A stretch of DNA of 51,418 nt from positions 1-51,418 of the forward strand of contig DRNU01000014.1 of the NCBI GenBank assembly GCA_011374975.1, read 5' to 3'. This document shows, piece by piece, positions 1 to 51,418 of the stretch (within the stretch, counting starts at the first letter, position 1; each line of letters starts with the position of its first letter). The stretch comes from Gammaproteobacteria bacterium. GTDB lineage: Bacteria > Pseudomonadota > Gammaproteobacteria > DSM-19610. The position numbers and the translations under genes are program-made. The notes below the pieces were generated by a model that saw only the letters and a program-made list of their open reading frames with translations, was not told where the DNA came from and searched no databases.

Positions 1-324
1 ACCGCCCTCCTCTGCTTCCATATCCGCACGCCGCAGCTGCTGAACCATCATTTCCGCCAGCCCCAGCCCCTGCTTTTTACTCATATCGAGCGCCAGTTGC
101 TGGTCATACATGGACTGGTAGGTTTTGGTCTGCTCGCTGTCCATCAACCCCTCGCCCAGACCGGCATCGCGCATGCTCTTCAGCATCATCTGGATGAACA
201 GCGCCTCGAACTGGCCGGCAACCTCACGTAAAGTTTCCTCGCTGTTGTCATTGGCACGGCCACGCAGTTCGGCAAGACCCTTGAAGTCAGTGTAGACGTC
301 GGTATGCAGAACGGGGGATGTCAT
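1..324 (-). CDS. flgJ: Flagellar rod assembly protein FlgJ, N-terminal part (runs off the window)
   Basis: This is a partial gene: 108 codons read in from an ATG at 324 and the rest lies beyond base 1. The visible part is the FlgJ rod-binding domain. It shows the family pattern of a helix with FEALFIQMMLKSMRDAG followed by a YQSMYDQQLALDMS stretch. In the family this domain caps the growing rod in the periplasm; many members add a C-terminal muramidase domain, which cannot be judged here. A CAGGA Shine-Dalgarno precedes the ATG, 13 bp after the flgI stop, so it is the last visible gene of the flgBCDEFGHIJ operon. Confidence 0.93.
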   Translation of the reverse strand, partial: MTSPVLHTDVYTDFKGLAELRGRANDNSEETLREVAGQFEALFIQMMLKSMRDAGLGEGLMDSEQTKTYQSMYDQQLALDMSKKQGLGLAEMMVQQLRRADMEAEEGG

Positions 325-337
325 GCCACTGTCCTGC

Positions 338-1438
338 CTAGATAACCATCAGCTCTGCGCGCAGGGCGCCGGCCTGTTTCAGGGCCTGGAGTATCGACAC
401 AATATCCGCGGGGGTGGCGCCGACACGGTTCACGCCGTCGACAATATCCTGCAGGGTGATATTGGGTTGCAGCATGAAGGTATGGTTGCCCTTCAGGCCG
501 ATATCAATATCGCTCTGGTCGGTGACCGCGGTGCGGCCACGCCTGGCAAAGGCGCCCGGCTGGCTGACCTGCTGGTTCTCGGTAATGGTTACCACCAGCG
601 TGCCGTGCGATACCGCGGCCGGCAGTATCTTCACCCTCGCGCCGATGACCACGGTACCGGTACGGGAGTTGATGACCACGCGCGCCGCCGCCTCACCCGG
701 CTCGACGGAAATATTTTCCACCAGCGAGGCGAAGGCAACGCGCTGTGAGGCATCACGCGGGGCGCTGACCCGGATCGATACCGAGTCCATCGGCATGGCA
801 ATGCCGGGGCCTACAGTTTCGTTGATGGCATTGGCCAGCCGGTTGGCGGTGGTAAAGTCAGAGCGATTCAGGTTCAGGGTAATAAAATCGCCTTGCAGGA
901 AGGGATTGTTCACCACCCGCTCCACCGTGGCGCCGTTCGGAATGGTGCCGACACTGGGTACATTGACGGTAATACTCGAGCCGTCGGAACCCTGCGCATT
1001 CAGGCCACTCACCAGCAGATCGCCCTGGGCCATGGCATAGACCCGTCCATCGGCACCCTTGAGTGGCGCCATTAACAGGGCGCCGCCACGCAGGCTCTTG
1101 GCGTTACCAATAGAAGACACAGTGACATCGATGGTCTGCCCGACCTTGGCAAATGCAGGTAATCTGGCGTGTATGGATACAGCGGCGACATTCTTCAGCT
1201 GCGGCGTGGTGCCCGGCGGCAGGGTAATACCGAACTGCTTCAACATGTTCTGCAAACTCTGCACGGTAAACGGCGTCTGGCTGGTCTGGTCACCGCTGCC
1301 GTCGAGACCGACCACCAGCCCGTAACCGACCAGCTGGTTTTCCCGCACCCCGGCCAGGTGGGTCAGATCCTTGATACGCTCCGCCCATGCCGTGTTGGCA
1401 AGAACACACAGTGACACCAATAAAAACAGTTTACGCAT
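338..1438 (-). CDS. flgI: Flagellar P-ring protein FlgI
   Basis: FlgI forms the periplasmic P ring, the peptidoglycan-level bushing of the flagellar rod. The 366-aa product has the usual family length and starts with a clear Sec signal peptide ending in NTAWA. Early family motifs are present ([25 protein letters not shown]... in pattern), and the C-terminal [19 protein letters not shown] region is typical. The reading frame is open further upstream to 1474, but that would put 12 residues before the signal peptide and overlap flgH. The ATG at 1438 is therefore preferred. It lies between flgH and flgJ in the operon. Confidence 0.96.
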
Positions 1439-1461
1439 GATAGTTTGCTGCCCCGCTGTGC

Positions 1462-2187
1462 CTAGAACGGCCATACCGGATGATTGAAGAAACGCGCCAG
1501 CCAGCCCATCTGGTTGGCCTCGGCCAGTGCACCCCGACCACTGTAGGTAATGCGCGCATCACCGATCTGGGTAGACAGTATTCTGTTATTGGTACCGACG
1601 TCCTGCGGACGCACGATGCCGGAAATCTGGATAAATTCCTCACCCTGGTTCAGGGTCAGCCATTTCTCGCCGCGCACCACCAGGTTGCCGTTCGGCAACA
1701 CGTCGGCAATGGTGACCGTGATCTCGCCCGTGAGGCTGTTGCTCTGGCTGGAATCCGCGGTACCCTCGAAGGCGCGCTCCGCGTTCAGGTTCTGCTGCAG
1801 GTTGTTGTTACGGTTGGAATCCAGCGGAATCAGCCCCGGCAGGTTGAACTGCGGCGAGGCACCGAAGAAGGTCGGGTTGGCGATGGTCGTTTCCTGGTTC
1901 TTGTCAGCCTTGGTCTTGGCTGATTTCGAAGCCGATGTCTTTTCCTGCAACACCACGGTCAGCACATCACCGATACGGCGTGCCTTGACATCCTCGAACA
2001 GGCGCACGTCACGGGACGCCTGGTAGATGGAACCGCCGACGGGGTCGACACTGGTATAGGCCTGCGGCATGGTCGGCCGGTAGTTGTCGCGCGGCGGCGG
2101 CTGCATAGTGGCACAGCCGGCGGACAGCAGCGTTAGCAGGCCTGTCAGCAACAGCCTGTGACCGGTATAGGTATATGACTTCATCAT
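1462..2187 (-). CDS. flgH: Flagellar L-ring lipoprotein FlgH
   Basis: FlgH makes the outer-membrane L ring. The 241-aa product begins with a lipoprotein signal peptide and a lipobox LSAGC about 25 residues in. This agrees with FlgH being lipidated and inserted in the outer membrane. Family features include the [14 protein letters not shown] segment, the [25 protein letters not shown] segment (pattern, split here) and the C-terminal [23 protein letters not shown] block. The gene is intact and in order between flgG and flgI. Confidence 0.96.
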
Positions 2188-2211
2188 GCGCTTGCCACCC
2201 CTGTATAACCG

Positions 2212-2997
2212 TTAGAGATTCTGGGTCACGAACTGCAACATGCGGTCCGTGGTCTGGATCGCCTTGGAGTTCATCTCGTAGGCACGCTGGGTCTCGATCA
2301 TGTTGACCAGCTCTTCAACGACATTGACGTTGGAGGTTTCCAGCGCACCCTGTATTACCGTGCCCAGGCCGTTCAGACCCGGCGTACCGGTGGAGGGAGA
2401 TCCGCTCGATGCAGTCTCCAGGTACAGGTTTTCACCAACTGCCTGCAAACCCGTGGGATTGATAAAATCGGCCAGCTGCACGCTGCCGACCTGGGTCGGC
2501 GCGGTACTGCCCGGCACCAGAGCCGATACCACACCGTCGGAACCGATGGTCACGGTGGTCGCATTGCTCGGCAGGGTAATGGCCGGCTGGATCACGTAGC
2601 CGCTGGAGGTGACCAGCTGCCCGGTCTCGTCCATTTTCATGGCGCCGTCACGGCTGTAGGCGAGATTGCCGTCCGGCAGCAGCACCTGCAGGAAACCGCG
2701 TCCCTGGATGGCAACATCCAGGCTGTTGTTGGTCTGCACAATGTTGCCCAGCGTCTGGATCTTCTCGGTGGCAACGGTGCGTACACCGGTACCCAGTTGC
2801 AGGCCGGTCGGCAGGCGACTGTTCTGCGACGAGAGTGCGCCGGCCTGGCGCACGTTCTGGTACAGCAGGTCCTCGAACACCGCACGGTCGCGTTTGAAAC
2901 CGTTGGTGTTGACGTTGGCAAGGTTGTTGGATATCACGCCCATGCGCATCTGCTGCGCTTCGAGACCGGTTTTCGCTACCCATAGTGCCTTGTTCAT
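2212..2997 (-). CDS. flgG: Flagellar distal rod protein FlgG
   Basis: FlgG forms the distal rod that crosses the peptidoglycan and outer membrane. The 261-aa length is standard. The N-terminal rod motif with [13 protein letters not shown] and the C-terminal helix with [21 protein letters not shown] are both intact. These two helices form the coiled-coil core of axial proteins. It sits 25 bp upstream of flgH and directly after flgF. Confidence 0.97.
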
Positions 2998-3024
2998 ATC
3001 GTTACCTCGTTATTCCTGTAACCA

Positions 3025-3765
3025 CTAGCTCATATTCATGATCTGAGTGGTGCGTTCATCCATTTCCTTGGCGGTACTCATGATCTTTACCGAAATCTCG
3101 AACTGGCGCGCCAGACCGATCATGTTGACCATGGCCTCCACACCGTTCACGTTGCTGCTTTCCAGCGCGCCGCTGATCAGGCTGACATCGCTGCTGGCCG
3201 GTGCATCCGAGCCGTCACGCATGCGCAACAGGCCGTCCGCGCCTTTCTTCAGCTCTTCCGCCGGCGGTGACACCAGCTTGATACGGCCCACTTCGGACAG
3301 GGTATTGGGCTGCTGGCCCAGCGGGCGCACGCTGATCGTGCCGTCGCTGCCGATTTCCAGCTTCTGGTTTTCCGGGACCACGATGGGACCGGAATCGCCC
3401 AGCACCGGGTTCTCCGAACGCGTCATCAACTGGCCGTTGATATTGACGTGCAGGTTGCCGGCGCGCGTGTAGGCCTCGCCGCCGTCCGGCGCCTGCACCG
3501 CGATCCAGCCATTGCCGTTGACCGCCACATCCAGGGTACGGCCGGTGCGCTCCATCTGGCCCTTCTCGAAGCTGGTGCTGTTGTCCCCGGCAACCGAGTA
3601 GGCCCGGCTCTCGAAACCCGCGCCCTTGATGACACGCGGCGAGAAGGTGGCCATATCCGCCTGGAAACCCGTGGTGTTGGCGTTGGCCAGGTTGTGCGAA
3701 TTGACCGCCTGGGCACGCATGAGCTGCTTCCCCGCGTTGCCGATAACAAACAGTACCCGATCCAT
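3025..3765 (-). CDS. flgF: Flagellar proximal rod protein FlgF
   Basis: FlgF is a rod subunit of the axial protein family. At 246 aa it has the family length, with the N-terminal NSHNLANANTTGFQADMA motif and a C-terminal SSNVNGVEAMVNMI helix. It is shorter and less conserved than FlgG, as expected. Its position between flgE and flgG fits the standard gene order. Confidence 0.96.
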   Translation of the reverse strand: MDRVLFVIGNAGKQLMRAQAVNSHNLANANTTGFQADMATFSPRVIKGAGFESRAYSVAGDNSTSFEKGQMERTGRTLDVAVNGNGWIAVQAPDGGEAYTRAGNLHVNINGQLMTRSENPVLGDSGPIVVPENQKLEIGSDGTISVRPLGQQPNTLSEVGRIKLVSPPAEELKKGADGLLRMRDGSDAPASSDVSLISGALESSNVNGVEAMVNMIGLARQFEISVKIMSTAKEMDERTTQIMNMS

Positions 3766-3786
3766 AATCTCAGTCCCTGCTCAGCC

Positions 3787-4998
3787 TTAACGGATATTAA
3801 TGATGGTCTGGGTGATGGTATCCGCAGTGGTAATCACCTGGGCATTGGCCTGGAAATTACGCTGTGCGGTAATCATGTTGACCAGTTCCTCGGTGAGGTC
3901 CACGTTGGAACCTTCCAGCGCCCCGGACTCGATCAGGCCGGCGGCGCCGGTGCCCGGTGCCCCCACCAGTGGCGCCCCGGAATCGAAGGTCTCGGCCCAG
4001 CTGGTATCACCCAGCTGGCGCAGGCCCTGCGAGTTGTTGAACGTGGCAATAGCGATCTGTCCCAGTGTACGTGACTGGCCGTTGGTGAAACGCGAGGTGA
4101 TAACACCGGTGTCACTGATATCGATACCGCTCAAACGGCCGGTTGCAAAACCGTCCTGTACCAGTGCATTGACACTGAAAGGGCTGCCGAACTGGGAGGT
4201 ATTGTTGTAATCAACAGCCACGGTCATCGCTGCCGCACCACCGGAAGGAGTAAACGTCATGCTGGTGGGGCTGCCGCCGGTGATGGCACCGGTACTGTCG
4301 AAAGTAATCGTTTCACCGGCTGGCGCACCTGCATTGACCTGCGTTCCATCGACATACTGGTAGACGTCCCAGGTATTGTCAGCAGTCTTGCGGAAATACA
4401 TGGTGCTGAGGTGCGGTGACCCCAGGCTGTCGAACATGGTCAGTGATGTCGAGTTGTTATAGGAGCTGGCATCGGTCGTGCTGAAGGCTGCGGTCGGTGC
4501 CGTTGCCGAGGCATCCAGGTTGGCCTGCACATCGATGGTCGTGGTCGCTGCCGGCGCGATGTCGGAACGATCCAGTTGCAGGGGGCCGGTAGCGCCGGTG
4601 ATATTGCCGCTGGCATCCGCCTGGAAAATAGTCAGTTGCTGCTGCTGGTTGTTGACCACGAAACCGTTGCGGTCGACACCCAGCGCCCCGGCGCGGGTAT
4701 AGGCGTTGACGCCATTGTCATTCATGATAAAGAAACCCTGCCCGCTGAGCGCCAGGTCCAGGTTGTTATCGGTAAAACCGATATTGCCCTGGGTAAACTG
4801 CTGCGAGACCGAGGACACCCGCACACCGGTACCGATGGCGTTGGCGGTGACGCCCAGGTTCGAGGTTGCGAAAATATCCGAGAACTCGGCACGCGACTCC
4901 TTGAAGCCCGTGGTGCCGGCGTTGGCCACGTTGTTACCGATAATCCGCAATTCCGCGGACGCTGCGTTCAAACCACTGAGTGCTGTACGAAACGGCAT
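3787..4998 (-). CDS. flgE: Flagellar hook protein FlgE
   Basis: FlgE polymerises into the hook that couples the rod to the filament. The 403-aa protein has the N-terminal axial motif IIGNNVANAGTTGFKESRAE, a variable Ser/Thr/Ala-rich middle that forms the outer hook domains, and the C-terminal SNVDLTEELVNMITAQRNFQ helix. An AAGGAGATATA ribosome site precedes the ATG at 4998. The gene is intact and follows the hook-cap gene flgD. Confidence 0.97.
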   Translation of the reverse strand: MPFRTALSGLNAASAELRIIGNNVANAGTTGFKESRAEFSDIFATSNLGVTANAIGTGVRVSSVSQQFTQGNIGFTDNNLDLALSGQGFFIMNDNGVNAYTRAGALGVDRNGFVVNNQQQQLTIFQADASGNITGATGPLQLDRSDIAPAATTTIDVQANLDASATAPTAAFSTTDASSYNNSTSLTMFDSLGSPHLSTMYFRKTADNTWDVYQYVDGTQVNAGAPAGETITFDSTGAITGGSPTSMTFTPSGGAAAMTVAVDYNNTSQFGSPFSVNALVQDGFATGRLSGIDISDTGVITSRFTNGQSRTLGQIAIATFNNSQGLRQLGDTSWAETFDSGAPLVGAPGTGAAGLIESGALEGSNVDLTEELVNMITAQRNFQANAQVITTADTITQTIINIR

Positions 4999-5023
4999 GT
5001 TATATCTCCTTCAGACAGACGGT

Positions 5024-5695
5024 TTACAGGATCTGCCGGACTTCCTTGAAGTCCAGCGCGCCGATACCGTCAAGATCCAGCAACAGCCCACCGCTGTTGC
5101 TCAATGTCACACTGCGAACTTCCGAGACGAGCAGGGTTTCGACGGCTTCATAGTTCCCGTCGATACTCGCCTCGGCACTTACGAAATAGGCGCCGGGCCC
5201 GGCAAAGGTGCCGTCATTTTTAAGGCCGTCCCACTGGAACGAGACAGCGCCCGAGGTCTGTGCGCCCAGCTCCAGCCGGCGCACCACCTGGCCGGCCTGG
5301 TCATAGACATTGACCACCACCTCGCCACTGGCTGCCGGCAGTTCCACGTTGCCGCGGATGGTGCCACCTTCGGCCAGTGCAGCCACGCCGGTCGGCGCCA
5401 GCACCTGGCGTCCCACCAGGTTGGTCGCCTGCAGGGCCTGGTTCGATACCAGCGACTCGCTGAGCTGCGAGAATCCCTCGTTCAGGTCGCCGATGCCTTC
5501 CACGGCGGAAAACTGTGCAATCTGCGACAGGAAATCCCCGTTCTCCATTGGCTTGAACGGGTCCTGGTTCTGCAGCTGGGTTGTCATCAGCTTGAGGAAA
5601 TCCTGCTGCCCCAGCGCCTTGTCAGACGTTTTGGCATTCAGGTCCTGTACGGTGCGGAAATCAATTCCCTGGGTACTGTTCTGTGTATCAATCAT
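5024..5695 (-). CDS. flgD: Flagellar hook-cap protein FlgD
   Basis: FlgD is the scaffold that caps the growing hook and is then discarded. The 223-aa product has the N-terminal FlgD signature (LGQQDFLKLMTTQLQNQDP, then MENGDFLSQIAQFS). It also has the C-terminal Tudor/FnIII-like region with VYDQAGQVVRRLELG and FQWDGLKNDG. It lies between flgC and flgE as in other gammaproteobacteria. Confidence 0.96.
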   Translation of the reverse strand: MIDTQNSTQGIDFRTVQDLNAKTSDKALGQQDFLKLMTTQLQNQDPFKPMENGDFLSQIAQFSAVEGIGDLNEGFSQLSESLVSNQALQATNLVGRQVLAPTGVAALAEGGTIRGNVELPAASGEVVVNVYDQAGQVVRRLELGAQTSGAVSFQWDGLKNDGTFAGPGAYFVSAEASIDGNYEAVETLLVSEVRSVTLSNSGGLLLDLDGIGALDFKEVRQIL

Positions 5696-5717
5696 TGGAC
5701 TGTCCCGGTCAACTTAC

Positions 5718-6131
5718 TCACTGCCCCATCCGGAGCGTGGCAAGCATCATCTGTTTGGAAGCATTGAGAACTTCAACACTGCTCTGGTAGGAGCGTGAAG
5801 CGGAAATCATGTTGGCCATTTCATCGACCACGTTGACGTTGGGGAGGAACACATAGCCGTTCTCGTCCGCCAGCGGGTTATTCGGCTGGTACTGCTGCTC
5901 CAGCTTGCGCTGGTCTTCATAGATACCGGTAACCTCTACCCCCATACCCGGGGAATTCCCGTGCAGCGACTGCATCACGGCGGAGAACACCGGGTTACGG
6001 GCGCGGTAGGTATCTTCTTCCCTGCCGCCCACACTCTGTGCATTGGCGAGGTTGCTGGAGGTCACGTTGAGGCGCACGCTCTGTGCGCTCATGGAGGAGC
6101 CGGCAATATCAAATACATCCAGTAAAGACAT
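5718..6131 (-). CDS. flgC: Flagellar proximal rod protein FlgC
   Basis: FlgC is a 137-aa proximal rod subunit. The N-terminal LNVTSSNLANAQ motif and C-terminal VNVVDEMANMISASRSYQSS helix are characteristic. It starts 3 bp after the flgB stop, so the two are almost certainly translated together. Confidence 0.96.
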   Translation of the reverse strand: MSLLDVFDIAGSSMSAQSVRLNVTSSNLANAQSVGGREEDTYRARNPVFSAVMQSLHGNSPGMGVEVTGIYEDQRKLEQQYQPNNPLADENGYVFLPNVNVVDEMANMISASRSYQSSVEVLNASKQMMLATLRMGQ

Positions 6132-6134
6132 CTA

Positions 6135-6530
6135 TCATTCTCCCTTGAGCGCCAGCTTCAGACCCTTGAACTTGCCGTTCAGGAAGGTCAGTGTCGACTG
6201 GTAGCGCATTGCGTTCTTGGTGAATTCGGTCGTTTCCACCTGGGTATCAACAGTATTGCCATCCATGGATGGCTGGTTGGGGGTGCGATACAGCAGTTTC
6301 GCCCCGGACAAGCCGGCGGACGGGCCGCTGAGATGCGCACCCTGCGTGGTCTTCAGGCTGAGTTGCCGGCCACCGGCCTTCGCCAGCACCGAACGGAAGT
6401 CGACATCGCGTGCCTTGTAGCCCGGGGTATCGGCATTGGCAATGTTGGAAGCCAGCACTGTGGAACGCCGGGCATAAAGACCCAGGTCCTTTGGCAGATT
6501 TCCCAACGCTTTGTCAAAACTGATGGCCAT
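6135..6530 (-). CDS. flgB: Flagellar proximal rod protein FlgB
   Basis: FlgB is the first gene of the hook/basal-body operon and encodes a 131-aa rod subunit. The conserved VLASNIANADTPGYKARDVDF motif is visible in pattern near residues 27-47, and a QSTLTFLNGKFKGLKLAL helix ends the protein. A strong AGGAGG Shine-Dalgarno lies 6-7 bases before the ATG. A perfect sigma-54 site lies about 36-52 bp upstream of the ATG (listed separately). Confidence 0.97.
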   Translation of the reverse strand: MAISFDKALGNLPKDLGLYARRSTVLASNIANADTPGYKARDVDFRSVLAKAGGRQLSLKTTQGAHLSGPSAGLSGAKLLYRTPNQPSMDGNTVDTQVETTEFTKNAMRYQSTLTFLNGKFKGLKLALKGE

Positions 6531-6565
6531 TACGCCTCCTGCAATTCAACACTTGCATGAGACAG

Positions 6566-6582
6566 AGCAACCCTCGTGCCAA
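6566..6582 (-). promoter_or_regulatory. Sigma-54 (-24/-12) promoter of the flgB operon
   Basis: On the minus strand this reads TTGGCACGAGGGTTGCT, a full match to the RpoN consensus TGGCACG-N4-TTGCW. The -12 GC lies about 36 bp before the flgB ATG, giving a leader of roughly 25 nt. RpoN-dependent hook/basal-body operons are normal in Vibrio and Pseudomonas, where an FlrC/FleR-type activator is needed. Confidence 0.93.
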
Positions 6583-6687
6583 CTGGAGTTATTGCTGGAA
6601 AATCATTCGCTTGAAGAAATCAAACAGGGGTGGAACGGTTGCCGGCGGCAAACATTGACCGGCAGGCGGCAAGCTTTGCGGGGCGGG

Positions 6688-7533
6688 TCAGGCTTTTTTC
6701 CGGTACACCACGCCCGGGTTGCAGCGCACCATATCGAAAGCATCCGAATACTGCGTGATGGCCTCGGCCGCACCCAGCAGCAGGTAGCCGCCCGGGTTGA
6801 GGATAGCGGCCATACGCCTGATGATGTCGACCTTTGATTCCGAGGAAAAATAGATCAGTACATTGCGACAGAAGATCACGTCAAAACGCCCCAGCGCGGC
6901 GTAACTGCTCAACAGGTTGCCCTGTGTAAAGCGCACCCGTTTGCGAATATCCGCGCGTATCTGCCAGCGTTCTTCCCAGTGTTTCGTATCCTTCTCAAAA
7001 TAACGATCGCGGACATCCGCCGGCAAACCGCGCGCCAGTGCTATGGGATCGTAGTAACCCTCTTTGGCTTCCGCCAGTACCGCCGGTGAGATATCGGTCG
7101 CGATAATCTGCGCATCGGAAATGGAACCCGGATTTTTCGCCAGATAATCCTGCACGGTCATACTGATTGAATAGGGTTCCTGGCCGGTGGAGCAGGCCGC
7201 CGACCAGATTCGCGGCGTGCGTTGCCGACGTTCGGCGCATTCCGGGAGAATGATTTCGGACAGTATCTTGAACGGGTGGTTGTCACGGAACCATAAGGTC
7301 TCGTTGGTAGTCATGGCCTCGACCACGCGCTCGCGCATGGCGCCGCCGGAACGTTCCCGGCGCAGTTGCGCGACCAGCTCACCCAGCGACTTCACACCGG
7401 CCTCACTGACCATGCGCCCCAGCCGGCTCTGTACCAGGTAGTGCTTGTTGTCACCCAGCAGAATACCGCAGGCGTCTTCGAGGAACTGGCGAAAAGCTTC
7501 GTAATCGTCAGCGTTTATGCGTGCCAGTGGCAA
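6688..7533 (-). CDS. cheR: Chemotaxis protein methyltransferase CheR
   Basis: CheR uses S-adenosylmethionine to methylate glutamates of chemoreceptors. The 281-aa protein has the small N-terminal helical domain (to about residue 80), then the Rossmann-type methyltransferase domain with the motif I region WSAACSTGQEPYS. It also carries a DVIFCRNVLIYF block and the closing LLLGAAEAI segment. It follows cheV by 59 bp on the same strand, so they are probably cotranscribed. The flgB promoter lies downstream, between cheR and flgB. Confidence 0.96.
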   Translation of the reverse strand: MPLARINADDYEAFRQFLEDACGILLGDNKHYLVQSRLGRMVSEAGVKSLGELVAQLRRERSGGAMRERVVEAMTTNETLWFRDNHPFKILSEIILPECAERRQRTPRIWSAACSTGQEPYSISMTVQDYLAKNPGSISDAQIIATDISPAVLAEAKEGYYDPIALARGLPADVRDRYFEKDTKHWEERWQIRADIRKRVRFTQGNLLSSYAALGRFDVIFCRNVLIYFSSESKVDIIRRMAAILNPGGYLLLGAAEAITQYSDAFDMVRCNPGVVYRKKA

Positions 7534-7592
7534 ACCATGAATTCCTTGTCTGTCGGTCGGACGATGCCGTCAGGCACGGTACGGCATTATAA

Positions 7593-8546
7593 TCACGCCG
7601 CGTGGGCATCCTGCCAGCGTTTCAGCCGGTTCAGTACGGTCTTGGCCAGTACATCCGGCTGGAACTTGGCGATGAAATCATCGGCACCCACCTTCTCTAC
7701 CATAGCGTTATTGAACACGCCGCTGAGAGAGGTATGCAGCAGAATATGCAGGTCGCTCATGCGCGGGTCATTGCGCACTTCCGTGGTAAAGGTATAACCG
7801 TCCATCTCCGGCATTTCAATATCGGAAATCACCATGAACAGGCGTTCGTGCAGGTCCAGTCCGTTTTCTTCATCCGCCCAGCCCTTGAGCATGTCCAGTG
7901 CCTGCCGGCCGTCGTTGGCGATGACACACTCGATACCCAGCTGCGAGAGTGTGCGCTTGATCTGGTTGCGCGCCACCGAGGAGTCATCGGCCACCAGCAC
8001 TACCGGTTGCCGCTTGCCGTCTTCGCCCGCCGAAGCTTCATCGATGAATTCCTGGGAGACTTCCTCGTTCCAGCCGATCACCTCGGCCAGCACTTTCTCC
8101 ACGTCGATAATTTCCACCAGCTCGTTGTCCACTTTGCAGACAGCGGTCAGGTAATTATCGTCACCCATGCCCTTGGGCGGCGGCAGTATCTCTTCCCAGT
8201 TCATATTAATGATGCGGTCCACACCGCCGACCAGGAAACCCTGTACATACTGGTTGTACTCGGTAACCACCACGAACTTCTCTTCCGGCTTGTCGAGGCC
8301 GCGGCCGCCGATCGCCTTGCTGAGATCCATCACCGTGACCATGCGCCCGCGCATGTTGGCAACCCCGTGCACCACGGCATGGGAATCCGGGATATGAGTC
8401 AGGGGCGGACACTGGATGACCTCTTGCACCTTGAACACATTGATACCGAATAGCTGTTTGCCGTCCAGGCGGAACAGTAACAATTCCAGCCGGTTGTGAC
8501 CGGCCAGCTGGGTACGCATGTCTACACTGGCCAAAACGCCGCTCAT
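7593..8546 (-). CDS. cheV: Chemotaxis coupling protein CheV (CheW-receiver fusion)
   Basis: CheV couples receptors to CheA through a CheW-like domain and tunes the response through a phosphorylatable receiver domain. The 317-aa protein shows the CheW part from about residues 15 to 165, then a receiver domain with the acidic pair in VADDSSVARNQIKRTL and the phospho-acceptor Asp in MVISDIEMPEMDGY. A GGGAG ribosome site precedes the ATG. A sigma-28 site lies 41-67 bp upstream. Confidence 0.95.
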   Translation of the reverse strand: MSGVLASVDMRTQLAGHNRLELLLFRLDGKQLFGINVFKVQEVIQCPPLTHIPDSHAVVHGVANMRGRMVTVMDLSKAIGGRGLDKPEEKFVVVTEYNQYVQGFLVGGVDRIINMNWEEILPPPKGMGDDNYLTAVCKVDNELVEIIDVEKVLAEVIGWNEEVSQEFIDEASAGEDGKRQPVVLVADDSSVARNQIKRTLSQLGIECVIANDGRQALDMLKGWADEENGLDLHERLFMVISDIEMPEMDGYTFTTEVRNDPRMSDLHILLHTSLSGVFNNAMVEKVGADDFIAKFQPDVLAKTVLNRLKRWQDAHAA

Positions 8547-8586
8547 GGCACTACTCCCTTGTGTGGTTTGGCAATTTCATGCCGGG

Positions 8587-8613
8587 CTATCGGCGTTAGT
8601 GGGTGAAGCTTGA
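8587..8613 (-). promoter_or_regulatory. Sigma-28 (FliA) promoter of cheV-cheR
   Basis: On the minus strand the -35 element is TCAAGCTT (8613-8606) and the -10 element is GCCGATAG (8594-8587), with an 11-bp spacer. The consensus is TAAAGTTT-N11-GCCGATAA, so 13 of 16 positions match with exact spacing. The predicted start is near 8580, giving a leader of about 34 nt to the cheV ATG. It lies back to back with the flgA sigma-54 site. Confidence 0.82.
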
Positions 8614-8626
8614 CCCTCTGCCGGGG

Positions 8627-8643
8627 ATGGCACGCCAATTGCA
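8627..8643 (+). promoter_or_regulatory. Sigma-54 (-24/-12) promoter of flgA
   Basis: The sequence ATGGCACGCCAATTGCA matches TGGCACG-N4-TTGCW exactly. The expected transcription start is near 8654, 27 nt before the flgA ATG at 8681. This excludes the in-frame upstream start at 8603, which would lie before the promoter. Confidence 0.92.
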
Positions 8644-8680
8644 ATTTTCCCGGGCAGGTACTGATCCAGGAACTGATACC

Positions 8681-9409
8681 ATGCGAGACAAAATCGAAAT
8701 ATCCAGTCTTTTTATACTGTTAGTCATGATCGTCGCGCATCCGGCGCAAACCCTTGCCGCCGGCCCGGCAACCCAGTGGCAAGACCATGCCGCCATCCGC
8801 GCTGCCGCCCAGTCATTTCTCGATGCGTACAGCGCCAACCAGCACGAAGGCCGCAGCGAAGTGCGGCTCGGCAGTCTCGATTCAAGGCTGCGGGTCAAAG
8901 CCTGCAAGGCACCGCTGGAAGCCTTCATGTCTCCGGGAGGACGCACGATGGGCAACACCACGGTCGGTGTACGCTGCCCGGACGTGGGTGGCTGGAGCCT
9001 CTATGTGGCCGCCCGTATTGACGTATTCGGCCCGGTGCTCACTGCCCGCCAGCCACTGGCGCGCGGCACCCGCATTCAGCCCGGCGACCTGGAACTGGTG
9101 GAACGCAACCTGTCCAGCCTGCCCTACGGCTATTACTCCGATATACAGTCCATCACCGGCCAGGTTGCCAAACGCACCATCAAAACCGCCACCGTCATCA
9201 CCCCCCAGCTGCTGCAGCCGCCGCGGCTCATCAAGCGCGGCCAGCGCGTGACGCTGATCGCCGAAACCGGCCCGCTCAAGATACGCAGCAGAGGCACAGC
9301 CATGAGCGACGGCAAGTCCGGCGACCTGATCCGGGTGAAATCCGTGAACTCGAGCCGAATCGTCGACGGCATCGTCATTTCGGAGGGCGTCGTAAAAGTG
9401 ACGCTTTAG
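8681..9409 (+). CDS. flgA: Flagellar P-ring assembly chaperone FlgA
   Basis: FlgA is the periplasmic chaperone that helps FlgI polymerise into the P ring. The product is 242 aa with a Sec signal peptide ending HPAQTLA. It is followed by the SAF-type domain with the family features ARQPLARGTRIQPGDLELVERN and the C-terminal GDLIRVKSVNSSRIVDGIV segment. The frame is open back to 8603, but the ATG at 8681 has an AGGA ribosome site, gives the signal peptide at the N-terminus and lies after the sigma-54 promoter. Transcribed divergently from cheV. Confidence 0.94.
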   Translation: MRDKIEISSLFILLVMIVAHPAQTLAAGPATQWQDHAAIRAAAQSFLDAYSANQHEGRSEVRLGSLDSRLRVKACKAPLEAFMSPGGRTMGNTTVGVRCPDVGGWSLYVAARIDVFGPVLTARQPLARGTRIQPGDLELVERNLSSLPYGYYSDIQSITGQVAKRTIKTATVITPQLLQPPRLIKRGQRVTLIAETGPLKIRSRGTAMSDGKSGDLIRVKSVNSSRIVDGIVISEGVVKVTL

Positions 9410-9431
9410 TGACACTCCGTCAAAAAGAGCC

Positions 9432-9458
9432 TAAAGTTATTGAAAGCAGTGACGATAT
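9432..9458 (+). promoter_or_regulatory. Sigma-28 (FliA) promoter of flgM-flgN
   Basis: TAAAGTTA (9432-9439), an 11-bp spacer and GACGATAT (9451-9458) match TAAAGTTT-N11-GCCGATAA at 13 of 16 positions with exact spacing. The predicted start near 9465 gives a leader of about 35 nt. FliA-driven flgM is the classical feedback loop, since FlgM binds and inhibits FliA. Confidence 0.85.
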
Positions 9459-9499
9459 TGTGACTGTAACAATCGTAAGTTAACTTGAGGACTCTGAAA

Positions 9500-9826
9500 A
9501 TGGAGATTGAAAACAGCCGTATAGCATCGCTGGTGACACAAAACAGCGGTCAGGGTACACCGGTTGAACACCAGGGGAAGGACGGTTCAAATTCCCCCGC
9601 CGCGGCATCCGGCGCCGGCAATAACGCCGCAGACCGGGTCAGCCTGACGGGTGAAGCCCGCCAGCTCCGGGAACTGGAAGCCTCGCTGGCCAGCCACCCG
9701 GTGGTCGACAGCCAGCGCGTGGCCGCCGTACGCAGCGCCGTTGAAGACGGCAGCTTTACTATCGATCCACAGCGGATCGCCGACAAACTGATAAGCCTTG
9801 AAGAGGCTCTCACTGACGCGAGGTAG
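9500..9826 (+). CDS. flgM: Anti-sigma-28 factor FlgM
   Basis: FlgM binds sigma-28 until the hook is finished and is then exported through the flagellar secretion system. The 108-aa product has a flexible N-terminal half. The conserved C-terminal FliA-binding region has VDSQRVAAVRSAVEDGSF and PQRIADKLISLE. The ATG at 9500 has a GAGG ribosome site 9 bases upstream; a TTG five codons earlier is in frame but less likely. Confidence 0.93.
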   Translation: MEIENSRIASLVTQNSGQGTPVEHQGKDGSNSPAAASGAGNNAADRVSLTGEARQLRELEASLASHPVVDSQRVAAVRSAVEDGSFTIDPQRIADKLISLEEALTDAR

Positions 9827-9831
9827 TCGCC

Positions 9832-10314
9832 ATGCCAGTTGAAGGGACGCAGCATCCACTGGAAACCGTACTGTTACAGGAAGTCGAGTGCACCGGCCAG
9901 TTGCTGGCCTGCCTCGACACGGAACGCAGTGCACTGGCAAAGCGCGACCTTGAGACGCTGGGAAAGACCACCGAGGCCAAACTTCAGCACACCCGACAAC
10001 TCGAACAACTGGAACAGCAACGCGCGGCCCTGCTCGACGAACTGGGTTTCGCCAGCGACGCCGACAGCCAGCAGTTCTGCTTCGACAGCCTGCCCTGCGG
10101 CGCCAGCCTCACCCGCCTGTGGCAGGAAATACTCGACAACACCCGTGCCTGCAGGACCCACAATCTGAGCAACGGCGGTGTGCTGGAATCCAGCCGCCAG
10201 CACGTCGAACAGGCGCTGTGCATCCTGCGCGGCCAGTCCGGAACCCCTTCGCTGTACGATACCAGCGGTGGCACAGCCACCAATCTCGGCCAGCGCGAAC
10301 TGGGGAAAGTCTAG
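9832..10314 (+). CDS. flgN: Flagellar export chaperone FlgN
   Basis: FlgN chaperones the hook-filament junction proteins FlgK and FlgL. The 160-aa product is a mostly helical, Leu- and Gln-rich protein with the family-like N-terminal region (ECTGQLLACLDTERSALAKRDLE) and a C-terminal HVEQALCILRGQ helix. It starts 5 bp after the flgM stop, so the pair is one operon. Sequence conservation in this family is low, so position supports the call. Confidence 0.88.
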   Translation: MPVEGTQHPLETVLLQEVECTGQLLACLDTERSALAKRDLETLGKTTEAKLQHTRQLEQLEQQRAALLDELGFASDADSQQFCFDSLPCGASLTRLWQEILDNTRACRTHNLSNGGVLESSRQHVEQALCILRGQSGTPSLYDTSGGTATNLGQRELGKV

Positions 10315-10374
10315 GCGCACACGCTCAAGACCGATCGTCAACCTGCCGATTACCTGACCACATCAAGCCACTCT

Positions 10375-10380
10375 TATAAT
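10375..10380 (+). promoter_or_regulatory. Candidate sigma-70 -10 element for the PilZ gene
   Basis: A perfect TATAAT lies 37 bp before the ATG of the PilZ gene. The best -35 (CTGACC at 10354-10359) has a short 15-bp spacer, so the full promoter is only a candidate. It would let the PilZ gene be expressed apart from flgMN. Confidence 0.4.
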
Positions 10381-10416
10381 TTAGGTCTGCGCACCAGATC
10401 AGCGCCTGATACATCT

Positions 10417-11157
10417 ATGCTTGCATCGCTAAAACGGGTACTCCAGGGGGATCGCGATCCGGCCGCGGAACAGGTTACCAACCGCGCCAAGATTATCGCC
10501 ATCCTGCATCAGCTGAAGTTGGCCCACGAACTGCTGGGCGTAACTGTATCCGGCTGTTCCGACCAGTCCAACACTGCCATCCTCGGCATCCGGGAAAAAC
10601 AGAACCATTTCTACCTGGACGAACTCACTTCGCCCGCCGCACACAAGGCCATCCTGAAACAGCGCAAGGCGCGCATCCAGTGCCGCCTGCAGGGCATGGA
10701 GCTGAGATTCGCCGTACAGCTGACCCGCGCCGATACCAAAAACGGTATTGCGCTGTATGAATTCGCACTGCCGAAATCCATCTCGCGCCTGCAACGCCGC
10801 GACAATTTCCGCCTGCGCCTCAGTCCCGGCCTGATGGTCCCGGTGGCGATTGCCCACTTTGAGGGCAAAACTGTCAGCGGCGAGGCTTTCGACCTCTCGG
10901 AAGGCGGTGTCGGCCTGTTCCTCAACACCCGCGATATCCCCAGCCGTGGCCAGGTACTGCACGAGCTGTCGCTGTCACTGCCCCATACCCGCCCCCTGCA
11001 AACCGGGCTGGAAGTACGCTTTGCCCGCCTCGACGGCGCCCAGCAGATGCTGCGCATCGGCGGCCGCTTCGTGGACCTGAACCGCAAACAGGAACGGCAG
11101 CTGGCACAGTTCCTGGCCGAACAGCAGCGCAAGTTGCGGCGCCACGGGCCGCGCTAG
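10417..11157 (+). CDS. YcgR-like PilZ domain protein (c-di-GMP receptor, flagellar brake type)
   Basis: The 246-aa protein has an N-terminal YcgR-N-like domain (about residues 15-115) followed by a PilZ domain. The PilZ c-di-GMP motifs are both present: RRDNFR (RxxxR, near residue 127) and DLSEGGVG (D/NxSxxG). In the family such proteins bind c-di-GMP and act on the flagellar motor or on other targets. Its position just after flgMN fits a motility role. The start is an ATG with a poor ribosome site, preceded by a TATAAT. It might instead control surface or exopolysaccharide functions. Confidence 0.88.
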   Translation: MLASLKRVLQGDRDPAAEQVTNRAKIIAILHQLKLAHELLGVTVSGCSDQSNTAILGIREKQNHFYLDELTSPAAHKAILKQRKARIQCRLQGMELRFAVQLTRADTKNGIALYEFALPKSISRLQRRDNFRLRLSPGLMVPVAIAHFEGKTVSGEAFDLSEGGVGLFLNTRDIPSRGQVLHELSLSLPHTRPLQTGLEVRFARLDGAQQMLRIGGRFVDLNRKQERQLAQFLAEQQRKLRRHGPR

Positions 11158-11185
11158 GCAACAGCCGGCCGCAGCGACACAAGTC

Positions 11186-11214
11186 TTTATCGGGATTTCG
11201 TCAACGTGTATAGT
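11186..11214 (+). promoter_or_regulatory. Candidate promoter of tRNA-Ala
   Basis: A TATAGT -10 element (11209-11214) lies 15 bp before the tRNA, with a weak -35 TTTATC 17 bp upstream. Spacing and position are right for a stable RNA promoter, but the -35 is poor. Confidence 0.45.
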
Positions 11215-11228
11215 CTGGTGCCTGTTAT

Positions 11229-11304
<76 letters not shown>

Positions 11305-11500
11305 TTTCCAAACCCGGCAATCTCCGGTTACACACCACCTCCCTTGCGCCGCCTGCCTGTCACAATATGACGACAGCAAGCGACCTTTTAAATCGCCGGA
11401 ACACCCATCATTGGTCATTGCACGGGCAGGTTATCCGTAATATTGTCTAGCAACCGTATCACGCGATTCATCAGCGTGTATTTGCGCCATACAGGGAGTT

Positions 11501-12718
11501 ATGGGGTTTCACATGGATTGGTTGCAGCGTAATAGACTTGTCGCATTATCTGTAGTTCTCGGCGTCGCAATGATGGTTGCCGACCTACTGATGCATGCGG
11601 TCCCTTACCGTCACAGTGACTGGTTATCCGAACTACCCGCCATGCATGCACTGGGGCTCGGCTTGCCACTCGGCTTCCTGTTGCTGCCTGCCCTGTTCGG
11701 CCTGTATGCACAATCGTTGTTGCAACGTGTACAACAGGCTGCCGCAAAGGGCTGCGATTCCGGACACTCCCTGAATACAGTCATTGAGGACACACCACCG
11801 CCCGGCGGGGAACAGAGCCTGACCGCGGCGGTTTTTGAGTCGACCAACCAGGGCATCATTATTATCGACCGGATGCACAGTATTGTATCCGTCAACCCGG
11901 CCTTTATTGCACTCACCGGCTATACGCAGGATGAGGTCAGGGGCAAGAACCCGCTGCACCTGAAATCAAGCCGGCATAACGAGGCCTTTTTCGAGAATAT
12001 CTGGCGTTCGCTCGAGAAAAAGGGTTGCTGGGAAGGAGAAATCTGGAGCCGCCGCAAGAACGGGGAGACCTATCCCTCCTGGCACAGCATCAGCCCGATT
12101 TACAACAGTGGAACGGGCAAGCTGGAGCATTACGTCTCCGTGTTTACGGATATCACCCCCATCAAGCGGCAGCAGGCCAATATGGACCTGCTTGCCTATC
12201 ACGACCCCCTCACCGGCCTGCCCAACCGGCTGTTGTTCACCGAGCGCCTGCAGCATGCCCTGAGCGTGCTGACGCGTGTCGACAACCGGGTCGCACTGTT
12301 GTTTTTCGACCTGGACGGGTTCAAGGACATCAACGATACACTGGGACACACGGTGGGTGATTCACTGCTGCAGGCCATTGCCGACCGCATGCAGTCCACG
12401 CTCAGGGACGGGGATACCGTGGCGCGTTTCGGCGGCGATGAATTTGTGATCCTGACGGAATCCTGCGACTCACGGGCGGGGCTTGAAAAGGTGGCGGAAA
12501 AGATTATTGAAGAGATATCGCGCCCGGTACAGGTCAACGAGCAGATCATTGTGGTCCAGGCCAGCGTCGGAATCGCCATTGCCCCGGCTGATGGCGTCGA
12601 GAGCCAGGCGCTGATCCAGGCCGCAGACAAGGCCATGTACCGCGCCAAGGCCTATGCAGGCAGCCACTTCTGTTTCTACGATGAGGCCGAGGCCACCGGA
12701 CTGGTGCGGAAAAACTGA
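11501..12718 (+). CDS. Membrane-anchored PAS-GGDEF diguanylate cyclase
   Basis: The 405-aa protein has two predicted membrane segments (about residues 12-30 and 47-68), then a PAS domain (about 110-225) and a GGDEF domain (about 235-395). The active-site motif is ARFGGDEFVIL, so it should make c-di-GMP from two GTP. The substrate motif NDTLGHTVGD keeps Asp at the guanine-reading position. This argues for c-di-GMP and against the Hypr cGAMP subfamily, which has Ser there. No RxxD inhibitory site is evident before GGDEF. The start is the ATG at 11501 after AGGGAG; an ATG at 11513 is possible. It converges on the hybrid kinase with a 1-bp gap. Confidence 0.9.
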   Translation: MGFHMDWLQRNRLVALSVVLGVAMMVADLLMHAVPYRHSDWLSELPAMHALGLGLPLGFLLLPALFGLYAQSLLQRVQQAAAKGCDSGHSLNTVIEDTPPPGGEQSLTAAVFESTNQGIIIIDRMHSIVSVNPAFIALTGYTQDEVRGKNPLHLKSSRHNEAFFENIWRSLEKKGCWEGEIWSRRKNGETYPSWHSISPIYNSGTGKLEHYVSVFTDITPIKRQQANMDLLAYHDPLTGLPNRLLFTERLQHALSVLTRVDNRVALLFFDLDGFKDINDTLGHTVGDSLLQAIADRMQSTLRDGDTVARFGGDEFVILTESCDSRAGLEKVAEKIIEEISRPVQVNEQIIVVQASVGIAIAPADGVESQALIQAADKAMYRAKAYAGSHFCFYDEAEATGLVRKN

Positions 12719-12719
12719 T

Positions 12720-15700
12720 TCAGCCCGGCAGCAATTGCCGGATGCGGGCGACGATCTGCTCGGTGGACGATGCGCCCTTGGCGATAATCTGCTCCACCCG
12801 CCCGCTGAGGATACGCCGGTCTTCATCGGTCAGATCCTTGGCCGTCAGGACGATCACGGGGATATCCTGCCACTCGGGACGGGTGCGCATCTCCAGCAGG
12901 AAATCAAAACCGTCCATCACCGGCATCATGAGATCCAGCAGTACCAGATCCGGGCGGGCTCGCTCGAGCTGCTCGAGCGCCTCCTTGCCGTTGGTGGCCT
13001 CGGCCACCTGCCAGCCGGTCTTGTCCAGTGAGCGCTGCATGACATTGCGCGTCGCCGCGTCATCTTCTACCAGCAGTACCATGCTGTCTCTGTCAGCCTG
13101 TTTGAAGCGCGCCAGCGCATGGTGGAGCGAGTCGCGGTCGACCGGCTTGGTGAGATAGTCGGTGGCACCGAGCGCAAAACCGCGTGACCTGTCGTCCATC
13201 ATGGTGAGCATGGTCACGGGAATATCCTGCAGCACCGGGTCAACCTTGAGCGCGCGCAATACTGACCAGCCATCCATGCCCGGCATCATCACGTCCAGTG
13301 TAATGGCCGCCGGGTGCAGGCTGTGCGCCAGCTTCAGGCCCTCCTCGCCGGATGCGGCAAAGGCAACGTTGAAACCGTCCTTCCTGAGATAGCGGCCAAT
13401 GATGTCGCGCGCTTCCGGGTCGTCATCGATCACCAGCACGGTAGGCCCGGTACCCGTCGCGAGCATGGCTTCTGTCTCGCCGCCGGAGCGCGTGGCAACG
13501 TCCGGCGATGCCGCTTCTGTCTGCGCGCCCGGCAGCGTGGCGGGCACGCGGATGGTGAACGTCGAACCTTCGCCCGGCCGGCTTTGCAACGTCAGGTCAC
13601 CCCCCATCATCTGGCAGAAGCGACGCGAAATCGGCAAACCCAGCCCGGTCCCGCCGTAGTTGCGGGTGGTCGAATTATCCGCCTGGCTGAACTCCTTGAA
13701 GACATGGTCGATTTTGTCGGCCGGGATGCCGATGCCGGTATCCCTGACCGCAAAGGTCAGCCAGTCTTTACCCTGCTCCGTACTGCGCTGCACCGACAGG
13801 GTGACCGTCCCCCGGTGCGTGAACTTGGCGGCATTGGACAGCAGGTTCAGCAACGACTGCCTGAGCTTGGTGACATCCTGGTGGGCAGTGCCCAGCTGTT
13901 CACCGCGTTCGATAACCAGCTTGTTGCCGTTCTTGCCCATCAGCGGCTGCGCGGTGCCGGCCACCTGGTCGATCAGGGCATCGATATCAGCATCTTCCGC
14001 GAAGGTCTCCATGCGGCCCGCCTCGATCTTGGACAGGTCCAGCACATCATTGATAAGTGTCAGCAGATGGTTGCCGGCCTGGTGGATTTTTTTCAGGTCC
14101 CGGGTGAAGCTGTCCAGCCCTTCGTCCTCGGCCTCTTCCATCAGCATTTCGCTGTAGCCGAGAATGGCGTTCATGGGCGTGCGCAGTTCGTGACTCATGT
14201 TGGCCAGGAAACCGGACTTGGCCTGGTTGGCGGCTTCGGCAACATCTTTCGCCTCGGCCAGTTCATGCTCGATCTGCTCGCGCCGCTCAATGTCCAGCGC
14301 CAGCTGTATAGACACAGCAACCGAGTTTGCAGCCTCCTCCAGCCATTCCAGCTGCTCCGGCTCCATGGCCTTCAGCAGGCCCAGTTCCAGCACGCCCAGG
14401 CACCGCCGGTTGAGGATAACCGGGAAGTACAACAGGCGCGCGGGGCGTATCTCCCCCAGTCCCGTCGGCAGCCGGAACCCGTCGTCGAACTCCGCAACTT
14501 CCAGCGGCCGCAGGTCCTGCGCCGCCTGTCCAGCCAGGCCCCGGCCGATGACCACTGACCCTGCGCTGTAGCCCTCAGGACAGGCATAACCCGCCTGCCA
14601 TTCCAGCGCATCACCCTCGCGACGGATGTAGATACTCGCCACGGGCAGTGCAAAATAGCGCGCAATAAAATTGATCACCTTGGCGCTCAGGGGCTGTATA
14701 GACTGCTCACAACGCATCAGGCTGTCCAGCTCGTTCAACGCGCTGGCAGCCCGGTGCTGAACCTCGGTGGTGTGCATAATGTCGCGCAGTTCCTGCTCGG
14801 CACGGCGCCGGCGTTCCGTCATGCGGTTGATGGCCCTGGCCAGCTCGTCATGTTCACTGCGGGGCGTCACCTGCTGGCTGAAATCACCATCCGCCACGGC
14901 GACCGTGACCCGGGTAATATCCCGGAAAGCCTCGATGACACGGTTGAAGCTGCGGTTCATCATGCCGATTTCGTCCTCGGTCTGCGTCTCCAGTGTCATA
15001 TCCTTCTGCAGCGCGCCCGAGGCCAGCATGTCGGCTGCCTGCACGGCTTTTTTCAGGCGCCGCGTCGACGAATTGGTCACCCACAACATCATCATCAGCA
15101 AGGCCAGCAGGCCGGCCCCGGCAATAGAGACTGAACTGAGTATGTTCTTCAGTATCGGCGCAGTAACATTCTTCTCCGCCTCGCGCATGATGACTGTCCA
15201 GTCGCCGGTTGCGACAGGTGCCGCGACGAAGTAATACCTGGATGTCTGCTCGAACGGGTCCGGCGCCAGGATCATCTGGCGTTCATTTCTGCCCCGGTGC
15301 AGCTGCGCGAAGAGGTCGCGGTACGCGGTTTCCTCGAATGCCAGGGTCCTCAGGGAAACCTTCTCACCCAGGGTATCCGCGATAAAACGCCCTGTACGGC
15401 TGATCAGGAAAACATCGACATTGTGTTTCAGCTTGATCCGGTCCAGGAAACCGACCATGTCGGTCAGCGCCCGGTCCACCCCGGCGATGCCGACGAATTT
15501 CCCGTCGCGCACAATCGGCGCCGTCTGCTCGACAATCATTTTGCCTTCGTAGACGTAGGGCTCCGTGACGATATAGCGTGCTGCGGATTCCTCGAAGCGC
15601 TGTTTCATGCCCGAGTAGTACAGGCTGGTTTCCATGTCCACCAGCGGTTCCAGGCGTATCCTGGCGTTGTCGGCACGATCCCGGAACCAGTAGGGGATGA

Positions 15701-16151
15701 ATCGCCCGCCGGCATCCACGGCCTGCGCCATCCCGGCGCCCGATTCCAGTGCTGCCGCATCCTGGCCGTCGGCATTCGGTTCATAGCCAAAGTAGGCGCC
15801 GGTGAACTCCGGGTAGAACTCCAGCACGCGCCTGGCGTACTCGATGGATTCCGCGCGCTGGCCAAACAGGCCGGCCTCCTGGGCCAGTGCCATGACCTGC
15901 GCCGCCATGACCGCCCGGTTGTTGGTCAGCTCGATTTCCCCGGCCAGCTCTATGGCCAGGTTATGCAGCAGCTGCTCGTTATCGGCACGTACCCGGGAAT
16001 AAAGATTGGACGCGTTGTACGCCACAATCGCAGCCAGCATGGCGATGGTCGGCAAAACACCAAACAGCAGAAACCGCCCGCGCATGCTTTTATGGAACTT
16101 GATGTGGCTGCTGGCGTACGGGTCAGGGCCAGGTTCAGGTTCAGGCTTCAT
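12720..16151 (-). CDS. Hybrid sensor histidine kinase: Cache-HAMP-GAF-HisKA-HATPase-REC-REC
   Basis: This 1143-aa membrane kinase reads a periplasmic signal and phosphorylates its own receiver domains. Order: TM1 about 26-47, dCache-like sensor about 50-330, TM2 about 337-358, HAMP-type segments about 360-450, GAF about 470-620. HisKA follows with phospho-acceptor His654 in MSHELRTPM. The ATPase domain has LLNLLSNAAKF (N box), VRDTGIGIP (G1) and GGTGLGLPIS (G2). Receiver 1 has ITLDVMMPGMDGW and receiver 2 has LVLLDLMMPVMDGF, both with the acceptor Asp. There is no HPt or output domain, so a separate partner is needed. It converges with the diguanylate cyclase gene; a functional link is possible but not shown. 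Confidence 0.92.
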   Translation of the reverse strand: MKPEPEPGPDPYASSHIKFHKSMRGRFLLFGVLPTIAMLAAIVAYNASNLYSRVRADNEQLLHNLAIELAGEIELTNNRAVMAAQVMALAQEAGLFGQRAESIEYARRVLEFYPEFTGAYFGYEPNADGQDAAALESGAGMAQAVDAGGRFIPYWFRDRADNARIRLEPLVDMETSLYYSGMKQRFEESAARYIVTEPYVYEGKMIVEQTAPIVRDGKFVGIAGVDRALTDMVGFLDRIKLKHNVDVFLISRTGRFIADTLGEKVSLRTLAFEETAYRDLFAQLHRGRNERQMILAPDPFEQTSRYYFVAAPVATGDWTVIMREAEKNVTAPILKNILSSVSIAGAGLLALLMMMLWVTNSSTRRLKKAVQAADMLASGALQKDMTLETQTEDEIGMMNRSFNRVIEAFRDITRVTVAVADGDFSQQVTPRSEHDELARAINRMTERRRRAEQELRDIMHTTEVQHRAASALNELDSLMRCEQSIQPLSAKVINFIARYFALPVASIYIRREGDALEWQAGYACPEGYSAGSVVIGRGLAGQAAQDLRPLEVAEFDDGFRLPTGLGEIRPARLLYFPVILNRRCLGVLELGLLKAMEPEQLEWLEEAANSVAVSIQLALDIERREQIEHELAEAKDVAEAANQAKSGFLANMSHELRTPMNAILGYSEMLMEEAEDEGLDSFTRDLKKIHQAGNHLLTLINDVLDLSKIEAGRMETFAEDADIDALIDQVAGTAQPLMGKNGNKLVIERGEQLGTAHQDVTKLRQSLLNLLSNAAKFTHRGTVTLSVQRSTEQGKDWLTFAVRDTGIGIPADKIDHVFKEFSQADNSTTRNYGGTGLGLPISRRFCQMMGGDLTLQSRPGEGSTFTIRVPATLPGAQTEAASPDVATRSGGETEAMLATGTGPTVLVIDDDPEARDIIGRYLRKDGFNVAFAASGEEGLKLAHSLHPAAITLDVMMPGMDGWSVLRALKVDPVLQDIPVTMLTMMDDRSRGFALGATDYLTKPVDRDSLHHALARFKQADRDSMVLLVEDDAATRNVMQRSLDKTGWQVAEATNGKEALEQLERARPDLVLLDLMMPVMDGFDFLLEMRTRPEWQDIPVIVLTAKDLTDEDRRILSGRVEQIIAKGASSTEQIVARIRQLLPG

Positions 16152-16219
16152 GAAGTATTCCGGGCCGGTTGGGGATAAACAGGATTTTCCACAGGTCGGT
16201 TACGGCGCCTGTCGGGCAA

Positions 16220-17833
16220 TCAGTTGGAAACGCGCGGCGGCTCTGCCTGGAGACGGGTCTGCGACGGCTGTTTTTCCGCCGGATCCTTGTCGAACGGCGG
16301 GGTCTTGCCCCCGACCCCACCGGCCAGTTTGCGCTCGATAATATCCATGGTTGTACGTCCGATATATTCACTGTCCTTATCGTGTGCGGCAACCGCCTCC
16401 AGGTAACTGCGTGCGATGATTTTACCCAGCGGCTTCGGGTTATAAAGCAGTTTTTTAATCACAAACGGATTAAAGGTCAGGGGATTATAATTTTTACCGA
16501 GGTAACCCTGCTTGATTAACAGTTTTTCCACCGGCGTACCGGGCTGGATCCCGATAAAGAAAATAAAGGGCAATACATTGTCCCGCCCGAATATCTGGTA
16601 GAGGTCCTTGATGCGGTCAATGGTTTTCCGGAGTGTCAGGGGCGTTTCACCCGGCGCATTCAGCGGGATATACAGCTTGACCTTCTGGTTGGTGTACCCC
16701 GCATCCTTGAACATCTGGAAAGCTTCCATCTGCTGCTCAAGCGAATAGCCCAGCGTCAGGCTGTTGATGACTTCCTGTGTGCCGGTAAATGACAGGTCAA
16801 GACTGGCCAGGCCGCTGTCCAGCATCTTCCCGGCCAGCTCCAGGGTCAGGTAATTCAGGCGCAGGTAGCCGGTCCACTGTATCTTCAGTTTGCGCCGGAT
16901 AATCTCGTCGAGTATCTCTTCGACGTGGTGCGTGCTGCGTCGGGTGGAACAGAACTGGGCATCGGTAAACCAGATATTCCTGACGCCATAACGTTTGTTC
17001 AGGGTCTCGATTTCATCAACGATTTCCACCGGGTCACGGTAACGCTGGTTATGCCCTTCTATTTTGTTGTAAAGGCAGAAATGACACTGGTAGGGACAAC
17101 CCCGTTTGGTGTGTACACCAATATAGTCGTCCGTGTATTCGTGTATTTCAGGAAATATTGACTCGATATATTCAAAATTGACCGCGGTCAGTTTGGACAG
17201 GTTGAAATTATCCGTCCTGTTTGAGTAGGCGATCTCACCGGCACTGTTTTTACAATAGCATTCGCCGATTGTCGAACTCTCGCCATTGATAATGGACAGC
17301 ATGGTTGGCTCGCCTTCGCCAACAACAACGACAGTATTGACCGGGCAATGTTTGATAACGTACTTGCCGAAGATCGATACGGCAGTACCGCCGACAATAA
17401 TTTTTGATTCGGGTTTCAGCTTGCGCACCAGCCTCATAAAGGCAAAGTTGCGGAACCGGCTCGCGGTGTATTCGTAGATAATGGAAACCGCATCGACAGC
17501 CGCCTTGAGGCGGTGCCACAGGTTGGGCGAATAATCGAACTTCATCACCACATCCAGCGCATCGTCTTCGGGATGCGGGCCGAATGACTGCATATTGCGC
17601 CAGGAAAAGGCGACCATGTCCGGGTCAAGCGCCAGAATGCGCGCTTTCAGCACCTGCTTTCTCTCACCCTTGGGGACAATGGCCAGATCAAGCAGCTCCT
17701 GTTTGATCTCCGGGTGCTGCTTGTGGATAAAATCGGCAACATAGATAACGCCACCGGGATATATTTTCCAACAAGGCAAACGAACATAAAGTATCGTTTT
17801 TACCTTTCTGCCTGATTGCTCACTCAAGATCAT
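16220..17833 (-). CDS. B12-binding-type radical SAM protein of unknown substrate
   Basis: The protein has an N-terminal Rossmann-like region of the cobalamin-binding type (GGTAVSIFGKYVI and VVVGEGEPTMLSI segments). A radical SAM core follows with the cluster motif RGCPYQCHFCLYN, whose CxxxCxxC cysteines bind the 4Fe-4S cluster. Such enzymes start radical chemistry from SAM, often methylations or ring rearrangements; the substrate here is unknown. The canonical B12-ligand His motif (DxHxxG) is not obvious, so cobalamin may not be bound. The frame is open to a TTG at 17875; the ATG at 17833 and a TTG at 17827 just after AGGGA are the better starts. It faces away from the tetraheme cytochrome gene and shares its regulatory gap. 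Confidence 0.85.
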   Translation of the reverse strand: MILSEQSGRKVKTILYVRLPCWKIYPGGVIYVADFIHKQHPEIKQELLDLAIVPKGERKQVLKARILALDPDMVAFSWRNMQSFGPHPEDDALDVVMKFDYSPNLWHRLKAAVDAVSIIYEYTASRFRNFAFMRLVRKLKPESKIIVGGTAVSIFGKYVIKHCPVNTVVVVGEGEPTMLSIINGESSTIGECYCKNSAGEIAYSNRTDNFNLSKLTAVNFEYIESIFPEIHEYTDDYIGVHTKRGCPYQCHFCLYNKIEGHNQRYRDPVEIVDEIETLNKRYGVRNIWFTDAQFCSTRRSTHHVEEILDEIIRRKLKIQWTGYLRLNYLTLELAGKMLDSGLASLDLSFTGTQEVINSLTLGYSLEQQMEAFQMFKDAGYTNQKVKLYIPLNAPGETPLTLRKTIDRIKDLYQIFGRDNVLPFIFFIGIQPGTPVEKLLIKQGYLGKNYNPLTFNPFVIKKLLYNPKPLGKIIARSYLEAVAAHDKDSEYIGRTTMDIIERKLAGGVGGKTPPFDKDPAEKQPSQTRLQAEPPRVSN

Positions 17834-17988
17834 TCCCTGGTCGGAAAACAATAGTTTAATATTAGCGATCGCCAATATTAGTTCTTACTGGTTACTATTT
17901 CTATTAAATCCGGCACCGGCAGCAGACTTGAGCACAGACCGGTTGCCCGGACCCAGGCCCCCAGTGGTGGTCCCCTTGCCCATGCTCT

Positions 17989-18021
17989 GGACACAGTCTA
18001 CACTGTAGTGGACAGAGTCTA
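17989..18021. repeat. Direct repeat with central palindrome, candidate operator
   Basis: GGACACAGTCTA (17989-18000) and GGACAGAGTCTA (18010-18021) differ at one base and are spaced 21 bp start to start, two helical turns. Between and overlapping them is the palindrome CTACACTGTAG (17998-18008). It lies in the roughly 400-bp gap between the radical SAM gene and the tetraheme cytochrome gene, 40 bp before an FNR-type box. The arrangement suits a dimeric regulator, but none is identified. Confidence 0.5.
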
Positions 18022-18060
18022 AATCACAAACAAACAGGCTCTGATATAACAATACAACTG

Positions 18061-18074
18061 TTGACATATATCAA
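18061..18074 (+). promoter_or_regulatory. FNR/CRP-family binding site upstream of the tetraheme cytochrome
   Basis: TTGACATATATCAA matches the FNR-type dyad TTGAY-N4-RTCAA at all defined positions (classical TTGAT-N4-ATCAA). It lies about 170 bp before the tetraheme ATG, so a long 5' leader or an extra promoter is implied. No convincing -10 box could be placed with class II spacing. The rest of the gap to 18243 is AT-rich and shows no gene. Confidence 0.7.
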
Positions 18075-18243
18075 TGTTCTAATAAAGCAACTGTGGCGAA
18101 ATTGGTACCAAGAAACGAGAAAGAGGAATACCAGGCTGACATCAACGAACTTAAATCCAATTAGCTGTTTTTATTCGATTTAACCAGTAAAGATGCCATG
18201 TATCCACATTATAAAGTTGTCCATTGCCCGGAGGTACTACAAA

Positions 18244-18924
18244 ATGAAATACATCAACCAGAAACTGCTCCGCGCGCCCGGTGCTCTGCTCGCCGCACTG
18301 GGGTTAATCAGCGGTCAGGCCTTTGCAGGGACCATCGTGGGCACCGCCCATGACTTCTCCGCAAGCGGCTTCTCAGGCGGCGAAATCTGCGTAGTCTGTC
18401 ATACACCGCACCATGCAGACACCACTGTTACAGAAGCACCGCTGTGGAACCATGAGCTGACCACGCAAACCTTTGCCATGTACACCAGCCCGACGCTGGA
18501 CGCGGCCCAGGATGCCCAGCCGACCGGCGCATCCAAACTCTGCCTGTCCTGCCATGACGGCGCCACCGCCATCGACGCCTTCGGCGGTAACGTGGGTACG
18601 ATCTTCATGGGCGGCCCGGCAGCTGTGGGCGCCAATGACGACCTGACCGACGATCACCCGATCTCGATCACCTATGACGCCGCACTGGCAACTGTCGACC
18701 AGGGCCTGCATGATCCGACCGCGACCACGGTAACCATCGGCGACGGTGGTGATAAAACCCGTACCGGCCTGGTCTCCGACCTGATGCTGCCGTCTGACAA
18801 GGTTCAGTGCTCCTCATGCCACGATGTGCACAACAACTTTGTTGTACCCGGCACCAACGGCGACCCCTTCCTGAAGGTCACCAAAGCGGGTAGTGCAATC
18901 TGCCTGACTTGCCACAACAAGTAG
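18244..18924 (+). CDS. OmcE-like tetraheme c-type cytochrome, candidate extracellular nanowire subunit
   Basis: The 226-aa precursor has a Sec signal peptide cut after QAFA (residue 28). The mature protein starts GTIVGTAHDFS and carries four heme motifs: CVVCH (Cys49), CLSCH (Cys100), CSSCH (Cys189), CLTCH (Cys220). At least seven further His (36, 56, 57, 70, 138, 156, 196) can serve as distal ligands. Size, heme number and the AHDFS, CHTPH, APLWN, PTGASxLCLSCHDG and DDHPI landmarks resemble the OmcE-type family that polymerises into cytochrome filaments. Polymerisation here is inference. A strong CGGAGGT ribosome site fixes the start at 18244, and a large hairpin follows the stop. It is the first gene of the conduit block. 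Confidence 0.85.
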   Translation: MKYINQKLLRAPGALLAALGLISGQAFAGTIVGTAHDFSASGFSGGEICVVCHTPHHADTTVTEAPLWNHELTTQTFAMYTSPTLDAAQDAQPTGASKLCLSCHDGATAIDAFGGNVGTIFMGGPAAVGANDDLTDDHPISITYDAALATVDQGLHDPTATTVTIGDGGDKTRTGLVSDLMLPSDKVQCSSCHDVHNNFVVPGTNGDPFLKVTKAGSAICLTCHNK

Positions 18925-18933
18925 GTCTGTCAC

Positions 18934-18971
18934 ATTCCCCGCCCCACCGCCTGGTCGGTGGAGCGGGGAAT
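18934..18971 (+). terminator. Strong hairpin after the tetraheme gene (attenuator or mRNA-stability element)
   Basis: A 9-bp perfect outer stem (ATTCCCCGC/GCGGGGAAT), one C-A mismatch and a 6-bp inner stem (CCACCG/CGGTGG) close a 6-nt loop. No U-tract follows, so it is not a classical intrinsic terminator. Placed 10 bp after the first gene of the cluster, it would suit partial termination or 3' protection, giving more tetraheme mRNA than downstream mRNA. Confidence 0.7.
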
Positions 18972-19006
18972 CCACATAAAGCAACAATAAAAAGCGCCGG
19001 ATATTT

Positions 19007-20158
19007 ATGCACATGTGTCTGAGTCGCAAAATCACCCCAACCCGTATTCACCGAACCCTCGTCATTCTTGCCCTGGCACTGCTCACTGGCTGTGCCGGCA
19101 CACCCAGGCCGGATGATACCGGGGCGCTGTTTTTTCCACCGCCACCCGACCTGCCCCGTCTCCAGTACCTGACCCGTTTTTCCACACCCAGCGATGTGGA
19201 AACCGAGAGCATGGGGCTCAGGGATTTCATTGTCGGTGAGGACTCACTGGGCGACCACCTGGTACGCAAGCCCTTTGGCGTGGCGATGTATGACGGAAAA
19301 ATCTACGTCGCAGATACCCGCGGCCACGGCTATGGCATCTTCGACCTGAAAAACAAACGCACCGACCTGGTGCAGGGCTCCGCCGGCGGGGCGATGAAAA
19401 AGCCCATCAATATCACCATTGACACCGACGGCACCAAGTACGTGACCGACACCGACCGTAACCAGGTCCTGGTATTCGATGTCAACGACCGCTTCGTGCG
19501 CGCCATTGGTACCCCTGACCAGTTCAAACCGATTGATGTGCTGATCGTGGACGACAAGCTGTACGTGTCGGACCTGTACCATCACCAGATCCAGGTACTG
19601 GACAAGGCCGGCGGGGAAACCCTGTTCACTTTCGGCAAGGCCGGCTCCGGCGATGGCGAGCTGTTCCAGCCGACCAGCCTGGCGCTGGGCCCCGACCACT
19701 CACTGTACATCAGTGATACCGGCAACTTCCGCATCCAGAAATACTCTCTGGACGGAAAATTTATACGCGGCTATGGCAGCGTCGGCGACGCGGTAGGACA
19801 CTTCGCACGTCCCAAGGGCATTGCGGTAGACCGTGAAGGCCGGATATATATTATCGACGCCGCTTTCGAGAATGTGCAGATCCTCAAGAATGACGGCACG
19901 CCGCTGATGTTTTTCGGCAAGCCGGGGGACAAGCGCGGTGACATCAATTTGCCGACCGAGATTGTTATCGATTATGACAACCTCGAGTATTTCCAGCACT
20001 ACGCGGCACCCGGCTTTAATCTGGAATACGTCGTCCTGATCGCCAGCCAGTTCGGCATCAACAAGGTTGTCGCATTCGGCTTTGGCAAGATGGAAGGCCT
20101 GAACTATGACGCAGCTCCCCAACCTGCCGCCGACACGGAAGACGAAAACAAGCAATAA
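19007..20158 (+). CDS. NHL-repeat beta-propeller lipoprotein 1
   Basis: The 383-aa protein has a lipoprotein signal (LALALLTGC, Cys about residue 29) followed by a 6-bladed propeller. Its NHL repeats show the usual VADTRGHGYGIFDL, YVSDLYHHQIQVLD and YISDTGNFRIQKYSLDGKFI patterns. NHL propellers bind proteins or polymers. In metal-reducing bacteria such genes are often found with multiheme cytochrome and porin genes, so a structural role in the conduit or filament base is likely but unproven. An ATG two codons downstream is an alternative start. It follows the tetraheme gene after a hairpin. Confidence 0.85.
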   Translation: MHMCLSRKITPTRIHRTLVILALALLTGCAGTPRPDDTGALFFPPPPDLPRLQYLTRFSTPSDVETESMGLRDFIVGEDSLGDHLVRKPFGVAMYDGKIYVADTRGHGYGIFDLKNKRTDLVQGSAGGAMKKPINITIDTDGTKYVTDTDRNQVLVFDVNDRFVRAIGTPDQFKPIDVLIVDDKLYVSDLYHHQIQVLDKAGGETLFTFGKAGSGDGELFQPTSLALGPDHSLYISDTGNFRIQKYSLDGKFIRGYGSVGDAVGHFARPKGIAVDREGRIYIIDAAFENVQILKNDGTPLMFFGKPGDKRGDINLPTEIVIDYDNLEYFQHYAAPGFNLEYVVLIASQFGINKVVAFGFGKMEGLNYDAAPQPAADTEDENKQ

Positions 20159-20265
20159 GGCGTTACTGCGCGAGGCTGACATGACTGATTCCGGAACCTG
20201 TTCATATTCGCAGCAGAAGCGGGGCTGTAAAACGGTCCGCGCCGCCGTAAAGAGAGCAACAGAGA

Positions 20266-22317
20266 ATGTGTGTTGTGCGTTCAACTACAAGGGGAATGAC
20301 AAACGCTCTTCGGCGTACCCGGGCCGCGCTCAATTGCGGGCTGCTGGGACTGCTGCTTGCATCACCCTCGCTTAGCGGCGCACAAACTGCTGATATCACC
20401 CCCTTCAAGCTGACCGGTGTCGAAGGCGACCTGGCGACCCGCTATAACCTCGACAACTACCAGCAGAAGTCGGAGGGCGGGGACAATACCTACCAGACCC
20501 GTCCCACGTTCGAGGAGGAAATCTCGATCCTGACGCACAGCTATGCCTACCACCCGAGCCTTCTCAACATGGACCTGGGTGGCGGCCTGCTGTTCCTGCA
20601 ACAGGATTTCGACTCCGACCAGGGCAAGAACAGCAATACCGAGTCGCTGTACAACCTGACCGCACACCTTAATTTCCTGGAACAGAAACCCTACCCGTTC
20701 AAAATGTTCTATGACCGCAGCAACCCGTCGGTCACCACCAGCCTGGCCGGACGTTTCCTGGTGAAAAATACCCGCTACGGCATGAATGCCGCCCTGCTGG
20801 AACCGTTTTCACCGGTGTCGATCAACCTGGAAGCGTTCCGCTTCGAAAGCAACGGTTCCGGCTTCGGCACCAGCATCGACCAGACCACCGACCAGGCCGC
20901 CATCCGCACCTCCAAATCCTATGGCGGCGGCAATAACATCAAGGTGTCCTACCTCTGGACCGAATCCGATTCACAGAGCGGCAGTACCGGGCTGCCGATC
21001 CAGCAAACGGTGACGACCACCAAAACCACGGATGCCAGCGCACTGAATGTTTTCGGCGCCAACAAGCAGATACGGCTGACCCAGCTGCTGACCATTACCA
21101 ACCAGAACCTGGACATACAGCAGACCCCCTCGACCGAACTTGACGATCTGCGCTACAGCTATGACATGCGCTGGACGCATACCCCCAGAACGCGGTCTTT
21201 CTACCAGTACCGCCTGCAAAAAAGTGACCGTACCGAGGTCAACACCACCAACCGCAATGTCAGGGTCGGCGCTTCCTACGAACAGGAAGAGGGCTGGAAA
21301 GGCAACTTCGATGTACATGCCGAGAAAGAGGACCAGGACACCACGGATTTTGAGCGCAAGGTGTACGGTACACTGGGCGTGGCGGGTTACACCCGCAAGA
21401 TTCGCAATGGCTCCATGGACCTGGGCGTAGCCGTGCGCGTTGACCAGACAGACCAGTCTACCGGGAGCACCGACATCATCCAGGTGATCGATGAACCGGT
21501 GACCCTGAACGGTACCACGCCGGTACCCTTGCAAAACCCGTTCGTCATAACCCCTGTTGACGTAGTCACCCTTAACCAGCAGCCACTCACTGAAGGCGTG
21601 GACTATGCCCTGCGGGTCATCGGTTCCATCACCGAGATTTCGTGGCTGCCCGGCAGCCCCAATATCAATCCCACGGATACGGTACTGGTCACCTACAACT
21701 ACCGGTCGGGTGGCGATGTGAAGTTCAACACCTACAGCCAGAACTATTCCAGCAACTTCAAGCTGTTCAGGTTCCATGACCTGTTCGCCCGCTACCGCAG
21801 GCGGGACCAGTCGGTAAAAACCGGCAACCCCACTACCCCGCTCAATGACATTGAAAACATCCTGGTCGGGGCACGTGTCGAATACCCGCTGCTGAGCGGC
21901 TGGCTGGTGGGAGCCGAGGCGAACTACGAAGACCAGAAGGAAGATATATCGCCGTTCACCCGCAAACTGGTCAAGGCCCATTTTGAAGCCCCGCTGCCAC
22001 GCGCTTCACGCCTGCGGGTAATGGGCCGACGGGAATTCGTGGACAATGAAAATTCACCGGAAGACATCGACGTCAGCCAGATCATCGTGCGCTTGTCTTC
22101 GCGCCCCTGGCTGCGTACCGTTGTCACGGCCGATGGTGACTATGAAAAAGACACCGGCGGCACGCAGGACCGGCGCCGCCGCGCTCTGGCCGTGGGCCTG
22201 CTGTGGCGCTACCGCAAGCTGCAATTTACGGTCCGCGCCGAACATATCAATAACAAACAGGGGCAGGTAACCCAGGAAAACAATAAAGTACGGGCTCAAC
22301 TGATACGGCGGTTCTGA
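20266..22317 (+). CDS. Outer-membrane beta-barrel, candidate porin of a cytochrome conduit
   Basis: The 683-aa protein has a signal peptide (cut near SLSGAQT), many amphipathic beta-strands alternating with polar loops across its length, and a C-terminal Phe (...AQLIRRF) typical of BAM-inserted proteins. No TonB box or plug domain is evident. Porin-cytochrome conduits pair such barrels with multiheme cytochromes, and this gene sits between two NHL lipoprotein genes and just before two multiheme genes. The ATG at 20296 after AAGGGG is an alternative start and would give a shorter, cleaner signal peptide. Its stop overlaps the next ATG. Confidence 0.83.
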   Translation: MCVVRSTTRGMTNALRRTRAALNCGLLGLLLASPSLSGAQTADITPFKLTGVEGDLATRYNLDNYQQKSEGGDNTYQTRPTFEEEISILTHSYAYHPSLLNMDLGGGLLFLQQDFDSDQGKNSNTESLYNLTAHLNFLEQKPYPFKMFYDRSNPSVTTSLAGRFLVKNTRYGMNAALLEPFSPVSINLEAFRFESNGSGFGTSIDQTTDQAAIRTSKSYGGGNNIKVSYLWTESDSQSGSTGLPIQQTVTTTKTTDASALNVFGANKQIRLTQLLTITNQNLDIQQTPSTELDDLRYSYDMRWTHTPRTRSFYQYRLQKSDRTEVNTTNRNVRVGASYEQEEGWKGNFDVHAEKEDQDTTDFERKVYGTLGVAGYTRKIRNGSMDLGVAVRVDQTDQSTGSTDIIQVIDEPVTLNGTTPVPLQNPFVITPVDVVTLNQQPLTEGVDYALRVIGSITEISWLPGSPNINPTDTVLVTYNYRSGGDVKFNTYSQNYSSNFKLFRFHDLFARYRRRDQSVKTGNPTTPLNDIENILVGARVEYPLLSGWLVGAEANYEDQKEDISPFTRKLVKAHFEAPLPRASRLRVMGRREFVDNENSPEDIDVSQIIVRLSSRPWLRTVVTADGDYEKDTGGTQDRRRRALAVGLLWRYRKLQFTVRAEHINNKQGQVTQENNKVRAQLIRRF

Positions 22318-23363
22318 TGACGATAAAGCGCATATTCCGGTTTGCCTTACTGGCCCTGATCAGCACAGGCGTCCTGCTGGGCGGCTGTACGCCGGCACGC
22401 AACGCAACGCCCGAACAACAGGTCGAGCGGGTCTGGCCCGAACCCCCCGAGCAGCCGCGCATCCGCTTTGAAAAGAGCATCTCCAGCGCCGAGGACCTGG
22501 GCATTGAAAAATCCTTCTGGAAACGGCTGGGTGAATTCATCACCGGCGCCTCCAGTACACGCCTGGTACGCCCCATGGCGGTCGTCATGGATACCCGCAA
22601 TGAAATCATGTACGTAGCCGACCCCGGGGCACGCGGTGTACACCGCTTCAACCTGCACGATTCAAGCTACAAACTCCTGTACCGCGAGAAAAATCTGCCG
22701 CTAACCTCTCCAGTAGGCATGGCACTCGGACCGGACAACCAGGTATTCATCGCAGATTCGGGACTTGGCCAACTGTTTGTGGCGACACCCGATGCGGACT
22801 TCCTGTCCCCTGTCAAACTGGAACCGGGACCGCAACAGCCCACCGGCGTGCTTTTCGAACAGGCAACGGGTTATCTGTATATCGTGGACACAACAGAACA
22901 CGCAATCAAAGTATATTCAGGCGCGGGCAGCCTGGTCCGGCAATTCGGCCGGCGCGGCCACGGTCCGGGGGAGTTCAATTTTCCGACGGCGCTGTGGCAG
23001 GACCGGCAGGGTCATTTGCTGGTCACCGACTCGCTTAATTTCCGCATCCAGAAGCTCGATACCGGGGGGCGGTTTATCAGCCGGTTCGGCCAGCTTGGCG
23101 ATGCCAGTGGCGACATGTCGCGCCCCAAGGGGGTCGCCACCGACAGTTCCGGTCATGTCTATGTAGTCGACTCGATGTTCCATGCTTTCCAGATTTTCGA
23201 CGACACGGGTGAACTGTTGCTGATCCTGGGTTCACAAGGTCATGGCGCCGGAGAATTCTGGCTGCCCACCGGCATTTTTATCGCGCCGGACGACCGCATT
23301 TACATTTCCGACTCGCACAACCGGCGCGTTCAGATTTTCCGCTATATCGGGGGTAAACCATGA
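22317..23363 (+). CDS. NHL-repeat beta-propeller lipoprotein 2
   Basis: The 348-aa protein has a lipobox LLGGC (Cys about residue 24) and a propeller of NHL repeats, for example VADPGARGVHRFNL, FIADSGLGQLFV and YISDSHNRRVQIFRY. It is a diverged relative of the first NHL lipoprotein. The ATG overlaps the porin stop (TGATG) and its own stop overlaps the start of the 12-heme cytochrome. This tight coupling suggests the three proteins act in fixed ratio, probably at the outer membrane. Confidence 0.85.
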   Translation: MTIKRIFRFALLALISTGVLLGGCTPARNATPEQQVERVWPEPPEQPRIRFEKSISSAEDLGIEKSFWKRLGEFITGASSTRLVRPMAVVMDTRNEIMYVADPGARGVHRFNLHDSSYKLLYREKNLPLTSPVGMALGPDNQVFIADSGLGQLFVATPDADFLSPVKLEPGPQQPTGVLFEQATGYLYIVDTTEHAIKVYSGAGSLVRQFGRRGHGPGEFNFPTALWQDRQGHLLVTDSLNFRIQKLDTGGRFISRFGQLGDASGDMSRPKGVATDSSGHVYVVDSMFHAFQIFDDTGELLLILGSQGHGAGEFWLPTGIFIAPDDRIYISDSHNRRVQIFRYIGGKP

Positions 23364-25096
23364 AGTTGTTGACATGGGCAGGACTGGCGGCAGCGCTGTT
23401 GATGACGTGCAATACCGCGTGGGCGGCGATTGCAGACACCAAACATAACCTGTCGACCTCCGGGCCGGGCACCATCAAGGCTGTCAGCGAAGACCAGATC
23501 TGTATCTTCTGCCATACACCGCACAATTCCTCGGCATCCGCACCGTTATGGAACCGGCGCGACCCGGGCAGTACCTATATCCCCTACTCCAGCAGTACCG
23601 CGATTGCCAACCCGGGGCAACCCACCGGCGCATCGATCCTGTGCCTGAGCTGCCACGACGGGACTATCGCCCTGGGTGAGATACTGAGCAGCCCGACGGA
23701 TATCGTCATGGCCGGCGGGGTGACCACCATGCCGCCGGGCGACGCGCTGCTGGGCACAGACCTGTCCGATGACCACCCGGTTTCCTTCGACTATACGACC
23801 AGCATCACCAGCGGCGGTGAATACGTAGACCCCTCATCGCTGACCGGCACCGTCCGCCTGGACGCCAACGGCCAGATGCAATGCACCAGTTGCCACGAGC
23901 CGCACGACAATACCTGGGGCAAGTTCCTGGTGAAATCGGCGCGCGCCTCGGGCCTGTGCATGACCTGCCATCTCAAGACCGGCTGGGAGCAATCCCCGCA
24001 TAACCTGTCCGGCGCCACCTGGAACGGCCAGGGCACCGATCCCTGGCCGGCCACCGACTGGAATAACGTCGCCGATAACGGCTGCCAGAACTGCCACCGG
24101 CCACATTCGGCAGGGAGCCGCGAGCGCCTGCTGAATTACGCTATCGAGGAGAATAACTGCTCGGCCTGCCATAACGGAAATGTGGCCGGCAAGGACATCA
24201 TTTCTGTCTTCAACCAGTTCTCCAAACACCCGATCAGCGACACCTTCGAGGTCCACGATCCTGCCGAACCCAATGTCGTCGCCAACCGCCATGTGGAATG
24301 TCAGGACTGCCACAACCCGCATGCGGCACGCGCCGGCTCCGGTGGCGTCACGGGGCCGTTGCTCGGGGTACGCGGCGTGGATATCAACGGCATCGATATC
24401 GACAGCATTCTCGAGACCTACCAACTGTGTTTCCGCTGCCACGGTGACAGCACCGGCAAGCCCACGGCGCCCACACCGCGTCAGATCGAGCAGACCAACA
24501 CGCGCCTGGAGTTCACCCTGTCCAACCCGTCTTACCACCCGGTCGCGGGACCCGGGCGCAACCCCGACGTCCCCAGCCTGATCTCGCCACTGACCCCGGC
24601 CAGCGTCATCAGCTGCACCGACTGCCATAACAGCAACGACTCGCCCACGGCCGGCGGCATCGGCCCCGAGGGCCCGCACGGCTCGACTTTCGAGCCGATC
24701 CTGGCACGGCAGTACATAACCATCGACAATACCCCGGAGAGCGCCTCCAACTATGCCCTGTGCTACAACTGCCACGATCGTAACAGCATCCTGGGCAACG
24801 AGAGCTTCAGCCTGCACAACAGGCATATTGTCAGGGAAAGAGCCCCCTGCAATGTCTGCCACGACCCGCACGGCATCAGTGATACCCAGGGCAACAGCAA
24901 CAACAACACCCACCTGATCAACTTTGATACTTCAGTGGTGTCACCCAATATGATGGGCGCATTGAGCTTTACCGATAACGGTCGCTTTGCGGGCAGTTGC
25001 AGCCTGAGATGCCACGGACGAAACCACATGAATTTCTCCTACCCGGGGGGTATGGGAGGCGGTGGTGGTGGCGGTGGCGGCATGGGCGGCGGTTAA
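23360..25096 (+). CDS. Dodecaheme c-type cytochrome with an N-terminal tetraheme (nanowire-like) module
   Basis: The 578-aa precursor has a signal peptide (cut near NTAWAA). It carries eleven CXXCH motifs (Cys48, 95, 175, 200, 242, 267, 314, 357, 419, 468, 497) and one CX3CH motif, CSLRCH, at Cys547. Residues about 25-205 align with the whole mature tetraheme protein, sharing ICxxCHTPH, APLWN, PTGASxLCLSCHDG and DDHPxS. The C-terminus is a Gly/Met tail of about 16 residues. Such a protein could join a filament to the conduit, or be the conduit cytochrome itself. Start and stop overlap both neighbours. Confidence 0.9.
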   Translation: MKLLTWAGLAAALLMTCNTAWAAIADTKHNLSTSGPGTIKAVSEDQICIFCHTPHNSSASAPLWNRRDPGSTYIPYSSSTAIANPGQPTGASILCLSCHDGTIALGEILSSPTDIVMAGGVTTMPPGDALLGTDLSDDHPVSFDYTTSITSGGEYVDPSSLTGTVRLDANGQMQCTSCHEPHDNTWGKFLVKSARASGLCMTCHLKTGWEQSPHNLSGATWNGQGTDPWPATDWNNVADNGCQNCHRPHSAGSRERLLNYAIEENNCSACHNGNVAGKDIISVFNQFSKHPISDTFEVHDPAEPNVVANRHVECQDCHNPHAARAGSGGVTGPLLGVRGVDINGIDIDSILETYQLCFRCHGDSTGKPTAPTPRQIEQTNTRLEFTLSNPSYHPVAGPGRNPDVPSLISPLTPASVISCTDCHNSNDSPTAGGIGPEGPHGSTFEPILARQYITIDNTPESASNYALCYNCHDRNSILGNESFSLHNRHIVRERAPCNVCHDPHGISDTQGNSNNNTHLINFDTSVVSPNMMGALSFTDNGRFAGSCSLRCHGRNHMNFSYPGGMGGGGGGGGGMGGG

Positions 25097-26103
25097 TGGC
25101 ATTTTCCGGCACAACCAGGATTTGCGCCATACTCTGCCTGCTGCTGACCACAACAGTTGCAGTCAGCCAGGAAAAGACCGCTGTACCGACGATCGATGCC
25201 AAAGACGTGCTGGCACAGCCCGACAACATCCCGCAGTGGCTGAACGAAGGGCGCCTGCAACCGGAACAGATCCCCAGCCCCCACTGGCGCGACGATGCCT
25301 GCCGGAGCTGCCATACCTCCAGCAGGCCGTCACGACGCAAACTCGCGTTACGGCATAAAAACCCGGACCTGCTGTGCAAAAACTGCCACGATCCCGCAAC
25401 TCAGCACGCCTACATTCATCCCGCAGACATCACACCCGACCCCGCCATGCGCAAACGCATGCCCGCTGACTACCGGCAAGCCATGAAAAAAGGCAAGATC
25501 GTCTGTACCACCTGTCACGACCTCCCCGCACAGTGTCTGGTCAAACGCCGCCAGGAACAACGCAACAACCCGGCTTTCCTGCGCGGGGCGCCGTTCGCAC
25601 ACCGTTCGGAACCCTGCTACCTGTGCCACGATGCCAAAGCCTATGCACGCATCAACCCGCACGACCAGATCACCGATGGCGGCCAGATCCGCGAAGCCAC
25701 CTGCGTCCTGTGCCACGACGACGTCAAACAGCTGCAGGCCGATGCCGCCATTGAAAACGTGGGGTTCAACATCAAACAGGACCTGGCGAAAATGTGCACC
25801 GGCTGCCACCCGTGGATCCCCCACCCCGGCGGAAAATTCATGTTCTCCAGCACCTTCAAGGACAGAAAACACCCCGAGCACCTGACAGTACCGCCCGAAC
25901 CGATGCGCAAATACATGCAGCACATGGCGGTGAAAAACGACATCATCCTGCCGCTCGACCCCACCACCGGCAAAGTCTACTGCGCCACCTGCCACAACCC
26001 GCACGAACGCGGCCTGTTGAAAAACAGCGCCGCCGCCAAAGGCGCCGACGCCGACAAACGCCTGCGCATGAAGGATATCTGCACCAACTGCCACGACAAG
26101 TAA
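25096..26103 (+). CDS. Octaheme c-type cytochrome
   Basis: The 335-aa precursor starts at an ATG overlapping the previous stop (TAATG). The frame is open further upstream, but that stretch is the antisense-like reading of the Gly tail. A signal peptide ends near TVAVSQ. Eight motifs are seen: CRSCH, CKNCH, CTTCH, CYLCH, CVLCH, CTGCH, CATCH, CTNCH. It should be a periplasmic or surface electron carrier and is the last gene of the nanowire/conduit block. No known enzyme octaheme family (for example nitrite or hydroxylamine enzymes with CX2CK) is recognised. Confidence 0.9.
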   Translation: MAFSGTTRICAILCLLLTTTVAVSQEKTAVPTIDAKDVLAQPDNIPQWLNEGRLQPEQIPSPHWRDDACRSCHTSSRPSRRKLALRHKNPDLLCKNCHDPATQHAYIHPADITPDPAMRKRMPADYRQAMKKGKIVCTTCHDLPAQCLVKRRQEQRNNPAFLRGAPFAHRSEPCYLCHDAKAYARINPHDQITDGGQIREATCVLCHDDVKQLQADAAIENVGFNIKQDLAKMCTGCHPWIPHPGGKFMFSSTFKDRKHPEHLTVPPEPMRKYMQHMAVKNDIILPLDPTTGKVYCATCHNPHERGLLKNSAAAKGADADKRLRMKDICTNCHDK

Positions 26104-26161
26104 CGCCGCCAGAACCAGCGGCATGACATGAATAGGTAATGCTGCCGCCCCGGACTACAAT

Positions 26162-26245
26162 TTTTTGCGCCGGGCCGGTGGTGCCTTTCCGGCTTCAGGC
26201 GCGGGCGCAAGGCGCAGGAAAGGCACCACCGGCCCGGCGCAAAAA
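26162..26245. repeat. Perfect 29-bp inverted repeat with 26-nt loop
   Basis: The arms 26162-26190 and 26217-26245 are perfect reverse complements, GC-rich with five T at one end and five A at the other. The runs sit at the base of the stem (T5-stem-A5), so neither strand has a U-tract after the hairpin and it is not a standard terminator. It lies between the convergent octaheme gene and the 244-aa gene. It may still block transcription from both sides, or be a palindromic mobile unit. Confidence 0.85.
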
Positions 26246-26315
26246 GTATGAGGGAAAACCGGCTGATTTATTACACCGCGGGTAAATAATGCCGGGCTAC
26301 GCCCCCCGACCCAAC

Positions 26316-27050
26316 CTACTGAGACATACACTCTTCGAAAATAGCGTACTTGTCACCCCTGGGATCAATCGGCAAATGCGCCGCAGGCACCGCGTAAACC
26401 TGGGAAACAATATCAGGAATCATCTCATCTACCTCCGGCTGCCCGGAACGGGGCAACGACTCCCGCGCCTGAATCTCACTGCGCCCGCGAATACGTTCCT
26501 GCATCGCGGCGACAAACAGATTCGCCGTGTAGTAACAACCCAGCTCCCGCTCACGATGCCGCTCGATCAGCCAGGCCGGGTCCAGGCGCCCGACCCGGTC
26601 AGCAATCAGCAGATCGTTGAATGCCGCGGTAAAACCGGTCAGGGAAAACTTCAGTGTATTCTTTCCTGTAGCCCGCTCGCCAAACCAGACGCGCAGGTCC
26701 AGCCCGGCGATCATGCGCGTGATAAAGGTTTTCTTTTCTTCATCACTCAGCTCGATCCTGAACAGGCGGCTGTCGGGCTTCCGCTCCAGCAGGGCCAGCA
26801 CCGCTTCGGTGGCCGGGCCATGATCGACGGCCAGCGACACCCGTAACGGCAGCGGCGGCGCCTGCCTGTCGACCTGCACCACCATGAGAAAACTGGTTTC
26901 CTCAGACTGATTATGGGTAACAATAAACTGGTGACCTTCCGGGGTAACAGTCGTTATCCAGTGACCGTCTTCGGTTTGCCTGAGCGTCCAGTCCGCATGG
27001 GTTGCGGCAGACAGTAACAACAGCGTGATCGCTATCCAAATCCTGTACAT
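26316..27050 (-). CDS. Secreted hypothetical protein
   Basis: The 244-aa product has a signal peptide (LLLLSAATHA) and a soluble mature part of about 225 residues. An N-terminal beta-rich half contains WTLRQTEDGHWITTVTPEG in pattern, and the C-terminal half is helical. It has no heme motif and only two Cys. I do not recognise the family. It lies 87 bp downstream of the triheme gene of the minus-strand module and could be its last gene; the gap contains a short GCCCGG/CCGGGC hairpin. Confidence 0.7.
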   Translation of the reverse strand: MYRIWIAITLLLLSAATHADWTLRQTEDGHWITTVTPEGHQFIVTHNQSEETSFLMVVQVDRQAPPLPLRVSLAVDHGPATEAVLALLERKPDSRLFRIELSDEEKKTFITRMIAGLDLRVWFGERATGKNTLKFSLTGFTAAFNDLLIADRVGRLDPAWLIERHRERELGCYYTANLFVAAMQERIRGRSEIQARESLPRSGQPEVDEMIPDIVSQVYAVPAAHLPIDPRGDKYAIFEECMSQ

Positions 27051-27137
27051 TGCAGTAACCCTTTACCGGCCCGCAGCCGGAAATCCCTGCGATACTTCAT
27101 CATTGCCCGGCCTGACCGCAACAACCGGGCACACCTG

Positions 27138-28067
27138 TCATTCCTCTGCCTGCTGCTCCTGCTCTTCTTTGTCCTCGTCATCATCCTCGATACCCGGGGT
27201 CAGGAAGCTTGGAATATAAAACTCCTTGTACTTCTGTATCATACCCACCACAGAAGAGTTCGTCAGTTCGTCGGTACGGCGTGGCGGATAACCCAGTCTT
27301 GCGAAAGGCAGGAACTGGCCTTCTTCATTGTGGCAACGCTTGCATGCAACCGGTTCCTTGCTCACGCCACGGTGTATTACGCGTTTCATCTGCGACTTCT
27401 GTTCCTGGTCGAGCCGTTCCTGTTCACTGATATAACGCTCGACGAAGGCCATATCCTTCTTGCCGTGCAGCCAGCGGAACTTGCCGTTCTCTTCGATACC
27501 GGGTGCGATCTTGGCACCGTAGTTGCCGTAGGTCGGGTAACTGCGCACCGCACTGCGATAACTGTCCTCGATATCGTGCAGTACGCGCGGGTTTGGGACA
27601 AGCTTGCCGGTGTCCTTGTCATACCAGCGGTACTCGTAACCCGGCTCGCCTTTCTCCGCCGGCATGTGGCAGGTTTCGCAGGCAAGATAGAACGCATGCA
27701 TGTTCATGAAACTGCGCAGTTCCTTGGATTTATTGTGCGGCACATTCCCGTGGCAACGCACGCAGATACTGGCCTGGTCCTTCTGCACGCTGAAGCCGAT
27801 GTGATGGAAGCGGCCCTCGATATAGGGCTGCTCGATGACCTTGAAGCCAAGATCGGTCCGGCTGGTTCGGGACTGTTCCTCGATCAGGCGGTCGAACATC
27901 TCCTCGTCCGCGCTTTTGCTGTGGCTCAGTTCGCGCAGTGATTCGGCCGCCTCCTCCTTGCCCTCGAAACCGAAAATCAGCGGGTACATGAACATTCCGT
28001 ACCAGACGGTGAACCCCATCAGGAACAACACATAGAGCTTGAATACCAGGCGCTTTAGAAACTTCAC
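27138..28067 (-). CDS. Membrane-anchored triheme cytochrome c (module A)
   Basis: The 309-aa protein has an uncleaved N-terminal membrane helix (about residues 8-33), then a periplasmic domain with CVRCH, CETCH and CKRCH, and an acidic C-terminal tail (EDDDEDKEEQEQQAEE). It is paralogous to the triheme protein at 33099-34184: both share RCHGxxPHxKxxxxRxxxNMH, a Cys-rich ETCH/MTCH site, and LPFxxLGxxxRRxxxxTNxxxVGxxxKYxEFYxP. The start overlaps the cytochrome b stop (ATGA type). It likely passes electrons between the b/octaheme pair and periplasmic cytochromes. Confidence 0.88.
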   Translation of the reverse strand: MKFLKRLVFKLYVLFLMGFTVWYGMFMYPLIFGFEGKEEAAESLRELSHSKSADEEMFDRLIEEQSRTSRTDLGFKVIEQPYIEGRFHHIGFSVQKDQASICVRCHGNVPHNKSKELRSFMNMHAFYLACETCHMPAEKGEPGYEYRWYDKDTGKLVPNPRVLHDIEDSYRSAVRSYPTYGNYGAKIAPGIEENGKFRWLHGKKDMAFVERYISEQERLDQEQKSQMKRVIHRGVSKEPVACKRCHNEEGQFLPFARLGYPPRRTDELTNSSVVGMIQKYKEFYIPSFLTPGIEDDDEDKEEQEQQAEE

Positions 28068-28879
28068 CAGTTGTACTCCTGGCCACCGAAGTGCTGCGGT
28101 CTGATCTCTTCCTCAAGGCCCTGCTCGATCATGACTTTCACGTAATCCGCATAATGCTCGTGAATCATCTCGTCTTCGGTAAGATAACCGGTCAGCCAGA
28201 CCGTGGCGGCGGGGAATTTTTCCGGCGCGTAGTGCACGTTGTACCAGTGCACGAAGAACAGGAACAGCACCGCCAGCAACGCCTCGTCCGTATGCATGAT
28301 GTAGGCGGCATTGAGCACGATGCCCGGAACGTAATGTGTAATTTCGTCACGCCACCATAACAGGACACCGGCCGGCCCGAGGATGGGAATACCCCAGTAA
28401 GGTGCGAAATAATCGAACTTCTCACGCCACGACATCTTTTCATGCCGCGGTGGCCGGTTGGTAAAATACAGCAGGTACTTCCACGCATGCACCACATCGT
28501 GGAAATCCTTCATGTTGGGGACCATCTCCTGGGAAAAGAATGCCCGGGTACCCGTCCTCAGGTTCAGCTTCCCCTGCGCTTTCAGCTTGCCGAGATCGTC
28601 ACGGATGAACAGCACGATCCAGTAAATCGTGTGGTAGACAAACAGGCCCAGCAATACCGTCCCGGCGGCGCGGTGTATCAACGGCGCCAGGTCCGGCCCG
28701 CCCATGAAATCGTACAGCGGCCTGGCCCAGGGCTCCTCGGCATGGCGCAGCGGGAAACCGGTGATTGCGAGCAGCAGAACCGAGCTGAACAGGATCACAT
28801 GCTGCACCCGCTGGTGTACCGAGAAACGGAAGAAATACCGTTTGCCGTCCTTCTCAACAATGGGATCATACCTTGGCAT
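28064..28879 (-). CDS. Cytochrome b subunit, quinone-reactive type (module A)
   Basis: The 271-aa integral membrane protein has four to five predicted helices and the conserved His of a b-type diheme protein: HQRVQH in the first helix, LIHRAAG and VYHTIYW in the middle, and VHWYNVH near the end. The pattern EALLAVLFLFFVHWYNVHYAP is shared with the module B homologue. It resembles the cytochrome b561/Ni-Fe hydrogenase b-subunit fold and should exchange electrons with the quinone pool. An AGGAG ribosome site precedes the ATG, and its stop overlaps the triheme start. Confidence 0.88.
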   Translation of the reverse strand: MPRYDPIVEKDGKRYFFRFSVHQRVQHVILFSSVLLLAITGFPLRHAEEPWARPLYDFMGGPDLAPLIHRAAGTVLLGLFVYHTIYWIVLFIRDDLGKLKAQGKLNLRTGTRAFFSQEMVPNMKDFHDVVHAWKYLLYFTNRPPRHEKMSWREKFDYFAPYWGIPILGPAGVLLWWRDEITHYVPGIVLNAAYIMHTDEALLAVLFLFFVHWYNVHYAPEKFPAATVWLTGYLTEDEMIHEHYADYVKVMIEQGLEEEIRPQHFGGQEYNW

Positions 28880-28893
28880 AATCAGCTCCTAAA

Positions 28894-29976
28894 TCAGGAC
28901 TTCTTTTGCTGCGGACTGCTGTCCACGCTCTTCTCTTTGATGAACGTGAAATTCGGGAACAGCCTGCGCAGCAACTCGAGGAAGATCAGTGTCAGGAAGA
29001 AATACAGGACCAGGGCCATCAGCGCCTTGAAACCCATCAGCATGTAAAACTGCAGGGGATATTTCTTCCGGTCATAGGTCACGTGCGTCTGGAAACCGGC
29101 AAGGTTGGCGCCCGCCTTGGTATGACAGTCCTCGGTCCGGCAGGTGGTCGGTACATTGTCTTTATAGACAGCCGAACTCGGCACCGTCTGTGACTCGATC
29201 AGATGTGTGTTTTCACCGGCAACGACGTGGCAGTCGAGGCAGTCCGGCGTCTTCTCCGAGCCCAGCGCAATCAGTTTCCCGTGGAAGGTCTGTTTGTAGG
29301 TGGTAACAACATCATCCAGCTCGTGCCTTTCCCTGAAGTCCGGGTCCTGGTGGCACTTGGCGCAGACCTCGATGGTTTCCAGCGGGAAGCGCGTCTTGCG
29401 CAGCCGGGAAGTAACGTGTTCGTAGAAGTCCTCGGCAAAGTCACCGCTGGTATGACAGGCCTTGCAGCGGGTAACCGCCCGCTCGCTGACGCCGGATTTG
29501 ACCTTGCCCTTGTATACGGAGATCGGCCGGTAAAACGGCTGGTCGTGGCAATCCTTGCATTCAGGGAAATCATCCTGGTAAGGCTTGGGCTTGCCGTCCG
29601 CGTCGAGCTTGCCATGCGCACTGCGGGCCAGCGTGTCTGCGATCGGTTTATGGGTGAATTTTTTCTGGCCCGACGGCTCCACGATATGGCATTGCTGGGC
29701 ACAGTCCACTTTTTTGGCGGGCTTGTGGGGAATGCGGTCGATATCAGTATGGCAATCCTTGCACTTGTTGCGGCGGTGCGGCCCGCTGTCGAACAGTTCC
29801 TGGTTGATGTAGAAAAGTCTGAATTCGCCGTTTTCGTCTATCCTGCTCAGCCCACGGTGTTTATGGCACATGACGCAATTGAGTTCATCGCCCGCCGGGA
29901 CCTGATCCGAAAACGCGATCAGTGAAACAATGACCGCCAGCAAAGCAAAGCTCTTGTACGAGTAGCATGCATTCAT
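28894..29976 (-). CDS. Membrane-anchored octaheme cytochrome c (module A)
   Basis: The 360-aa protein has an N-terminal signal (cut near DQVPAG) and a C-terminal anchor (about residues 318-340). Hemes: CVMCH, CKDCH, CAQQCH (CX3CH), CKDCH, CKACH, CAKCH, CLDCH and CRTEDCH (CX4CH), that is six standard and two expanded motifs. The module B homologue (30870-31994) has the CX3CH at the same place but CX2CH at heme 8. It is the first gene of the module A operon, 14 bp before the cytochrome b gene, and would collect or deliver electrons at the periplasmic face. Confidence 0.9.
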   Translation of the reverse strand: MNACYSYKSFALLAVIVSLIAFSDQVPAGDELNCVMCHKHRGLSRIDENGEFRLFYINQELFDSGPHRRNKCKDCHTDIDRIPHKPAKKVDCAQQCHIVEPSGQKKFTHKPIADTLARSAHGKLDADGKPKPYQDDFPECKDCHDQPFYRPISVYKGKVKSGVSERAVTRCKACHTSGDFAEDFYEHVTSRLRKTRFPLETIEVCAKCHQDPDFRERHELDDVVTTYKQTFHGKLIALGSEKTPDCLDCHVVAGENTHLIESQTVPSSAVYKDNVPTTCRTEDCHTKAGANLAGFQTHVTYDRKKYPLQFYMLMGFKALMALVLYFFLTLIFLELLRRLFPNFTFIKEKSVDSSPQQKKS

Positions 29977-30119
29977 CGATCGTGCTGCTCCTGCCTGATC
30001 CTGTTGCCGGCAAAGCCTGCCGGCCGGGCTTTCAGTTCCATGTACCTACATAGCCAGAAAACATTTCCACAGTCTGTCCGCGAGTAAAGATTTTTATCAC
30101 GTCGCAATCCACCAGCACA

Positions 30120-30133
30120 TTGACACACATCAA
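30120..30133 (-). promoter_or_regulatory. FNR/CRP-family binding site upstream of module A
   Basis: TTGACACACATCAA (plus strand) fits TTGAY-N4-RTCAA. Read toward module A, a -10-like GATAAAAA (30100-30091 region) lies about 30 bp downstream of the box centre. That is the spacing of a class II FNR promoter, giving a start near 30085 and a leader of about 110 nt to the octaheme ATG. The leader contains a GCCGGC-loop-GCCGGC hairpin near the ribosome site. Confidence 0.72.
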
Positions 30134-30250
30134 TGGCGACACAGAACGCTTTCAAATGAATTCGGCCACACTTGCATGCAACCCGGGCACCGGCAGCCGG
30201 GAACCAACGTGGTCGTTAGGGACAGGCGTCCCAGTCTGTCCTTGCTCAGG

Positions 30251-30364
30251 CTAGTCAGCGGAGAACAAAAACCAGCCAAGGAGTAATAACAGGGGTATCA
30301 GTGCCACCACTGCTGCAACACACCAAACACATGACTTGCGCAGCTGATCATCTGTCTTGTCCAT
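30251..30364 (-). CDS. Membrane microprotein, 37 aa
   Basis: An ATG at 30364 with a GGAGG ribosome site 7 bases upstream opens a 37-codon frame. It has a charged N-terminus (MDKTDDQLRKS) followed by a single hydrophobic helix to the C-terminus (VAAVVALIPLLLLLGWFLF). It lies about 120 bp before the FNR box of module A on the same strand. Single-helix proteins of this size are common small subunits of respiratory complexes, and a 38-aa analogue sits inside the module B operon. Family unknown. Confidence 0.6.
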   Translation of the reverse strand: MDKTDDQLRKSCVWCVAAVVALIPLLLLLGWFLFSAD

Positions 30365-30502
30365 GCCAGTGCCTCCTCGATTTTCCACACCCGGCTGACA
30401 CCGGCATGTGTCATATAATTATCCCGCAAACAACAACTTGCTGTCGTTCGCATAGTAACGCTGAACAACACACCGGACAAGCACGGGACGGGGGTGCCGG
30501 GG

Positions 30503-30733
30503 TTACTCCTGACCGCCGGTGGTTTTGCGGCAACGGCTGCCAAGCCACCATTCGGAAACTGTAAACCCGATCCCGCACAACGCCGACCACAGGCTCGTTG
30601 CAAAAAACCAGCCCACGGCTGAACTTGCCCCTGAACGCCATTCCAGCCAGGCGAATGTGGCGGATACGGCAAGAAACAGGCCGCTCCATACCACCCGGTT
30701 GAACACCAGCAACCCGGTTTTGTCGACTTTCAT
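30503..30733 (-). CDS. Small membrane protein, 76 aa
   Basis: The frame from the ATG at 30733 encodes 76 residues with two hydrophobic segments (about 12-28 and 38-58) and a basic C-terminus. The ribosome site is weak. It lies in the gap between the divergent modules, upstream of the 37-aa microprotein. I do not recognise a family; a chance frame cannot be excluded. Confidence 0.42.
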   Translation of the reverse strand: MKVDKTGLLVFNRVVWSGLFLAVSATFAWLEWRSGASSAVGWFFATSLWSALCGIGFTVSEWWLGSRCRKTTGGQE

Positions 30734-30787
30734 GATCTTAATATTACACCAATCCCCACATACGCTATTATTAGAATCGAGCTGGAG

Positions 30788-30801
30788 TTGACACAAGTCA
30801 A
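30788..30801 (+). promoter_or_regulatory. FNR/CRP-family binding site upstream of module B
   Basis: TTGACACAAGTCAA has the dyad half-sites TTGAC and GTCAA around 4 bases. Class II spacing would place the start near 30836, 34 nt before the ATG at 30870. That favours this ATG over the in-frame ATG at 30810, which would lie almost on the box. Confidence 0.68.
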
Positions 30802-30869
30802 TATTGGCTATGGACTTGCGCATTCCGCTGTCTTATCGTCGGTCTCCAATAAGGGCAATATACGAACCC

Positions 30870-31994
30870 ATGGTCCCCGATATAATAACTGCTCGACAAG
30901 CAAGGTGGCTGCTGATTGCCGTCTGCGGGCTGTTGTGGTCCGCCAGCGCCCTGGCGTTCGAGGACGACGAAGGTTGCCTGCTGTGCCACAAGTACCCGAA
31001 AATGGGCCGGGTCACTGAAGAAGGCGCCCGGCGGTCCTATTACGTCATACCGCACGTGTTCGGCTCCACCGTGCACCGCAACGTACCCTGCACGGACTGC
31101 CACAGCTACATCGAGCAACTCCCGCACCGCGAAGTCAAAACCGGTGTGACCTGCGATTCCGAATGCCACTCCATAAAGAACCCCGCTACCGGCAAGAATT
31201 TCAGTCACAGGCCCATCGCAAAGGAATACATGCGCAGCACGCATGGCAGGAAGAAACAGGCCGAGGGGCTGGACGCCGACAAACCCTATTGCGTCACCTG
31301 CCACCGCAACCCCGTTTACAATCCCAACGAAGAGGGCCCGCCCAAGCGGATCGTCGACCGTTGCGTTATCTGCCATGAAGACAAGAAATTTGTCACCAAC
31401 TGGTACAAGCACACCAGCCGGCGCATCCGCGAGGTCAAACGTTCTTCGGAAGAAATCGTGGCGCTGTGCTCATCCTGCCACGGCAACGAGCGCATGATAG
31501 AACGCCACCTGGAGGCGGCGAAGGAAGAAGGGCGTGAACTGGGCCGCAAATTCAGTATTGCGGCAGAGTCCTACAAGAAGAGCTTCCACGGCAAGGTCAC
31601 GCGCTACGGGTTCCAGAACACCCCCAACTGCCTCAGCTGCCATGCCAAGCAGGACAACTATTACCTCAGCGTCCACTTTATACGCCCGTCACGGGACCCG
31701 GAATCACCGGTCAGCACCGAGAACAAGGTCAAGACCTGCCAGCGCTGCCACACCTACGCCGACAAGAATTATGCGGCACTCGATCCGCACCCGACTGATA
31801 CCCGCGAAGATAATCCGTTTATCTACTATGCCGAAATCGGGTACAACTGGATGGCTTACATCGTGATCGCCATGCTGGTCGGACTGGCGCTGGTGGAAAC
31901 CATCGGCCGCCGCCGCGACGGTGTCGGATGGCGCCTCCACCACGGTTCGACCTGGTGGCGTCACTCACGGCGCGGACGCGACCGTGTGTCGTGA
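30870..31994 (+). CDS. Membrane-anchored octaheme cytochrome c (module B)
   Basis: With the ATG at 30870 the protein has 374 residues, a signal peptide ending SASALA and a C-terminal anchor (WMAYIVIAMLVGLALVE) with a basic cytoplasmic tail. Hemes: CLLCH, CTDCH, CDSECH (CX3CH), CVTCH, CVICH, CSSCH, CLSCH, CQRCH. It is the paralogue of the module A octaheme protein, with the same order and the same expanded third motif. An ATG at 30810 is in frame but sits too close to the FNR box. It opens a six-gene operon that runs to 38207. Confidence 0.9.
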   Translation: MVPDIITARQARWLLIAVCGLLWSASALAFEDDEGCLLCHKYPKMGRVTEEGARRSYYVIPHVFGSTVHRNVPCTDCHSYIEQLPHREVKTGVTCDSECHSIKNPATGKNFSHRPIAKEYMRSTHGRKKQAEGLDADKPYCVTCHRNPVYNPNEEGPPKRIVDRCVICHEDKKFVTNWYKHTSRRIREVKRSSEEIVALCSSCHGNERMIERHLEAAKEEGRELGRKFSIAAESYKKSFHGKVTRYGFQNTPNCLSCHAKQDNYYLSVHFIRPSRDPESPVSTENKVKTCQRCHTYADKNYAALDPHPTDTREDNPFIYYAEIGYNWMAYIVIAMLVGLALVETIGRRRDGVGWRLHHGSTWWRHSRRGRDRVS

Positions 31995-32021
31995 TCGAAT
32001 AACGGACAGGATACGCAGACC

Positions 32022-32981
32022 ATGAAACTTTCAGCCGAAGCCCGGGATGTACTCGAAACATCGATGCGCATCAACAAGGTCGACGACAGGCAGCGCACTG
32101 AAATCGAGAACGTCGTCGCTGCAATGCCGGACGACCGGGTACTGCTGTACAAGAATGTCGTCTCCAACCCGATCGGTGACCTGCCGCGCTACTCGATTCA
32201 CATTCGCATCCAGCACATGCTGACCTTTGTGACCTTCCTGACACTGGCCTTCACCGGCCTGCCGATCGCTTTCTTCGACCATTTCTGGGCAACGCCCCTG
32301 AATACACTGGTCGGCGGCGTGGATGTGTCCCGCATCATCCACCGCACACTCGCCAGCGTCATGATCCTGAGCATGCTGTACCACATGGTCACCATCACAC
32401 TGGGGCCGATCCAGCAGGCCATGCAGGGGCGCTTCGAACTGCGCCGCACCATTATCCCCACGTTCAAGGATATCCGGGATTTCAAGCAGGACATGCTGTA
32501 TTTCGCGGGCCGTCACATGCAGCGGCCGGAAATGGACAAGTTCATGTACAAGCAGAAAATCCACTATTTTGCCGCCGCCTTCGGCAACATCGTGATGATC
32601 GTTTCCGGCTCCTCTTTCCTGTTCCCGGAGTTCTGGGCCGCCGTGCTGCCGGTCAGTATTGTGCCGCACTTCCAGGAGATGATGCGCCTGTCACACCCGC
32701 ACGAGGCACTGCTGGCGCTGCTGGTGATCGCGTTCTGGCACTGGTACAACGTGCACCTTGCACCGGGCCGTTTCCCGATGCAGTGGACCTTCCTGACCGG
32801 CAAGATCACCCGCGAACACCAGATCGAAGAACATTTCCTGGAATACCTGCGCAACCTGGTCGAACTGCCCGAAGAGCGCGCCTATCTTCTCGACCTGCTG
32901 GCGGCCCGCGAACTGGATGAAAATGCGAAGGGCATGCCGGAAAGCCCCGCTGTTGCCGTAACCGAGGGCTCCGTCCCATGA
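32022..32981 (+). CDS. Cytochrome b subunit, quinone-reactive type (module B)
   Basis: The 319-aa membrane protein is the homologue of the module A cytochrome b. His-bearing segments HIRIQH, IIHRTLAS, LYHMVTI and FWHWYNVHLAP align with those of module A. It has an extra N-terminal stretch of about 45 residues (DRVLLYKNVVSNP) and an extended C-terminus. It should carry b hemes across the inner membrane and react with quinone. The stop overlaps the ATG of the 38-aa microprotein (ATGA). Confidence 0.88.
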   Translation: MKLSAEARDVLETSMRINKVDDRQRTEIENVVAAMPDDRVLLYKNVVSNPIGDLPRYSIHIRIQHMLTFVTFLTLAFTGLPIAFFDHFWATPLNTLVGGVDVSRIIHRTLASVMILSMLYHMVTITLGPIQQAMQGRFELRRTIIPTFKDIRDFKQDMLYFAGRHMQRPEMDKFMYKQKIHYFAAAFGNIVMIVSGSSFLFPEFWAAVLPVSIVPHFQEMMRLSHPHEALLALLVIAFWHWYNVHLAPGRFPMQWTFLTGKITREHQIEEHFLEYLRNLVELPEERAYLLDLLAARELDENAKGMPESPAVAVTEGSVP

Positions 32982-33094
32982 TGAAGGCCCTCACACCGTG
33001 GCAGAAGGTTATCGCTTACAGCACCCTGCTTCTTGTATTTTGCTGGACGCTGTTCGGCCTGTTCACGATCTGGCTGATACTCACAGAGTACTAG
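32978..33094 (+). CDS. Membrane microprotein, 38 aa, within the module B operon
   Basis: The ATG overlaps the cytochrome b stop (ATGA) and the stop is 4 bp before the triheme ATG, so it is translationally coupled on both sides. The product starts MMKALTPWQK and continues as one hydrophobic helix (about residues 11-35) ending LTEY. This placement strongly supports a real small subunit of the cytochrome b complex. Family unknown. Confidence 0.8.
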   Translation: MMKALTPWQKVIAYSTLLLVFCWTLFGLFTIWLILTEY

Positions 33095-33098
33095 GACT

Positions 33099-34184
33099 AT
33101 GCATCAACTCAGCCCCGAATTGATTACTTTCATCGTCCTGACGGTGCTGCTGTTTATCATGCTCGGCATCGCCATGCTGGTTATCGTCGACCACAAGGCA
33201 AAAATCCCCGGCGCCTTTCACAATGACCCGTTCAGTATCAGCGGACTGCGCCGCGGGCATCCTGTCATCAGTTTCCTGACCACACTGATCCTCGGCTCGA
33301 TCATCCTGGCCCTGTTGTTCGAGCTGACCGTCGCCATGACCGAACTGCTGGGCTTCCCGCGCACCGCCGAGCAGCCGCAACTGCTGCAAAAACTGGGGGA
33401 ACAGCGCTTCACGGAACGCATGCGCCATTTTCACAACGAACCCGAAGAAGACCTGGTCAACCTCGGCAAAAAACAGGTCTGCTTCTATTGCCATGGTGAT
33501 TTCCCCCACTCCAAGCAACGCATGGTGCGCACCCTGCTCAACATGCACACCCAGTTTGTCGGCTGCATGACCTGTCATACCGACCCGCGCAAGGTGCCGG
33601 AAGAGAGTTATGAATTCGCCTGGCTGAACTATTCCGGCATCGACGTAACGGGGCCGCATTACGGCACCAGCATCAACCCCGACACCGGTTTCCTGGTCGA
33701 TACCGACGACTACTATTCGAAAATCGTGATTTACGACACCCGGGGCGAGGAGAAAAAACTGCTGGAAATCACCGAGCAGTCGCCTGACGCCCAGGAATTC
33801 CTGGCCGTCCGCGACACGGCCTCGGACCAGGACATGGAAGCCCTGAGAAAACATTTCCACGCCCAGGTCAGCCCCAAGGGCCGTTTCTGCTCGCGTTGCC
33901 ACACGCCGGAAGACGAAAGCTACCTGCCGTTCCGTCAACTCGGGTTCTCCGATCGGCGTGTCGGTGACGTCACCAACCTGAACCTGGTCGGGATTGTCGA
34001 AAAATACCGGGAATTCTACCTGCCCAAACTCTTCAGCAGCGATCTGTCCCTGCCCGACAGCAAGGCGCTGGTCGGCGAGAGCCACGAGGCCCCGATCAGC
34101 AATGAAGAAGCCGCAAAACCACGCGCCTGGTGGCGCAAGTCCACCCTGCCACCGAGCGGAGATGATAATGCGTCGAAGCCCTAA
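33099..34184 (+). CDS. Membrane-anchored triheme cytochrome c (module B)
   Basis: The 361-aa protein has two predicted N-terminal membrane helices (about 5-29 and 52-80), one more than module A. A periplasmic domain follows with CFYCH, CMTCH and CSRCH. The conserved LPFRQLGFSDRRVGDVTN and KYREFYLP segments match the module A triheme protein. An AGGACT ribosome site overlaps the microprotein stop. It ends inside the start of the NHL gene. Confidence 0.88.
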   Translation: MHQLSPELITFIVLTVLLFIMLGIAMLVIVDHKAKIPGAFHNDPFSISGLRRGHPVISFLTTLILGSIILALLFELTVAMTELLGFPRTAEQPQLLQKLGEQRFTERMRHFHNEPEEDLVNLGKKQVCFYCHGDFPHSKQRMVRTLLNMHTQFVGCMTCHTDPRKVPEESYEFAWLNYSGIDVTGPHYGTSINPDTGFLVDTDDYYSKIVIYDTRGEEKKLLEITEQSPDAQEFLAVRDTASDQDMEALRKHFHAQVSPKGRFCSRCHTPEDESYLPFRQLGFSDRRVGDVTNLNLVGIVEKYREFYLPKLFSSDLSLPDSKALVGESHEAPISNEEAAKPRAWWRKSTLPPSGDDNASKP

Positions 34185-35100
34185 GCTGACGTCCAAAACC
34201 CTTTTCATCTTCCTCGCACTGTTAATTTCCTGCCCCGGCATGGCAGGCCCCATTCCTACCCAGGCCGTCAAACCGCTGATGGAACTCAGCGGTCGACCCG
34301 GTGATCCACTGTCCATGCCCAGCGACGTAGCCGTGGACGCGCGCAACATCTATGTGGTCGACGGCGGTAACCACCGGGTTGTCGTGTACGACCTCAAGGG
34401 CAGGTACCGCTTCCAGATAGGCGAGCAGGGTGAGGCCGAGGGCCAGTTCAACAGCCCGGTCGGCATTACCACCAGCGATGGAAGAGTCTATGTGGCCGAT
34501 ACCGGCAATCACCGCATCCAGGTCTTCGACCAGGCCGGGTCCTTCATCAGCAGCATGGCGGTACATGACGGCAAGCAAGCGGTACGGCCCATCGATGTCG
34601 CAGTCACCCGCAGAGGCAAGGAGCTGTACGTCAGCGGCAACAAGAACCATAAAATCATGGTCTTTTCCAAAAAGGGGAAACTGTTGCGCGCCTGGGGCGG
34701 CAATGGTTCCAACCGCGGCCAGTTTCGCTACCCGGCCAGCGCCATACTGCTGCCGGACGACCGCCTCGCCGTCGTCGATGTACTGAACACGCGGGTACAG
34801 GTTTTCTACCCGGAGGGGCGCCTGTCCGTGGTGGTTGGCGACTGGGGCGTCCTGCCCGGTCAGTTTTTCCGCCCCAAGGGGGTGGCCATCGACAGTGCCG
34901 GTCGTTTTTACGTGTCCGACAGTTATATGAACATGATCCAGGTATTCTCCGATACCGGTGAATTCCTCTATGTACTCGGTACTGCCGGCAAGCCGCGGGG
35001 GTTCGATACACCGACAGGTATCGCGATGGACAAGCGCGACCACCTGTATGTTGTCGAAATGCTGAAAAACAAGGTTTCGGTATTCGGGATACAGCCATGA
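34168..35100 (+). CDS. NHL-repeat beta-propeller protein 3
   Basis: The 310-aa protein has a signal peptide with a possible lipobox (LISC) and NHL repeats across the whole mature part: VVDGGNHRVVVYDL, VADTGNHRIQVFD, VSGNKNHKIMVFS, VVDVLNTRVQVFY, VSDSYMNMIQVFS, VVEMLKNKVSVFG. That makes six blades. The ATG at 34168 has GGAG 6 bases upstream and overlaps the triheme gene by 17 bp; an ATG at 34162 is the alternative. Its stop overlaps the 24-heme gene. Confidence 0.86.
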   Translation: MRRSPKLTSKTLFIFLALLISCPGMAGPIPTQAVKPLMELSGRPGDPLSMPSDVAVDARNIYVVDGGNHRVVVYDLKGRYRFQIGEQGEAEGQFNSPVGITTSDGRVYVADTGNHRIQVFDQAGSFISSMAVHDGKQAVRPIDVAVTRRGKELYVSGNKNHKIMVFSKKGKLLRAWGGNGSNRGQFRYPASAILLPDDRLAVVDVLNTRVQVFYPEGRLSVVVGDWGVLPGQFFRPKGVAIDSAGRFYVSDSYMNMIQVFSDTGEFLYVLGTAGKPRGFDTPTGIAMDKRDHLYVVEMLKNKVSVFGIQP

Positions 35101-38100
35101 CCCGGCGGCAGGCCCCTTCCCGCCTGGTGCATATACTGGCGCTGCTGGGCTTTTTCCTGTTGCTGGTGGACCAGGCCGGGGCTGCACCGCGCCTGCCGTC
35201 CGCGAAACGCGAATGTGCGCTGTGCCACGTGATGTGGCTGACCGAGTTCAAGCGCGACGATGTCACGACCCTGATCCCCTACGACCCCAAACCGGTGGTC
35301 AAAACCGGTAAACAGGACGTCGCCAGTACCGAGCGCATGTGCCTGTCCTGCCATGACGGCTGGGTACTCGAGTCGCGGGGTTTGTGGAAAAACAAGCAAC
35401 ACGCTCACCCGGTCGGTCAAAAACCTTCCGAGGACATTCATATACCCATTGTGGAGGGCAAGAACCTGTTCCCGCTCAACCATGACGGGAAAATATACTG
35501 CGGCACCTGCCACACCGCGCATGGCACCGAGTGGGGCAACACCCGTTCTCCGGTTTTCATGCGCGTGCCCAGCCGTGACGGCGAACTGTGCCAGGCCTGC
35601 CATAACGAAAAGACCAGGGGGCCGGAAGCCGGTTTCCACCCGGTCAATAAAAAGCCGGAAAACCGTCCTGCCCTGTTCGACACCACCGCGGCCAAACTGA
35701 GTAACGACGGTAAAATCACCTGCCAGAGTTGCCACAGCCCGCATTTTGCCAAAGCAGACAAGCTGCTGGTCACGCCCAATGACCGTTCGCAACTGTGCGG
35801 CAGCTGTCACGACGACCGCGCTGCCACCAGTATGGCCTCGGCAGCACGCATGCACACCCACCCGGTGAATGTGATCCCCGACCAGGCCCGCGTACCGGAT
35901 GCATTGAAAGAGAAAGGCGCCAAGCTGGCGCCTGACGGTGCCGTGATCTGCCAGACCTGCCACAAACCGCATGAAGCACAACCGGAAACCGGCCTGCTGG
36001 TCGCCGACAACAAGCAGTCCGCCCTGTGCGAGGACTGCCACCAGAAGCAGCGCCGCATCGGCGGCGGCAAGCATGACATGCGCCTGGTCGAGGCTGACAG
36101 CATCAACATACGTAAACAGACCGTGGCTGCCGGTGGCGCCTGCAGCGCCTGCCATGTCCCGCACCAGGGTAAAGGCCCGAAGATGTGGGCCCGCGAGCCT
36201 GGATCCAGCCGGGATGCCATGGCCGCGCTGTGCCTGAGTTGCCATGAGCCGGACGGACTGGCCAAGAAGCACCAGGTCGGGCGCTACAGCCACCCGGTAG
36301 GCGTGGACATCAGCCGTCTCGGGCGCCAGGTGGACCTGCCGACCTACAGCCGTGACGGCCTGAAAGCGATTAACGCCAGTACCGGCCTGGTGACCTGCGC
36401 AAGCTGCCACGATCCCCACCAGTGGGACCCGGCCCACCCCGCCAGAAAGGCCAGGCCCGGCACCGACAGCGATGCCAGCAACAGCTTCCTGCGCAAGGCC
36501 AACGGCCCGGATTCGGCGCTGTGCCGGACTTGCCACAAGGAAAAATGGACCGTACAGGGCAGCGAACACGACCTGGCCAAAATGGCCCCGAAGTCACGCA
36601 ATGCACACGGCCAGACCGCTGCACAATCCGGCCTGTGCGGCAGTTGCCACCAGGTGCACAATGGCAAGGGCCCGCGCATGTGGGCACGGGCCATACCGAA
36701 GGGCGCCAGCCCCGTGGCCGGCCCCTGCCTCAGCTGCCACAACCCGGATGGCGTGGCCGGGGAAAAGCTTATCGGCGATCACACGCATCCACTGGATGTC
36801 CCCATCGCCGATCTCGGCATTCGCGCCACCCTGGACAAGTGGACCAGCAAACTGGTGGCGCTGGCGGGAGCAAAACCGTTGCTGCCACTGCCCCTGTTCG
36901 ACCGGCACGGCCAACGCGCCGCACAGGGTGGACAGGTCGGTTGCGGCAGTTGCCATGACCCGCACCGCTGGTCAGCGGACACTAAGCAGGCCGCACTCGA
37001 TGTCGAGGGTGATGCCAGCAACAGCTTCCTGCGCATCAGTGAGCACGGCAAAAGCGAACTGTGCGTCAACTGCCACACCGGCAAAGCCGCGATCTCTCTG
37101 TCCAAACACGGGTCCAGCACCCTGGCATTGAAGAAAAAAGAGGCAACCCCGAAGGCTGCCGGTGTGCCGGTCAGGACCACCCGGGACAAAACGGCACAGG
37201 ACAAGACAGCAAAAACCGCCTCCGGCGTGTGCAGCAACTGCCACCAGCCCCATAACAGCAAGGGTGCTTTCCTGTGGGCCCGGGATGAGGGCCCCGGGCA
37301 CAGCACCGGCCAGAAGCGCTGTACCAGCTGCCACCGCGACAATGGCCATGCCAAAGACAAGCAGACCGGGCGCTACAGCCACCCGCTACAGGTCAAGGTG
37401 GCGAAAGGCAACCTGCCGGAACACCTGCCGCTGTACAACGCGGACGGAGAACGTGCCCGGCATGGCGGCAAGGTGGACTGTGGCAGCTGCCACGATCCCC
37501 ACCAGTGGCAGGCGGATAACCTGCAGAGCCGCAGCGGCCTGGACCCGGACAGCGAAGGCGATGCCGGCAACAGTTTCCTGCGCCTGTCCGCGACCCGCGG
37601 CCAACTGTGCGGCGAATGCCACAAGGACAAACGCCAGGTGCGTGCCACCGAACACGACCTGGCCATCAGCGCGCCCAAAGCCACCAATGACCATGCCCAG
37701 AACCCCGAGGCATCCGGCCTGTGCGGTACCTGCCACAGCATACACAATGCCACTTCACCGATGCGCCTGTGGGCCAGGCCCCTGGGCGAGGGCAACAACC
37801 CGGTAGAGCAGGCCTGCCGCAGCTGCCATGCCGATAACGCCATTGCCGAGGCCAAAATCCCGCCGAATACCCTGCACCCCGACAAAGTCACCGCCTGGTC
37901 GGAACAACTGCGCGGCGGCCTGCGCCCGGGCAAGCGCACTCCGCTCCCGGTATTCGACAACAAGGGCCACGCCGCCCTGACCGGCGTAATCAGCTGCGCA
38001 AGCTGCCACAACCCGCACCAGTGGCAGGCAGGCACAGCCCGGCCCGGCCCGGGCAGGAATACCGAGGGCGATGTCAGCACCAGCTTCCTGCGTCTGTCAC

Positions 38101-38207
38101 GCAGCGCTTCGTTCCTGTGTGCCGATTGCCACGGGCTGGACTCGATATACCGTTACAAGTATTTTCACGGTGACAAGGCGCACCAGGAGCACCAGCTGGC
38201 GCGCTGA
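35097..38207 (+). CDS. 24-heme c-type cytochrome built from tandem tetraheme units
   Basis: The 1036-aa precursor has a signal peptide (cut near QAGAA) and 24 CXXCH motifs, at Cys40, 82, 135, 165, 209, 234, 285, 311, 349, 379, 434, 476, 514, 544, 616, 656, 712, 742, 795, 838, 876, 907, 967 and 1008. They fall into six groups of four. The last four groups are clear repeats with the order CxxCHxxHNxKGPxMWAR, CLSCHxPDG, HPL/V, CxSCHDPHQW, NSFLR, LCxxCH and EHDLA. A Lys/Thr-rich linker (about 671-706) separates the second and third repeat. It would be a long periplasmic or cell-surface wire. Its start overlaps the NHL stop. Confidence 0.93.
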   Translation: MTRRQAPSRLVHILALLGFFLLLVDQAGAAPRLPSAKRECALCHVMWLTEFKRDDVTTLIPYDPKPVVKTGKQDVASTERMCLSCHDGWVLESRGLWKNKQHAHPVGQKPSEDIHIPIVEGKNLFPLNHDGKIYCGTCHTAHGTEWGNTRSPVFMRVPSRDGELCQACHNEKTRGPEAGFHPVNKKPENRPALFDTTAAKLSNDGKITCQSCHSPHFAKADKLLVTPNDRSQLCGSCHDDRAATSMASAARMHTHPVNVIPDQARVPDALKEKGAKLAPDGAVICQTCHKPHEAQPETGLLVADNKQSALCEDCHQKQRRIGGGKHDMRLVEADSINIRKQTVAAGGACSACHVPHQGKGPKMWAREPGSSRDAMAALCLSCHEPDGLAKKHQVGRYSHPVGVDISRLGRQVDLPTYSRDGLKAINASTGLVTCASCHDPHQWDPAHPARKARPGTDSDASNSFLRKANGPDSALCRTCHKEKWTVQGSEHDLAKMAPKSRNAHGQTAAQSGLCGSCHQVHNGKGPRMWARAIPKGASPVAGPCLSCHNPDGVAGEKLIGDHTHPLDVPIADLGIRATLDKWTSKLVALAGAKPLLPLPLFDRHGQRAAQGGQVGCGSCHDPHRWSADTKQAALDVEGDASNSFLRISEHGKSELCVNCHTGKAAISLSKHGSSTLALKKKEATPKAAGVPVRTTRDKTAQDKTAKTASGVCSNCHQPHNSKGAFLWARDEGPGHSTGQKRCTSCHRDNGHAKDKQTGRYSHPLQVKVAKGNLPEHLPLYNADGERARHGGKVDCGSCHDPHQWQADNLQSRSGLDPDSEGDAGNSFLRLSATRGQLCGECHKDKRQVRATEHDLAISAPKATNDHAQNPEASGLCGTCHSIHNATSPMRLWARPLGEGNNPVEQACRSCHADNAIAEAKIPPNTLHPDKVTAWSEQLRGGLRPGKRTPLPVFDNKGHAALTGVISCASCHNPHQWQAGTARPGPGRNTEGDVSTSFLRLSRSASFLCADCHGLDSIYRYKYFHGDKAHQEHQLAR
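36141..38141 (+). repeat. Four tandem tetraheme-coding repeats inside the 24-heme gene
   Basis: Units begin at codons 349, 514, 712 and 876 (36141, 36636, 37230, 37722), about 420-600 bp each. Each encodes four heme motifs plus the shared GPxMWAR, DPHxW, NSFLR and EHDLA landmarks. The repeats are clear at protein level and diverged at DNA level, so the duplications are old rather than recent or assembly-made. Confidence 0.85.
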
Positions 38208-38315
38208 CGGGACGCTGGATGGCCCACAACCTGCGTGTTTTTAACAGATTATTCAGAATTTCAGCGCCAGAGGACTAAAGACTTCCGCTACAGACACCGA
38301 TAACATGATGAGTTT

Positions 38316-38396
38316 TGTGACAAAGGCAAACCCGCCGAAAGGCTGGGACGCAAAGTTACCTGCCTGTGGCCAACGGCTATGGCAGAGGGACTACCG
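38316..38396 (+). ncRNA. GEMM-I riboswitch (cyclic dinucleotide class) upstream of the triheme cytochrome
   Basis: The aptamer core is recognisable: AAAGGCAAACC (38322-38332), a stem closed by a GAAA tetraloop (38337-38340), then GGGACGCAAAG (38345-38355). A second stem (CTGCC/GGCAG with inner GCC/GGC) follows, then AGAGGGACTACCGG, the counterpart of the family's conserved 3' strand. The base just before CAAACC, matching the ligand-reading G20 of Vc2, is G, which favours c-di-GMP over cAMP-GMP. The ribosome site CCGGAGAG begins at the aptamer's 3' end and there is no room for a terminator, so control is probably translational. Exact ends are approximate. Confidence 0.83.
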
Positions 38397-38406
38397 GAGA
38401 GACAGT

Positions 38407-38940
38407 ATGAGCAGGATCCGCCATCTGGCGCGCTTTATTATCAGTATAGGTACCACCGTGCTGCTGCTGGGCACGTCCCACGCCGCACAAGCCGGCAGTT
38501 TTTCAGACGCCTTCAAGAATTTTGTACTTGGCTCGGAAGCCAACGCCGGAACCCTGCCGGCCGTGCAACTGCCGGCCTCCAGCCAGTCACGTACCTGCAT
38601 GCAGTGCCATAATGGCAGTGGCGGCCCCCATATCAATATGAAACCGGCCGGGTCGCCGATGCAATTCAGCGGGATGAGTATCGACCACCCGGTGGGCATG
38701 GACTACAACCAGTACGCCTACAAACACCCTGAATCCTATGTCAGGCCGGCGCGCATGGATACCCGTATCCTGTTCGAAGACGGCAAAGTCACCTGCGTAT
38801 CCTGTCACCAGACCGAGACCAGCCCGGCGGCCCTGCCAGGCATAGCCCAGGCCGATACCCCGCACTGTAATGTCGGCACCGGCTACACCACCGGATCGAA
38901 CAACAGAACCCGCCTGTGCCTGGGCTGCCACACCATGTAA
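38407..38940 (+). CDS. Small triheme c-type cytochrome under riboswitch control
   Basis: The 177-aa precursor has a signal peptide (cut near AAQAG) and three motifs: CMQCH (Cys64), CVSCH (Cys130), CLGCH (Cys171). A fourth Cys (154) is not in a heme motif. The HPVGMDY and DGKVTCVSCHQ segments resemble the units of the 24-heme protein. The ATG follows GGAGAG by 7 bases. The 196 bp before it hold the GEMM-I riboswitch; the upstream part shows no clear promoter. Confidence 0.88.
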   Translation: MSRIRHLARFIISIGTTVLLLGTSHAAQAGSFSDAFKNFVLGSEANAGTLPAVQLPASSQSRTCMQCHNGSGGPHINMKPAGSPMQFSGMSIDHPVGMDYNQYAYKHPESYVRPARMDTRILFEDGKVTCVSCHQTETSPAALPGIAQADTPHCNVGTGYTTGSNNRTRLCLGCHTM

Positions 38941-38961
38941 GGCAGACCGCCCCGCAACACC

Positions 38962-39303
38962 TCACATATGCGACACCAGCCGTGCATCCGGCACGCTGGA
39001 ACGAATGGCATCGGCAATCTCGAAATGTTTGCCGGAAGCCGGCCGGGTGGATACCCAGAGCAGGTTCAACGCCAGGTTGAGTTCCGCGAACACCACCACG
39101 TCACTGTAACAACCCAGAATGCGATGAATCTCGTCGGTGGTGCGCTCGATGTGCGGCCGGGACTTTTTGCGCAGGCCGGGAATGATGACCATAAAGTCGG
39201 TCAACGGTTTACCGTCTTCATCCACCTGCGGCGCCCGTTTACGCAACGGTTCAGACGCGTCGAGAATCGACAGACTGAGTTTCAGGGAATCCATGCCGTC
39301 CAA
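38962..39303 (-). CDS. Conserved-looking small cytoplasmic protein of unknown function
   Basis: The 113-aa frame (ATG 39303, or ATG 39294 giving 110 aa) encodes a soluble protein without signal or membrane segments. It has a basic middle (PLRKRAPQVDEDG, RKKSRPHIERTTDEIH) and a hydrophobic C-terminal half (VVVFAELNLALNLLWVSTRP). I do not recognise the family. It converges with the triheme gene and lies between it and the tRNA-Arg, so it may belong to the core genome flanking the electron-transfer island. Confidence 0.62.
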   Translation of the reverse strand: MDGMDSLKLSLSILDASEPLRKRAPQVDEDGKPLTDFMVIIPGLRKKSRPHIERTTDEIHRILGCYSDVVVFAELNLALNLLWVSTRPASGKHFEIADAIRSSVPDARLVSHM

Positions 39304-39390
39304 TATAACCTACCCTGACGGCCGGCAACAATGGCGCCACAAGTCGTTAAATGCACACGTTTTTCCGGCGCCCCATGCAATGTATGCTGG

Positions 39391-39419
39391 TTGCCGGTGG
39401 GCGGCTTTGCTAGTATACG
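39391..39419 (+). promoter_or_regulatory. Promoter of tRNA-Arg
   Basis: TTGCCG (39391-39396) and TATACG (39414-39419) are spaced by exactly 17 bp. The start is predicted near 39426, 12 bp before the mature tRNA. Confidence 0.68.
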
Positions 39420-39437
39420 GTCGCCTCACTACACAGA

Positions 39438-39514
39438 GTCCCGGTAGCTCAGCTGGATAGAGCAAGCGCCTCCTAAGCGCTAGGTCGGAGGTTCGAATCC
39501 TCTCCGGGACGCCA
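39438..39514 (+). tRNA. tRNA-Arg (anticodon CCT)
   Basis: The 77-nt cloverleaf has acceptor stem GTCCCGG/CCGGGAC, D arm GCTC/GAGC, anticodon stem AGCGC/GCGCT with loop CTCCTAA, and T arm GGAGG/CCTCT. CCA is encoded after discriminator G. The anticodon CCT reads the rare AGG codon. relA ends 2 bp beyond on the other strand. Confidence 0.96.
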
Positions 39515-39515
39515 A

Positions 39516-41723
39516 TCACACCCTGCGCCGCACCTCGATCACATTGGGTATCTGCCCGATGCGGCTGAGTATGCGGCTCAGTTGGCCGATATCGGTGACC
39601 TCGATGTGCAGTTCCATGTGCGCGACCATGTCCTGCTTGTCAGTATAGGTGTTAAAACCGACCACGTTGATGTCATCGTTGGCGAGCAGCGCTGACACAT
39701 CGCGCAACAGGCCGGGCCGGTCATAGGCCTGCAGCTGTATATCGACCGGGAATACCCGGTCCGGCAACGAACCCCATTCGACATCGATCAGGCGGTTGCG
39801 GTCTTCGTCTTTCAGGCGCAGCACATTGGAGCAATCACGACGGTGGATGGTGACACCACGACCGCGCGTGATGTAACCGACAATGGCATCGTTCGGTACC
39901 GGGCTGCAACAGCGCGCCGTGTTGGTGAGCAGGTTGCCCACGCCAAGGATCTTGAAATCGTCCGGCTCGCGCTGGGCTGCCGGGCGGCGCCGCGACGACG
40001 GCAGGGTCTGCGGCTCCTCACCTTCGCTCTCGGTCAGGCTCAGCACCATGCTGACGACCTGGCCAAGCTGCTGGTCGCCACCGCCGAGCGCGGCCATCAT
40101 GCTGTCGACATCGCCGTAGTTCAGTTTCTGCGCCACGGTATCAAGCTCGCTGCCGGACAGGCCGAGGCGATGTAATTCGCGTTCCAGCGCGGCGTGGCCG
40201 GCACTGACGTTGATCTCCCGGTCCTGCTGCTTGAACCAGTGCCGCACCTTGGCGCGCGCACGCGGCGTCTTGAGATAACCGAGGTGCGGGTTCAGCCAGT
40301 CGCGGCTCGGTGCCGGGTGGCGCGCGGTGAGCACTTCCAGCTGCTGCCCGCTGCTGAGTTCATAGGACAGCGGCACGATGCGCCCGTCCACCTTGACGCC
40401 ACGACAACGGTGCCCGACATCGGTATGGACGTGGTAAGCGAAATCCAGCGCCGTGGCACCGGACGGCATGTCGACCACCTTGCCCTGCGGCGTCAGCACA
40501 TAGACGCGTTCCTCCTTGGCCTCGGACTTGAAGCGGTTGACGAATTCATCCGCCGAGGGCTCTTCCTCTTTCCATTCCAGCAACTGGCGCAGCCAGGCAA
40601 TCTTTTTCTCGAAGCCGGCATCATAGTGCTCGCCTTCCTTGTAGCGCCAGTGCGCGGCAATGCCGAGTTCGGCGTGCTCATGCATTTCGCGGGTGCGTAT
40701 CTGCACCTCCACCGCCTTGCCCTCCGGCCCGATCACGGCGGTATGCAGGGAACGGTAGTTATTGCTCTTGGGGTTGGCGATGTAGTCATCGAACTCGTGC
40801 GGCACGTGATGCCACAGGCCGTGCACGATGCCCAGCACCGCGTAACAGTCGCGGGTATTTTCCACCAGCACACGCACCGCCTGCACATCGAAGATCTCAT
40901 GAAAGTCGATATTCTTGCGCTGCATTTTGCGCCAGATGCTGTAAATGTGTTTCGGTCGCCCGCTGATTTCCGCCTTGATGCCGGATTTTTCGAACTCGCG
41001 CGAGAGGCTTTCCTTGACCAGTTCGATATGCCGCTCGCGGTCGATGCGGCGCCCGTCCAGCAGGGAAGCGATACGGCGGTAGGCCTCGCCGTCCAGGTAG
41101 CGCAACGACAGGTCCTCGAGCTCCCACTTGACCTGCCAGATGCCGAGCCGGTTGGCCAGCGGTGCATAGATATCCAGCGTCTCGCGCGCGATGCGGCGCT
41201 GGCGTGTTTCATCCAGGTAACGCAGGGTACGCATATTGTGCAGGCGGTCGGCGAGCTTGATGAGCACCACGCGCACATCCTCGGCCATCGCCAGCAGCAG
41301 CTTGCGCACGCTTTCCGAATGGCTCAGCTCGGGGTTGCCGCTGACCGAACCGCGTATCTCGTCGATGTGGCCCATCTTGGTGACCCCGTCGACCAGCGTG
41401 GCGACGTTGGCACCGAAATCCTGCTCGATACTGGCCAGCGAGATATCCGTGTCCTCGACCACATCGTGCATGATGGAGGCGGCGACAGCCTCGTGGTCGA
41501 GGTGCAGGTGATGCACGATTTCGGCAACAGCCAGGCAGTGCACCAGGTAGGGCTCGCCGGAAGCGCGGGTCTGGTCGCTGTGCGCCTGCCGGGCACGGTC
41601 CAGCGCCTTGTGGATGAATTGACGCTCGGGCTCGCTGCGACCCTGGCTGACAGACGCCAGCCAGCTGTCCAGGTCGAGTTCCTGACCATCGCCGGGTACT
41701 GTGGTTTCCGCGCGTGCAACCAT
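39516..41723 (-). CDS. relA: (p)ppGpp synthetase, RelA type with an intact-looking HD domain
   Basis: The 735-aa protein has the RelA/SpoT order: HD hydrolase domain (about 45-190), synthetase (about 240-365), TGS (about 405-470), and a C-terminal ACT domain. The synthetase carries EFDD (310-313), the EXDD motif of RelA rather than the RXKD of bifunctional enzymes. Downstream features such as AAHWRYKEG also fit RelA. Unlike E. coli RelA, the hydrolase residues appear kept (His62, His86-Asp87, Glu90-Asp91, and ADRLHN at 158-163). It may therefore be bifunctional. It follows the lipid-transport operon by 33 bp. Confidence 0.93.
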   Translation of the reverse strand: MVARAETTVPGDGQELDLDSWLASVSQGRSEPERQFIHKALDRARQAHSDQTRASGEPYLVHCLAVAEIVHHLHLDHEAVAASIMHDVVEDTDISLASIEQDFGANVATLVDGVTKMGHIDEIRGSVSGNPELSHSESVRKLLLAMAEDVRVVLIKLADRLHNMRTLRYLDETRQRRIARETLDIYAPLANRLGIWQVKWELEDLSLRYLDGEAYRRIASLLDGRRIDRERHIELVKESLSREFEKSGIKAEISGRPKHIYSIWRKMQRKNIDFHEIFDVQAVRVLVENTRDCYAVLGIVHGLWHHVPHEFDDYIANPKSNNYRSLHTAVIGPEGKAVEVQIRTREMHEHAELGIAAHWRYKEGEHYDAGFEKKIAWLRQLLEWKEEEPSADEFVNRFKSEAKEERVYVLTPQGKVVDMPSGATALDFAYHVHTDVGHRCRGVKVDGRIVPLSYELSSGQQLEVLTARHPAPSRDWLNPHLGYLKTPRARAKVRHWFKQQDREINVSAGHAALERELHRLGLSGSELDTVAQKLNYGDVDSMMAALGGGDQQLGQVVSMVLSLTESEGEEPQTLPSSRRRPAAQREPDDFKILGVGNLLTNTARCCSPVPNDAIVGYITRGRGVTIHRRDCSNVLRLKDEDRNRLIDVEWGSLPDRVFPVDIQLQAYDRPGLLRDVSALLANDDINVVGFNTYTDKQDMVAHMELHIEVTDIGQLSRILSRIGQIPNVIEVRRRV

Positions 41724-41756
41724 GTCTTTAAGTGTAGTCCTGTAACGTCTGTACTG

Positions 41757-42371
41757 CTATTCCTGCCCTTTTCCTGTCGCGACCAGGTCCGCACGCAGCG
41801 CCTGGAATACCTGTGCCAGCGCCAGTTGCATGGCCTGTGCGGTGGCATGCATATCATTGCCGGTGCTATCCACGCGACGCAAGTAAGTCGCTGTCCACAA
41901 CGCCGCACCCGACGGCTCCGGGTACAACGTGGCCTCCAGTTCCAGTTCGACCCGCGGCGCACCCTCACCCAGCACTTGCTCGAAGCGCAACAGGCGGGTC
42001 TGCAGCCGGTAAGCCACCGCAGCGCGGCGACTGTTGTCCTGTACCGGGTCGGCCGCCGCGATCGTGCGCAGGTAGTTCAACAGCGCCTGCTCTATCATGC
42101 GCGGTGGCTGGTCAACCCAATACTGGTAATGGTAACGCTGTAATTCAAGGGGCTTGCGCGCATCCCGGTACAATACCGCGCGGCCGCTGCGCAACGGGTC
42201 GGCAGTGACCGGGGCCACACGCAGCCCCCCGCGCAGTGCCGGTGCCTGCAGGGCAGCGGCGCCGGGTGCATTGTCCAGCTGGTAGAAACGGTCTTCCGGT
42301 ACCGGTGCGGTGGCGCTGCATGCCGCCAGTGCCAGCAGCAGCACACCGATCATACTCATTTGACGCATCAT
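41757..42371 (-). CDS. ABC-type transport auxiliary lipoprotein (PqiC-like)
   Basis: The 204-aa lipoprotein has a lipobox LAAC and the family pattern of this MCE-associated group: an early FYQLD segment, a LRVAPV segment, an aromatic YHYQYWVDQPP region and a LLNYLR helix. It probably sits at the outer membrane inner leaflet or in the periplasm as partner of the MlaD-like protein. It replaces the MlaC gene usually found in Mla operons. Its start overlaps the MlaD-like stop. Confidence 0.8.
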   Translation of the reverse strand: MMRQMSMIGVLLLALAACSATAPVPEDRFYQLDNAPGAAALQAPALRGGLRVAPVTADPLRSGRAVLYRDARKPLELQRYHYQYWVDQPPRMIEQALLNYLRTIAAADPVQDNSRRAAVAYRLQTRLLRFEQVLGEGAPRVELELEATLYPEPSGAALWTATYLRRVDSTGNDMHATAQAMQLALAQVFQALRADLVATGKGQE

Positions 42372-43312
42372 TGTTTCAGCCCCGTGTCGCTGGGTGCGGA
42401 GCCGCCGATGAGGCGGCCGGGATGTTCGCGGATCTGGCGGCTGAACTCGCTCATGTTGCGACTGGTGCTGTCCAGGTTCTGCAGGATACCGTCGCTGTAG
42501 CGCGACACCTGCTCGAGGATATGCCGCAGTTCAATGACAGACTGCTGCAAATCAGGCTGGCTGGTACTGACCAGGCTGTCCAGCTTGCGGATCAGGCCCT
42601 GTGCTTCATCCTTTACCTCAACCAGGCCTGCTGACAACCGCCGCACATCACCCGACGCGCCGTCCATGTTGTCGAGGGTACGCCGAATCTGTAACTCGGT
42701 TTCCGCATTGAGGATGCCGGACAGGTGGTCGGCACTGCGGTCCAGTTTGTCCACCAGGCGCTGCATGCCCTGCATGATAGCCGGCAGACCGCTACCCAGT
42801 TCATCACCCAGCTGCTGCACGGTGCGGTTCAGGGTTTCCAGCAGCGGGCGCAGGGCGTTTTCACTGAGATCGCCAAAATCACCGGCCACCGCACCGAGGG
42901 TGGCAAACAGGTCGATGCCCTGCTCGCTTTTCAGTGCATCGCCGGGGCTCAGGAAAGTGCCGGCCCTGCCCTCGTCGATATTCACGACGGTATCCGCCAG
43001 CAGTCCTTCGGAATAAATGCGCGCCACGCTGTCGACCGGGATCTGCCAGTCCTTGCTTACCCGTAATTCTACCTTATAGCGCAGGCCATCGGCATTACGT
43101 TGCGGTTCGATACCGGCCACCTGGCCGAAGGCATAACCCTCGTAGGTCACCAGCGTCCCCTTGCCCAGCCCGGCCACGTTGCTGTAATAGGTGTAATAGA
43201 CGTCGCGCTCCCCCATGCCGCTCAGCAGCCGGAACATCACGAAAAACAGCACTGCCAGCGCCAGCAGCACGAACATGCCGACGGCAAAATAATTGATGGT
43301 TTCCCTCTTCAA
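42368..43312 (-). CDS. MlaD-like MCE domain protein
   Basis: The 314-aa protein has one N-terminal membrane helix (VGMFVLLALAVLFFVMF) and an MCE domain (about 38-115) with GLGKGTLVTYEGYAFGQV. A long helical C-terminal region (about 140-300) contains repeated heptads. MCE proteins form hexameric tunnels that carry lipids across the periplasm. The long helical tail distinguishes it from the short E. coli MlaD and is more like tunnel-forming MCE proteins. It lies between the ATPase and the auxiliary lipoprotein. Confidence 0.87.
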   Translation of the reverse strand: MKRETINYFAVGMFVLLALAVLFFVMFRLLSGMGERDVYYTYYSNVAGLGKGTLVTYEGYAFGQVAGIEPQRNADGLRYKVELRVSKDWQIPVDSVARIYSEGLLADTVVNIDEGRAGTFLSPGDALKSEQGIDLFATLGAVAGDFGDLSENALRPLLETLNRTVQQLGDELGSGLPAIMQGMQRLVDKLDRSADHLSGILNAETELQIRRTLDNMDGASGDVRRLSAGLVEVKDEAQGLIRKLDSLVSTSQPDLQQSVIELRHILEQVSRYSDGILQNLDSTSRNMSEFSRQIREHPGRLIGGSAPSDTGLKQ

Positions 43313-43313
43313 G

Positions 43314-44129
43314 TCAGTCCGCTCCCTCGGTCAGACGCTGCATGTATTCTTCGGCATTAACCGGCACATCTTCAGATGTTCTCGACAGCAGGTTGCGCAC
43401 CCGCTGGTTGTCGGAATTGCGCACTTCCTCGACGCTACCGGTCATCAGGATGCGGCCCCGGTCCAGCACCGTGATGCGATCGGCAATCTTGAATGCGCTT
43501 TCCAGCTCGTGGGTCACCACCACGATAGAGACCTGCATGGCATCGCGGATACGCAGGATCAGGTTATCCAGGTCAGCGGCAACCACCGGGTCGAGCCCGG
43601 CGCTGGGCTCATCGAAGAACAGCAGGCGCGGGTCCATCACCAGCGCCCGCGCCAGTGCGGCACGCTTCACCATGCCGCCCGACAGCTGCGCCGGCATCAG
43701 GTTCTCGTAGCCGGCCAGGTTGACCACTTCCAGTTTCATGCGGCTCATGATGCGCATGGTGTTCTCGTCCAGCCGGGTATGCTCGCGCAGCGGCATGCGC
43801 ACGTTCTCGCCCACGGTCATGGAGTTGAACAGTGCGCCGCCCTGGAACGACACCCCCATCTTGCGGCGCAACTCCATCCACTCGCGGCCGCTGAGCCCGC
43901 TGATGTCACGGCCGAACAGGCGCACACTGCCGGCATCCGGCAGGTGCAGGCCCAGCAGGTAGCGTAACAGCGTCGACTTGCCCGAACCGCTACCCCCCAT
44001 GATGACCATGATCTCGCCATCGGCGACGTCCAGGGACACCTGGTCGAGAATTTTCTGCGTACCGTAGTAGGTCACCAGGTCCCTGACCTCGATGACGGAT
44101 GGCACGGCCTGTTCTGCGAGCGTGGCCAT
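43314..44129 (-). CDS. MlaF-like ABC transporter ATPase
   Basis: The 271-aa ATPase shows Walker A GGSGSGKST, signature LSGGMVKRAALARAL, Walker B RLLFFDEPSAGLDP and the switch His in VVVTHE. It belongs to the MlaF group that powers lipid transport between the membranes. Its ATG overlaps the permease stop. Confidence 0.92.
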   Translation of the reverse strand: MATLAEQAVPSVIEVRDLVTYYGTQKILDQVSLDVADGEIMVIMGGSGSGKSTLLRYLLGLHLPDAGSVRLFGRDISGLSGREWMELRRKMGVSFQGGALFNSMTVGENVRMPLREHTRLDENTMRIMSRMKLEVVNLAGYENLMPAQLSGGMVKRAALARALVMDPRLLFFDEPSAGLDPVVAADLDNLILRIRDAMQVSIVVVTHELESAFKIADRITVLDRGRILMTGSVEEVRNSDNQRVRNLLSRTSEDVPVNAEEYMQRLTEGAD

Positions 44130-44944
44130 CAGATAATCAGGAAAAACGTAAAAATCATGTCAGCCACCACAATGGCACTGATACAGAGTACAACCGAGCG
44201 GGTGGTGGCGCGTCCCAGACCCTCGGCACCGCCACTGGCACTGAAACCGTTACTGGTCGCCACCAGTGTGATCAGTACCCCGAACACCAGGCTCTTGGTC
44301 AGGCCCTGCCAGATATCGGCCGGCTCCAGCGCCGCCAGGATACGTTCGAAATAGGTACCGATGTCGATATGCAGCTCCATCACCGAGAGCACACCGCCGC
44401 CCACGATCGCCATGCTGTCCGACAGGATGGTCAGTACCGGCATCATCACCAGCATGGCCAGCAGCACCGGCGCCACCAGGTAGCGCACCGGCGGCACGCC
44501 CATTACCCGCAGCGCATCGATTTCCTGTGCCATCTGCATGGTGCCGATGCGCGCGGCAATCGCTGAACCGGAACGCCCGGCCACCACGATGCCGGTGATC
44601 AACACCCCGAACTCGCGCGTTACCGAGGTAGCGATACCGACCACCACCTGTGACTCGGCACCGAAATCGCGCAGGGTATAAATACCCTGCATGGCCATCA
44701 TGGCACCGTTGGCAAAGGCCAGGATAGCCAGTACCGGGATGGCCAGTACACCGATGTTCATCATTTCCGCAAACACGGCGTGCAGGCGCACATGCTGCTT
44801 CTGCCAGGGGCCGAAGACGATCCAGTACAGACTTTCCGCCAGCAGCGCGGCACTGTAGCCGAAGTCCTCTACGCCACTGACGAAGCGGCGCCCGACCTGT
44901 TCGACGAGGCGCTGCAGACGGCTGCCTGTGAGTTCAGCTGCCAT
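44129..44944 (-). CDS. MlaE-like lipid transport permease
   Basis: With the ATG at 44944 the protein has 271 residues and five to six hydrophobic segments, including the MlaE family block GRSGSAIAARIGTMQMAQEIDALRVMG. The frame is open to 45013, but that adds an unlikely Cys/Trp-rich lead overlapping the STAS gene. The ATG at 44944 overlaps the STAS gene by 11 bp. It is the membrane subunit for the ATPase encoded next. Confidence 0.9.
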   Translation of the reverse strand: MAAELTGSRLQRLVEQVGRRFVSGVEDFGYSAALLAESLYWIVFGPWQKQHVRLHAVFAEMMNIGVLAIPVLAILAFANGAMMAMQGIYTLRDFGAESQVVVGIATSVTREFGVLITGIVVAGRSGSAIAARIGTMQMAQEIDALRVMGVPPVRYLVAPVLLAMLVMMPVLTILSDSMAIVGGGVLSVMELHIDIGTYFERILAALEPADIWQGLTKSLVFGVLITLVATSNGFSASGGAEGLGRATTRSVVLCISAIVVADMIFTFFLII

Positions 44945-45266
44945 GCGCCAGGCGCTCGTCCAGTGAAACGTAGATACGGAACACCTGATCGAGGCGTGCC
45001 AGCCGCAGCACACTCATGGCCGACTCGCTGACACCGATCAGGCCGAACTCCAGGTTATTGGAACGCGCGTACTGAAAGCCTTCCACCAGGCTGGCAACGC
45101 CGGAACTGTCGATATACTCCACGGCCGACAGGTCCACCATGACGTGTTTCATTTTCTTGAGACAGGTCAGTATCACCTTGCGGGCATCGGGCGACCTGTT
45201 CAAATCAACCTCACCGTCAAGCATCACGACGGAAAATCCCTGTTTTTCCTCGACTGGAAATGCCAT
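44934..45266 (-). CDS. STAS domain protein (anti-anti-sigma / MlaB-like)
   Basis: The 110-aa STAS domain has the phospho-acceptor motif VEYIDSSGVASL. In E. coli, the STAS protein MlaB binds the MlaF ATPase. Here the gene occupies the MlaB-like place next to the permease but follows an RsbW-type kinase gene by 3 bp, as RsbV-type antagonists do. It could serve either role or both. Confidence 0.86.
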   Translation of the reverse strand: MAFPVEEKQGFSVVMLDGEVDLNRSPDARKVILTCLKKMKHVMVDLSAVEYIDSSGVASLVEGFQYARSNNLEFGLIGVSESAMSVLRLARLDQVFRIYVSLDERLAHGS

Positions 45267-45269
45267 ATC

Positions 45270-45698
45270 CTAATCCTCGCTGTTCAGCAGTTTCTTCATC
45301 TGCAGCAGGTTGCCGCCCTCCGGCGGCGGTTCCATAAATTCACATTCATCCATCAGGCTCTGCATCATGTGCACGCCGAGTCCGCCCGGGCGTACATCGT
45401 CCAGGTCGCGCGAACGCACCTGGCTGACATCCACCGGCGCGGCATAGTCACGCAGCTGTACCACCAGCGCATCCGCATCCTGTATCAGCGTGAGATCAAT
45501 ACGCCCGTCCGGATCCATACCGTAGGCGTGCTGGATGATATTCATGCAGGCCTCGTTGACCGCGAGCACCACGGCATCGCTTGCATCGTCATCCAGGCCC
45601 ACCATCCCGGCGGCATCGCGCACCACGCTGCGCAACAGCGCAAGGCGGCTGGGACGCGAGCAGAAAGTCATCGTCAGCAGCGAGTCAGCGCAGGCCAT
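45270..45698 (-). CDS. RsbW-like serine kinase / anti-sigma factor (HATPase_c_2)
   Basis: The 142-aa protein has the GHKL ATP-binding boxes: VNEACMNIIQHAYG (N box), LRDYAAPVD (G1 region) and RPGGLGVHMM (G2 region). Such kinases phosphorylate a STAS partner on Ser/Thr and bind it or a sigma factor in the unphosphorylated state. It overlaps the phosphatase gene by 14 bp and precedes the STAS gene by 3 bp. No sigma factor gene is next to it. Confidence 0.88.
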   Translation of the reverse strand: MACADSLLTMTFCSRPSRLALLRSVVRDAAGMVGLDDDASDAVVLAVNEACMNIIQHAYGMDPDGRIDLTLIQDADALVVQLRDYAAPVDVSQVRSRDLDDVRPGGLGVHMMQSLMDECEFMEPPPEGGNLLQMKKLLNSED

Positions 45699-47409
45699 GC
45701 TGTTTGCCCCCGTCGATGATGACCAGCGTCAGGTCGTCTTCCAGTGTGCCGGCCGGATCCAGCACGGCATCGACGATAGCCCTGGCGCGCGCTTCCAGCG
45801 CCAGGTGGCCATGTTCTTTCAGCAGACGCAACAGGCCCTCTTCTTCCAGCCGCTGTTCACCGATGCGTGCTTCCAGCAGGCCGTCGGTGTACAGGTACAG
45901 ACAGCCGCCCTGCAGGTCGAAGCTGGCATTGGGGAACTGGCTGTCGGGATCGATGCCCAGCGGTGGCGCCGCGGCGGGGTACTCACCGATCAGCGCCGCC
46001 GGCCCCATGTGCAGCGCAGGCAAATGCCCGGCACTGGACAGCGTGACGGTACCGCTGTTGCGGTCGAACACACCTGCCACCATGGTCACGAACATGCCGT
46101 AGATGGAAGTCTCGGCAATCTCCCGGTTGAGCATGTTGAGCAGCTTGCCGGGATCATGGATACCCTTGCCCAGGCAGCGGAACAGGCTCGCCGACTTGGC
46201 CATCAGCAGCGCGGCATTCATGCCCTTGCCGGATACATCTGCAAGACAGAATGCGATGCGGTTGTCGGGCAGCTCATAGAAATCATAAAAATCGCCGGAC
46301 ACGGCCTTGGCCGACAGGTTAATGCCAAACACACCCGGGATACGCACGTCACAGCCCGGCAACAGGCTTTTCTGCACCTCGCGCGCCAGGTCCAGCTCGC
46401 GCTGCAGTTCGTCGGCCAGACGATCGCGTTCGGCCAGTGTCTGTTCCAGGCGCCAGGTCAGCTCCTGGTAACTCATATTGTCCTCGGCCAGCCTCAGGTT
46501 GGCCTCGCGCAGCACCTCGTCGAACGGCAACTGCTCGCCGACGCGCATACCCATGGCGGTGGCCGCCTCAGCCACCGACGCGGTAATTTTCTGCAACAGG
46601 TAGTCGGTCTGCTCGGGGCTGGCGTCGAAGTACTCCTTGAGCATGTCGCGTGAACGCTGGATCGCGACACGTTTGTCCACGCAGCGGTAGACCGCCGCCA
46701 TCCAGTCGGCACAGGCAGCCACCTTGCACAGCACGACATCCTGCCGGTCGGCATCCTCGGGCGGGCCGTCGTGGTGGTAACCCATGGCCAGCGCCAGGTC
46801 GGAGGGCAGGTCCCAGCTGGTCGCCAGCGTCAGCCCGACCTCATCGTGCGTGGTGTGGAACAGCTCCACTTCCAGGTCGCGCCGCTGCTCGGGATTGGCG
46901 CACGACAGCGCATCCCAGTGATCGATCTGCTGCGGGTGCACATACAACATCACCAGCAGGCCGAAATCCTGCAGCAGGCCGGCGGTAAAACATTCATCGG
47001 CATCCAGCCCCGCCAGCTCGGCCAGGCTGCGCGCGCTGACCGCACGCCGCAGCGCATCTTCCCAGTAGGCATCGATATTGAAACCGGGGATGGCATCCTT
47101 GCGCAGGGCGTCACGCATGGAGATGCACAGCACCATATTGCGCAATGCACGGTTACCCAGCACCGTGACCGCGCGCGCCACGGACTTCACCTGGCTGACC
47201 AGGCCGAAAAAGGCGGAATTGGCCACCCGCAGCAGTTCCGCGGTCAGCACCGGGTCGTTGGTCACGATGCGCGCCAGGTCGCGGCTGTCGACGCCGCGCT
47301 TTGAGCACGCCTGCACGATACGGATGGCATCCTTGGGCGGGGCCGGCAAATCAGACGGCCGAACCCTGTGTTCCGCAACGGTTTCTTCCATAACCTGTTG
47401 ATCGCGCAT
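45685..47409 (-). CDS. HDOD-PP2C (SpoIIE/RsbU-type) phosphatase
   Basis: The 574-aa protein has an HDOD domain (about 15-215, with LRVANSAFFGLV and VTVLGNRALRNMVL), a coiled-coil linker (about 300-345, AEDNMSYQELTWRLEQTLAE in pattern) and a C-terminal PP2C-type phosphatase domain. That domain has metal-binding segments VSGDFYDFYELPD, LADVSGKGMNAAL and LYTDGLLEAR. It should dephosphorylate the STAS protein in response to the HDOD input. It is the first gene of the seven-gene operon to 41757. A Met at codon 7 is an alternative start. Confidence 0.9.
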   Translation of the reverse strand: MRDQQVMEETVAEHRVRPSDLPAPPKDAIRIVQACSKRGVDSRDLARIVTNDPVLTAELLRVANSAFFGLVSQVKSVARAVTVLGNRALRNMVLCISMRDALRKDAIPGFNIDAYWEDALRRAVSARSLAELAGLDADECFTAGLLQDFGLLVMLYVHPQQIDHWDALSCANPEQRRDLEVELFHTTHDEVGLTLATSWDLPSDLALAMGYHHDGPPEDADRQDVVLCKVAACADWMAAVYRCVDKRVAIQRSRDMLKEYFDASPEQTDYLLQKITASVAEAATAMGMRVGEQLPFDEVLREANLRLAEDNMSYQELTWRLEQTLAERDRLADELQRELDLAREVQKSLLPGCDVRIPGVFGINLSAKAVSGDFYDFYELPDNRIAFCLADVSGKGMNAALLMAKSASLFRCLGKGIHDPGKLLNMLNREIAETSIYGMFVTMVAGVFDRNSGTVTLSSAGHLPALHMGPAALIGEYPAAAPPLGIDPDSQFPNASFDLQGGCLYLYTDGLLEARIGEQRLEEEGLLRLLKEHGHLALEARARAIVDAVLDPAGTLEDDLTLVIIDGGKQHGLR

Positions 47410-47426
47410 ACTGAAGCAGTTAATTT

Positions 47427-47459
47427 CCCTGTTTACCGTTACAGTAACGGCACACAGGG
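47427..47459. promoter_or_regulatory. 33-bp palindrome in a divergent promoter region, candidate operator
   Basis: Outer arms CCCTGT/ACAGGG and inner arms CCGTTAC/GTAACGG surround a central A; all 26 arm bases pair. Only the two 3-base spacers (TTA, CAC) break the symmetry. It lies in the 76-bp gap between the HDOD-PP2C operon and the Sel1-SPOR gene. That suits a dimeric or tetrameric regulator acting on both. Confidence 0.6.
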
Positions 47460-47485
47460 AGCAGGCTACAGCCAGATTTCAGCTA

Positions 47486-48370
47486 ATGATCAACAAATTA
47501 CGGATAATTTCGCTTTTCCCGGCAGTGCTTGCGGCACTCCTCTGCAGCACACTGATTCCACCCTCTGCCGCCCGCGCGGGCAGCCCCATGTTCGAGGAAG
47601 GCCGCCTGGCCTATTCGCAGGGCGATATCAATGCCGCGCTGGTGCTGTGGCGCCCGCTCGCGGAACAGGGCGATGCCGACGCCCAGTTTGCGCTCGGCAC
47701 CCTGTACTACGCCGGCCTCGCGGTGCCGGTCGACTACACAGAGTCCAGCTACTGGTTCCACCGCGCCGCCGAGCAGGGCTATGCCGCCGCCCAGTACAAC
47801 CTGGGCAACGCCTACCAGCGCGGCGAGGGGGTGCGGGCCAACAGCACCATGGCTGTGCACTGGTGGCGCAAGGCCGCCCAGCAGGGTTTCGCTGCCGGCC
47901 AGTACAACCTGGCCTCGGCCTACCACAGCGGCGATGGCGTCGAGCGGGATGAAGAACGCGCGCTGGCGCTGTACCGGCAATCCGCGGAGAACGGCCACCA
48001 GCCGGCGATAGACCTGCTGGCGCGGCTGGCAGAGGCCGAAAGATACGCAACAGCCGGTAATAGCGGGGATTGTGCGGGCTGGCTGCAACAGCAGGCGGGC
48101 GGCGCCTATACCATCCAGCTGCTGTCGACCACACACCCCGGCGAGGCCCGGCGCGTGGCAAACAAATTCGGGCTGGAGGGGCACATAATCTGCAGCTATG
48201 AAGTCAAGGGCACGCGCTATCACGCGCTGCTGCTGGGCGCCTGGCCGGACACGGCGGCGGCACAGCAAAAAGTGGAGACACTGGCCCCGGAGTTACGGGC
48301 CAGAAAGCCGTGGATACGGCCGGTGGGTTCACTCCGGCGGCTGGTCAACCCGCCGGAACAGCGGGAGTAA
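47486..48370 (+). CDS. Sel1-repeat protein with C-terminal SPOR domain
   Basis: The 294-aa protein has a signal peptide (cut near AARAGS) and three to four Sel1-like repeats between about residues 50 and 190 (for example AQFALGTLYYAGLAV, AQYNLGNAYQRGEGV, GQYNLASAYHSGDGV). A SPOR-like C-terminal domain (about 208-285, AYTIQLLSTTHPGEARRVANKF in pattern) follows. SPOR domains bind denuded peptidoglycan at septa, and Sel1 repeats bind proteins. A periplasmic role in cell-wall or envelope organisation is likely. Confidence 0.85.
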   Translation: MINKLRIISLFPAVLAALLCSTLIPPSAARAGSPMFEEGRLAYSQGDINAALVLWRPLAEQGDADAQFALGTLYYAGLAVPVDYTESSYWFHRAAEQGYAAAQYNLGNAYQRGEGVRANSTMAVHWWRKAAQQGFAAGQYNLASAYHSGDGVERDEERALALYRQSAENGHQPAIDLLARLAEAERYATAGNSGDCAGWLQQQAGGAYTIQLLSTTHPGEARRVANKFGLEGHIICSYEVKGTRYHALLLGAWPDTAAAQQKVETLAPELRARKPWIRPVGSLRRLVNPPEQRE

Positions 48371-48417
48371 TTCCGCCGGCATGACGTAATTCTACTTAAC
48401 CAATAAATTTCATAGAG

Positions 48418-49302
48418 TTACATTAACGCCTGCAACGTGGTCGGGAACTGCTCGGCGGCCTCCTCAAAGGCAAAGAACAGCTCGTCTTCCTGCAAGCCGA
48501 TTTCCTCCAGCATGGCCTGGGAAATCTGGATATCCGCCTTTGGCGAGCCCATGAAATTGCCCTGTTCCGACTCGTTCACCAGGTGGTTGGCGAGATACAG
48601 GATATAAGTTTCGATGCGCGCCTGTTCGGCCCGCTCCGGCTCATGGTGCCAGGCGACCGCTTCCGCCAGCTCTTCCGGCAGCTGCCATTTGCCCATCAGC
48701 TGGCCGGCGACACTGGCATGACTGAACTCGAAACGCTCCAGCTCGGCCTGGTACAGCACTTCCTCGTCGCCGTCCGCCAGCAGCAGAATATCGCGCATGG
48801 CCTCGGGCCGCTGGTGGTACAGGATCAGGCTGCCGATATCGTGCATCAGGCCGGATACGAACAGCCGCTCCGGGTGCAGCACGTTGGCACGCACCGCCAG
48901 CGCGCGTGCCAGCAGGCCGGTATACACGCTGTGGCGCCAGAAAGTCTCCATTTTCACCAGCTCGTTGGGAATATTATTAAAAGTTTTAACGGCTGAAATC
49001 GACAATACCAGCTGGTACAGCTCGGCATTGCCAATCACGGTCACCGCGCGGGTAACCGTATCGATTTTGCGGCTGAAATTGTAGAACGAGCTGTTCGCCA
49101 TGCGCAGCAGGCGGGTAGTCAAGTTGGGATCGACACTGACTACCTCGGAAATCTCCTTCGCCCCGGTTTTCGGCGAATGAATCAGCTCAAACAGGCGCAT
49201 ACAGATATCGGGCGGTGATACCAGCCCTTCGACATCGTCCAGCAGGGCGACGACCGATTCCTGACGGGACTGGCGTGCAAGTGGCGTATTGTGACTGCTC
49301 AT
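48418..49302 (-). CDS. HDOD domain signalling protein
   Basis: The 294-aa protein is an almost stand-alone HDOD domain. It has LRMANSSFYNFSRKIDTVTRAVTVIG in pattern, then HSVYTGLLARALA, LFVSGLMHDIGSLIL and AVAWHHEPERA. HDOD proteins are HD-related domains without clear catalytic activity in most cases and are linked to motility, secretion and second-messenger control. The HHEP and MHDIG segments keep several HD residues. It is a second HDOD protein near the HDOD-PP2C protein and is transcribed away from the DUF1631 gene. Confidence 0.9.
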   Translation of the reverse strand: MSSHNTPLARQSRQESVVALLDDVEGLVSPPDICMRLFELIHSPKTGAKEISEVVSVDPNLTTRLLRMANSSFYNFSRKIDTVTRAVTVIGNAELYQLVLSISAVKTFNNIPNELVKMETFWRHSVYTGLLARALAVRANVLHPERLFVSGLMHDIGSLILYHQRPEAMRDILLLADGDEEVLYQAELERFEFSHASVAGQLMGKWQLPEELAEAVAWHHEPERAEQARIETYILYLANHLVNESEQGNFMGSPKADIQISQAMLEEIGLQEDELFFAFEEAAEQFPTTLQALM

Positions 49303-49483
49303 AGGCGTAAAAATCCTGTTTCCTTACCGGCTTTAGCGACCTCCGGCACACAAACTGGAGCAACTTGAGGCACTTTTTGCAGGCCCTGTCACAGAACCCG
49401 GAATTGCGCTGTGCTATTTATATTCCCGGACGCTAGCCAGATTACTGGAAGCTGGTTTTTTGAAGTACTTACCGGGAGCTGTC

Positions 49484-51418
49484 ATGTCAGATACCGCAAA
49501 GAAGAACGTTGTCAGCCTGGACGATTACGGGCAAATGCGGCGGGGCCTTGGAAAAGGACCTGGCACACAGGCGTTGCGCGCAATCCGGGAGCTGGCCTCG
49601 GGCAAGCTCAGCCACCACATCGGCCGTATGATGGAAAAAATCGACGACGCCCTGTTTGCGCGCGCCGAGAAAGCCGAAAACAACATGATACAGACCCAGT
49701 ACTTCGACGCCATGCGCGAACTGCGCATTATCCGCAAGGATATCGAAGAAGATTTTATCAACGGCTTCAGCAACCGTTTCAACCAGGGCGTACCGCGCCA
49801 GACCAGCAGCGGCGGGAGCTTCAACCTTAACCTGGATGATGATTCAGGACCGGGACTGGTTGGCAAGGATGAGCTGGAGGAAGACCTGGCCATAGCCAAC
49901 ATGGTGACCAAGGTCCGCAATGTCTGCACCCAGAACCTGTATTACCTCGACCAGCGTATCGGTTTCCTGATCCGCGACCCTGACCTGGAAAACTGGCAGA
50001 ACCCGCTCGGCCCGGAAGCCATCTGCGACGCCTTCCAGGAAGCCACGCAGCGCGTCGAGACCGGCCTGGAAATCCGCCTGGTGATTTTCAAACTGTTCGA
50101 CCAGCATGTTATCAGCCACATGGACGAGATCTACAAAGAGGTCAACCAGTACCTGGTGAAAATGGGTGTACTGCCGGAAATCAAGACCACCGTACGCAGA
50201 AACGCCAACCCGCCGGGGCATCTGCCACCGGCACAGGGCATGGCTGGCGGCCCTGCCGGGGCCGGCTCTCCGGAAGCCGGTGTTGCACCGGGCTACGGCG
50301 AGGCACCGATGGCCGGCGGCCAGGGTGTTGCCGGCGGCGGCTACGCCGGTGGCTATGCCGGTGGTAACCACTACGGCGATCCCGGGCAGGCCTACATCAA
50401 TGCCCTGACCTTCCTGCAGCACGGCGGTGCCGGGGCGGAGGGTATGGGCGCCGGTGGCACCGGCGACGGCGCTTTTGCGCTCAACCCCTCTGACGTGGTT
50501 TCCGGCCAGGTGAATATCCTGCACGGCATCAAGAACTCACCGCTGGCACAGGACCTGGGCAAGGGCGGCAACATGACGATCGACATTGTCGCCATGCTGT
50601 TCGACTACATCCTGGACGACAAGAACATCCCGGGCGCCATGCTCGCCCTGATCGGGCGCCTGCAAATCCCCCTGCTCAAGGTCGCCCTGCTCGACAATCA
50701 GTTCTTCAGCCGCAAGTCGCACCCCGCGCGCCGGCTGCTGAACCTGCTGGCGACCACCGCCGTCAGCTGGGACGAAAGCCAGGGTGAAAACGACCCCCTG
50801 TATCTCAAGGTGCAGTCCATCGTGCAGTCCGTGCTGGATGATTTCGAGGACGACACCCGCCTGTTCGAAACGCTGCTGGAAGACCTGGAAGATTTCCTGC
50901 AGAAAGAAGAGGAACAGGCCGCGCAGCGCGCCGCGCGCTCGGCAAAACTCATGGAGGGCCAGGAGCGTCTGGATGTCGCCAAGTCCACCACTCTGGAAGA
51001 AATCGAGCCACGCGTCAATGACGGCCAGAACCTCGACTTCGTACGCGAGTTTGTCACCACCCACTGGAAGAACCTGCTGTTCATCACCTGCGCGCGCCAG
51101 GGTAAAGACAGTCCGGCCTGGAAACAGACTGTCGCCACCATGGACGACCTGATCTGGAGCATCAAACCCAAGCTCACCCGCGAAGATCGCCAGAAACTGG
51201 TGGCCATGCAGCCGGCGCTGCTGACACAGCTGCGCGAAGGCATGGAACGCCTGTCCATCCCGACCACCGAGCGCGATGATTTTATCGCCAAGCTGGTGTA
51301 CGCACATGGCCGCACGGCGATCAACAGGGATGAAAACACGGATACGGAGAGCGGGACCGAAACTGCCGAGCCGGCAGCACTGGAAGTCAATGAACAACAG
51401 GCCGTCGTCACAGAAGTG
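49484..51418 (+). CDS. DUF1631 family protein (runs off the window)
   Basis: This is a partial gene: 645 codons from an ATG at 49484 with GGGAG 5 bases upstream, open to the end of the window. The N-terminal part (about 1-250) is helical, with FALRAIRELASGKLSHHIGRMM-like and MREMRIIRKDIEEDF-like helices. A Gly/Ala/Pro-rich linker spans about 245-325, and a helical region with the DUF1631 pattern FDYILDDKNIPGAMLALIGRLQIPLLKVALLD (partial pattern) follows. The family has no settled function. No membrane segment or signal is seen. Confidence 0.88.
   Translation, partial: MSDTAKKNVVSLDDYGQMRRGLGKGPGTQALRAIRELASGKLSHHIGRMMEKIDDALFARAEKAENNMIQTQYFDAMRELRIIRKDIEEDFINGFSNRFNQGVPRQTSSGGSFNLNLDDDSGPGLVGKDELEEDLAIANMVTKVRNVCTQNLYYLDQRIGFLIRDPDLENWQNPLGPEAICDAFQEATQRVETGLEIRLVIFKLFDQHVISHMDEIYKEVNQYLVKMGVLPEIKTTVRRNANPPGHLPPAQGMAGGPAGAGSPEAGVAPGYGEAPMAGGQGVAGGGYAGGYAGGNHYGDPGQAYINALTFLQHGGAGAEGMGAGGTGDGAFALNPSDVVSGQVNILHGIKNSPLAQDLGKGGNMTIDIVAMLFDYILDDKNIPGAMLALIGRLQIPLLKVALLDNQFFSRKSHPARRLLNLLATTAVSWDESQGENDPLYLKVQSIVQSVLDDFEDDTRLFETLLEDLEDFLQKEEEQAAQRAARSAKLMEGQERLDVAKSTTLEEIEPRVNDGQNLDFVREFVTTHWKNLLFITCARQGKDSPAWKQTVATMDDLIWSIKPKLTREDRQKLVAMQPALLTQLREGMERLSIPTTERDDFIAKLVYAHGRTAINRDENTDTESGTETAEPAALEVNEQQAVVTEV

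Follow-up and report, generated by a model that had tools for sequence, protein, structure and literature searches.

The locus described here raises the question of whether a single gene cluster in a gammaproteobacterium can encode both a conduit for electrons through the outer membrane and a cytochrome filament joined to it. The window, that is, the whole stretch of DNA analysed, comprises 51,418 nucleotides of contig DRNU01000014.1 (assembly GCA_011374975.1, lineage DSM-19610). Its core consists of six genes, where names in Uet refer to the undecaheme electron transfer cluster discussed below:

18244..18924, + strand: OmcE-like tetraheme c-type cytochrome (UetA-like), candidate filament subunit; 226 aa, four CXXCH motifs, signal peptide recognized by eye
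19007..20158, + strand: NHL beta-propeller lipoprotein 1 (UetH/I-like); PF01436, E 4e-22; lipobox LTGC by eye
20266..22317, + strand: outer-membrane beta-barrel (UetC-like), from AF2 model and PDB fold search; likelier start at 20296
22317..23363, + strand: NHL beta-propeller lipoprotein 2; PF01436, E 1.6e-23; lipobox LGGC by eye
23360..25096, + strand: dodecaheme cytochrome (UetJ-like); 11 CX2CH and one CX3CH motifs; OmcE-like domain at residues 8-206
25096..26103, + strand: octaheme c-type cytochrome, marker of the variant in the window; eight CX2CH motifs

An earlier note, made from the sequence of the window, had described six genes in one direction, with two NHL lipoproteins, a 12-heme and an 8-heme cytochrome, and overlapping stops and starts in the last four genes. 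All of these features were recovered, the overlaps being of 1 bp (barrel and second NHL gene), 4 bp (second NHL and dodecaheme genes) and 1 bp (dodecaheme and octaheme genes). A sequence search with the octaheme protein found no PDB relatives at E 0.01.

The tetraheme cytochrome is a true relative of OmcE, the filament protein of Geobacter sulfurreducens (7TFS). Homology extends over the full length (E 2.3e-20, phmmer against PDB sequences) with about 35% identity, and the profile comparison with OmcE called for in the earlier note gave E 8e-31. Its length falls in the range of about 200-230 aa that, with four CXXCH hemes and secretion, marks the OmcE family. At least one CXXCH motif appeared in only 235 of 20,000 composition shuffles of the protein. 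In a fold search with its heme-free AF2 model (pLDDT 83.9), the sole match at E ≤0.001 was OmcE itself, with modest TM scores of 0.53 (query) and 0.59 (target); the note had made its proposal depend on such a match. The eight axial heme-ligand His residues, enough for four bis-His hemes, are all retained at OmcE positions, the four distal ones being assigned by conservation rather than from coordinates. Sequence, fold and heme ligands thus agree with the OmcE-like character claimed for this protein. Among its supposed landmark motifs, APLWN and DDHP have OmcE equivalents (IPLWN and NDHP), while PTGAS lacks an OmcE counterpart.

The full set of distal residues (His36, His56, His138 and His196) is present in 65 of 68 tetrahemes and in 10 of 10 reference proteins, namely OmcE, 9YUQ and eight Geobacter-class genes. 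The 9YUQ entry (‘putative multiheme cytochrome c’, 16 chains), known here from its PDB listing and sequence, is also a tetraheme with the same ligand His residues (E 8e-21). Both OmcE and 9YUQ differ from the window protein in having Arg in place of an additional conserved residue, His70, which is present in 60 of 68 tetrahemes. OmcE also differs in lacking the linkage of the window tetraheme to a barrel and a dodecaheme cytochrome.

A second OmcE-like domain was identified within the dodecaheme cytochrome, whose first 200 residues or so match OmcE with E 1.4e-34, better by E-value than the tetraheme does, and are followed by eight further hemes. The same four distal His residues are kept in 80 of 83 such N-terminal domains. 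In a phylogenetic tree these domains form a separate clade (83 of 83, support 0.976), and the tetraheme lies with OmcE across the split. Exactly 11 CX2CH motifs occur in 78 of the 83 dodecahemes, and 65 of them have a signal-peptide-like start as judged by rough patterns. No description in print was found of this OmcE-like N-domain.

It is considered reasonably probable that the tetraheme forms filaments. An OmcE-like fold is by itself not proof of a filament, because the dodecaheme also holds such a domain, and kinship with OmcE does not by itself establish polymerization, because the dodecaheme domain is the nearer of the two to OmcE by E-value. The same conduit might operate with no filament, with monomers of the tetraheme, secreted or bound to the cell surface, passing electrons back and forth between the dodecaheme and minerals. 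This rather unlikely alternative is favoured by the occurrence of the domain within the dodecaheme, where a simple homopolymer is impossible, by the identity to OmcE of about 35%, and by the published accounts of Uet members, which in the parts available contain no filament evidence. Against it, each of the four distal His residues of OmcE shows little or no variation among 62 tetrahemes from many phyla, and the interfacial heme of OmcE is described as ligated by a His of the next subunit (PMC12954529, as far as the available text goes).

A probable transcript punctuation that sets the tetraheme gene apart also argues against a monomeric carrier:

18934..18971, + strand: stable hairpin directly 3' of the tetraheme gene, probable transcript punctuation; z -2.9, equal stability in 1 of 200 shuffles

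The hairpin in the window has no T-run. Comparable hairpins were found 3' of the tetraheme gene at 46 of 63 junctions, with 5/69, 2/56, 11/77 and 5/45 (4-14%) at the other junctions; 17 of the 63 tetraheme junctions had none at z < -2. This enrichment was not found described in print. Such a hairpin would allow an excess of tetraheme to be produced, a requirement for a polymer subunit.

The core is not peculiar to the window, as its first five genes were found again in many phyla. Among 80 named loci, 55 had at least 6.5 kb of upstream sequence, and in these, with genes labelled by a custom ORF caller and HMMs, the dodecaheme was accompanied by an OmcE-like tetraheme in 52 and by the barrel in 54; lipoboxes were detected with rough patterns in 88 of 162 NHL ORFs. 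The accompaniment of tetraheme and dodecaheme across phyla was not found described in print.

The barrel yielded no Pfam or NCBIfam match at E 0.01. Its AF2 model is confident (pLDDT 90.4) and consists mostly of long strands, about 28 of them barrel strands by our own count. In the PDB fold search the first match was MtrB (6r2q_B, E 6e-8), with modest TM scores of 0.42/0.44, an rmsd of 13 and a marginal lead over LptD, TonB-dependent transporters and ushers. Model and first match bear out the outer-membrane barrel proposed for this gene. As in MtrCAB and MtoAB, a large barrel occurs with multiheme cytochromes; the window cluster differs from those systems in its NHL proteins and in a barrel without a Pfam or NCBIfam match; the MtrA/DmsE family (TIGR03508) gave eight weak matches, none above cut-off, in a search of the genome (88.8% complete).

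For OmcS nanowires, machinery made up of a propeller, an isomerase and porin-like components has been reported. In the window, the barrel and NHL propellers could serve mainly to export and assemble a tetraheme filament, with the dodecaheme as an external base piece and no trans-membrane wire. Consistent with this, an NHL gene adjoins the OmcE-like gene in all eight Geobacter-class loci read out, as it does in the window, and in seven of the eight, all but L140, the roughly 18-20 kb read out show no barrel of this family; the presence of ushers and LptD among the fold matches points the same way. Such a machine is nevertheless judged improbable, and more so than the monomeric carrier: the barrel tracks the dodecaheme and not OmcE, the top fold match is MtrB, and small genes for 3-5 hemes lie immediately before the barrel gene in 29 of the 55 loci. 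The closest Geobacter-class genes, unlike that of the window, have glycosyltransferase-like neighbours (by eye). A conduit carrying electrons across the outer membrane is considered likely.

The operon had been thought to end at 26103. Its six genes stood, and the end did not, as the gene island runs on to about 38940:

26316..27050, - strand: secreted-looking 244-aa protein without Pfam family; a similar-looking N-terminus occurs at the same place in two other loci, L012 and L015 (by eye)
27138..28067, - strand: triheme cytochrome with N-terminal hydrophobic stretch, inner-membrane module 1
28064..28879, - strand: cytochrome b561-type protein, module 1; PF01292, E 1.8e-7
28894..29976, - strand: cytochrome with six CX2CH, one CX3CH and one CX4CH motifs and C-terminal hydrophobic stretch, module 1
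30804..31994, + strand: cytochrome with seven CX2CH and one CX3CH motifs and C-terminal hydrophobic stretch, inner-membrane module 2; likelier start about 30870
32022..32981, + strand: cytochrome b561-type protein, module 2; PF01292, E 1.5e-8
33099..34184, + strand: triheme cytochrome with N-terminal hydrophobic stretch, module 2
33994..35100, + strand: NHL beta-propeller protein 3 (ORF); PF01436, E 5e-37; likelier start about 34162
35097..38207, + strand: 24-heme c-type cytochrome by motif count, 1036 aa
38305..38940, + strand: triheme cytochrome, 211 aa, end of the island

The island (to about 38.9 kb) lies within a variable region flanked by two tRNA genes and looks horizontally acquired. 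The whole of it, including the two inner-membrane cytochrome b/c modules, has the same gene order in a genome of another family (G126), where a 24-heme homologue with 56% identity occupies the same position. The genome bin, made up of 249 contigs, has a completeness of 88.8% and a contamination of 4.45%, and the dodecaheme was detected at E 1e-40 in just one of the 16 further genomes of its genus, as would be expected of a foreign contig binned by error. This is, however, highly improbable: SpoT encoded on this contig shows 84, 77 and 76% identity to its counterparts in three of the four same-genus genomes probed (G445 gave only a 38% paralog). The flagellar and mla flanks with both tRNA genes agree in G205 and G439, and G080 agrees on the spoT/mla side.

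By composition, the window cluster is Uet, a system described as uetABCDEFGHIJ from Candidatus Tenderia electrophaga and Tenderiales (Eddie et al., 2022, mSphere, as presented in PMC10734462) and also from Gallionella (PMC10734462). In the accessible part of that account, Uet includes a tetraheme (UetA), a barrel (UetC), NHL proteins (UetH and UetI) and an undecaheme UetJ with 11 or 12 motifs, along with three periplasmic trihemes (UetDEG) and a peptidyl-prolyl isomerase (UetB). The window has counterparts of the tetraheme, the barrel and both NHL proteins, as well as a cytochrome with 11 CXXCH motifs, the likeness being drawn by composition rather than from Tenderia sequences. It is a variant that lacks a UetDEG-like trio, has an octaheme gene after that of the dodecaheme, and is extended by a 24-heme cytochrome and a pair of cytochrome b modules. 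Among island ORFs of at least 110 aa no such trio was found, the trihemes present being the 211-aa protein at 38305 and two with hydrophobic N-termini; no peptidyl-prolyl isomerase family matched in the scanned island ORFs, a set that excludes two of less than 125 aa and includes the Pfam-less 26316-27050. The novelty for Gammaproteobacteria suggested in the earlier note is not supported, given the published cluster of Tenderiales and Gallionella.

The Occ cluster of Candidatus Dechloromonas occultata is reportedly cytochrome-rich, as the window cluster is, contains an undecaheme and serves extracellular electron transfer. Occ is mentioned in PMC13264449 and PMC8258643, as far as their available text goes. 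OetABI and putative filaments were reported in syntrophic sulfate reducers, where the filament candidates named, in the portion available, are OmcX, OmcS-like and Apc2a proteins (PMC10553843); ‘OmcE’ and ‘propeller’ have no occurrences in its main text.

The heme proteins and barrel probably wire respiration to the cell exterior, and a Uet-type outer-membrane conduit coupled to an OmcE-family cytochrome is the probable reading of the cluster. The dodecaheme and barrel would carry electrons across the outer membrane, and the octaheme and 24-heme proteins may span the periplasm as far as the quinone pool and its two cytochrome b modules. The NHL lipoproteins might anchor or chaperone parts of the conduit or filament at the outer membrane. 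Two sites resembling FNR/Anr boxes lie in the promoter regions:

18061..18074, + strand: FNR/Anr-box-like palindrome TTGACATATATCAA, upstream of the tetraheme gene
30120..30133, + strand: second FNR-box-like site TTGACACACATCAA, in the divergent promoter region of both inner-membrane modules

The pattern TTGAYNNNNATCAA, picked after the 18061 site had been seen, has two matches in the window against 0.08 expected, and two matches occurred in 0 of 100 shuffles. A similar site lies at most 350 nt upstream in 8 of 79 tetraheme genes. These predicted sites, not found described in print, suggest low-oxygen control.

Low-oxygen control would suit electron export, that is, dissimilatory reduction of metal oxides or humics, which is compatible with any of the other alternatives and is held to be quite possible. 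Several dodecaheme loci come from groups known as anaerobic, and a probable SoxB, cut short where its contig ends (positions 1-187 of 556, E 9e-76), would provide another electron donor. Net uptake, with Fe(II), minerals or a cathode being oxidized, is deemed slightly likelier, because the genome has two full copies of RuBisCO and two cbb3 oxidases (two ccoN), which fit a microaerobic autotroph with a possible outside donor; confidence in uptake was lowered because of the probable SoxB. Mtr, Pcc, Mto and Pio conduits can run both ways (PMC8258643), and Uet was discovered in cathode-oxidizing Tenderiales (PMC10734462), both as stated in the parts available, the former favouring export and the latter uptake.

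In the coupled reading, the tetraheme would be secreted and polymerize head-to-tail, with the OmcE-like domain of the dodecaheme as first subunit, so that filament and conduit would form one heme chain. Docking of a filament by this domain is a tentative proposal. Somewhat more speculative is the dodecaheme as a built-in nanowire socket, its N-domain standing in for the first subunit and an OmcE-family filament extending directly from a barrel-cytochrome conduit, as a general design in Gammaproteobacteria, Bacteroidota, Planctomycetota, Verrucomicrobiota, Nitrospirota, Desulfobacterota and others. A single cluster combines a filament-family cytochrome with a conduit cytochrome carrying a copy of the same domain, and the two are linked across many phyla. 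The joint between filament and conduit becomes a concrete, testable protein interface, for which the cluster is a genomic marker, and if the socket proposal is true, OmcE-type nanowires would be far commoner than those solved to date.

All six genes that the earlier note had claimed were found at the positions it gave. The gene of the tetraheme cytochrome (P0001, 18244-18924) is separated by 82 bp from that of the first NHL beta-propeller lipoprotein, which ends 107 bp before the first start codon of the barrel gene, or 137 bp before the likelier start at 20296; the genes downstream overlap by 1, 4 and 1 bp in order. Heme motifs number 4 in the tetraheme, 11 CX2CH plus one CX3CH in the dodecaheme (P0005, 23360-25096), and 8 in the octaheme (25096-26103). 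The observation is thereby confirmed, and the cluster is a variant of the published undecaheme electron transfer (Uet) type. The interpretation first put on it stands in part: kinship with OmcE, the nanowire cytochrome of Geobacter, and the outer-membrane barrel hold up, and the supposed newness to Gammaproteobacteria does not, the available text showing Uet as already published from Tenderiales. Uet has been described for Tenderiales, and six Gallionella also carry it (PMC10734462); UetJ is known in the Leptothrix group too (PMC13386937), and the undecaheme Tel_16545 of Ca. Tenderia had earlier been put forward as a route (PMC5371394).

When the tetraheme was compared with all PDB chains (phmmer, E up to 1), two sequences only were returned, 9YUQ (8e-21; known here from its PDB listing) and OmcE (7TFS, 2.3e-20), with an end-to-end alignment in both cases. 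OmcE also scored 8e-31 against a profile built from six close tetraheme homologues. An AF2 model from 62 sequences, the window's and those of named loci, had a mean pLDDT of 83.9 and a pTM of 0.77, and its sole Foldseek match in the PDB at E <=0.001 was 7TFS (E 2.6e-9, probability 1.00, query TM 0.53, target TM 0.59). The tetraheme alignment, A4, holds the window's protein and 61 of the 66 tetrahemes of named loci, omitting the second tetraheme of L049, L056 and L085 and both of L092.

Among 161 aligned sequences, all four distal histidines of OmcE are kept in 65 of 68 tetrahemes, in 80 of 83 dodecaheme N-domains, and in 10 of 10 of a reference group (OmcE, 9YUQ and eight genes of the Geobacter class). 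Here and in the motif, signal, Gly-rich-tail, hairpin-junction and FNR-site counts below, L015 and L053 denote one place that is counted twice. Since tetrahemes were selected for exactly four CXXCH motifs and a BLAST match of >150 aa to OmcE, conservation of CXXCH among them is by construction. The end-to-end alignment, the fold match to 7TFS and the distal histidines uphold the OmcE kinship that had been claimed, and they rule out a likeness due to chance or to CXXCH motifs alone. A signal-peptide-like start was found, by a rough pattern, in 59 of 62 tetrahemes.

His70 of the window's tetraheme sits in a WNH motif; OmcE and 9YUQ have Arg there. It is retained in 60/68 tetrahemes, 7/83 dodecaheme domains and 0/10 of the reference group, and is a possible extra ligand of a metal or heme. 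Two further tetraheme-like sequences were observed: a 101-aa ORF (L150, 10478-10783), 55% identical over 71 aa, lying downstream of the island in genome G126, and another short match in the window's own genome at G000:C231:3472-3573.

The OmcE likeness does not end with the tetraheme. Residues 8-206 of the dodecaheme match OmcE at E 1.4e-34, more strongly than the tetraheme does, and in a domain tree (FastTree, 194 columns, unrooted, with several supports near OmcE as low as 0.47-0.50) all 83 of 83 dodecaheme domains formed one clade with support 0.976, OmcE and the tetrahemes falling on the other side. The match and the tree together indicate that an OmcE-like fold is present twice in the cluster, once free and once heading a larger cytochrome. 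Exactly 11 CX2CH occur in 78/83 dodecahemes and exactly one CX3CH in 80/83; these counts, like those of histidines, use ORFs <760 aa, so that fused or overlong ones (for example L016, L040, L059, L066 and L072) are dropped. Such numbers fit the name 'undecaheme' of UetJ and the 11-12 motifs that the available text gives for Gallionella. The window's dodecaheme ends in a Gly/Met-rich tail (25040-25093), and a Gly-rich tail (>=8 Gly in the last 25 residues) occurs in 9/83 dodecahemes.

At E 0.01 the barrel matched nothing in Pfam or NCBIfam. Its AF2 model (57 sequences; alignment A5, comprising 56 of 68 barrels and the window's) reached pLDDT 90.4 and pTM 0.78; long strands predominate, with about 28 barrel strands by manual count and an inserted beta domain near residues 404-480. 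A fold search of the PDB gave 225 matches at E <=0.001. First in rank was MtrB, from the Mtr complex (6r2q_B; E 6e-8, TM 0.42/0.44, rmsd 13.2), with LptD, TonB-dependent transporters and ushers close behind. The predicted model shows the third gene to encode a large outer-membrane barrel; fold matches alone do not place a cytochrome inside it. Barrel matches were found in 8 of 274 sampled genomes of the class, the window's own included, two of the eight being weak.

Named bacterial and archaeal genomes were scanned with a dodecaheme profile, and the best 80 of at least 564 confirmed relatives were kept as loci. In this similarity-biased sample, with phyla named by depositors' titles, the titles comprise Gammaproteobacteria, Nitrospirota, Nitrospinota, Bacteroidota, Ignavibacteria, Planctomycetota, Verrucomicrobiota, Kiritimatiellota, Hydrogenedentes, Zixibacteria, Calditrichota, KSB1, Acidobacteria, Deltaproteobacteria/Desulfobacterota and Marinimicrobia. 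Of these loci, 55 extend 6.5 kb or more beyond the dodecaheme on its upstream side; 54 of the 55 contain a barrel of the window's family, and 52 have an OmcE-like tetraheme in the stretch fetched; L033 is without both, and L079 and L083 are without the tetraheme. An NHL gene adjoins the tetraheme in 47/55 and directly precedes the dodecaheme in 46/55. Of all 80 loci, short contigs included, 71 have the barrel and 61 the tetraheme; the strict one-strand order tetraheme-NHL-(cytochrome)-barrel-NHL-dodecaheme occurs in 35, and the NHL-dodecaheme pair is placed first in 8.

A 3-5-heme gene lies directly 5' of the barrel in 29/55 loci, and a 6-10-heme gene directly 3' of the dodecaheme in 8/55 (11/80); these 11 carry six gammaproteobacterial titles and those of one Pseudomonadota MAG, one Nitrospirota, two Verrucomicrobiota and one Desulfuromonadales. 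The window has such a gene, as do four of its five strong class-mates (L012, L013, L014 and L016, not L015). Fourteen genomes were probed for the octaheme itself, and 13 gave a match at E 0.001, with E <1e-35 in 12 and a weak match in G279; G284 gave none.

The surroundings of OmcE relatives were also surveyed. An OmcE-like match at E 0.001 occurs in 91 of 146 genomes of a desulfuromonad relative's class, many of the matches being dodecaheme domains, as judged by long open frames. In the eight loci read out from these 91 genomes, an NHL gene adjoins the OmcE-like gene in 8/8, and in 7/8 a barrel of the window's family is absent from the fetched stretch. In the three nearest OmcE (59-64% identity), an 11-motif gene, an octaheme and an NHL gene precede the OmcE-like gene, and glycosyltransferase-like genes, recognized by eye, follow it. 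A complete set, tetraheme-NHL-pentaheme-barrel-NHL-dodecaheme, is present in L140.

In the window, the tetraheme gene is followed immediately by a hairpin, whose best 50 nt reach -28.3 kcal/mol; the whole 85 nt gave -30.3 with a z of -2.9, and 1 of 200 dinucleotide shuffles was equally stable. With 30 dinucleotide shuffles for each junction and four control sets, a test that supersedes an earlier one of 15 mononucleotide shuffles per junction and a single control of 19 junctions, z fell below -2 at 46 of 63 tetraheme/NHL junctions over all loci, a number that includes some doubtful second copies (L027, L091). The controls gave 5/69 before the barrel, 2/56 for barrel/NHL, 11/77 for NHL/dodecaheme and 5/45 after the dodecaheme; many control junctions are overlapping genes and the stretches therefore coding, which makes the first and last sets the fairer ones. 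Stem sequences differ between loci. A run of five T occurs within 110 nt after the tetraheme gene at 26/63 junctions; the window's hairpin has no such run, and so may be an attenuator or a protector of the transcript end rather than a full terminator.

The island runs past 26103, where the earlier note ended it, to 38940. Its minus-strand part holds genes for a 244-aa protein, a triheme, a cytochrome b561 and an 8-heme cytochrome, and the plus-strand part that follows holds 8-heme, cytochrome b561, triheme, NHL, 24-heme and triheme genes. The features of the region are as follows:

11229-39514: variable region, flanked by tRNA-Ala(CGC) and tRNA-Arg(CCT)
11501-12718, plus strand: PAS-GGDEF protein, beside the island
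12720-16151, minus strand: large hybrid sensor kinase with two receiver domains, beside the island
16220-17845, minus strand: B12-binding radical SAM protein, best NCBIfam match the slr0320 family, below cut-off
18061: first TTGAYNNNNATCAA site, upstream of the tetraheme gene
26316-27050, minus strand: secreted-looking 244-aa protein without a Pfam family, placed likewise in L012 and L015 (by eye)
30120: second TTGAYNNNNATCAA site, between two divergent inner-membrane modules
35097-38207, plus strand: 24-heme cytochrome of 1036 aa, with NHL and cytochrome b partners

The radical SAM gene adjoins the island on its upstream side and is transcribed away from it, and the sensor kinase and the PAS-GGDEF protein are possible regulators. 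The motif TTGAYNNNNATCAA, the pattern of an FNR/Anr-type box, was found at two places in the window, where 0.08 would be expected, the pattern having been picked after the first site was seen. Of 79 tetraheme genes, 8 have a comparable site in the 350 nt upstream (expectation about 0.5), and 7 of those 8 belong to gammaproteobacterial loci or class-mates. The gene order of the island is the same in G126, a genome of another family, at 42-84% identity, the 244-aa gene being matched by eye only. At the position of the 24-heme gene, 18-heme ORFs occur in L024, L025 and L057 and a 24-heme ORF in G126.

The tRNA interval of the window spans 28 kb and holds the island with the radical SAM, sensor kinase and GGDEF genes. 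Among 16 other genomes of the genus, the dodecaheme was found at E 1e-40 in one, G442, where it is 45% identical, preceded by a barrel end and an NHL gene and followed by a small triheme gene. The interval measures about 9.4 kb in G205 and 2.0 kb in G439, both of the same genus, with other genes and no CXXCH cytochromes inside; in G080 no cytochrome lies beside tRNA-Arg, tRNA-Ala falling outside the fetched stretch. Because unrelated genes occupy it in two same-genus genomes, the region looks like an insertion hotspot, and these comparisons point to horizontal gain of the island at a variable site. The flanks of the island belong to the genus; a mis-binned contig was considered and rejected, as these flanks match same-genus genomes.

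Uet is reported to be conserved in Tenderiales. That the host is a member of that order with a conserved Uet is unlikely, given that among 20 genomes from the order of the host just 2 have the dodecaheme at E 1e-40, the window's own being one of them. RuBisCO large subunit occurs in three places of the host genome, one partial, and two ccoN lie above cut-off; no match to dsrA and no MtrA/DmsE-family decaheme above cut-off were found in this genome, which is 88.8% complete, so that absences weigh little. For SoxB, nothing exceeded the cut-off, and a strong partial match lies at a contig edge outside the window (G000:C191:1-588), probably a gene truncated there, which would be a hint that the host oxidizes thiosulfate.

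In OmcE and OmcS, an interfacial heme is ligated by a histidine of the neighbouring subunit (PMC12954529); the same source gives the OmcE filament a rise of about 34 angstrom. With the shared domain heading the dodecaheme, the joint between filament subunits would also tie the filament to the cell. Filaments and conduits acting in concert have been proposed for syntrophic sulfate reducers (PMC10553843). The portions of the Uet literature searched contain no tie of Uet to OmcE or to a filament, nor does any paper among those listed by literature searches make one, although the founding papers on Uet, OmcE and archaeal nanowires may state one. The most valuable new element is that a conduit cytochrome has an OmcE-like domain and is closely linked to a free OmcE-like tetraheme.
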